A stretch of DNA of 33,991 nt, taken from NCBI GenBank assembly GCA_002722695.1, contig PBMS01000049.1, positions 1 to 33,991 of the forward strand. Direction: 5' to 3'. Source of the DNA: Methanobacteriota archaeon. Lineage in GTDB: Archaea > Thermoplasmatota > Poseidoniia > Poseidoniales > Poseidoniaceae. This document shows, one piece after another, positions 1-33,991 of the stretch (the stretch's first letter is position 1; the number at the start of each line of letters is the position of its first letter). The notes beneath the pieces are model-generated. The model saw only the letters and a list, made by a program, of their open reading frames with translations, was not told the origin of the DNA and ran no database searches. The position numbers were made by a program, and so were the translations under genes.

Positions 1-1
1 A

Positions 2-2374
2 CTTGGAGAGCAGATATCACTTGAGATTGACGCTATCCAAATGGGAGTCCAGAGGTATCGCAAGTTGTGCGATGAAGCGGTGGCTCGAGGAGAAGCTGGC
101 AGCTTGAAGCCAGTCGAGCGGTTGATAGTCAGTTGGTTCCCATGGCTGGTCAACCGAATCAAGCATGAGCAAGATGAAATACTTGCAGGGAACGCAGGCA
201 ACGGCCGGGCCATTGGAGGTCCGGTCGTTTGTTCTTTAGATGTCGACCGCTTGGCTGTGATCACACTGAACACCATGCTCGGTCGCTGTGTCCAAGAGCC
301 TGCTGGCGATCTGTTCATGAAGATGGCGTATGCCGTTGGCAACGCAGTCATCGCAGAGATCCATCACGACATGATCAGGGACCACGACCGCCGGGACATG
401 GAGGCGCTCGACTCCAGGTTCAGACGGATCACGCCAGCCCGCGTGAACCACTGGGCGAAGAACTCTCTGGATGACCACCTATGGAATCGCAAAGCCTGCG
501 TGACCACTGGCTCCATCCTGATCAACTGTGCCGTTGAGATCTGCACCTTGCCGGCAGAGGTGGACGACGAGGTCGTCATGCAGAAGTCATTCATTCACGA
601 GCGGCAGTGGCGGGACAAAAAGCAGAAAGGCTGCATCCGTTTGAGTGACGCAACCTTCAGGGCCATCGAGGATGGACACATGTTCCGTCAGCACTTGCGG
701 CCAAGGTTCATGCCCATGCTGGTCCCACCATACGAGTGGTGCGATGAGTTGCGTGGGGGGTATGTCAATGTCAAGACCCCTCTCATCTCCAAGCCGACCT
801 CCGACCAGATGACTGCATTGGAGGAGAGCAACACCGAGGTGCTGTACCAGTCCCTGAACGCAATCAACTCCACAGCTTGGAAGGTTAATGACTTCGTGCT
901 GGATGTGATGAGCAAACTCTGGGACCAAGGCGGAGGGTCTGCTGGCATACCGCGTGCCGACCTGGTTCCGATGCCGCCGAAGCCCATCGATATCGAGACC
1001 AATGAAGAAAGCCTGAAGCGATGGAAGCAGGAGGCTCACGATATCCATGGCAAAAACGCCAGCATCAGAGGCCAGCGGATTGAGTTCGTGCAGAAGATAT
1101 CGATGGCACAGCGGATGCTTGAGAAGGATGCGTTCTACTTTCCGCATCAAATGTGCTTTCGATTCAGGTACTACCCTATCCCGGTTTGGCTGAATCACCA
1201 CGGCAATGACTCATCCCGTGGGCTGCTTCACTTTGCAAAGCAAGTTGAGCTGACAGACAGCGGTCGCCGTTGGCTACTGATCCACGCCGCAAACATGTGG
1301 GGCTACGACAAGGCAGACTTCGATGGTCGCATCCAGTATGTGAAAGACATGGCATCTCAAATCAAGATGACGGCCAAAGATCCCATGTCGATGGTGGAGT
1401 GGTGGAGCCAGGCAGACAAGCCGTTCCAGTTTCTTGCCGCATGCAAGGCGCTTTGCGATGACAGGTATGGCTCACGTCTTGCGGTCCACATTGACGGAAG
1501 TTGCAACGGGACTCAGCACTACTGTGCCGCAGCTCGGGATGCCGAAGGTGGCAAGTGGGTGAACCTGATCCCAAGCGACTCACCTCAAGATGCATACGAG
1601 GAAGTGAGGCGAGTGGCCCAGTTGAATATCGAGGCTGACTCCAACCCGATGTCGGACGAGGTGTTGCCGTACCTCACCCGCAGCGTGATCAAGCAGCCGG
1701 TCATGACTTCCAACTACAACGTCACTCGCATTGGTGCGAAGGACCAGGTGAAGCAGAAGCTGAAGGATGCTGAGTTCCCGAACGAACGACTCAAGCCCTG
1801 CTCGATGTACTTGGCGAACGTAACCTTGGACTCTCTTGGCGACGTGTTCACTGGCCCGCAGAAGTTGATGCGTTGGATCGAGGAATCGACCAAGTCAATC
1901 TGCAAGGTGTACCCCAGCGTTGGTCTCAAGTGGAAGACTCCCATGGGTGTGGTGGCTGTCCAGCCATACCGTCAGACCAAGCGGGTCGAGGTAAAGACCG
2001 TAATGCAGCGTGTGATCCTGGGGCATAGGCGTGAAGACCTGCCGGTGTCCAAGGGCAAGCAGCGTCAGGGTGGCCCGCCAAACATAGTCCACTCTTGGGA
2101 TGGCGCTCACGAAGGGATGGTTGCAATCATCTGCTTTGATGAGGAGATTGACTTTGCCGGCATCCACGATGCGTACCTTGCCCACGCTGAGAACATGGAC
2201 CGGGTGGTTGAAATCACGAAGGAACAATTCATCGAGCTGCATGACCAAGATCAGATTGATGAGATCTACAAGTTCTGGAAATTCAACTACCCTCTCGCGG
2301 ATATTGAACCCCCACCGCCGAAAGGCAAACTCGATTTACAGGAGATTATGAACAGTGACTACTTCTTCTCTTGA
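2..2374 (+). CDS. T7-like single-subunit DNA-directed RNA polymerase (5' end cut by window)
   Basis: Phage RNA polymerase that would transcribe phage genes from phage-specific promoters. From the first in-window Met (position 41) 777 residues are visible. The frame is open to the window edge, and the residues before that Met (LEIDAIQ then MGVQRYRKL) align with the T7 segment LEHESYEMGEARFRK. The true start is therefore upstream and about 45 residues are missing compared with the 883-residue T7 enzyme. Counting from Met41, the catalytic signatures are DGSCNGTQHYCA (Asp485, T7 D537), TRSVIKQPVMTSNY (Arg547, Lys551 and Tyr559, matching T7 R627, K631 and Y639), PNIVHSWDGAH, and IHDAY with the second catalytic Asp710 (T7 D812). 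It ends SDYFFS, matching the T7 C-terminal SDFAFA. The residue after the catalytic Tyr is Asn, where T7 has Gly. The next gene overlaps its end by 20 bases. Confidence 0.96.
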   Translation, partial: LGEQISLEIDAIQMGVQRYRKLCDEAVARGEAGSLKPVERLIVSWFPWLVNRIKHEQDEILAGNAGNGRAIGGPVVCSLDVDRLAVITLNTMLGRCVQEPAGDLFMKMAYAVGNAVIAEIHHDMIRDHDRRDMEALDSRFRRITPARVNHWAKNSLDDHLWNRKACVTTGSILINCAVEICTLPAEVDDEVVMQKSFIHERQWRDKKQKGCIRLSDATFRAIEDGHMFRQHLRPRFMPMLVPPYEWCDELRGGYVNVKTPLISKPTSDQMTALEESNTEVLYQSLNAINSTAWKVNDFVLDVMSKLWDQGGGSAGIPRADLVPMPPKPIDIETNEESLKRWKQEAHDIHGKNASIRGQRIEFVQKISMAQRMLEKDAFYFPHQMCFRFRYYPIPVWLNHHGNDSSRGLLHFAKQVELTDSGRRWLLIHAANMWGYDKADFDGRIQYVKDMASQIKMTAKDPMSMVEWWSQADKPFQFLAACKALCDDRYGSRLAVHIDGSCNGTQHYCAAARDAEGGKWVNLIPSDSPQDAYEEVRRVAQLNIEADSNPMSDEVLPYLTRSVIKQPVMTSNYNVTRIGAKDQVKQKLKDAEFPNERLKPCSMYLANVTLDSLGDVFTGPQKLMRWIEESTKSICKVYPSVGLKWKTPMGVVAVQPYRQTKRVEVKTVMQRVILGHRREDLPVSKGKQRQGGPPNIVHSWDGAHEGMVAIICFDEEIDFAGIHDAYLAHAENMDRVVEITKEQFIELHDQDQIDEIYKFWKFNYPLADIEPPPPKGKLDLQEIMNSDYFFS

Positions 2375-3035
2375 GTGTTCCCCGGATAATGGAACAAAAC
2401 CGCTCAGGCTTTACTTCGTTAAAGGCTGGGGTTTAGGAGACTTCATTCGCCGCATGGGCTGGCGCTGGACGATGCGACGACCAGGTGTCTTGCTTGGCTG
2501 CATTGGATCCTCTGTGATTGCCAAGGTATTTCACAGTGATATGCGGCACGTCGTCATGGCATGCGATGGGCAGGTGGTCGACCACCAGTTCAGGACGACA
2601 CTCGTCATGGATGAGCAGCGGTTCGCGAAGGCGTACCCCAACATCATTGGGTGGGTTGATATCCCGGTACGCCGCTGCTGGTCTTTCGACGAGTTGAATC
2701 TCAAGCGCCGTCCTATGTGGCTCGAGTTTATTCTGAGCAACGTGCGATACTACGGAACCCTGTTTACTTGGGGTGCTTGGCAGGGAAAGACTTGCCTCAC
2801 AAACATTTATGTGGCCATGAAGCAGGGGGCTGGGATCGAAGTTCCGTCCCACGTTTGGGCTGGCCCAGTACTGGCCACTTGGCTTTTGGAGAATGGATAT
2901 GTCTGGAACATCCTCGTTGCCGACAAGGCTACCACTGACGGTGGATCAACTGATACGGGAGCTGGACCAGGTTGTAAAGCCTCCGATTGTGCAGACTCCG
3001 GGCTGTCTGAACCAACCGAATCATCTGATATTTGA
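2355..3035 (+). CDS. Hypothetical phage protein; possible papain-like/NlpC-P60-type fold
   Basis: 226 residues starting at GTG 2355 inside the end of the RNA polymerase gene, with AGGAG at 2340-2344. I do not recognise it with certainty. The visible pattern is RHVVMACDGQVVDH near residues 64-77, then a conserved-looking Cys in KTCLTNIYVAM (Cys147), then a hydrophobic stretch ending LATWLLENGY. A His before a Cys in this arrangement recalls circularly permuted NlpC/P60-like proteins that occur in podoviruses; this is a weak inference. The last 40 or so residues are low complexity (TTDGGSTDTG and similar). They lie over the start of the next gene in another frame, so this tail is probably shaped by the overlapping gene. 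Function unknown. Confidence 0.6.
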   Translation: MTTSSLECSPDNGTKPLRLYFVKGWGLGDFIRRMGWRWTMRRPGVLLGCIGSSVIAKVFHSDMRHVVMACDGQVVDHQFRTTLVMDEQRFAKAYPNIIGWVDIPVRRCWSFDELNLKRRPMWLEFILSNVRYYGTLFTWGAWQGKTCLTNIYVAMKQGAGIEVPSHVWAGPVLATWLLENGYVWNILVADKATTDGGSTDTGAGPGCKASDCADSGLSEPTESSDI

Positions 3036-3105
3036 CGCCGGCAGGAGGTCGGTTGTCGACGAACTCTTAAGACTCTTAGAAAGGGAAAGCAATGGGCGCA
3101 CCTGA
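2899..3105 (+). CDS. Small conserved phage protein overlapping the preceding gene
   Basis: A 68-residue protein in a different frame from the gene it overlaps by about 137 bases. Two ATGs are available, at 2893 and 2899. GGAG at 2888-2891 is only one base from the first but seven from the second, so 2899 is preferred. The core LTVDQLIRELDQVVKPP, followed by GRRSVVDELLRLLERE, reads as two amphipathic helices. It resembles small proteins found just before the portal gene in other podoviruses (RAGQRSVVDWL-type motif). The end overlaps the next small gene by 14 bases, suggesting coupled translation. Function unknown. Confidence 0.65.
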   Translation: MSGTSSLPTRLPLTVDQLIRELDQVVKPPIVQTPGCLNQPNHLIFDAGRRSVVDELLRLLERESNGRT

Positions 3106-3271
3106 TATCGAAGTTCCACCGCCACCTCCCCCCCCACCTTTGCCAGCGAAAACCACCGAGCCTGCCCCGTTCAAAGAGACGGACGAGGACGATGACACCC
3201 GTCGTCGAGGCTCACGAACTGCCCTCAGAATTCCAACATACGGGGCTGGTTCTGGTGTGAACCCGAACTGA
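3092..3271 (+). CDS. 59-residue polyproline phage protein preceding portal
   Basis: Short gene (59 residues) with the ribosome site AGGGAAAG just upstream of ATG 3092. The protein opens MGAPDIEV, then has a run of eight prolines, then an acidic patch (ETDEDDD), then RRRGSRTALRIPTYGAGSG and a C-terminal NPN. The RRG...LRIP...GSG pattern is a recurring signature of small proteins encoded directly before the portal gene in T7-like and marine podoviruses. It stops one base before the portal start codon, so the two are probably co-translated. Its role is not known to me; position suggests head assembly or a minor virion part. Confidence 0.75.
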   Translation: MGAPDIEVPPPPPPPPLPAKTTEPAPFKETDEDDDTRRRGSRTALRIPTYGAGSGVNPN

Positions 3272-3272
3272 T

Positions 3273-4868
3273 ATGCTTCCATCAATCCGTGCTGCGTTCG
3301 AGCGAGATGACAGCGAACGCGGTGATTCTCTGGACAAGGCACGCTTGTGTGCCGAACTGACCAAGCCTCACATCCTCCCCCCCGAGGGCTGGAACGATGG
3401 TGAAACTTTGCCCCAGGCTTTCAGCGCCCTTGCAAGCCGTGGCATCACCAACCTGGAGGGTCGCCTCCTCTTGGCTTTGTTCCCAACTGGCCAGCCATTC
3501 TTCCGGCTGAAGCCAGCGACCAAGTTTAAGTTCGATCCAGAGGTGGACCCCAGCCTGCTCCAATCATTTGAAGACAAGTTGAGAATCCATGAAATGATCA
3601 TGCTTGCCAAGTTGGAGAAGGACGACAGCGATGGTGGGACCAACGCCCGCCGTGCTGGCTTCAGGTCTCGGATGCGGTCTGCTATCTCGCAGCTTCTGGT
3701 GACCGGGGACGTGCTGATCCAGATGACGGATGAGTACCAGATCCGAATCCACCGCCGGGACAACTATGTCGTGCGGCGTAGCACCTCGGGTGATGTGATG
3801 TACATGATCACCCGTGAGCAGGTGGACTCACTCTCTCTGTCTCCCGAGCAGATCGAAATGATTGGCTTGGATCTGGAGACCGAGATGAACACTCCGGCCT
3901 ACGACCGGATGCAAGATCTCTACACCAAGTGCGAGTGGAACCCGATGTCCAAACGCTGGGTGGTGGAGCAGCAGGTCAAAGATGTGACGATCGTGACCTC
4001 CGAGGAGAAGGTCTCACCGTACTTTGCTATCCCGTATTCCCTGCCCCCGACTGGACACTACGGTCGAGGAATCATTGAGGAGAATCTGGGCGACGTGCGT
4101 GCCATCAACGAGTTGACCGAGCGGCTTCTTGACTTTGCCGCCCTCAGCTCCAAGCACCTCTTCGCCTTGGATTACTCGAGTCAGGTCCGACCCCAGGATC
4201 TGGCGTTGCCAACCGGCTCCGTATTCCAAGCGAGGGTTCAGGGAGGGCAGGTCACCGATGTGGGCATCCTCCGCACCGACCGTGCCGGCGACTTCGGCGT
4301 GGTCCAGAACGTGCGGGAATCTCTGTCGCGTGACCTGTCCAAGGTCATGATGATGGAAGCCGAGCAACTGCCGACATATGAACGTGCCTCCCGGCTCCAC
4401 GTTGAGAGGGTCGCAATGGAACTAGAAGGCGCTCTGGGCGGCGTCTACGCTCCGATAGCAGATGCCCTTCAGATCCCACTGGTCGAGCGTCTGATGCACC
4501 TCCTGGAGCGGGACGGGGTCATGCCAGCCCTGCCGGCAGACTCGGTCGAGGTCGAGGCTGTGACCGGCATCTCGGCCCTGTCTCGAGAGGGCGACCAGCA
4601 GAAGCTGCTGCAACTGTTGCAGACCATCGCACAGATGGGGCCGGACATGATGCAGCGATTCGACCGCAGCCTCTTGCTCGACATCTTGGTCAGGCACTCT
4701 GGGGTCTACGAACCTGGTCTGGTCAAGTCCGAAGAGGTAATGCAGCAGGAGACTGCCCAGCAACAGCAACAACAAATCATGCAGACTGCCGGCCAACAGG
4801 TGGCACAGTCTGGAGGTCAAGCCCTCGTCGAAGCGGCGATGGGCCAAATGGAGAATCCAAATGTCTGA
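3273..4868 (+). CDS. Portal (head-tail connector) protein, T7 gp8-like
   Basis: 531 residues, close to the 536 of T7 gp8. It forms the dodecameric ring at the capsid vertex through which DNA is packaged and ejected, and it nucleates head assembly. The N-terminal half has TKPHILPPEGW and ITNLEGRLLLALFPTGQPFF, typical of this family. The clip/stem-associated signature is PTGHYGRGIIEENLGD around Tyr263, followed by INELTERLLDFAALSS. The C-terminus is Gln-rich (QQETAQQQQQQI, then QQVAQSGGQ), as in many podoviral portals. It begins right after the polyproline gene, and its stop overlaps the scaffold start by eight bases. Confidence 0.95.
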   Translation: MLPSIRAAFERDDSERGDSLDKARLCAELTKPHILPPEGWNDGETLPQAFSALASRGITNLEGRLLLALFPTGQPFFRLKPATKFKFDPEVDPSLLQSFEDKLRIHEMIMLAKLEKDDSDGGTNARRAGFRSRMRSAISQLLVTGDVLIQMTDEYQIRIHRRDNYVVRRSTSGDVMYMITREQVDSLSLSPEQIEMIGLDLETEMNTPAYDRMQDLYTKCEWNPMSKRWVVEQQVKDVTIVTSEEKVSPYFAIPYSLPPTGHYGRGIIEENLGDVRAINELTERLLDFAALSSKHLFALDYSSQVRPQDLALPTGSVFQARVQGGQVTDVGILRTDRAGDFGVVQNVRESLSRDLSKVMMMEAEQLPTYERASRLHVERVAMELEGALGGVYAPIADALQIPLVERLMHLLERDGVMPALPADSVEVEAVTGISALSREGDQQKLLQLLQTIAQMGPDMMQRFDRSLLLDILVRHSGVYEPGLVKSEEVMQQETAQQQQQQIMQTAGQQVAQSGGQALVEAAMGQMENPNV

Positions 4869-5637
4869 AGGAGAAGTTCAAGGCACGGATCTTTCGATCC
4901 AGTCGCCAGGCGGTGCGCCGAAAGCAGAGGCCCAGGTCGAAGAGGCTGCTATGCCAGCCACTGGGTCCGTCGAGGTCGAGCATCAAAAGCAATACGCTGG
5001 CAAGTTCAACTCGCCAGAGGATCTCGAGAAGTCATACCTGGAGTTGCAGAAGAAGATGGGCGAACGCCCAGACAACAGCCAACTTGGGCTGGATGCTTTG
5101 ATGCAGCAGGCAGGAGTCAGCGGAGAGGAGATTGGAACCAACTGGGTCAACGACGGAAAGCTCACCGACGAGCAGTACCAGAAGTTGTCTGGCGTTGGAT
5201 TCAACAGAGAGATTGTCGACCAGTTCCTGCGTGGCCAAGCAGCCATCTCGCAGAACACTGGCTACGAAGTCCAGCAAGCAAAGAGCCGTGCGTCAACCAT
5301 TGCCGGCGGCGAAGAGCAGTTGGAGAACCTATTCAACTGGGCTGGCCAGAATCTGCCTGCCGACAAAGTTGATTCGCTGAACCAAAGGCTTGCCGACCCA
5401 CGTCAGTACGAGTCGGCGGTCAAAGAGTTGATGTTTGATTGGAAGCAGGCCAGCGGCAGTGGCATGACCCAGGAACTGGTGCAAGGCACGCCAATGCCCA
5501 ACACCATGTCTGGATTTGAAACAGTCGATGAGTACGTCAAAGCAGCGGCAGAGGCAAGACAGAATGGCTTCAATGCCGCATATCTGAAGAGGCTTTCAAA
5601 CACACCCGAACACATCATCAGAGGAGTTGATCGATGA
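4861..5637 (+). CDS. Capsid assembly scaffolding protein, T7 gp9-like
   Basis: 258 residues and acidic; it would be the temporary internal scaffold that guides capsid protein into the procapsid and then leaves. Diagnostic is QYAGKFNSPEDLEKSYLELQ near residues 43-62, the usual YAGKF(K/N)SPE(D/E)LE(K/N)(A/S)Y signature of podoviral scaffolds. The middle is helical and rich in Glu and Gln. The C-terminal part (MSGFETVDEYVKAAAEARQN) fits the capsid-binding region seen in the family. Position between portal and major capsid is the canonical one. ATG 4861 lies inside the portal stop region, giving translational coupling. Confidence 0.92.
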   Translation: MSEGEVQGTDLSIQSPGGAPKAEAQVEEAAMPATGSVEVEHQKQYAGKFNSPEDLEKSYLELQKKMGERPDNSQLGLDALMQQAGVSGEEIGTNWVNDGKLTDEQYQKLSGVGFNREIVDQFLRGQAAISQNTGYEVQQAKSRASTIAGGEEQLENLFNWAGQNLPADKVDSLNQRLADPRQYESAVKELMFDWKQASGSGMTQELVQGTPMPNTMSGFETVDEYVKAAAEARQNGFNAAYLKRLSNTPEHIIRGVDR

Positions 5638-6014
5638 GACGAGACCCAAGACTTATAAAGCGTGCTGCCGTTCTTGAAATGAAGCACAACTTGAGACCTA
5701 GGTTCGCACACCTATCCAACGCCGGTGGCGTTGTATGCGAGCTGGTTGATGTCAAAACTGAAAAGGCGGTACACAGTGCAAAAGGTACAACAGAAGAAGA
5801 TTCATTCCGACTTGCACTTGAATCCTTCGTGCCGCAGGGAACCAAAGAAGAGACCCTCACCAAGGACAATGCAGATCTCACTGAGAAGATCAAGGATCTG
5901 GAGTCCAAACTGGCGGCTCAACAATCTGATGAAGCAACGGAAACGGATCAACCTGATTCGCCGGCTACTGAAGATGACGATGCCGACTGGGATGTGAACG
6001 AAGGCACTCTCTAA
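5634..6014 (+). CDS. Hypothetical small head-region protein, coiled coil with acidic tail
   Basis: 126 residues starting with an ATGA overlap on the scaffold stop. The first 30 residues are basic (MRRDPRLIKRAAVLEMKHNL). A short beta-type segment (GGVVCELVDVKTEKAV) follows, then a predicted coiled coil at about residues 71-97 (ETLTKDNADLTEKIKDLESK) and a strongly acidic tail (ATEDDDADWDVNEG). I do not recognise a family. Its place between scaffold and major capsid and its charge layout suggest a head-assembly partner, which is inference only. Confidence 0.7.
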   Translation: MRRDPRLIKRAAVLEMKHNLRPRFAHLSNAGGVVCELVDVKTEKAVHSAKGTTEEDSFRLALESFVPQGTKEETLTKDNADLTEKIKDLESKLAAQQSDEATETDQPDSPATEDDDADWDVNEGTL

Positions 6015-6126
6015 CAAATCAACTCAAGCCCGTAAGGCTAGGGATACCGCGTAAGCGCCCCGAAGCGTACGGATACCTTGGACTGTTACCTCTACTCTTA
6101 CACCTCTTACAAAAAGGAAAGTCATT
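6015..6126 (+). promoter_or_regulatory. Leader region upstream of the major capsid gene
   Basis: The longest gap in the head block (112 bases). It holds two copies of GGATACC (6042-6048 and 6071-6077, 29 bases apart), each near a CGTAAGG or CGTACGG element, then a pyrimidine-rich stretch with repeated CTCTTAC, then the strong ribosome site AAAAAGGAAAG before ATG 6127. A promoter or translation-enhancing leader for the most abundant protein is expected here. I cannot identify a known phage promoter consensus. Confidence 0.35.
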
Positions 6127-7314
6127 ATGACTCTCGATCTCCCTTCAGGTGCAGGCGCAGGACCAACCGCAGTCCCATTCGGCGCTACTCGCACCCTCTC
6201 CGATAAATTCGGTGCTGACAGCCGTGCGCTTGCACTGAAGATTTTCTCAGGCACAACGCTTGAGCAGTTCTACACCAACTCCGTCTTCTACGATCGCATG
6301 GGCGAGTTCATCGCACAGCGTCAACTTGACGGCGGACACGTCGCTCAGTTCCCAGTCATCGGTGATGACATTGATCTCTTCAACGCGCTTGAAGACAATG
6401 CAGACACCACTGACGGCCCCTTCACTGACGCAGACGACGTTGCCTCTGAAGGTGGCCTCAAGGCTGGCTACCACAACCCAGGCGACTTCATCACTGGTAA
6501 GAAAATCAAGATGTCCGAGAAGACTGTCCGCGTGGACGACGTTCTTGTGGCTGCGATTGACGTGCCATTTGCCGACCTGGACCTCACCCACTTTGACGTG
6601 CTGACCCCGTTCAGCCAGAAGCTGGGTCGTTCACTTGCAACTGACCTCGACCGCAAGATTGCGGCGATTGCCCTCAAGGCTGCTACCACCGCTGCTATTG
6701 CTGGTGTGATGCCGGGCGGTCAAGTTGTTGAAAATACGGTTTCCGGCGGTAGTGGTATTGCCTCGTTCTTTGCCGACAGTTCTGGTGGTTCGACTGCGTT
6801 CAGAAACGACGTTGCCACTTTGGCTCGTCAGTTTGACGAAGACAACGTTCCGCAAGAAGGTCGATTCTTGTTCATTCCTCCTTACATCCGTTCAATCTTG
6901 CGTCACGAACAAGACATCTTCAATCGTGACTTCAACGACGGATCTGTTGCAGGAACCCTCAACACCCGAACCATCGGCGTGCTTGAAGGCTTCCAGTTGA
7001 TCTTGACCAATAACCTTCCTGGTGATTGGACTGGAACGACCAACAGACGTTACGAATTCATTGACACTGAATTCAGCAAGTACGACTTCGAGTGTGGTCT
7101 TACTGCGGCCGGCCAAAAGCGACCTGCTGCTATTGCACTTTGCGGTGCAGGCATGGGTCAGCCCGCTATCGGCATGGTGCAAGCCTCCGGTATGCGGACT
7201 GTCATTGAAGATGACGAGCGTCGTAACGTGAAGTTCATGAAGGCTCAAATGCACGTTGGCTTCGATGTGTTGGCTCCGTTCTGTTCCGGCGTCATCAACA
7301 TGGCCCGATCGTAA
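6127..7314 (+). CDS. Major capsid protein, T7 gp10-like
   Basis: 395 residues, similar in size to the capsid proteins of T7-like phages, with a presumed HK97 fold. Family features are an N-terminal region with ALALKIFSGTTLEQFYTNS, then RQLDGGHVAQFPVIGDD (T7 has SGKSAQFPVLGR at the same place), KKIKMSEKTVRVDDVLVAAI, and SQKLGRSLATDLDRKIAAIA in the spine-helix region. The later part contains RFLFIPPYIRSIL and GVLEGFQLILTNNLP, as in podoviral capsid proteins. Strong ribosome site AAGGAAAG. A UUCG-loop hairpin follows immediately, matching the terminator placed after the capsid gene in T7. Confidence 0.95.
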   Translation: MTLDLPSGAGAGPTAVPFGATRTLSDKFGADSRALALKIFSGTTLEQFYTNSVFYDRMGEFIAQRQLDGGHVAQFPVIGDDIDLFNALEDNADTTDGPFTDADDVASEGGLKAGYHNPGDFITGKKIKMSEKTVRVDDVLVAAIDVPFADLDLTHFDVLTPFSQKLGRSLATDLDRKIAAIALKAATTAAIAGVMPGGQVVENTVSGGSGIASFFADSSGGSTAFRNDVATLARQFDEDNVPQEGRFLFIPPYIRSILRHEQDIFNRDFNDGSVAGTLNTRTIGVLEGFQLILTNNLPGDWTGTTNRRYEFIDTEFSKYDFECGLTAAGQKRPAAIALCGAGMGQPAIGMVQASGMRTVIEDDERRNVKFMKAQMHVGFDVLAPFCSGVINMARS

Positions 7315-7343
7315 TCCTTCTCCTTTCTCTTCTCCTCCAGCCA

Positions 7344-7369
7344 CCTCTCGGTCCTTCGGGGCCGAGAGG
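7344..7369 (+). terminator. UUCG-tetraloop hairpin after the major capsid gene
   Basis: Stem arms CCTCTCGGTCC (7344-7354) and GGGCCGAGAGG (7359-7369), 11 pairs with one T-G wobble, closed by TTCG (7355-7358) on a C-G pair. The stem can extend slightly through CCA/TGG with one bulged base. No clear T-tract follows, so termination may be partial, as it is for the T7 terminator that follows gene 10. The preceding 28 bases are almost pure pyrimidine. Confidence 0.75.
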
Positions 7370-7393
7370 ATGGTGGGGGCTTTGGGTATCGTC

Positions 7394-7621
7394 ATGACCG
7401 TCAATTCAGACCGTACAGTTTCACTGAGCGCAAAAGATTGGTGCGGCATCCTCGCATCAATCATGACCATTCTTGGATCGTTGTTCGCGGTGTACATACA
7501 TCATGACCGACAACTGAGTGTCATCATGACACGTCAGGAGATGGTCATCGAACGAATCAACCGAATCGAAGACAAGCAGGACCAAATTCAAAATGCCAAC
7601 TTCACAACTTCTTCTAACTGA
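7394..7621 (+). CDS. Small membrane protein with coiled coil; candidate holin or lysis-related protein
   Basis: 75 residues if started at ATG 7394. The frame is open further up, but it runs through the terminator hairpin and the capsid gene, so longer versions are unlikely; ATG 7370 would add eight residues. Residues 16-36 (WCGILASIMTILGSLFAVYI) form one transmembrane segment. Residues 40-66 form a charged helix or coiled coil (QEMVIERINRIEDKQDQIQ). One membrane helix followed by a cytoplasmic or periplasmic coiled coil is seen in small phage holin-like or haemolysin XhlA-like proteins. This is suggestive only. It overlaps the next gene by 29 bases. Confidence 0.55.
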   Translation: MTVNSDRTVSLSAKDWCGILASIMTILGSLFAVYIHHDRQLSVIMTRQEMVIERINRIEDKQDQIQNANFTTSSN

Positions 7622-8087
7622 AAAAGCCAAAGCGGTGCTTTACCCCAGCACCTTTACTAATGCCACAACTGTCGGCGTGAGCAACAGCCAGTCTGGCCTT
7701 TCATGCTCTTACGCAAATCTGGCCAAGGTAAGCGTGGCTGCGACTGGTACAGCAGACAACGACCAGATCCGTTTGTACGCCTTTGGGGTCAACACACTTA
7801 CTTCTGGTTCAACCACCACATACGTTCCTCACTTCATTGGTAAGTTCCTCTGCACCTTCGGCACAAAGACTGGCGTGTCCAGTGGCGTGCTGACTGAGAA
7901 TGAAGACTTTGTAGACACCTTTGCCAAAGAAGAGGGAGACTCCAGTACTCGAATCAGCAACGGAACCAACGAAATCGCCACGCTGACTATCGACCTCCAA
8001 GGTGCTGAGTACCTGGTGCTAACGATGAGTGACGCTGGGCTGACCTTTGGCGGCTCGGCACGATTCGCAACGGTGGGCCTCCTGTGA
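7593..8087 (+). CDS. Hypothetical beta-rich virion-type protein
   Basis: 164 residues, rich in Ser, Thr and Gly, with alternating beta-type segments (AKVSVAATGTADNDQIRLYA, TTTYVPHFIGKFLCTFGT, EIATLTIDLQGAEYLVLTMS). No recognised motif. Composition and position directly after the capsid gene suit a capsid decoration or head-surface protein, or a tail-associated protein, but I cannot choose between these. The start lies inside the preceding small membrane gene, and the stop overlaps the next start (GTGA). Confidence 0.65.
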   Translation: MPTSQLLLTEKAKAVLYPSTFTNATTVGVSNSQSGLSCSYANLAKVSVAATGTADNDQIRLYAFGVNTLTSGSTTTYVPHFIGKFLCTFGTKTGVSSGVLTENEDFVDTFAKEEGDSSTRISNGTNEIATLTIDLQGAEYLVLTMSDAGLTFGGSARFATVGLL

Positions 8088-8596
8088 TTAAGGAATACAT
8101 CAAAGAGTTCGTGAAGGACAACAAGACCGCTACCATCACCATCGTGATTGTGCTGGCGGTCGTGATGCTGCTGGCCACCCTGAGCGGATGCAAGGCAGAT
8201 GACCTGATCCAGATCAAGACTCCGCCGGCAGTGCAAAAGGCCATTGGTGTGGAAAGCCAGATCTCTCTGGCCGATGCCGGCTACGCATGGAACGAGTGGT
8301 CCAGCCACATCAAGCTCAACTCCGAGCGGTTTGCGGCTGAGATCGAAGAGGGTCGGTCCACGTTGATCTTGATCAACAGCCTGACCGACATGGGACTCAG
8401 CGCCCTGAACGGGCCAATGCAAACCGTACCTGGTGGTGCGGTGATTGTCGGCGGTGTATCAATGCTCGCCGGTATCTTCGTTCGCAAGCCAGGAACCAAG
8501 AAGCAAATCGAAGCTGCTTGGGAGCAGGGCTTCGGTGAAGGCCAGGCGTTTCTAAACGTCGAAGAAGAGGGCGACGATGTCGGAGCTGAGGGCTGA
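8084..8596 (+). CDS. Putative phage lipoprotein with second membrane segment
   Basis: 170 residues from a GTG start overlapping the previous stop. A hydrophobic helix (ITIVIVLAVVMLLATLSGC, residues 18-36) ends in LSGC, a lipobox with Cys36, so the protein may be processed and lipid-anchored. If not, it is a simple membrane anchor. Residues 118-133 (GAVIVGGVSMLAGIFV) form a second membrane segment, followed by a basic then acidic tail. The middle (YAWNEWSSHIKLNSERFAAE) is helical. A lipoprotein in a late operon could be a spanin subunit or a superinfection-exclusion factor; the sequence does not decide. It overlaps the first fibre-like gene by 20 bases. Confidence 0.6.
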   Translation: MIKEYIKEFVKDNKTATITIVIVLAVVMLLATLSGCKADDLIQIKTPPAVQKAIGVESQISLADAGYAWNEWSSHIKLNSERFAAEIEEGRSTLILINSLTDMGLSALNGPMQTVPGGAVIVGGVSMLAGIFVRKPGTKKQIEAAWEQGFGEGQAFLNVEEEGDDVGAEG

Positions 8597-9167
8597 CACG
8601 ATTACCTCGCTGACAACAGCATCAGTCAATTTCCCGACTGGCATGTTTGTCACAGGCAACGCAACGGTCAACGGCAACGCTGCTGTTAGCGGCAACGTGA
8701 CTGCTTCTGGCAACGTAACAGTAACTGGGGGAGTCACGGCAAGCACGCTGCAAAGCAGTGGCACTACGTCTTTGACGACTGCAAACATCACCAATGTGAA
8801 TTGCACAAACCTTGATGTCACTAACCTAACTGTTGGCGGAACGACGTTTTCCAGTTCCGGGGCGTATGCCTTCTTTTCAGTGGACGTTGCATCGAATGAT
8901 ACGCTGACCTTTCTTGCTCGGTACAACATCAACTCTACACCGCCCGCGCCAGTTCAACAGTCCTCGGGAATTTTTCGATACACCTTCTTGTTTGAAACCC
9001 CTCGACCTACTGGCGATGACAACTACCTGGTGTTTACAAGCGTCAGCGGAACCGGGACAACTGACTATGTGTTGCTCATAACTAAAATCAACAGTGGCTT
9101 CATTCTCGAAGCAAAGGGTTTGGGTAACCAAGATGAATTTGACTGTGTGGTCTTTGAGGCTTCCTAA
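8577..9167 (+). CDS. Short tail fibre-like protein 1 with hexapeptide beta repeats
   Basis: 196 residues. It begins MSELRADTIT, the N-terminal type shared by small fibre-like proteins of marine phages (MSTLRVDNIT-like) and by the third gene of this cluster. Residues 27-56 are five six-residue repeats of the form GN(A/V)(T/A)(V/A)x, such as GNATVN and GNVTVT, typical of a trimeric beta-helix or beta-prism stalk. The C-terminal half resembles a compact beta domain ending in DDNYLVFTSVSG, TTDYVLLITKINSGFILEAK and CVVFEAS. A receptor-binding or fibre role is inferred from architecture and from the neighbouring tail genes. Confidence 0.7.
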   Translation: MSELRADTITSLTTASVNFPTGMFVTGNATVNGNAAVSGNVTASGNVTVTGGVTASTLQSSGTTSLTTANITNVNCTNLDVTNLTVGGTTFSSSGAYAFFSVDVASNDTLTFLARYNINSTPPAPVQQSSGIFRYTFLFETPRPTGDDNYLVFTSVSGTGTTDYVLLITKINSGFILEAKGLGNQDEFDCVVFEAS

Positions 9168-9913
9168 TGACACAAATTAGCGTTAACGCGATAAAGGCAG
9201 CAAACGGCACAGGTGCAAGCACCGTTGGATCTCCGATCACGACGACAAGCCTTAGTACCACAAATCTTTCTTGCATTAATCTTGAGACAAACACAATGTC
9301 TGCAAGTGCTGGCGATGTGGATTCTGATGCGGGTTTTGTGTGTGATGGTCCAGACGACACGTTGACTGCACCATCTTTGAACATGTCTAATGCGCAATGC
9401 TTCAACTTCGCTACCGACAACATTCTGATCTCGGGAAGCAGCGATATAGCCAAACAACCGTACGCTTACTTTTGCTATGCATGGAATGGTAATGAAGTCA
9501 TTCAACAAGGCTTGGTTGGAGTTAAATTTGGCGGTGGCGTATCAGACTCTCTCAACCCCCGATATGGCTTTCAGGCAAGTGACGACCCTGAAAGTGTGAA
9601 AGACAACGGCAGGCTGACTTATTTCCCGTTCGGAGCGCAAGCTCAAAACGGAATATTCACCTTTGCACCCAAGTATTTCCAAATGGTTTTTGACGAACCG
9701 CTTCCAAACACTAACTACACCGTGCTTATCAGAAGCAGAAAACTGAGAGGCACAGTAGTTGGGCCGCTTGAGTATTGCTGCATGCATAACAGTGATCGAT
9801 TGTTTGGATCGGACTTTGAGGGCGGGCTAAAGCAAAGAGGCAGATTTACGATTGAAAGGCCAAATCTTAACAGCAACTCAAACGTCTATTTCTTCGGAAT
9901 GGTATTCGCATAA
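9167..9913 (+). CDS. Short tail fibre-like protein 2
   Basis: 248 residues starting with MTQISVNAIKAANGTG, the same short amphipathic N-terminal pattern as its two neighbours. Ser/Thr-rich stalk region (TTTSLSTTNLSCINLETNT). The C-terminal domain has FDEPLPNTNYTVLIRSRK and ends FGMVFA, a layout shared with fibre-like protein 3 (NTNYSLLI... VVAFSVM). It carries more Cys and aromatic residues than the neighbours, including YCCMHNSDRLF. One-base overlaps at both ends place it in the same operon. Likely a receptor-binding or virion surface protein by analogy. Confidence 0.65.
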   Translation: MTQISVNAIKAANGTGASTVGSPITTTSLSTTNLSCINLETNTMSASAGDVDSDAGFVCDGPDDTLTAPSLNMSNAQCFNFATDNILISGSSDIAKQPYAYFCYAWNGNEVIQQGLVGVKFGGGVSDSLNPRYGFQASDDPESVKDNGRLTYFPFGAQAQNGIFTFAPKYFQMVFDEPLPNTNYTVLIRSRKLRGTVVGPLEYCCMHNSDRLFGSDFEGGLKQRGRFTIERPNLNSNSNVYFFGMVFA

Positions 9914-10713
9914 TGTCAGAATTAAGAGTCAACACTATTAGATCAAACACTGCCGGCAAAGTTACCTTTAGCCAAGCGGTTGAGTTTGCTGGCAGCGTCG
10001 ATATCAAGCCAGGTGTAGATGAAGCCTTTACTATTGAAACAAGAAACAGTGGTGCTGCGCTGGGCAGGAAACTCACTCTGACTGGGTCTAAGTTAACTCT
10101 TGGTCCACTAGATGGATCAACCTACCCCACCAGCACTGGCTTTGAAATTCAAAAGGCAAATGGTCTTAATGCCATATCACTCAGCCCAACTGGAATTACA
10201 GTTGATTCAAGTGTTACCAGTATTGTTTTTGGAAGCAACACTAACATCACTTTCGGATCCGCTGCGGTTGGTGGAAATTTTGCTGTAGATGGAAATTGCA
10301 CTTTCGGCAATTCAAACTCAGACAGTCATACCATTAATGGCGACCTGACAGTTACTGGAACAATTAGCCAGCAACAAGGCTTGTCGCCTGGGTTTGGATT
10401 CCATGCGTTTGGAGAAGTAGAGGAGTCGGTGAGCAGTGGCACTTTGGCCGGCACTCCCACCTTGGCCAACGGCTCCGGCGGCATCAGCAACGTGTCACAC
10501 AACGCCGGCACATACACGGTCACCTTTGCTACCGCTACCGCAAACACAAACTACTCCCTTCTCATTTCTCCTCGGGACTCGATTGTTGCCAGTGGCCTGC
10601 CTCGAGCAACTGTTGAATCAATCGTCAAATCCACAACTGGATTTACCTTCCAAATATCAAACCACGCAAATGCCACCGGCACGATCGTGGTTGCATTCTC
10701 GGTGATGAAATAA
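9913..10713 (+). CDS. Short tail fibre-like protein 3
   Basis: 266 residues starting MSELRVNTIRSNTAGKVTF, nearly the same N-terminus as fibre-like protein 1, followed by a Gly/Ser/Thr/Asn-rich stalk (GGNFAVDGNCTFGN, HTINGDLTVTGTI). The C-terminal domain, about 65 residues, reads GTYTVTFATATANTNYSLLI, then KSTTGFTFQISN, then IVVAFSVMK. This is the tNYsl...tgFt...vvFsV pattern common in phage fibre tips. Likely receptor binding. It joins the adaptor gene by a one-base overlap. Confidence 0.7.
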   Translation: MSELRVNTIRSNTAGKVTFSQAVEFAGSVDIKPGVDEAFTIETRNSGAALGRKLTLTGSKLTLGPLDGSTYPTSTGFEIQKANGLNAISLSPTGITVDSSVTSIVFGSNTNITFGSAAVGGNFAVDGNCTFGNSNSDSHTINGDLTVTGTISQQQGLSPGFGFHAFGEVEESVSSGTLAGTPTLANGSGGISNVSHNAGTYTVTFATATANTNYSLLISPRDSIVASGLPRATVESIVKSTTGFTFQISNHANATGTIVVAFSVMK

Positions 10714-11339
10714 TGGCTTCAACAAAACTTGACCTGGTCAACGATGTACTTGAGCGAATCGGGAAACTCCCGGTATCTAACTTAGCCACAAACACCAACA
10801 GTTTGGCCGGCTTGGTCGAGCGAATGATCGACGCATCCGACCGAGAGCTGCAAGCCAGGGGTTGGCACTTCAACAGCAAACGCAACGTGCAGCTCACTGC
10901 CAACAGCGATGGCAGAATCATCATTGACACAATCGAAGGCTCCCGTGAAATCTTCCAAATCGATTCTGATGCAGAAGACGCTCACATTGACGTGGTTCGT
11001 CGAGACTCGATCTTGTACAACCTTAATGACAACACAGATCAGATCAGCAGCATCAAGGTTCAGTACACCTTCAAGGTCGATCTAGTCACTAATTCAGGCA
11101 GTGATCCAGTCGTACCAGAGTCATTTAGGAACTGGGTCGTCAGTAAGACTGCTCGTAGGTTTGATCGGTCGTACAACAAAGAGGACCGCATGACTCAGGT
11201 CTTGGTGGCCGAGGAGCAACTTGCACAATCCAACTTCTTCCGCGAAGAAATGCGGAACGCTGACGTTCGCGTTCTTGACACGGAAGACATGGCTCAGATT
11301 CGCGGTCGTCGCCGCACAATGAACAGGAGTATCTTCTAA
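10713..11339 (+). CDS. Tail tubular protein A / head-tail adaptor, T7 gp11-like (copy 1)
   Basis: 208 residues; T7 gp11 has 196. It would form the adaptor ring under the portal. Signatures are LDLVNDVLERIGKLPV at the N-terminus, IDASDRELQARGWHFNSKRN, and PESFRNWVVSKTARRFDRSY in the C-terminal half, followed by a helical tail. The gene directly after it is a second, diverged protein of the same architecture. One-base overlaps on both sides. Confidence 0.9.
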   Translation: MASTKLDLVNDVLERIGKLPVSNLATNTNSLAGLVERMIDASDRELQARGWHFNSKRNVQLTANSDGRIIIDTIEGSREIFQIDSDAEDAHIDVVRRDSILYNLNDNTDQISSIKVQYTFKVDLVTNSGSDPVVPESFRNWVVSKTARRFDRSYNKEDRMTQVLVAEEQLAQSNFFREEMRNADVRVLDTEDMAQIRGRRRTMNRSIF

Positions 11340-11986
11340 TGGCAGGCCCAGGATTCACATTCGTCGAGGCAATCAACGAGGTGGTGGAGACCATTGGCGA
11401 GTTCCCCATGAGCGGAGCCACTAAGCCATCGGGTCTGACCCCACCAGACACAACTTCGATTTATGCAAGAGCCGAAGAGTTCATTGACCGCTACAACAAG
11501 CGGGTTCAATCTCAGGGGTTCCCAGAGAACACAGTGTTTGGCAAGGCGTACACCCCGAATGGATCTGACAACAACAATGTGGATCTTGCCACGACTGTTC
11601 TAAGAATCCAGTCCAGCGGTCCAAGTGAACACCGAACCTTGGTACTTCGGGTGGACACCAGCGATAGCAGCACCCCTAAGATCTTCGACGCACGACTCAA
11701 CTCCTTCGACCTTGGAAGCACCAGCACTGTGTTCGTGGACCAGGTGGATCTGTTGGCGTTCGAGGATCTGACGCCTCACTTGCAGGACGTAATTATCGGG
11801 ATGGCCAAGGTGGCCTTCCAGCGCCGCATGCAGGGCAACCTGAACATGGACACCGCACTGATGCAGGAGTATGCTCAAGCCGAGGCACAGATCGAACGCA
11901 ACATCGCAGACATCTCTTCGCAACCATTCAACCAGCGGCCCATGGTTCCTGGCATGGGTCAGCCGCAGCAGCAACGTGAACGATGA
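11339..11986 (+). CDS. Second tail tubular protein A-like adaptor (copy 2)
   Basis: 215 residues. The architecture is that of gp11: FVEAINEVVETIGEFPMSG at the start, AEEFIDRYNKRVQSQGFPEN where copy 1 has the RELQARGW helix, then LVLRVDTSD...KIFDARLNSFDL, then LAFEDLTPHLQDVIIGMAKV and AFQRRMQGN. The latter matches the LxFEDLPxxxxxYIxxxAAxxFQxRxxG signature of tail tubular proteins A. It therefore looks like a paralogue or second family member of the preceding gene. The C-terminus is Gln-rich (GMGQPQQQRER). It overlaps the nozzle gene start by four bases. Confidence 0.75.
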   Translation: MAGPGFTFVEAINEVVETIGEFPMSGATKPSGLTPPDTTSIYARAEEFIDRYNKRVQSQGFPENTVFGKAYTPNGSDNNNVDLATTVLRIQSSGPSEHRTLVLRVDTSDSSTPKIFDARLNSFDLGSTSTVFVDQVDLLAFEDLTPHLQDVIIGMAKVAFQRRMQGNLNMDTALMQEYAQAEAQIERNIADISSQPFNQRPMVPGMGQPQQQRER

Positions 11987-14577
11987 CCACTAACAAGTTC
12001 ACCAACGTAGTCCAGAACCTGAACCAAGGCATCAGCCAACAGGATGCCGCGTTACGGTTTCCAGCTCAGGTGGAAGACGCCACGAACATAATCTTTGACA
12101 CTGCCTTGGGCGCTCGAAAACGTCACGGATCATTTACCAAGGGCGCTAGCAGCCCAATATCAAACGATTTCAAGTTCAAGATGCACAAGATTGAACGTGA
12201 CGATGATGAAGAGTATGCGGTGATTATTGGTCGGCAAGCCGATAGTGTCTTCTTGGAAGTGTTTGATTTGGTGAATGATGAATTCGCAACAACAAACCTT
12301 AATGGCCAGGCGGCAGCGTACTTGGCACAGAACAATCCCCAGTACGACGACTACCGACTGGTAACGATTGCGGACACAACATTCATCGTCAACACTCTGG
12401 TCAACACATCTTTGACTAGCACCAATAGCGTCATTGACAATTCAAAAATGCCAGTCTTGTTAAAGAGACTTACCCTTACGCCATTGGTCTTTGACTGTCA
12501 GCCTGCAACTTTTGAAAACAAATCATTTAGGCAACAAGTTATGACTGCCACCATGGCGAATTCAACCTCTGAAATCCCTGAAGTCGAGGATACCTTCGGT
12601 CTGCGAATAGCAAGAGTGGCAGCAGGTTCTAACAAAACTACTGAGTATAAATCGTCAGTGGCATCTCGCATGGCCCACACTGCGGGTGCGAAAGAAGTGC
12701 AAGAAGCCATTGAGGGTAACGGAATAGACGAAAGACGAACAAAGGTCAACGATCAAAATGAGCCGACTGAAGAGTTCGTTGTAGAGCCAAGTGGCAAACT
12801 TGGAATGACCCGTGATGGTGACGGAGGTATATCGCCTTCAAATCAATTCATGACACTTGGCAAAGTCATATGCACTGGCGGGCCGTTACTAAGCGAACCC
12901 GTGAAGATTAACTTCAGTGCGGATGTTGCGATAGACAGACTTTTAGAACCTGACTCATCGTTGAGTCCCGAAGTAAATGTTGCTATTACACGGGGTGATG
13001 ACAAGTCCGACCCTGCTCCAGAGTTTCTAAAACTTGGTCTTCCAATTCGAGATGTAACTTTCTTTCAGGGACGCTTGGCGTTTGCATCTGATGAGTTTGT
13101 TTCGTTTTCAAGAACTGACAATGTGTTTGCATACTTTCAGGAAACACCGATTGCACCTAATGCTGCGGACCCGATTGATCTACAGCTTGCCGCCAATGAC
13201 GTAAACATCGTGGACTATTGCGTCCCATACCGTGGGAGCATTCTGGTCTTCACAAAGTCTGGCCGGCAGTTTGAAATTGGATCGAACGGCGTGTTTACTC
13301 CAGATACGGCTACGGTGACTCCTGCAACAAAGTATGACATCAGGCCAGCTCGACCACAGCTTCTTGGTGACAGGATTTACATGGCAGGGGCTAAAGATCA
13401 AAGTAGCTCACTTCTTGAATACTTCTTTAGCGACAACGCCGTATCAAATGTTGCAGAAGACGTGTCATTGCAAGTTACAAACCTTCTGCCAAAAGACGTG
13501 ATTCGGATTGCTACATGCACTTCGCCATCGATGGTTTTCCTTCTGCCTCGCACTGCGGGAGATAGTGGAGACACCACTCTACCGCCCGTTGGTAACACTA
13601 CCCAATCGGTGCTTGACGGAGCCAACGATACGGACGGAACCGACTTTTGGTATGAATCTAATACTTGGCAAGGAGGTATTGCCCCAGGTCCAGACAGAAA
13701 CGCGGTGATTACTCCAGGTCACGTTGTTACTTTCGACGGCAACTACGACCCCCCTAGTTTCACTCAGATTTACAAAGAGCAAAATGACAGCATTGTTTCT
13801 GATATTTACGTTTACAACACCTACTTCCAAGGACGTGAACGTATTCAAAGCGCGTGGTCAAAGTTCAACTTCCAGGGTGACGCTATTCAAGACATCTTCT
13901 GTTTGGAAGACAAGTTACTTGTTCTTTGGAAGCACACCAGCCCAGCATCGGGTGTTACTCGATTGAAGATCGATCAGATCAACTTGGATAGTGAAGAAGT
14001 AACTTCAACTTTGCCGGCTGGATTTGAAGCCGCTAGAAATATCACGTTGGATCACATGTTTGTCATTGACTACACCAGTGGTTCCACGATCACTATTCCT
14101 GATGTGAGTGCTAGTGAAACCTATGACAAAATGGTGGGTCAAGATGGCACAGAATATAACATCACGCATGATGCAGCTTCCAACGGTATTACTTACAACG
14201 TGCCAGCGGGACTTGCACCGGGTTCGTACATCGTCGGAAGGTCTGTCAACGCTAATATTGTGATTTCTGAGCAAGTTGCCAGAACCCCTCAGAACAAACC
14301 AATAGTCAATGGAAGATTGACTTTGGACAAAGTTGTGGTTCGACACAACAACTCGGGTCCGTTCGACATCACCTTGAGCCACCGAACTCTTGCAACAACG
14401 CAAGTTCCCAACCGCGTGACTCAACGAACGTCAACAAGTGTTGATGAAGGGGATATCACGGTTCGTGTCAACGCCAAAGCCGAAGACACCAAGATCGAAA
14501 TTCGTTCTAACAACTCATACGAGATGATCATCAGTGGGTATGAAGCTCACGGATGGCACAACACAATTACGGAGTAG
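11983..14577 (+). CDS. Tail tubular protein B / tail nozzle, T7 gp12-like, with an internal insertion
   Basis: 864 residues (T7 gp12 has 794). It forms the tail nozzle below the adaptor. The N-terminal signature LNQGISQQDAALRFPAQVED, followed by GARKRHGS, is characteristic. LGLPIRDVTFFQGRLAFASD with VSFSRTDNVFAYF in the middle, and a short YFQGRERIQSAWSKFNFQGD motif further on, are also typical. Residues about 536-592 (from GNTTQSVLDGAND to TFDGNYDPP) interrupt the segment between MVFLLPR and IYVYNTYF. This insert has WYESNTWQGGIAPGPDRNAV, which recalls the start of a G8-type beta domain. The C-terminal part is beta-rich and ends in an ISGYEAHGWHN-type motif seen in this family. Confidence 0.92.
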   Translation: MTTNKFTNVVQNLNQGISQQDAALRFPAQVEDATNIIFDTALGARKRHGSFTKGASSPISNDFKFKMHKIERDDDEEYAVIIGRQADSVFLEVFDLVNDEFATTNLNGQAAAYLAQNNPQYDDYRLVTIADTTFIVNTLVNTSLTSTNSVIDNSKMPVLLKRLTLTPLVFDCQPATFENKSFRQQVMTATMANSTSEIPEVEDTFGLRIARVAAGSNKTTEYKSSVASRMAHTAGAKEVQEAIEGNGIDERRTKVNDQNEPTEEFVVEPSGKLGMTRDGDGGISPSNQFMTLGKVICTGGPLLSEPVKINFSADVAIDRLLEPDSSLSPEVNVAITRGDDKSDPAPEFLKLGLPIRDVTFFQGRLAFASDEFVSFSRTDNVFAYFQETPIAPNAADPIDLQLAANDVNIVDYCVPYRGSILVFTKSGRQFEIGSNGVFTPDTATVTPATKYDIRPARPQLLGDRIYMAGAKDQSSSLLEYFFSDNAVSNVAEDVSLQVTNLLPKDVIRIATCTSPSMVFLLPRTAGDSGDTTLPPVGNTTQSVLDGANDTDGTDFWYESNTWQGGIAPGPDRNAVITPGHVVTFDGNYDPPSFTQIYKEQNDSIVSDIYVYNTYFQGRERIQSAWSKFNFQGDAIQDIFCLEDKLLVLWKHTSPASGVTRLKIDQINLDSEEVTSTLPAGFEAARNITLDHMFVIDYTSGSTITIPDVSASETYDKMVGQDGTEYNITHDAASNGITYNVPAGLAPGSYIVGRSVNANIVISEQVARTPQNKPIVNGRLTLDKVVVRHNNSGPFDITLSHRTLATTQVPNRVTQRTSTSVDEGDITVRVNAKAEDTKIEIRSNNSYEMIISGYEAHGWHNTITE

Positions 14578-14579
14578 CC

Positions 14580-15152
14580 ATGGGTATTGAACTCGCAATC
14601 GCAAGCGCCATCGTGGGCGGTGCGGCTTCTGCGTCTCAGGCATCCCAAATGAACCGGGCTGCTCAGAATGCAGCAAGGCGAGCAGCCCAGCAAGCCGAAA
14701 AACGGTATGGGGCGATCCGAGAACGAGAGTTGATTCTGCGTGAACAGGTGTCCAAGCGATCTGACCAGCAACGCCTAGAGACCGTCAAGAGGTCTGCCCG
14801 AGAACGCGGTGCAAGACTGGCTGCTGCGGCTGGTGCTGGCGTTGGGTTCTCCGGTACGACTGCGACACAAGTCATGAATGTGTTTGACCGCCGGGACGAA
14901 CTCATGGCAACCATCGGGTCCAACACCATGTCTGACCTGAAGACGATTGCCTCCCAATCTCAGAACCAAATCTTTGACACTGAAGCCGCCATGCAGAACA
15001 CCATGGCTCAGGCGGAGTCGATGCTTTCATCCCCATTCCTTTCTGGTCTTTCAGGGGCGCTCAGTGGTGCTTCTGCCGGATACAACTTGGGTTCTGGCCT
15101 TGAGACGGCAGGCATTGGTCAGGGTTTCCAATTCATCCCTAGGAATCCATAA
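14580..15152 (+). CDS. Internal virion protein, T7 gp14-like
   Basis: 190 residues from ATG 14580, which has GGAG at 14571-14574. An in-frame ATG at 14553 lies inside the nozzle gene and has no good ribosome site. The N-terminus MGIELAIASAIVGGAASA is a Gly/Ala-rich hydrophobic segment, followed by an Ala/Gln/Arg-rich helix (AARRAAQQAEKRY, LRAA-like ARLAAAAGAGVGFSG). The composition and size (T7 gp14 has 196 residues) and the place just after the gp12-like gene match the ejected core protein that inserts in the outer membrane. The C-terminus is Gly/Ser-rich (FLSGLSGALSGASAGYNLG). Confidence 0.82.
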   Translation: MGIELAIASAIVGGAASASQASQMNRAAQNAARRAAQQAEKRYGAIRERELILREQVSKRSDQQRLETVKRSARERGARLAAAAGAGVGFSGTTATQVMNVFDRRDELMATIGSNTMSDLKTIASQSQNQIFDTEAAMQNTMAQAESMLSSPFLSGLSGALSGASAGYNLGSGLETAGIGQGFQFIPRNP

Positions 15153-15154
15153 AC

Positions 15155-17017
15155 ATGGCAAAGCGCAACGTACGACAGCAGATTCAAGAACAGGTCTTGC
15201 CGGGGTCTATCGCCCCGAGCATGTCAGCGCCTCAGGTTCCTTCGCTGTCGCTTGCAACCCAGATCCGACCTGAACGTCCAAGCCAGGAGCTGCGACAGAT
15301 CATGGGGGTCGTAGAGTCGCTTGGCCAGTTTGGGTCGACAATCCAGAGATACAACAAAGCCGAGGCTCTTGAGGAGTCTGGGTTCGCTGCTCGATCGTCC
15401 GTGGAGGACCGTGTGCCTCTGGTCGCGGCCCTTCGCAACGACACGCTAGACCAACTTGAGATCTCGCCGGCAAACGACCAAGCCGGTGTGGCTGCTGTCA
15501 CGATGGAGGATCTTCTGTTCAATGCCATCGGAGATGCTGACACCCCAGAGGTCGGGATTCAGAACTGGCTGACTGGGCTGTCAGAGCCAACCATGAGTTC
15601 GTTCCGGTCTGACGATGCCAGAGACACCTACGAGTCAGGCTTCTACAACCCAGTGTTGCAGGCTGCAAACGACTGGTATCAAGGCAAACTCCAAGAAAAG
15701 CAGGGGATCATCCTGCGGGGTGTCTCGGAAGGTTTGGCCGCGAACAACGATCCAGTCAATTTTGGTGACTTGAGGTCGGAGACTGAGAAGTCTGAGTTTG
15801 TTGGAACGCTTTCAGATCTTGAAACTTCTGCGGTGCTGGTGGACGCTGCATCTGTTGCGGTTGGCATGAGTCGGTTCAGCAGAGCAAACGATCTGCTCGA
15901 CCAGGTTCCAGAGTCAAACAGAGATGCCAACTGGTACAGGGCGTTCGGCCAGGCAAAAGAAGCATTGTCCCAAAGCGTGGGGGCATCAGTCACCAGCGAG
16001 CTGATGAACTTCGACATGGAGGCTGGCCCCCCAAACCTGAGTCAGACCGCCAGGTTCTTTGGTGAAGCCGAGCAAGATCCTGAGCTGGTCTCTGCTTTGA
16101 AAGTTTCGGTTAACACATACGCCGTCAACCCTGGAGTCATGCGTGAGGACAAACTGTCTGCACTTGGTCAGATGCTGGTCACCGTGTCGCCGTTCAGTTC
16201 AGCATGGAACGAAGTTAGCAACGCCATCGCACGGGTTCCTAACGAAGATTCCGAATCACAGCAGTTGGCTGACGCACGAAAAGAAAACAAGTATCAAGCC
16301 AAACTAATGTCACTTGAGCTGCTTCAGATGGGCAAAGTTGGAAACATTGACAGCGAAAATGATGGCTACGAAGCCCAGTACCGCCAGGTGCTAATCGACA
16401 AGTTTGGAGGTGACGGAAGAGACTTCTTCAACGACTACCAAGAACTCAAACTCAAAGAGCAGTATGCCGGCGACTCAAACGCGGACACCGACGCAACGGC
16501 TGCTGGCCTACTGCTTAAGATGCAGGAATTGTTTGACCCTACGCAGCAAAGAGAATTTATGAGAGGTGAAGTGTTTACCGCTGTCGAACAAGGCAAGATT
16601 ACGTTCGCAGACTTTAAGAGCATTATGGCCGCAGCAGAGGCGGAAAAGAAATTAGACGCCTTCAAAGAAACAAGATACCTTAAAGAATTAGAGAAAGACA
16701 TCGCGCAAACTTTCGTTGCAAGGACTGGGACTGAATCCGTCGTTGAAAATCTGGATGGTGTACTGTCTGTGTTATTAGGGGGGGATATTGACGAAGCAGC
16801 AGCGCGTCTCAAACTTAGAAGTTTGCTGTTCGATTTCAGAAATGACTACGCAACTTGGCTCAGAGAGAACGGCAGTTTGCTGGATTCTGATCCTGTTGAA
16901 TTCAATAAACAATTGCGAGAAGAGTTGAAAAGGCTTGGAGAGCTGTACATTCCACAGGCCGGAGATGCTGGCTACTACTTCTCTAGCGAAGCACAAGAAA
17001 ATAGGAATAATCCATGA
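15155..17017 (+). CDS. Internal virion protein, T7 gp15-like by position
   Basis: 620 residues, mostly helical and acidic (T7 gp15 has 747). It begins MAKRNVRQQIQEQVLPGSIA and has PSQELRQIMGVVESLGQFGS near residues 43-62, a start commonly seen in podoviral inner core proteins. It then has long helical segments with Trp/Tyr-rich spacing (FYNPVLQAANDWYQGKLQEK). No catalytic motif is visible. Assignment rests on size, composition and the gp14-gp15-gp16 order. It would line the periplasmic part of the ejection channel. Its end overlaps the giant gene (ATGA). Confidence 0.72.
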   Translation: MAKRNVRQQIQEQVLPGSIAPSMSAPQVPSLSLATQIRPERPSQELRQIMGVVESLGQFGSTIQRYNKAEALEESGFAARSSVEDRVPLVAALRNDTLDQLEISPANDQAGVAAVTMEDLLFNAIGDADTPEVGIQNWLTGLSEPTMSSFRSDDARDTYESGFYNPVLQAANDWYQGKLQEKQGIILRGVSEGLAANNDPVNFGDLRSETEKSEFVGTLSDLETSAVLVDAASVAVGMSRFSRANDLLDQVPESNRDANWYRAFGQAKEALSQSVGASVTSELMNFDMEAGPPNLSQTARFFGEAEQDPELVSALKVSVNTYAVNPGVMREDKLSALGQMLVTVSPFSSAWNEVSNAIARVPNEDSESQQLADARKENKYQAKLMSLELLQMGKVGNIDSENDGYEAQYRQVLIDKFGGDGRDFFNDYQELKLKEQYAGDSNADTDATAAGLLLKMQELFDPTQQREFMRGEVFTAVEQGKITFADFKSIMAAAEAEKKLDAFKETRYLKELEKDIAQTFVARTGTESVVENLDGVLSVLLGGDIDEAAARLKLRSLLFDFRNDYATWLRENGSLLDSDPVEFNKQLREELKRLGELYIPQAGDAGYYFSSEAQENRNNP

Positions 17018-20000
17018 GCGACGAATTGGTTGACATCGGACCAAACGAAGACGAACTCCGACTTCAAGAGGAGGTTGCCAAAGCGAAGGCGCTTGAAGCC
17101 AGTGCGCAACAAGAAGAGGACGACAAGATTCGTCTTGCTCAGTCGCTCGCTGAGTTTCAACGCAACAACCCGGACGTCAAAACCGATGGTCGAATCTTTG
17201 ACCCCGAAGACATTCCAACTGGACCAACTCTTGAGGCAATGCCAGCAGATGAAGCCAGAAGGTTTGAAGAAGAAACCAAACTAGAAGAAGCCAAACAAGA
17301 ATTCGTCGATGCTCCTGGGTCTACTTTGGGGTTGATTCAAGACACACCAGGTGGTCGGTTTGTAGCCGATCGTGCTTTCAAGTACGCCTACTACTGGGGC
17401 AACCGTGCCGACGAACCGTTCTGGGCCGTCCAGGCATTCAACGGTGATGGGATGATTGAGGATTACAACAACCCTTTCATGGGCGCTGTTCATTCGGTGC
17501 GTCGTGGTGCTACAAAGGGCGGTATCTCAATTGCCAACAGCCTGTACAGCTTTATGGGCGCTGACTTGGACTACCTGCCAAACCCCCAAACCGCCTTGAC
17601 TCCTGTTGATTATGGCGCTGAAGGAGAGGGAGCCGCCGACACGGTGTTCGCACTTTCTGAGGGCTTCTCTCAGTTCATGGTTCCGTTTGTCATGTCTGGG
17701 GGCAGCAGTGGTGGATTTACTCGGGCATACGGGGTTGGGGCAGTTATTGATTACAGCGCGTTTGACCCAAGGAATGGCAACGCCACCACGTTCCTTCGCG
17801 AACTAGGTGTTGGCAAAGAAACCCTTGCGAACTTAGATGCAAAAGAAGTTTACGAAAAGGATGGCGAATACTCTGCGCGACTTCGCAGTTTGGCTGAAGG
17901 TGGCGCGTTGGGTCTTGGTGCTGATGTCACTTTGAGAAGTGTCCTCCGTAGCTTGAAAGCGTTGAGAAGAATCGGAAGCGAAGCCGTTGAAGATGCTAGA
18001 AACTTCTCTAGGCTCAGAAAACTTCTGGATGTGAGCGGAGACAAAATTGGAGCAGGTGGGCCTACAGGTTTGCCGGCATCGATCTTAGACACGCCGTTGA
18101 GCCAAGAAGGCGCAAAGGCTTTCAACAGTTTGATCGCAAACTACCTCGCAAGAAATGCGAGGGCAGCAGAACTTCTTCGTAGAAATCCAGAAATCTCTGT
18201 CGCCAAAGTCCAATCCATAATAGAAGGGGAGTTCCCATCTCCTGAGATAGATGATTTGGCAAGAGATGCATTCGCCCAAGCGGCTTACACGACGGTTTTG
18301 GGTAGCCCAGCGGAAGCGCCTCTTGAAACCCTCCGTGCAGCATCACAGATGCTTGACCCAAACCGAACCTACATTCAAGGCACTGTGACTGAGGAACTTG
18401 GTCGCGAAGCAAATCAGGTGCTGTACCAATCTCAAGACCCACGCACCATGGCTGAGACGGTTGCACGAAGCGAGCGAAGCCAAGGGCCAGGCAGACTGTC
18501 TGCCGAGATGACGGCACAGATCAAAGCGTTTGCTGAAGAAAACGGATTGTCCAAAGCCAACGTGCAAGCACTTCGTGAGCGTGTTAGCCAGTCCCTGCAA
18601 GACTTTCCGCTGTCGGAGTGGGACAAGTTGGAGCCAGCCTCTGGAGCCACACCTTTCATCGCGTGGAAAGAAGGCGGGGTCGGAAAGTTTGACCCCAGGA
18701 ATCGAGATCTCCCGCAGGTGGACATTTCATTCGCGCCTCGACCCTACTCGTTTGCGGACACAAATCCCAAAAAAAGAACTGGCAAAAACGTACGCTTTGG
18801 ATCACCTGAAGCAGACGCTCGGGTAGATCAGATTGCAACACGCGGCGTTGCCGAGATTGATGCTTTGATGCAACGTGTTCAAGCTGGCGACATGCAGGCT
18901 CAAAACATTTACCATGCCCGAGGCTGGTATGCGGCCATGCGGAAACGTCTTGGCCGAGAGTGGGGTAACAGCGCCCCATTGTTTGCTGAACTCCTTGGGG
19001 CTTTGTCTCCTAGAACCAAGGTTGCCGAAAACTTTGCGTCAACTATTGATGTGATGCAGCAGTACTCTCGCGGTACGTTTGATGACCTGCTCAACGACTA
19101 TGTCACCCACTTGGACAATGGCGGCTCTTTCAAAGACTGGGTCGAAGGTGGCAACCCAATCATTGGTACTCGAGGACGAATGGCTTCCAACGCTGACTTC
19201 AGCGCCCAAGCGGGACTCAGTCGTTACGGCATCAACTCTCAAAAGGTGATGGACACTCTTGCCGGCCACTGGATCTCCAACCGATTCGATAGGTTCATCT
19301 TTGACCCTGACCAGGTCGACGACTACGTTCGACGCGGAATCCTGAAACTACCGTTCGACGAAAATGGTCGTATTGAAGCAGAGACGTTGAGAGAAATTGG
19401 ACTTGAAGCGTTTGAAGATTTGCCTCCTGAGTTTGAGCGGATGGGCTTCAGAGCCATCGTTGATGATCTGAAGTCTGCTCTGACGAAAGCAAAAGCAGGG
19501 GACTCACTTACTGAGACTCAAGATGCGTTGCTCCAGATCCTCGAGTCAGCCTCGTATCGTGGCGCTCAAAACCCTATCGAAGGTGCTGCTCCCAAAGCAA
19601 TCAACTTTGCTTTGAACTTGGGTGCATCAAGAAAAGGAAGCCGAGCTGGCGTAGCCGCTGTAACTCGTGCTGCAACAATTGACGTGTGGGCTGCGCGGTT
19701 CCTCAACCGCATGTCAGGCTCAAAGCCTGTGCCGCCAGCAGCAGAGCAAGGCGTGGCCGGCAACTTTGCTACAGCCAACCAGGCTGCTGACTTCAGGCTG
19801 GATGCTACATCGGATGCAGGCGCTGCCACCAGCCAGTTTGGTATTGGCCAACGAGCCATGGACGAGATTGCCACACGTCTTCGTGAGAAGTACCCAGAAG
19901 AGTTTGGAGACATGAGACCAGACGACCTTCAGGCCATGGTCTGGTTCCTCGAGAAAGAGCGATGGAGCAAGCGAGGCTGGACCAACTCCGCTGGCGCTGA

Positions 20001-23000
20001 TGGATCGTTTGACCTTGAGGCTGATAAGTTCTTCAGCAATGCAGAAACCGCGAGAGGATTGGGAGACCAAACGCTGGCGAATGCTCAATCGGATTTGACT
20101 GGACGTGTGACCCTGGGTGCATCAACAGTCACTGATAATCCACCTCGACAAATTGGAGACTTAGAAGTTCGAGCAGCATTGCCAGTGGACGATGCAGAAG
20201 CAACCACAATGATCGAAGCTGCTCTGAGTGCTGACGACACAGTGCTTGGATTCAATGTTGGCAAGAACACTGGATTGTTCCTCAAGGAAGGCGAAGACTC
20301 GATTGCTGCCGAAATCACATATGGCAGATTCCGAGGACTGGCTGGCCAACAGCAGTTTGACAGAGCATCAGGCCGCACTGTTTACCCGTTGCAGGAAGAA
20401 CCTACACTGCAAAGCATTCTTACTGTTGCTGCGGATTTGCAACAGAGGTTCCAGCAAGACAGCGTGATTGTCTCTCGTATTCTCGACAACACAACTACTG
20501 GAGACGGAGCTGTACCGCGAGACATGACGGTCGACGAACTGCTGACTCAGTTCCCCAACGCACGACCTGGTCTGGAAATATTCTTTGATTCACCAAAGAC
20601 CAGAGAAGAACTTTCTGCACTAATTGGCCGCATGGGCGGGCGAGTAGAAGGTCTCCAAACGATTCTGGATGTGCAGCCTGGTGCAACAAGGGCCGCAGAA
20701 TCAACAGACCGGATTATTGGAATCCGAACTCAGTTCATTCCCGAGTATGTATGGGGTCCAACAGAGCAAGCGCTAGACGCAAACACATACAAACTGCGGA
20801 TGGCTGAAAAGTTTGAAGAGTACTATGTTGATATATTCCGTGACGTTGCTCTAGTTGACGGTGTTGCACGGATCGATCCAATCGCTGTTGACACTGCCGT
20901 GATAGGCGACAGCCTGCAATACACACAGAAAGCTGATGAGGTATTAGGAAATGCTGAACGAGATGCTGAAGAAGTCGTTAGAGAAGTTTGGGACGGACGA
21001 CCCTGGAACGAAAGAACTTCAGGCCGCACTGAACCGCCGGAAAGCCCAGACGCCGGAGGCCCAAGAGAAGAACCGGATCCTCCTACAGACGGTGGCGACC
21101 AAACCCTCTACCAGTCAGACCCTTCGCAGCCGGGCGGAGAAATCGTCAACCCAGGCGGGCGTGCGATTGTCGACCAAGACGCAGGAGTCGCCATCCTCGG
21201 CTTCTACCGAGCAGCCGATGGCACAACAGCCATCCACGAAGCGGGACACGCCATCAGAGTCACCGCCTTCGGACGACGCTCCAAAGCAGGCATAGGGCCA
21301 GTACAGGAGGAATCTGTCCTCCGTGTCGAAGAGCAGTACGGCGTCAAAGGCGGCAACTGGACTCGGGCGCAAGAAGAGAAGTTCGCTGAAGACTTTGTGG
21401 CTTGGATTGCGGACGGCGGACCACGAGGCCAGCTCCACCGTGACTTGCCGGAAGGTGTCCAAGATGCATTTGAATTCGCTGGCGCACATACTCGAGAAGT
21501 TCTGAAAGACTCTCGGGATGCTGGCGTCAAAATGAATGCAACTGCCGGCAAGATGCTCGACGACTTGCTTGCAAACAATGTCTTGCCCCAGAAGTACGCA
21601 CCAGGTCGGTACGTTCGCATGGGCAACTTTGACAAATTGATCAAGCAGATCGAAGAGGCAGAGGCCGCAGGCGAGGACTGGACTCAGATTGTCAAGCCAG
21701 AGGACATCCTCGGCACGACCCGTGACAAACAACTGGCTGAAAGGTTTAGTGCGGAGACTCCAGAAGATGCTCTCAGAATGATCGCGTACATGAACGCATT
21801 CACCCGTGAGCTGATGGAACGGGACGTTCTGGTCCGACCACGCAACGTCGACGCAATGCGTCAGATGGCTATCGAGCGGTTGAACATGGCGCTTGGTCGA
21901 GACAATGTCGACATCGAGCAGACCATGAGCGAACTGCTCAGTGGCGTTGACATGCGAGTCACAACTGGGCAAGGGGCTTTGGACTCCAGAGTCATGGCTT
22001 CAAACATGCTGCTGGCCATGAAGGCACAGGCACTTGTGTCCGCTGCCAAGCGAGCCAAGGCTGGCGACAAGGTGGCGATCGCAGAAATGCACAGGGCGGC
22101 GCTGGAGTACCAGGTTGTTCAATCGTCCGTCGCTGCTGCTGGCACGAACTGGGGACGTGCTGGTGTGGCAATGCAGAATGTGAAGCTGCCATCTCCTGAC
22201 GAGTTGCAATCAGTCCAAACTGCTGACGCATTCTTGGTCTCACTTGGCATGGACGAAGGTGCTTTGGTTGGCGACAGCAACGCTCTTGCTGAAGCGTTGA
22301 CTCAAGTCGAATTGCCTGATGACTTGGGCTTCGTTGGCAAGGTTGTTCGTGAGATGGGCAAGAACGGAGGCAAAGTCAACAATCGTGCAATGAGCATGAT
22401 CCGAGAGTACTACGTCAACAACTTGCTTTCAGGACCAAAGACGTTCTTCACTCTTAGTGTGTTCTCACCAATGCTGAATCAAACCGTTGACTCTTTGAGC
22501 AAGACGATGGGGGCTATGGGAATGATGGCCACTGGAAACATCACTGGAGGCACGCAAGTCATTCGTGAGCAACTCAACGCTATTGGCTACGCTCGCCAGT
22601 CACTTGCTGCTTCGTTTGAATACATGGTCCGAACACTCAAGACTGGCGAGGCCACTCTTATGCCAGGCGTCCACTTGGATGACGCGACCAGAGGCCCAGC
22701 CATCCGATCAGACTCAAGCAACCCACTGATTCGTGGTGCTGTCAACGGAGTTGGTGCAATTGTTCGCACTCCATCCCGCGCGATCATGACGTTTGACGAG
22801 TTCTTCCGTCAGATGAACGCCAGGGTTGCTCTGTCTCAGAAGTTCATGCCGGAAGTTCAAGAGCGAGTTATCAAGGCTGCAATCGATCGAGGGGACTTGC
22901 CGCCAGAACCGACCAGCCTGCAACGGCAGTCTTACATCGCACAGAACCGATCAGACATTTCTCGACTGGTCGAGAATGAAGTGGACAATGTCATTCGTGA

Positions 23001-24687
23001 CGGTCGACTTCGTGACGGTTACACCATCATTGATGAAGCTGTCAACAGACCGGAGATCGCTGCGATTGACAATGAAGTCGACAGGATCAAGGCGATCCAA
23101 GACTATTACAACACGGAACACACCGACACTCACAGCAGGAACGTGGGATACGGCAAGGACTATGCGACCCGTGCGGTGTTCCAGGGGGAACTTGGTCCTC
23201 TTGGCAAGCAGATTCAGTCTTTCCTCGACAACTCCATGGGCGGCGCGCTGCGATTCGTTGTGCCATTCTTCAGAACACCTTGGAAGATTCAAGAAAAGTT
23301 CTTCTCGTTGGCTCCGACCAACGTGCTGGCTGAAGTTGTCAACAGAACCAGAAGACTGGTAGGCGGCGAAGGATTTACTCTTTCAAGAGACAATGCTCTT
23401 TTCAACGTTCACAGAGACACCATGGCTGACTTGGCTTCTGGTGACCCAAGACGTATTGCCGAAGCACGCGGTCGACAGATCTTTGGCACTGGCTTTGCGT
23501 TGTTCGCATACGACATTGCCCAAGACGAAGAGGTTGGTTTGACTGGCGGTGGTCCAATGGACTTCAACGAACGCGCACAGCTTCGAGAAACTGGTTGGCA
23601 ACCATACTCATTCCGTATCAAGACTGGCGATGATGAGAAGGGCGAGCCGGTCTACAAGTACCTGTCCTACACGGGGTGGGATCCCTTGGCTCAGTACTTG
23701 GCTATGGCTGCTGACACCTTTGAGTACCTCGAGGATCAGGCTGACAATCTTTCAGACAACGAAGGCGCGGCATTTATCTCATCGATGATCCACACTTTCG
23801 GCGCTCAGATGCACGAAAAGCCATACATTCAAGGCATTTCAAACCTGGCGAAGGTCATGCAGGACTCAGACCCAAGAATGCTGGAGAACTTCTTGCGAGG
23901 TCAGACCCAAGGCTTCATACCATTGGCGTCAGCTCAAGCTCAGATTGCCATGGCGAGAGACCCAATTGTCCGAGACTATCGAACCTACCTCGACTTCTTG
24001 CGTGGTAAGACCGCGATGTTCGGGAACCTGAACGAAGGCATCCCACCGAAGTACAACGCCTTGGGCGAGCCTGTTCGAGCTATGACCGAGACTTCGATGG
24101 ACGCCTCAATTCTTGGCATGCCGGCAAACTTCAACAACAGAATCAACGTCAGCAAGTTGTCTCTGATGACCGACGATCCCATCTTGAAAGAACTTGATCG
24201 GGCTGGCGTGGTTCTACGACCACCCAAACCTGTTTACCTCGGCACGCTGGACCTTCGTGAGATTCCGGCCACCGTGGGAGAGTTCACCGCCTACGACCAG
24301 TGGATGCGGAACATGACCAAAACATACCCATCACCAAAAGGCCCAGTAACCCTCAGAAGCACTCTGCAACTCTTTATTGATGAGATGGACGAGAAAGCCC
24401 CAGGATTCTTGAGATTTGACCCAGACCCTGTAACTGGCAAGATGCCAGCGGACAGCATCAAGTCAATCGTTTCGGGCTTCCGGCAACTGGCTTGGGCAAC
24501 AACTCTTCAAGAAAACCCAAAACTCAAGGCTGCTTGGCTTGAACTGAAGCAACAGCAAATTGACGCTTTGGATCAAAACATCCAAACCAACACTCCTGAA
24601 GGTTCGCCGCTGCGTAAACGATCTAGTAATGCCAGACAGCAAGTGAATCGCAGACTCGAAGCACTGATTGGAGGTCTTGACCAATGA
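17014..24687 (+). CDS. Giant internal virion / polyvalent ejection protein with HEAGH metallopeptidase motif (gp16-like position)
   Basis: 2557 residues, about twice T7 gp16 (1318), encoded where the last ejection protein belongs. Visible regions in order: an acidic N-terminal coiled segment to about residue 100; a domain around residues 610-900 with AELLGALSPRTKVAENF (about 658-674) and RAATIDVWAARFLNRMSG (about 884-901); a Pro/Gly/Glu-rich linker at about 1333-1385 ending in TLYQSDPSQPGG; then GFYRAADGTTAIHEAGHAIR, a zinc metallopeptidase HExxH with His1408, Glu1409 and His1412, and a possible third ligand Glu1459 (KFAEDFVAWI). The C-terminal third has NNLLSGPKTFFTLSVFSP, RAIMTFDEFFRQMNARVALS and VVPFFRTPWKIQEKFF, a set that recurs in very large phage virion proteins. 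I see no lysozyme/SLT domain. The architecture fits polyvalent proteins ejected into the host cell. Confidence 0.85.
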   Translation: MSDELVDIGPNEDELRLQEEVAKAKALEASAQQEEDDKIRLAQSLAEFQRNNPDVKTDGRIFDPEDIPTGPTLEAMPADEARRFEEETKLEEAKQEFVDAPGSTLGLIQDTPGGRFVADRAFKYAYYWGNRADEPFWAVQAFNGDGMIEDYNNPFMGAVHSVRRGATKGGISIANSLYSFMGADLDYLPNPQTALTPVDYGAEGEGAADTVFALSEGFSQFMVPFVMSGGSSGGFTRAYGVGAVIDYSAFDPRNGNATTFLRELGVGKETLANLDAKEVYEKDGEYSARLRSLAEGGALGLGADVTLRSVLRSLKALRRIGSEAVEDARNFSRLRKLLDVSGDKIGAGGPTGLPASILDTPLSQEGAKAFNSLIANYLARNARAAELLRRNPEISVAKVQSIIEGEFPSPEIDDLARDAFAQAAYTTVLGSPAEAPLETLRAASQMLDPNRTYIQGTVTEELGREANQVLYQSQDPRTMAETVARSERSQGPGRLSAEMTAQIKAFAEENGLSKANVQALRERVSQSLQDFPLSEWDKLEPASGATPFIAWKEGGVGKFDPRNRDLPQVDISFAPRPYSFADTNPKKRTGKNVRFGSPEADARVDQIATRGVAEIDALMQRVQAGDMQAQNIYHARGWYAAMRKRLGREWGNSAPLFAELLGALSPRTKVAENFASTIDVMQQYSRGTFDDLLNDYVTHLDNGGSFKDWVEGGNPIIGTRGRMASNADFSAQAGLSRYGINSQKVMDTLAGHWISNRFDRFIFDPDQVDDYVRRGILKLPFDENGRIEAETLREIGLEAFEDLPPEFERMGFRAIVDDLKSALTKAKAGDSLTETQDALLQILESASYRGAQNPIEGAAPKAINFALNLGASRKGSRAGVAAVTRAATIDVWAARFLNRMSGSKPVPPAAEQGVAGNFATANQAADFRLDATSDAGAATSQFGIGQRAMDEIATRLREKYPEEFGDMRPDDLQAMVWFLEKERWSKRGWTNSAGADGSFDLEADKFFSNAETARGLGDQTLANAQSDLTGRVTLGASTVTDNPPRQIGDLEVRAALPVDDAEATTMIEAALSADDTVLGFNVGKNTGLFLKEGEDSIAAEITYGRFRGLAGQQQFDRASGRTVYPLQEEPTLQSILTVAADLQQRFQQDSVIVSRILDNTTTGDGAVPRDMTVDELLTQFPNARPGLEIFFDSPKTREELSALIGRMGGRVEGLQTILDVQPGATRAAESTDRIIGIRTQFIPEYVWGPTEQALDANTYKLRMAEKFEEYYVDIFRDVALVDGVARIDPIAVDTAVIGDSLQYTQKADEVLGNAERDAEEVVREVWDGRPWNERTSGRTEPPESPDAGGPREEPDPPTDGGDQTLYQSDPSQPGGEIVNPGGRAIVDQDAGVAILGFYRAADGTTAIHEAGHAIRVTAFGRRSKAGIGPVQEESVLRVEEQYGVKGGNWTRAQEEKFAEDFVAWIADGGPRGQLHRDLPEGVQDAFEFAGAHTREVLKDSRDAGVKMNATAGKMLDDLLANNVLPQKYAPGRYVRMGNFDKLIKQIEEAEAAGEDWTQIVKPEDILGTTRDKQLAERFSAETPEDALRMIAYMNAFTRELMERDVLVRPRNVDAMRQMAIERLNMALGRDNVDIEQTMSELLSGVDMRVTTGQGALDSRVMASNMLLAMKAQALVSAAKRAKAGDKVAIAEMHRAALEYQVVQSSVAAAGTNWGRAGVAMQNVKLPSPDELQSVQTADAFLVSLGMDEGALVGDSNALAEALTQVELPDDLGFVGKVVREMGKNGGKVNNRAMSMIREYYVNNLLSGPKTFFTLSVFSPMLNQTVDSLSKTMGAMGMMATGNITGGTQVIREQLNAIGYARQSLAASFEYMVRTLKTGEATLMPGVHLDDATRGPAIRSDSSNPLIRGAVNGVGAIVRTPSRAIMTFDEFFRQMNARVALSQKFMPEVQERVIKAAIDRGDLPPEPTSLQRQSYIAQNRSDISRLVENEVDNVIRDGRLRDGYTIIDEAVNRPEIAAIDNEVDRIKAIQDYYNTEHTDTHSRNVGYGKDYATRAVFQGELGPLGKQIQSFLDNSMGGALRFVVPFFRTPWKIQEKFFSLAPTNVLAEVVNRTRRLVGGEGFTLSRDNALFNVHRDTMADLASGDPRRIAEARGRQIFGTGFALFAYDIAQDEEVGLTGGGPMDFNERAQLRETGWQPYSFRIKTGDDEKGEPVYKYLSYTGWDPLAQYLAMAADTFEYLEDQADNLSDNEGAAFISSMIHTFGAQMHEKPYIQGISNLAKVMQDSDPRMLENFLRGQTQGFIPLASAQAQIAMARDPIVRDYRTYLDFLRGKTAMFGNLNEGIPPKYNALGEPVRAMTETSMDASILGMPANFNNRINVSKLSLMTDDPILKELDRAGVVLRPPKPVYLGTLDLREIPATVGEFTAYDQWMRNMTKTYPSPKGPVTLRSTLQLFIDEMDEKAPGFLRFDPDPVTGKMPADSIKSIVSGFRQLAWATTLQENPKLKAAWLELKQQQIDALDQNIQTNTPEGSPLRKRSSNARQQVNRRLEALIGGLDQ

Positions 24688-24953
24688 CCATCGACAACAT
24701 GGGAAATGAGTTTGACCAAGCGCTCCTCAAGATTCTGCGTGAGGGTCGCCGGATAATGGACAAAAACGGCGAGGTGCAGCAGGTTGAGGCATCGGCGGCA
24801 GACCTCCAGGTCATTCGTCAGCGGCTCAAAGATTGCGGTGTTACGTCGGTCCCAACTCAGGGAAGCCCGATTGCCAACATCGTTGAGCAGATGTCCAAGA
24901 CCGGCTTCAAACTTCACGATTTAGACGACTCTGACGATGCCGCTACGGCATAG
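24684..24953 (+). CDS. Terminase small subunit
   Basis: 89 residues starting with an ATGA overlap on the giant gene. It would recognise phage DNA and regulate the large subunit. NEFDQALLKILREG is followed by the highly typical ADLQVIRQRLKDCGVTSVPT segment (about residues 39-58) and SPIANIVEQMSKTG, then an acidic tail DDSDDAATA. This is the pattern of small terminases in marine and roseobacter podoviruses. The position upstream of the large subunit supports it, although three genes lie between them. Confidence 0.85.
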   Translation: MTIDNMGNEFDQALLKILREGRRIMDKNGEVQQVEASAADLQVIRQRLKDCGVTSVPTQGSPIANIVEQMSKTGFKLHDLDDSDDAATA

Positions 24954-24961
24954 GAGCATTC

Positions 24962-25243
24962 ATGGAAGACACTCGTAGCGAAGGATACCCCTTCGTATTT
25001 GTCGACTGGGTCGACAGTTGTGAGCCAGTACCCAACTCTGATATCACCGCATACGAGTTGCCTGAGCCACAGAGGATCTTCCAAGCTGGTTTCTTGGTGG
25101 CGGACGCCGAGGACCATGTAACCATCGCAGGTGCAATCAAGCCTCAGTTAGAGACTTACGATTATGTGATCACGATCCCCAGGGTCGCGGTCGTTGCCAT
25201 CAGATATTTGCAACCTGCGGATGACAAAGAGATTGTGGGATGA
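24962..25243 (+). CDS. Small conserved phage protein of unknown function
   Basis: 93 residues. The layout is VFVDWVDSCEPVPNSDITAY, then FQAGFLVADAEDHVTIAGAI, then DYVITIPRVAVVAIRYL. Similar small proteins (W-x-D-S/A..., GxLVxxxDDxVTLAxT, IPKxxIxxIxxL) occur beside terminase or replication genes in many phages, with no known function. Ribosome site GGAG just before ATG 24962. The stop overlaps the phosphoesterase start. Confidence 0.75.
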   Translation: MEDTRSEGYPFVFVDWVDSCEPVPNSDITAYELPEPQRIFQAGFLVADAEDHVTIAGAIKPQLETYDYVITIPRVAVVAIRYLQPADDKEIVG

Positions 25244-26097
25244 AGTATTTACTGGAACCCATCTCCAGAACGGTGATGAATGTCCATATCGACGCACAAT
25301 CTCCCAAATTCGAGCAATGGTTCTTGCTTTCTTCGGACAGGCATCACGACAACGCACACACCGACTGGGATCTCGAAAAAAGACACTTGGATCAGTGCGT
25401 AGATCGTGGAGCTGGCATCATCGACGTTGGCGATTTGTTCTGCGCCATGCAGGGCAAGTGGGACAAACGGGCCGATCGGTCGGCGTTGCGAGAGGAGTAC
25501 CAGTATGGGCAGTACCTGGACCGATTGGTCGAGGTCGCGACCGAGTTTTACAGCCCGTACGCCAGGCAGTTTGTGCTGATCGGGCGAGGCAACCACGAAA
25601 CCGCGATCTGCAAACGGCACGAGACGGATCTGACGGATCGGTTGACTCAAGCTCTGATGACGAAGACGGGGGAAGAGGTCCATGCCGGCGGATATGGAGG
25701 CTGGGTCCGGTTTATCTTCAAGCGGACCAACACTTCCAAGAAAAGAATCAATCTGAAGTACTTCCATGGCTCTGGAGGCGGCGGACCTGTGACCCGTGGC
25801 GTGATTCAGACCAACCGAATGAGCGTGTTTCTACCGGACGCCCACCTGGTCGTGTCTGGTCACACGCACGATCAGTGGCAAGTCCCAATCGCCCGTGAGC
25901 GTCTGGCCAAAAATGGCGAGGTTTTCATGGACGAGCAGACGCACATTCGGTGCGGGACATACAAAGACGAGTACGGCGATGGATTTGGCGGTTGGCACAT
26001 TGAACGTGGCGGACCCCCAAAGCCAATCGGCGCTCAGTGGCTACGATTTTACCGAGACGGAACACACATCAAACACCAAGTAGTGAGGGCTGACTAA
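25240..26097 (+). CDS. Calcineurin-like metallophosphoesterase
   Basis: 285 residues with the ordered metal-binding motifs of the superfamily: SDRHHD (Asp33, His35), DVGD (Asp62, Asp65), GRGNHE (Asn118, His119), a lone His in KYFHGSGGGG and VSGHTHDQW (His208, His210). It would hydrolyse phosphodiester or phosphomonoester bonds with two metal ions; the substrate cannot be told from the sequence. The first motif is D-R-H rather than the usual D-x-H with Leu or Thr, but the ligands are kept. It sits between the small and large terminase genes, suggesting a role in DNA processing or anti-defence. The ATGA overlap shows it is part of the operon. Confidence 0.88.
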   Translation: MKYLLEPISRTVMNVHIDAQSPKFEQWFLLSSDRHHDNAHTDWDLEKRHLDQCVDRGAGIIDVGDLFCAMQGKWDKRADRSALREEYQYGQYLDRLVEVATEFYSPYARQFVLIGRGNHETAICKRHETDLTDRLTQALMTKTGEEVHAGGYGGWVRFIFKRTNTSKKRINLKYFHGSGGGGPVTRGVIQTNRMSVFLPDAHLVVSGHTHDQWQVPIARERLAKNGEVFMDEQTHIRCGTYKDEYGDGFGGWHIERGGPPKPIGAQWLRFYRDGTHIKHQVVRAD

Positions 26098-26807
26098 TGG
26101 CAGTTGCAACTGGAGATAGCAGCAACATTGATACCAAGACTTTGCTGCAATTTGTAGATGTCAACTCCGATCCTTGTGTTCGGTTGGATGGAGTGGTCAA
26201 CAAAAATCTTTCCAACAACAAAAGAGAGTTGTTTCATCCAAATGACACAATTGATGGCAAGTTTGCTTCTGATTTCCCCGGTTCGAGTAGCGGTTTGTTT
26301 TTGTCAGTGCTGCCCGGAGGATCTTTTCAATTCATCGCTGGAGATATAGATTCCGGTGATCAGACGATAGTCACTTTGGAATTCATTATCAGAGGCGAAA
26401 GTCAGTACAAATCGGGAGAAGTCTTCCGAGAGTGCAACCCATTTGTAGAAATTTATGGTGCTTACCGAGACCTTTTGTTCGGCAGCTTTGTGTTTCAATT
26501 TATTTTCCCAGGGGGGCCAAATGCTGTTCCACCAGACGGCGCTTCGGCTGGAGATTCCACCATCGATGGTGATGTAAAATTTCAAACGATCGAAAATTAC
26601 ATTGGCTCAACTAATGCTGGTCCTCTTCCCAAACTAACTATGGCTGTCAGAGACCATACAAATGCTTTTGCCAGTAGCTTCAACAGTCTGGATACTGGTG
26701 GGGCGGTGACATTTGTATTTACATTCCCCAAGGGTTTAGACGCAAACAAGCCATGTGGCCGTGATCGGCTGGCTGGAACTGCTGGAAGGCTTCGGACCCG
26801 ACGATGA
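26097..26807 (+). CDS. Unknown protein between phosphoesterase and large terminase
   Basis: 236 residues, no recognised family. It starts one base into the phosphoesterase stop and ends with an ATGA overlap on the large terminase. It is rich in Gly, Ser, Phe and Asp with beta-type segments (GLFLSVLPGGSFQFIAGDID, TIVTLEFIIRGESQY, LFGSFVFQFIFPGGP, AVTFVFTFPKGLD), so a beta-sandwich virion or carbohydrate-binding-like protein is possible. The DNA is visibly richer in A and T than the flanking terminase and phosphoesterase genes, which may mean separate acquisition. The last 15 residues are Arg-rich and overlie the approach to the terminase start. Confidence 0.65.
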   Translation: MAVATGDSSNIDTKTLLQFVDVNSDPCVRLDGVVNKNLSNNKRELFHPNDTIDGKFASDFPGSSSGLFLSVLPGGSFQFIAGDIDSGDQTIVTLEFIIRGESQYKSGEVFRECNPFVEIYGAYRDLLFGSFVFQFIFPGGPNAVPPDGASAGDSTIDGDVKFQTIENYIGSTNAGPLPKLTMAVRDHTNAFASSFNSLDTGGAVTFVFTFPKGLDANKPCGRDRLAGTAGRLRTRR

Positions 26808-28471
26808 ACCAAGAGGAGAAGGCCCGTGAACTCATCTCAAGACTCGCGAATGACTTCGAGTTCTTCCTTGAAACGCTCTGGGTCGAGATCGGACTACCGC
26901 CGATCGCAGAACACCAGAGGTGGATCGCGAGGTTCCTCCAAGACGGGCCACGCCGGCGGGGGATACGAGCGTTCCGTGGGGCGTCGAAGACGTTTGTGAC
27001 TCTGGGATACGCCACCTGGCGTCTCTTCAGGAACCCCAACGAGCGGGTTCTGATCATCTCCAAGTCAGAAAAGCACTCCAAAGACTCCCTGTACATGGTG
27101 CGAAAGTGGATTGGACAAGTGCCATGGCTCCAGCACATGACCCCCGACCGCAAGGGGGGGCAGCGGGATAGCGCCACCAAGTTTGATATTGGGACTTCGG
27201 ACAACGACCGGACGCCATCATTCACCGCCGCCTCCATCACGGGCCAGATCACTGGGTCTCGAGCAAGCCTGATCATCGGTGACGACATCGAATCGATGCA
27301 GAACTCGATGACCTACGAGATGCGAGAGCGTCTTCGGAACGAAGTCACCGAGCTGGACAACATCATCGTCCCTGGCGGTGACGTGATTTTCCTAGGGACG
27401 CCGTTTCACCAAGAGTCGCTGTACGACAAGATGATGGACGCGGGCTACAAGTTCCAGTGCTACCCCGCTAGGATCCCGCAGGAGAGCGAGCAGACCGACG
27501 ACCTGGCCCCTGAGATTCAGGAGTTGATGTACGACGGCATGAGGCCAGGAACGCCCGTATGGCCGGCACGGTTTGATGACGACGAACTGACTGAGCGTGA
27601 GGCTTCTGAGGGTCGATCTCTGTTTGCCATGCAGTACATGCTCATGACCAAGCTGACTGATGGTCTTGAATACCCGCTCAAGCTGGCGGACCTGGTCTGC
27701 ATGCACACCGAAACCAGTTCAGCGCCCATGACCGTAGCGTGGGGGATGACTGACAAGTACGGATCTTCGACCCGGATGGAGGAGATCCCCAGTCTGGGCT
27801 TCGGATCAGACGGGTTCCACTCCCCAATCATGTACTCCGATGACTGGTCCGAGTACACGGGCGTCAAGATGTGGGTTGACCCCTCTGGCCGAGGCGCTGA
27901 TAAGACCGCATTCGCCATCATTGGCGAGCTGAACGGCTATCTGCACGTTCTGAGGCTGTCTGGCCTTGAGGGAGGCTACTCCTCTGGTGTGCTGTCCTCG
28001 CTGGCGAACGAGGCCAAGCGGCACGGTGTACGCGAGATCTTCGTCGAAGACAACTTCGGGCAGGGGATGTTCGTGGAGTTGTTCCAGCCATACATCCATC
28101 GACTGTTTGACGACGATTGGGGAGCGTCAATCAACACGGTTCGGGTTGCCGGCCAGAAGGAAGTGCGGATTCTGTCCGCCTTGGAGCCGATCACGAACCA
28201 ACACCGGCTGATCATTCCGCCGGCGATCGCCACGGATCAGGAGTTTCAGCGGCAGTACACGCGACTCACCCGAGAACGCAACTGCCTGAAGCACGATGAC
28301 GAGATCGAAGCACTTGCCATGTGCGTCAAAATGTGGCAAGAGTCGATGGGCGTCGACCCCCAGATCACTGCGGAGAGAAGAAGATCGGAAGCCAAGGAGC
28401 AGGCTCTCCGTGAGCATTACGAGGCAATGGGTCTCGCATGCATGCCAGCTCCAAGATTTATACAACACTGA
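26804..28471 (+). CDS. Terminase large subunit, T7 gp19-like
   Basis: 555 residues (T7 gp19 has 586). This is the ATPase motor and nuclease that packages DNA through the portal. Walker A region AFRGASKTF (Gly59, Lys62, Thr63), followed by the Walker B-type SLIIGDDIE (Asp160, Asp161, Glu163). The nuclease domain has MWVDPSGRGADKTAFAI (Asp359), VEDNFGQGMF (Glu415) and LKHDDEIEAL (Asp498), equivalent to MVDPSGRGKDETGYAV, ESNFGDGMF and LKHDDRLDAL of T7. The P-loop reads G-A-S-K-T rather than the T7-type G-x-G-K-S. Starts by an ATGA overlap. Confidence 0.96.
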   Translation: MNQEEKARELISRLANDFEFFLETLWVEIGLPPIAEHQRWIARFLQDGPRRRGIRAFRGASKTFVTLGYATWRLFRNPNERVLIISKSEKHSKDSLYMVRKWIGQVPWLQHMTPDRKGGQRDSATKFDIGTSDNDRTPSFTAASITGQITGSRASLIIGDDIESMQNSMTYEMRERLRNEVTELDNIIVPGGDVIFLGTPFHQESLYDKMMDAGYKFQCYPARIPQESEQTDDLAPEIQELMYDGMRPGTPVWPARFDDDELTEREASEGRSLFAMQYMLMTKLTDGLEYPLKLADLVCMHTETSSAPMTVAWGMTDKYGSSTRMEEIPSLGFGSDGFHSPIMYSDDWSEYTGVKMWVDPSGRGADKTAFAIIGELNGYLHVLRLSGLEGGYSSGVLSSLANEAKRHGVREIFVEDNFGQGMFVELFQPYIHRLFDDDWGASINTVRVAGQKEVRILSALEPITNQHRLIIPPAIATDQEFQRQYTRLTRERNCLKHDDEIEALAMCVKMWQESMGVDPQITAERRRSEAKEQALREHYEAMGLACMPAPRFIQH

Positions 28472-28479
28472 GGATTCTC

Positions 28480-28605
28480 ATGCCAAATGTAAACGGTAAG
28501 AAGTACCCCTACACCAAGGCTGGTATGGCTGCGGCAAGGGCTGCTAAGAAGAAGAAGAAGAAAGTCACAAAGAAGGCTGGAAATGCACGGCGCAGGTCGA
28601 TGTGA
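28480..28605 (+). CDS. Tiny Lys-rich phage protein 1
   Basis: 41 residues, first of a run of small basic genes. It has MPNVNGKKYPYTKAGMAAAR, then a six-Lys run and a basic end (KKAGNARRRSM). The opening G-K-K-(Y/F)-P-Y-T-x-x-G-M-A-A-A pattern recurs in small proteins downstream of terminase in marine podoviruses. AGGA lies five bases before ATG 28480. A nucleic-acid-binding or virion role would suit the charge but is not shown. Confidence 0.75.
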   Translation: MPNVNGKKYPYTKAGMAAARAAKKKKKKVTKKAGNARRRSM

Positions 28606-28705
28606 GTTCGCAGCCGCCAAGAAGCGGAACGCAAAAACCATCAAGCGAGCGCCCTCCGCCAGGCGGAAGGCGACCAAACCTCGAAAGAAGGCACGCCGTG
28701 GCTAA
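28583..28705 (+). CDS. Tiny basic phage protein 2
   Basis: 40 residues in a different frame, overlapping the previous gene by 23 bases and the next by eight. It starts MHGAGRCEFAAAKKRNAKTI and continues as Arg/Lys/Ala (ARRKATKPRKKARRG). AAGAAGG lies about six bases before ATG 28583. The reading frame is short, so the call rests on the ribosome site, the overlaps and composition similar to its neighbours. Confidence 0.5.
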   Translation: MHGAGRCEFAAAKKRNAKTIKRAPSARRKATKPRKKARRG

Positions 28706-28853
28706 AAAGAAAAAAGGTAAAAAAGACGCTTGCTACCACAAGGTGAAAGCCAAGGCAAAGGTCTTTCCTTCTGCGTACGCCTCTGGTCGGATTGTGCAAT
28801 GTCGCAAAGTTGGTGCGGCCAACTATGGCAACAAGAGCAAGAAGCGTAAGTAA
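28698..28853 (+). CDS. Small basic conserved phage protein (PSAYASG type)
   Basis: 51 residues from GTG 28698, with AAAGAAGG just upstream; the frame is open further up but the longer version lacks a ribosome site. The start is Lys-rich (AKKKKGKKD). The core ACYHKVKAKAKVFPSAYASG, then RIVQCRKVGAANYGNK, is a well-conserved motif in small proteins of marine podoviruses and myoviruses, often near structural genes. The function is not established to my knowledge. It overlaps the next start by one base. Confidence 0.82.
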   Translation: MAKKKKGKKDACYHKVKAKAKVFPSAYASGRIVQCRKVGAANYGNKSKKRK

Positions 28854-29071
28854 TGGCAAAGAGAAAAGCCAACAGTCTGCGTACCTGGTTCAGTAAGAAC
28901 AAGGGCAAGGGTTGGATTGACTGCAAGACCGGCAAACCATGCGGCAGAAGCGGTAAAAAAGACAAAAACCGCCCATACCCCGCCTGCCGGCCAACCATGG
29001 CCCAGTGCAAAAAATCGGCTGTCAAACGCAAAACCGGACCTGGTCGTGTCAACTGGAAAGGGCGGAAGTGA
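28853..29071 (+). CDS. Small basic Cys-containing phage protein (CKTGKPCG...YPACRPTMAQC type)
   Basis: 72 residues. It has TWFSKNKGKGWIDCKTGKPC, then GRSGKKDKNRPYPACRPTMA, then QCKKSAVKRKTGPGRVNW. The four Cys in the C-x(6)-C and C-x(6)-C arrangement may bind a metal. This motif recurs in marine phage genomes next to PSAYASG proteins. Its stop overlaps the next gene start (GTGA). Confidence 0.82.
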   Translation: MAKRKANSLRTWFSKNKGKGWIDCKTGKPCGRSGKKDKNRPYPACRPTMAQCKKSAVKRKTGPGRVNWKGRK

Positions 29072-29673
29072 CCTGCCCCAAGTGCGAAGAGCGACAGGCT
29101 GAAGAATCTCAGAAGCTCTCTGATTGCGAGGGTCGATGCAAAGAAATCAGTGCCAAGAACCAGCGTCTTACGTTGGCTCTTACTGTTGTTTCTACGCTTG
29201 CCGGCAAAGAGTCATTGGATTTTGTCTTGGGTCTCTCAACAACGATTGGCTCAATCGCAGCAGCTACAGGTGTCGGAGTGCCGGATAGCGTCGTCGCGCT
29301 TGAGGTCGTGGACCAAGATGGGAGTCTTGTCGCCAAGGCCGAGGCCAGCGATGTTGAAGTTGAAAAACTCGAAAGCGCATTCCCAACAGATGTCGTCTCT
29401 GGTCATCAGGATGTCCAGTATTTTTCTGACGCTGTAGGTAGCTACCTGCCCGATGCCGCCATTCTGCTCACCGATCCCAATCAAAGCCTCTTCCAGGCCA
29501 TCGAGCAAAATGACCTCCTCGTCGATCCATTCGTTGCTTTCGGTGAAAGTGGGCAAGAGATGCTCCTTTTTGATTTGGGTTTGTGGGAAGATGAGTATAC
29601 GTCGATTCCCGAGGCAGGGGTTTTGCCTGTTGTTGGGATTCTCAGTTTATTTCCTAGAAGAAGGCGTTCGTGA
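29068..29673 (+). CDS. Membrane protein with CPKC N-terminus and PEP-CTERM-like C-terminal signal
   Basis: 201 residues from GTG 29068 (GTGA overlap, AAAGGGCGGAA upstream). The frame extends to 29005, but those residues lie inside the previous gene and are less likely. The N-terminus MTCPKCEERQAEESQ has a CxxC pair, with more Cys at 20 and 24. Residues 32-66 are hydrophobic (RLTLALTVVSTLAGKESLDF). The C-terminus is SIPEAGVLPVVGILSLF followed by PRRRR: a Pro-Glu-Ala motif, a short hydrophobic helix and an Arg cluster, the layout of PEP-CTERM sorting signals cleaved by exosortases. Between them is an acidic region. The function is unknown. Confidence 0.68.
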   Translation: MTCPKCEERQAEESQKLSDCEGRCKEISAKNQRLTLALTVVSTLAGKESLDFVLGLSTTIGSIAAATGVGVPDSVVALEVVDQDGSLVAKAEASDVEVEKLESAFPTDVVSGHQDVQYFSDAVGSYLPDAAILLTDPNQSLFQAIEQNDLLVDPFVAFGESGQEMLLFDLGLWEDEYTSIPEAGVLPVVGILSLFPRRRRS

Positions 29674-29939
29674 TGGCAAAGCCAGCAAAAGGCAAGGCAC
29701 GGGTCAAGCTCGTTAAGAATTCGAAGACCGGGCGAACCCGCAAGGTGTCGTACGGGCAGGCAGGCAAGGCGAAAAGCGGAGGACCGCGAGTCCGACCAGG
29801 CACTTCCAAGGGCGATTCGTATTGCGCTCGATCTCTGGGGCAGATGAAGCGATCGCCAAAAGCTGCCAAAGACCCCAACTCTCCGCTACGACTTTCGAGG
29901 AAGCGGTGGAAGTGTTCGGGTGCTAAGTCTCGTCGATGA
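29673..29939 (+). CDS. Small basic phage protein (SYCARSLGQMK / SPLRLSRKRW type)
   Basis: 88 residues from ATG 29673 (the stop of the previous gene shares its A). GTG 29670 directly before it is an alternative start. AGAAGAAGG lies upstream. It begins MAKPAKGKARVKLVKNSKTG, has VSYGQAGKAKSGGPRVRPGT, then KGDSYCARSLGQMKRSPKAA and PNSPLRLSRKRWKCSGAKSR. The latter segment is a frequent motif in phage proteins of this size. Very basic, with two Cys; probably virion- or DNA-associated, but undetermined. Confidence 0.82.
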   Translation: MAKPAKGKARVKLVKNSKTGRTRKVSYGQAGKAKSGGPRVRPGTSKGDSYCARSLGQMKRSPKAAKDPNSPLRLSRKRWKCSGAKSRR

Positions 29940-30084
29940 TTGTCTCTGCCATCCCTCATCCCAACCGGGGACCGTTATCCGCGTACCGTTGATTTTGGGT
30001 CGAAATATTTGGCGGAGAAATTTGTCTTGCCCTCTATCGTTACGCATTTTCGCGACGACTCCCCCCGTCCCCCCATGCTGCTTA

Positions 30085-30109
30085 ACGTGCGTGCGCGTAC
30101 ACGCGCGCG
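30085..30109 (+). other. 25-base alternating purine-pyrimidine segment with GC hairpin (Z-DNA-prone)
   Basis: Every base from 30085 to 30109 alternates purine and pyrimidine, mostly GC and GT/AC steps. Bases 30090-30097 pair with 30102-30109 (eight pairs, one wobble) around the loop TACA. Alternating GC/GT tracts are the classical Z-DNA-forming sequence. As RNA it would be a strong hairpin. Confidence 0.6.
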
Positions 30110-30126
30110 GATGCGTATAGCGGTGC

Positions 30127-30190
30127 GATTCTGCACCCGAATCCGCAGGAGGGGGCCACAATTCTGCCCCAAAATCCGAGGGGGGTGGGG
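30127..30190 (+). repeat. Imperfect direct repeat, two copies 33 bases apart
   Basis: Copy 1 (30127-30155) has GATTCTGCACCCGAATCCG followed by a GGAGGGGG tract. Copy 2 (30160-30190) has AATTCTGCCCCAAAATCCG followed by AGGGGGGTGGGG. Within copy 1 two mutually exclusive small stems exist: GGTGC/GCACC (30122-30137) and GATTC/GAATC (30127-30143). Confidence 0.55.
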
Positions 30191-30211
30191 GGCATGATCG
30201 CTGGGACGCGA

Positions 30212-30240
30212 GTGTTGGAGTCTGCCGTAGACTCTGACAT
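30212..30240 (+). repeat. Inverted repeat
   Basis: GAGTCT (30218-30223) and AGACTC (30229-30234) are perfect inverted repeats around GCCGT. The stem can extend by up to six further pairs with some wobbles through GTGTTG and TGACAT. There is no T-tract directly after, so this may be an operator or RNA element rather than a terminator. Confidence 0.55.
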
Positions 30241-30243
30241 CGA

Positions 30244-30272
30244 TCGATCGGGCGAGGGGGGTCGATCGGGCG
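30244..30272 (+). repeat. Direct repeat TCGATCGGGCG, two copies
   Basis: Identical 11-mers at 30244-30254 and 30262-30272, separated by AGGGGGG. Each contains the palindrome CGATCG. They could be protein-binding iterons, but there are only two copies. Confidence 0.5.
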
Positions 30273-30358
30273 GCGGGCGGATGATCGCGGCGTGCAACTC
30301 TTATCGAGTGTTCCAAACAATCTGCTTTTTTTTTCAAAAGACTCCTACACTTCAAGCC

Positions 30359-30379
30359 GATGTTGTGTACACTGACATC
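30359..30379 (+). promoter_or_regulatory. Operator-like palindrome GATGT-GTGTACAC-ACATC
   Basis: The perfect 8-base palindrome GTGTACAC (30365-30372) is flanked by GATGT on the left and ACATC on the right, with spacers of one and two bases. It lies about 50 bases before the first gene of the accessory operon and downstream of a nine-T run, where a promoter and repressor site would be expected. Confidence 0.35.
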
Positions 30380-30381
30380 TC

Positions 30382-30399
30382 GACGCCGTTTGTGGCGTC
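30382..30399 (+). promoter_or_regulatory. Leader hairpin before the accessory operon
   Basis: GACGCC (30382-30387) and GGCGTC (30394-30399) form a perfect six-pair stem around GTTTGT. It is followed directly by TCCCTACCA and then by the ribosome site GGAG before ATG 30427. The same order of hairpin, TCCCTACCA and gene occurs twice more in this window. Confidence 0.5.
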
Positions 30400-30408
30400 T
30401 CCCTACCA
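30400..30408 (+). repeat. TCCCTACCA leader motif, copy 1
   Basis: The nine-base word lies between a hairpin and the ribosome site of the gene at 30427. It recurs at 31306-31314 and 32823-32831, each time between hairpins and a gene start. Copies 1 and 3 are also followed by GGAGATCA. It could be a promoter or transcript-processing element. Confidence 0.45.
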
Positions 30409-30426
30409 CCCGATCTGGAGATCACA

Positions 30427-30732
30427 ATGTTTGACTGCATCACCAACTGCGTTCCTGACGGAACCCTGTACGGCGTCGTTGACAACGGCGTCTTGATTGC
30501 CGGGGCATACCTCGGCCTCGAACTCGATGGATGGCTTGCTGAGAAGATCGGCAAGTACGCCCGTCCCGGTCTCGGCGCGATCATCGGCGGAGCCATCGGC
30601 AACCTCGTCTCTGATGTCCTCGGCGCTGTGACCGACCCTGCGATCCTGCCCATGGTGGGCGGCATCGCTCTCGGCTGCATCCTCCCAATGACCCTGATCC
30701 CCGTGATCGAGCGTGTGATCAGCCGCAACTGA
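30427..30732 (+). CDS. Small two-helix membrane protein, Gly-rich
   Basis: 101 residues, MFDCITNCVPDGTLYGVVDN then GVLIAGAYLGLELDGWLAEK. Two membrane segments follow: GLGAIIGGAIGNLVSDVLGA (about residues 48-67) and ILPMVGGIALGCILPMTLIP (about 73-92), with small-residue zippers. Similar small membrane proteins starting MFD and containing DNGVL occur in marine phages. A holin role is possible but membrane proteins of this size have many roles. The ribosome site is GGAG seven bases upstream. First gene after the non-coding region. Confidence 0.72.
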   Translation: MFDCITNCVPDGTLYGVVDNGVLIAGAYLGLELDGWLAEKIGKYARPGLGAIIGGAIGNLVSDVLGAVTDPAILPMVGGIALGCILPMTLIPVIERVISRN

Positions 30733-30757
30733 CAACCCTGCCACAAGGAGAATTACC

Positions 30758-31225
30758 ATGACCAACCCAGAATTGATTTCATTCTACGACGGCCACAGCC
30801 GACTGAACGTCCGTGCCAAGCGCGATGACGAACTGCTCGTCGAGATCCAATACCGTAAGACCTCGCCCTACAACTGCGGCGCTTATTGGAGAGTCCGGGT
30901 CGCGAGCATGACTAGCAAAGCCGGGTGGAATGCGGACGATCTCTGGATCACGTCCGGCGGATACGCAGAAGAAGGGTTCGATCACCAAGGCGTCTGGATC
31001 AAGACCGACCGTGATGGCGTTGGCAAAATGCTTGCGAAGTGCTTTCGCACTGGCCACATCAGCCAAACCACGATGACCCTGATGGCTGCTGCCATCGACG
31101 ATCCGATGCTCAAATCCAAAGGCAACACCGGGCTGGATGCAGGTGCTGGCTGGGTAAAAATGATCGACGGAGAGGCCAAGTGGGAACTTTGGCCTGAGCC
31201 TAAGTACGACCCATACGACGGCTGA
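30758..31225 (+). CDS. Hypothetical protein, accessory operon
   Basis: 155 residues with a strong AAGGAG before ATG 30758. Mixed alpha/beta character, with several Trp residues (AYWRVRVAS, DDLWITSGGYAEEGFDHQGV, WIKTDRDGVGKMLAKCF) and a C-terminal acidic/aromatic end (WELWPEPKYDPYDG). I recognise no family or catalytic motif. No membrane segment or signal peptide. Probably a cytoplasmic early or host-interaction protein, judging only by its place among small genes near the integrase. Confidence 0.7.
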   Translation: MTNPELISFYDGHSRLNVRAKRDDELLVEIQYRKTSPYNCGAYWRVRVASMTSKAGWNADDLWITSGGYAEEGFDHQGVWIKTDRDGVGKMLAKCFRTGHISQTTMTLMAAAIDDPMLKSKGNTGLDAGAGWVKMIDGEAKWELWPEPKYDPYDG

Positions 31226-31243
31226 TCCCACCTCACCGGCGAA

Positions 31244-31282
31244 ACGGGCCTCTGGCCCGTCTCCGGGGCTGGCATCCCCGGA
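31244..31282 (+). terminator. Tandem GC-rich hairpins between accessory genes
   Basis: Hairpin 1: ACGGGCC (31244-31250) with GGCCCGT (31254-31260), perfect seven pairs, TCT loop. Hairpin 2: TCCGGGG (31262-31268) with CCCCGGA (31276-31282), perfect seven pairs, CTGGCAT loop. They are adjacent and lie just after a stop codon. There is no T-tract, so they may be a factor-dependent terminator, an mRNA-stabilising structure or a processing site. Confidence 0.6.
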
Positions 31283-31305
31283 CTGATGAGCCTGCCATAT
31301 CCGTA

Positions 31306-31314
31306 TCCCTACCA
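31306..31314 (+). repeat. TCCCTACCA leader motif, copy 2
   Basis: Second copy of the nine-base word, 15 bases before ATG 31330 and 23 bases after the tandem hairpins. Confidence 0.45.
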
Positions 31315-31329
31315 AATGGAAAACTAACC

Positions 31330-31629
31330 ATGCCAAGAATCAAAGTTACACGAACGATGTACGCCACCGTCTGCGAGACCACCGAGGTCTACATGGATGT
31401 GCCTGAGGGGCGAGACCCCGATGACTTCATCCTCGACATCGAGGCTGACAATCTTGCTGATGACCTGCTTGAGCAGGCTGAAGAGGATGCAGCCATCCAG
31501 TACGACAACGATGACCCGGAGGATGGGCCGGTGGCCCGCGAGAAGACGGTGTTCGTCGGCACGGAGCAATGCAACCGATATTACAACTGGAACGAATGCA
31601 CCGACACCGAATGCGAGGTGACCAAATGA
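31330..31629 (+). CDS. Small acidic hypothetical protein A
   Basis: 99 residues, strongly acidic. The N-terminal strand pattern is KVTRTMYATVCETTEVYMDV followed by PEGRDPDDFILDIEADNLAD. The C-terminus has Cys-containing QCNRYYNWNECTDTECEV. The opening beta pattern, then a Pro and an acidic helix, is the same as in the next gene, so the two may be distant paralogues. It lacks a good Shine-Dalgarno site (only GGAAAAC upstream). The stop overlaps the next start (ATGA). Function unknown; acidic small proteins in such operons are sometimes inhibitors of host enzymes. Confidence 0.68.
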   Translation: MPRIKVTRTMYATVCETTEVYMDVPEGRDPDDFILDIEADNLADDLLEQAEEDAAIQYDNDDPEDGPVAREKTVFVGTEQCNRYYNWNECTDTECEVTK

Positions 31630-31901
31630 GCAAGCCAACCAAGAAATTCATCGTGACCTCATCCCAGATGGTGGAGGTCGTCAAGACGTGGGAGATCACT
31701 GTGCCTGACCTTGCCGAGGATTCCGTAACTCTTGCCTACGACATTGCCGAGGAGTGCGACCAACTGGGCTGGAAGGAGGCTTACCGATGGCGAAAACGAA
31801 ATAGCCAATTGGGCAAGCCAACCAAATTTGACATCAACCACGTCCCGGTGGAAGACATCGAGATTGAGTGGTCCATCAAAGAAAAGGAGAACGACCAATG
31901 A
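31626..31901 (+). CDS. Small hypothetical protein B, related in layout to A
   Basis: 91 residues from ATG 31626 (ATGA overlap); an in-frame ATG at 31569 is inside the previous gene and less likely. It reads KFIVTSSQMVEVVKTWEITV followed by PDLAEDSVTLAYDIAEECDQ. This is the same V-T, hydrophobic/polar strand, V-P, acidic helix order as protein A. The C-terminus VPVEDIEIEWSIKEKEND is also beta-like. Function unknown. Confidence 0.68.
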   Translation: MSKPTKKFIVTSSQMVEVVKTWEITVPDLAEDSVTLAYDIAEECDQLGWKEAYRWRKRNSQLGKPTKFDINHVPVEDIEIEWSIKEKENDQ

Positions 31902-32356
31902 CCTGCTGGAAACCAATGCCACTTGACGAAACCATCCCCGCGTACCGTATCGCAGCAGTGCTGCGGGAGCAGATGCCCGACCCGCAGAAGTGGTTCGGGT
32001 TGGAAGACTCGCACACCCGTGAGGACTACTTTGGCTGCGATGTCAAAGCCACGAAGATCGACACGTTCTGTCGGCACATGGGCATCTGGAATGCAACCTG
32101 CCAGAAGATCGCAGATGAATTTGGGTATGACAACCCCGACTTCGACGGTGAGCAGTTCTTCAAGCAGTGCCTTGATTCTCGCAAGGCCAAGATGATGGAT
32201 GTGTTTATCTCGCCTGCCGAGTACCCCACAACGTGGGCTGGCAGCAAGGGCGGCTTCTGCGGTGCGACGTTCGTCACCGGCTGGCCCAACAACGACGGTG
32301 TAACCAAGCCATACGACTTGGATGAAGTCAAGCCTGAAGAGAGGGATGACCAATGA
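31898..32356 (+). CDS. Hypothetical protein with conserved Cys/Trp residues
   Basis: 152 residues from ATG 31898 (ATGA overlap); an upstream ATG at 31868 is in frame but overlaps the previous gene more. It includes IPAYRIAAVLREQMPDPQKW, HTREDYFGCDVKATKIDTFC, RHMGIWNATCQKIADEFGYD and a C-terminal GGFCGATFVTGWPNNDGVTK. The alternation of Cys, His and Trp is notable, but I cannot match a known fold. No membrane segment. The end overlaps the next gene by four bases. Confidence 0.68.
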   Translation: MTCWKPMPLDETIPAYRIAAVLREQMPDPQKWFGLEDSHTREDYFGCDVKATKIDTFCRHMGIWNATCQKIADEFGYDNPDFDGEQFFKQCLDSRKAKMMDVFISPAEYPTTWAGSKGGFCGATFVTGWPNNDGVTKPYDLDEVKPEERDDQ

Positions 32357-32565
32357 ACAAGTTTACAGTATTCACACGTACTTGGTGGCGAGAGAACCCA
32401 GACTGGCCCGATGGTCTGGAACCTTGCATCGGGCCGAAGCGGACCATCGGTCGATGCCAGACCATCGGGCAGGCACGGGAGATGTGTCGGCAGTACAACC
32501 AGACCACGGGCCAGACCAAAGCCAACCGGCGGCTGTCCCGCAAAGCAGAATTCACGGAGGACTGA
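32353..32565 (+). CDS. Small conserved phage protein (TRTWW...LEPCxG...LSRKAEF)
   Basis: 70 residues starting MNKFTVFTRTWWRENPDWPD, then GLEPCIGPKRTIGRCQTIGQ, and ending RRLSRKAEFTED. The pattern Y-T-V-x-T-R-T-W-W-x-x-N-P-x-W-P-x-G-L-E-P and the terminal LSRKAEFE recur in small proteins of many unrelated phages. Role unknown. Coupled to the gene before by an ATGA overlap. Confidence 0.78.
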   Translation: MNKFTVFTRTWWRENPDWPDGLEPCIGPKRTIGRCQTIGQAREMCRQYNQTTGQTKANRRLSRKAEFTED

Positions 32566-32568
32566 GCG

Positions 32569-32775
32569 ATGAACATTGACCAACTTATCCCTGACGGTTG
32601 GACCACCAATCGCGACCTTTGCGAGGAGGCTGTCAAGATGCTCGACAAGTTTGACTCGGATTGGACCTACAACATTGTCCGCACCCGGAACAAAAAGTTC
32701 GGGGAAATGTATTCCATCTTGATCATGGATGAGGATGGTGAAGTGGTTCGTCGGGTGTACCCACGACCAGCGTAA
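32569..32775 (+). CDS. Small hypothetical protein, end of accessory operon
   Basis: 68 residues. GGAGGA lies about 10 bases upstream, inside the end of the previous gene. It reads MNIDQLIPDGWTTNRDLCEE, then MLDKFDSDWTYNIVRTRNKK, then MYSILIMDEDGEVVRRVYPR. An alpha/beta small cytoplasmic protein with no recognised motif. It is followed by a perfect terminator-type hairpin, so it closes this operon. Confidence 0.7.
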   Translation: MNIDQLIPDGWTTNRDLCEEAVKMLDKFDSDWTYNIVRTRNKKFGEMYSILIMDEDGEVVRRVYPRPA

Positions 32776-32792
32776 ATCTCCGATGGGAAGAA

Positions 32793-32819
32793 GACACCCC
32801 CGCATTGAGCGGGGGTGTC
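32793..32819 (+). terminator. Perfect 11-pair hairpin between accessory operon and integrase
   Basis: GACACCCCCGC (32793-32803) and GCGGGGGTGTC (32809-32819) pair without mismatch around ATTGA. It lies 17 bases after the stop at 32775. No T-tract follows. It is likely to terminate or insulate transcription before the integrase. Confidence 0.7.
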
Positions 32820-32822
32820 GGA

Positions 32823-32831
32823 TCCCTACCA
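32823..32831 (+). repeat. TCCCTACCA leader motif, copy 3
   Basis: Third copy, directly after the 11-pair hairpin and 35 bases before the integrase start. Like copy 1 it is followed by GGAGATCA. In copy 1 that GGAG serves as the ribosome site; here it is too far from the ATG. Confidence 0.45.
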
Positions 32832-32866
32832 CGGAGATCAGCAGCAAGCATATCAGGAACCAACCA

Positions 32867-33910
32867 ATGATTGAAGTACAACTAAATTCCAATGGGGATT
32901 ACTGGCAATTGTCTTGGACAGACCCCACCGGGAAGCGTATCCGGCGTGGCATCGGCCACAAATCCAAGGTCAACCGCAGGACTGCGAAAGCCCGCAGACT
33001 CGAATTGCAAATCAGCCTCAACGAAAATCGAGGACAACAGGGTTCAGCTCGGTCCCCTTGGGTCATGTGGAGCGAGCGATACTTGGTCAATCGAACTGCG
33101 GAGTTGATGCCCAAAACGATTGCCATGCACCATCAGGTGGTCAGGCTTCTGACCGAGAATGCGTACCGATCGCACGAACTGGTCATGGCGCTCACGCCTG
33201 CCCGAGCCAACGATGTCGTAGCCTCCTGGCGCACGCTTGTGGGTCCAGCCACCGTGGCCAAGTGGGTCCGCATCGCGAAGACCGTGTTCACCCACGCCCT
33301 CAACGAAGGCGAGGTTCTCATGAATCCATTCGCACACATATCCGGCGCGGAGCCAACGCCAGCCCAGCGGGAGCGGCACGTCACCATTGAGGACGTGACC
33401 AAGGTGACGCAGTATCTGCTGGAGCAGAAGCCCAAGACCGCCGCTGGGTGGGAGGGATTCAAGACCCGTGCTGGCGTGGCGCTCATGGTCCAACTTGGGT
33501 ACTGGACCGGCATGCGTACGGGCGAGTGCCGACACACCGCCGGTATTCTGATTCACGGACACCAAGAGTTGGACGAGGATCGGTACATCCTGTACCCGCG
33601 TGGCGAGTACGAGACCACCAAACAGAAGCAGCGGGTCATCCGCATCGAGCCGACCCTTCGCCTCTGGTGGAAGCAGCATGGCAAGTACCTCCAGACCATG
33701 GGAAAAAAGCCATCGAATCCATACCGAGTGGTAAAGGACGCCATGGAAGTGGTCGATGTAGAACCGTTCACGTTCGCAGATCTACGCCGCACCCGCGATG
33801 TGATCTGGCATCAAACGTATCCGTCGCACGTCTGCAACGTGTGGCTTGGACACTCTGAGCGCGTTGCTCAGAAGCATTACTTATCCGTATCGGAGGAACA
33901 CTACTCATGA
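32867..33910 (+). CDS. Tyrosine recombinase (phage integrase)
   Basis: 347 residues from ATG 32867, with AGGAA seven bases upstream; longer in-frame starts would cross the hairpin. It would catalyse site-specific integration and excision. An N-terminal beta sheet (WQLSWTDPTGKRIRRGIG) precedes a SAM-like core-binding domain (about residues 65-155). The catalytic domain has Arg217 in GYWTGMRTGEC, a Lys-rich TTKQKQRVIRI strand, Arg307 in FADLRRTRDV, His329 in WLGHSERVA and the nucleophile Tyr338 in KHYLSVSEEHYS. The usual His of the HxxR box is Ala here (A-D-L-R). The R-R-T-R and HYLxV(S/T)(D/E)EH ending recalls planctomycete integrases. The stop overlaps the next gene (ATGA). Confidence 0.92.
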   Translation: MIEVQLNSNGDYWQLSWTDPTGKRIRRGIGHKSKVNRRTAKARRLELQISLNENRGQQGSARSPWVMWSERYLVNRTAELMPKTIAMHHQVVRLLTENAYRSHELVMALTPARANDVVASWRTLVGPATVAKWVRIAKTVFTHALNEGEVLMNPFAHISGAEPTPAQRERHVTIEDVTKVTQYLLEQKPKTAAGWEGFKTRAGVALMVQLGYWTGMRTGECRHTAGILIHGHQELDEDRYILYPRGEYETTKQKQRVIRIEPTLRLWWKQHGKYLQTMGKKPSNPYRVVKDAMEVVDVEPFTFADLRRTRDVIWHQTYPSHVCNVWLGHSERVAQKHYLSVSEEHYS

Positions 33911-33991
33911 TTTCTTTATTGATTGCAGCTTTTGCAACGGTCGACATGACCAAGTTTGAAGACGCGGTGTGGTTCGTTGAGACCAGCCGCA
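33907..33991 (+). CDS. Start of a secreted protein, possibly lysozyme-like (cut by window end)
   Basis: 28 residues visible, from ATG 33907 overlapping the integrase stop by four bases. MISLLIAAFAT looks like a short signal peptide. It is followed by KFEDAVWFVETSR, which resembles the start of lysozyme-like domains of the (A/F)xxAVxxVESxxxxG type (catalytic Glu in VE-S/T). With so little sequence this is tentative, but a cell-wall-degrading protein would fill the missing lysis function. Confidence 0.4.
   Translation, partial: MISLLIAAFATVDMTKFEDAVWFVETSR

Follow-up and report, generated by a model that had tools for sequence, protein, structure and literature searches.

A predicted zincin-type metallopeptidase and DUF7178-like cargo joined to a T7 gp16-like core in a giant phage ejection protein

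Two kinds of phage protein are among those closest to the one described here. Polyvalent proteins are encoded among virion genes and join unrelated domains in one large polypeptide, and those bearing a metallopeptidase module (MPTase) are an already published kind; the core of this module consists of three strands followed by a helix bearing HExxH and a further helix that supplies a Glu (Iyer et al. 2017, PMC5512222), and of its proposed functions self-processing was named first, with host targets as a possibility. The second kind comprises T7 gp16, an ejection protein of 1318 aa, and gp16-like proteins, which span 609-1337 aa among those listed and of which the N-terminal transglycosylase is phage-specific (PMC8954989).

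The window analyzed here (i.e., the whole stretch of 33,991 nucleotides) is contig 49 of a 1.63-Mb assembly that is 71% complete, and it carries a giant gene of a short-tailed marine phage at 17014..24687 (+ strand, as are the virion and terminase genes and all parts of the giant protein located below) that encodes 2557 aa. The open reading frame contains no internal stop, its ATG start overlaps the stop of the preceding gene, full-length homologues exist (L003, L005/L007, L038, L039, L041, and L042), and the whole source assembly and an independent IMG/VR contig both show it without any change. We consider it somewhat probable, for the reading as a whole, that the product is a polyvalent ejection protein in which a gp16 core carries protease cargo and which most likely cuts itself at or near its linkers. 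By sequence, with support from structural modeling, it is polyvalent, since it has at least two unrelated domains and virion-gene neighbors, its activities and delivery being predicted.

The late block follows a T7-like order, running from RNA polymerase through portal, capsid protein, tail tube, nozzle (11983..14577; PF25675, E 5.9e-82), a gp14-like internal virion protein (14553..15152; PF24072, E 8.9e-10), and a 620-aa protein at the gp15 position (15155..17017; 4-base overlap with the giant gene) to the giant gene, small terminase, large terminase (26804..28471), and then a tyrosine integrase. The giant gene occupies the same gene block in five of five further relatives (P0003, L038, L039, L041, and L042). 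Several other features of the window were observed alongside. Two adjacent gp11-like tail-tube genes (10713-11339 and 11339-11986, both phrog_446) are present, and such pairs also occur in relatives L016, L110, and L111; T7 has one gp11 tail-tube gene. A phosphoesterase/exonuclease-like gene (25240-26097; phrog_7339) lies between the terminase genes, with 62-72% identity to its counterparts in the same three relatives, and a small gene between the capsid and tail genes (8577-9167) gave weak beta-solenoid matches (FapA and an ice-binding-like adhesin). A second phage contig in the same assembly (L008, G000 contig C33) encodes an ordinary-size gp16-like protein at 7257-9410, with 28% identity and no HExxH; its presence casts doubt on assigning the window's phage to a host.

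The C-terminal core of the giant protein (residues ~1790-2557, 22381..24684) matched phrog_6651, an internal virion protein family, with an E value of 1.3e-21, and tblastn found internal virion protein D of pelagiphages and roseophages. The motifs NNLLSGPKTFF, DEFF, and PFFRTP, which the preliminary description placed after HEAGH, were located in this gp16-like part. None of the solved T7 gp16 chains was matched by profile search, so that the assignment to gp16 depends on two things, the match to the annotated gp16-like family and the order of the genes; by these two measures, the core and its locus are those of a T7 gp16-like ejection protein. The protein resembles T7 gp16 and pelagiphage internal virion protein D in its C-terminal core and in the nozzle-gp14-gp15-gp16 order upstream of the terminase genes. 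Unlike T7 gp16, it lacks a detectable N-terminal transglycosylase and has ~1790 extra residues N-terminal of the core; searches of Pfam, PHROGs, and PDB sequences gave no lysozyme or transglycosylase match, in agreement with the earlier observation that no lysozyme domain is seen. The initial estimate of about twice the usual gp16 size also holds against the published range, and the gp16-like protein of Pelagibacter phage HTVC200P measures 1201 aa by its annotated coordinates.

A Pfam search gave no match to the giant protein (P0001). The N-terminal region (residues 1-469, 17014..18420) has no known domain and is the fastest evolving part, with a dN/dS of 0.42 versus L003 (residues 1-472). The region linking protease and gp16 core (residues 1521-1789, 21574..22380) is strongly conserved (dN/dS 0.06 versus L003). 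The complete architecture is common to P0003, which is 42% identical to the giant protein, L038, L039, L041, L042, and the near-identical L003.

Residues 1380-1500 (21151..21513) are predicted, from sequence and modeling, to form a zincin-type metallopeptidase of the polyvalent MPTase kind, with an intact-looking catalytic set that would bind zinc and support catalysis. The HEAGH motif reported previously was found at residues 1408-1412 (21235..21249), where H1408 and H1412 are the predicted zinc ligands and E1409 the predicted general base; the chance expectation for HExxH from the composition of the giant protein is 0.006 motifs, so that its occurrence is not accidental. In an alignment of 15 divergent homologues, H1408, E1409, H1412, and E1455 (21376..21378) were invariant, together with a Gly, a Thr, and A1458, and the HExxH residues and E1455 were also invariant in six full-length gp16-type proteins, in which the counterparts of HEAGH read HEMGH (P0003) or HE[VLF][GS]H (L038, L039, L041, and L042). 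Glu1459, proposed at the outset as the third zinc ligand, did not withstand this comparison: the position is E, Q, and D in P0001, P0002, and P0003, respectively, and among four more relatives it is D, E, R, and D. Glu1455, by contrast, is conserved in 15/15 aligned homologues and is now the predicted third ligand.

Consistently, an AlphaFold2 model of homologue L039 (57-sequence alignment; mean pLDDT 83, pTM 0.74) contained three strands, the HELGH sequence on one helix (model residues 741-745), and Glu780, the counterpart of E1455 in the alignment, on an adjacent helix, an arrangement like that of the published MPTase core. In a profile search against PDB sequences, several of the 17 matches listed were zinc metallopeptidases or metalloproteases (lethal factor, 9urd, YME1, Spartan, and 4on1); the best match was weak (E 0.03), and the E of its EFFAEAF pairs with E1455. 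Foldseek with the three-domain L039 model, which is dominated by the middle domain, returned no zincin among the best 50 of 368 PDB matches, and the fold assignment is therefore based on the motif, predicted secondary structure, and conservation, each sequence or PDB match being weak when taken singly. The domain is under purifying selection (dN/dS 0.15) and occurs in ~100 viral ORFs of the sequences searched here.

Upstream of the peptidase lies a module comprising a helical N-terminal part (residues 474-597, 18433..18804; delimited by alignment, with helices in the models), a DUF7178-like helical domain (residues 598-1008, 18805..20037; supported by the AlphaFold2 model of L039), and an alpha/beta domain that usually follows DUF7178 (residues 1009-1345, 20038..21048; RPG-EIYF and G-R-Q--PE motifs). 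The Pfam score for DUF7178 (PF23802) was 28.0 bits in L039 against a cut-off of 27 and 23.0 bits in P0003; P0001 gave no match, and its version is longer than DUF7178, with an insertion of ~95 residues. K861, N868, D890, W892, R895, LQAxxW, and EKExW are invariant in the DUF7178-like domain, and 431 viral stretches encode relatives of the 598-1008 region. Pfam DUF7178 and Q_salvage searches of host-phylum genomes gave no DUF7178 match and little information, and our literature search found no paper on the family. The alpha/beta domain appears ferredoxin-like by Foldseek matches, all of them weak (dimeric alpha/beta barrels, HPPK, and phage SAM lyase). Two further arrangements of the DUF7178 module were noted, namely a 3119-aa phage protein with glucosaminidase, InPase, and ART-PolyVal domains (L104:3190-12546) and a PcfJ-like domain with the module fused behind it (L017:2628-8630).

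We also considered the identification of the DUF7178-like domain as an HhH-GPD glycosylase and rejected it, retaining it as no more than a lead. The invariant K861 and D890 lie at the N-termini of successive helices, as in HhH-GPD N-glycosylases (a resemblance only), and in P0003, L039, and most relatives the Lys and Asp are 18 residues apart, matching the spacing in EndoIII from the host clade; P0001 has an 11-residue insert between them. The idea originated from this spacing and from DUF2419, a queuine salvage enzyme, as the top Foldseek match (prob 0.41) of a poor model. A good model of the region gave no such match among the best 50 Foldseek matches, and hhalign probability against EndoIII/MutY-type sets was below 1%, no better than controls. 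Profile matches of the domain to designed TPR proteins in the PDB were likewise dismissed, as an artefact of repeat composition.

The same metallopeptidase module occurs in other phages with ART-PolyVal, LPD22, and InPase, as in published polyvalent proteins; more specifically, the span from DUF7178 to MPTase is also found in giant proteins carrying these three domains, and Foldseek against viral models returned proteins annotated as "large polyvalent protein associated domain" and inorganic pyrophosphatase. Unlike published polyvalent proteins, the giant protein is fused to a T7-gp16-like core, has DUF7178 and an alpha/beta domain as cargo, and is itself matched by no Pfam polyvalent model. 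By tblastn, the MPTase was found in Caudoviricetes vir555 (vir555_00054; E 1e-4) and, weakly, in Bbp10 of Bordetella phage BPP-1 and gp32 of Cobetia phage Carin1, each of which is a giant at the gp16 position with a motif of the form HESGH or HEIGH ... HE[QK][FW]A. The C-terminal family of BPP-1 and vir555 is phrog_9880, in contrast to phrog_6651 here, and the cargo also differs (PBECR5 in Carin1 and an ART-like domain in vir555).

The LYQS linker noted previously before HEAGH is present (residues 1365-1368, 21106..21117), and LYQS in fact occurs twice, each time N-terminal to a different module, the other copy preceding the DUF7178 module (residues 470-473, 18421..18432). L-x-Q stands at both places in 6/6 gp16-type proteins, with Q1367 invariant, and the two sites are alike within a protein, i.e., LYQS/LYQS (P0001 and P0003), LNQS/LNQA (L042), and LHQD/LRQD (L039 and L041), the exception being L038 (LFQR/FLQA). 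Over a set of 58 non-redundant MPTase ORFs, [LF][FYN]Q was found just upstream of the MPTase in 25/57 (2.5 expected), and L[FYN]Q outside the MPTase was enriched 2.1-fold relative to ORFs without MPTase versus 1.1-fold for permuted motifs, although MPTase-bearing ORFs are mutually related and P values consequently overstate the enrichment. Covariation of the linkers, measured as matches to a protein's own trimer, was significant but modest (54 seen versus 33 expected), and the reversed trimer was also raised (39 versus 28). The L-x-Q before the MPTase sits in a predicted strand of the L039 model and may simply be part of the fold.

Self-processing is the function that we favor for the peptidase, because the DUF7178 and protease modules are bordered by L-x-Q linkers and because a cut at Q1367 would leave a product of ~1190 aa, the size of an ordinary gp16; as sequence features, the linkers lean this way weakly. 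In the favored mechanism, the gp16-like core (C-terminal ~770 aa) would be packed in the head, ejected, and help to build the DNA channel, and the portion N-terminal of it (the N-terminal region, the DUF7178-like and alpha/beta module, and the zincin metallopeptidase) would be cargo. The peptidase would cut its own polypeptide at or near the L-Y-Q-S linkers before or during injection, thereby freeing cargo from the gp16-sized product. We infer the virion location, cleavage target, and cleavage timing. Among known proteins, P1 DdrB is cut before packaging, and the MPTase-bearing N4 virion RNA polymerase is packaged uncut, which counts against self-processing here (PMC5512222). The N4 case further lends itself to a structural or packaging role with little or no catalysis, as the region with the MPTase is needed for encapsidation; we regard such a role as unlikely in the present protein, since even very distant homologues keep the four catalytic residues without exception, which a purely structural element would not need. 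A still more speculative extension of self-processing, to which we attach little credence, is that L-x-Q serves as a general signal for processing between the domains of MPTase polyvalent proteins and that the freed DUF7178 acts, N-glycosylase-like, on host nucleic acid or nucleotides.

The preliminary description had seen a polyvalent, virion-associated, metallopeptidase-bearing protein, and this much has good support from gene position, the gp16-like core, the conserved HExxH...E, and a module shared with polyvalent giants. Its suggestion that host defence or wall proteins could be the target found no backing here, and no target or defence link was seen. An injected effector that cleaves host defence or regulatory proteins, with the polypeptide intact or cut elsewhere, is conceivable if rather doubtful: polyvalent MPTases have been proposed as possible host-targeting effectors (PMC5512222), and the gp16 position leads one to expect entry of the protein into the cell together with the DNA, but the variety of cargo domains joined to the peptidase is more in keeping with processing. 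Least probable of all, in our view, is a wall endopeptidase that replaces the missing gp16 transglycosylase and opens peptidoglycan at ejection. No lysozyme domain was detected at the gp15 position either, and BPP-1 and Carin1 differ in that their gp15-position protein is annotated as endolysin or lysozyme; however, these two phages hold the same peptidase in addition to that neighbor, which makes a wall target unlikely, and the peptidase resembles no peptidoglycan endopeptidase family in Pfam or the PDB.

Relative to published MPTase polyvalent proteins, four points are new: in this lineage the protein is fused to a T7-gp16-like core; the third ligand is corrected; DUF7178 with its alpha/beta domain emerges as a cargo that polyvalent proteins often carry; and the L-x-Q linkers offer cut sites that can be tested. 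The giant protein brings together polyvalent conflict proteins and the ejectosome of the T7 type, which have been studied separately. If a gp16-like protein carries a protease and DUF7178, enzyme cargo would arrive with each ejection in a known stoichiometry, and the conserved L-x-Q linkers make self-processing by polyvalent metallopeptidases directly testable. DUF7178 and its alpha/beta partner, encoded in hundreds of viral contigs, would be a widespread injected-protein candidate.
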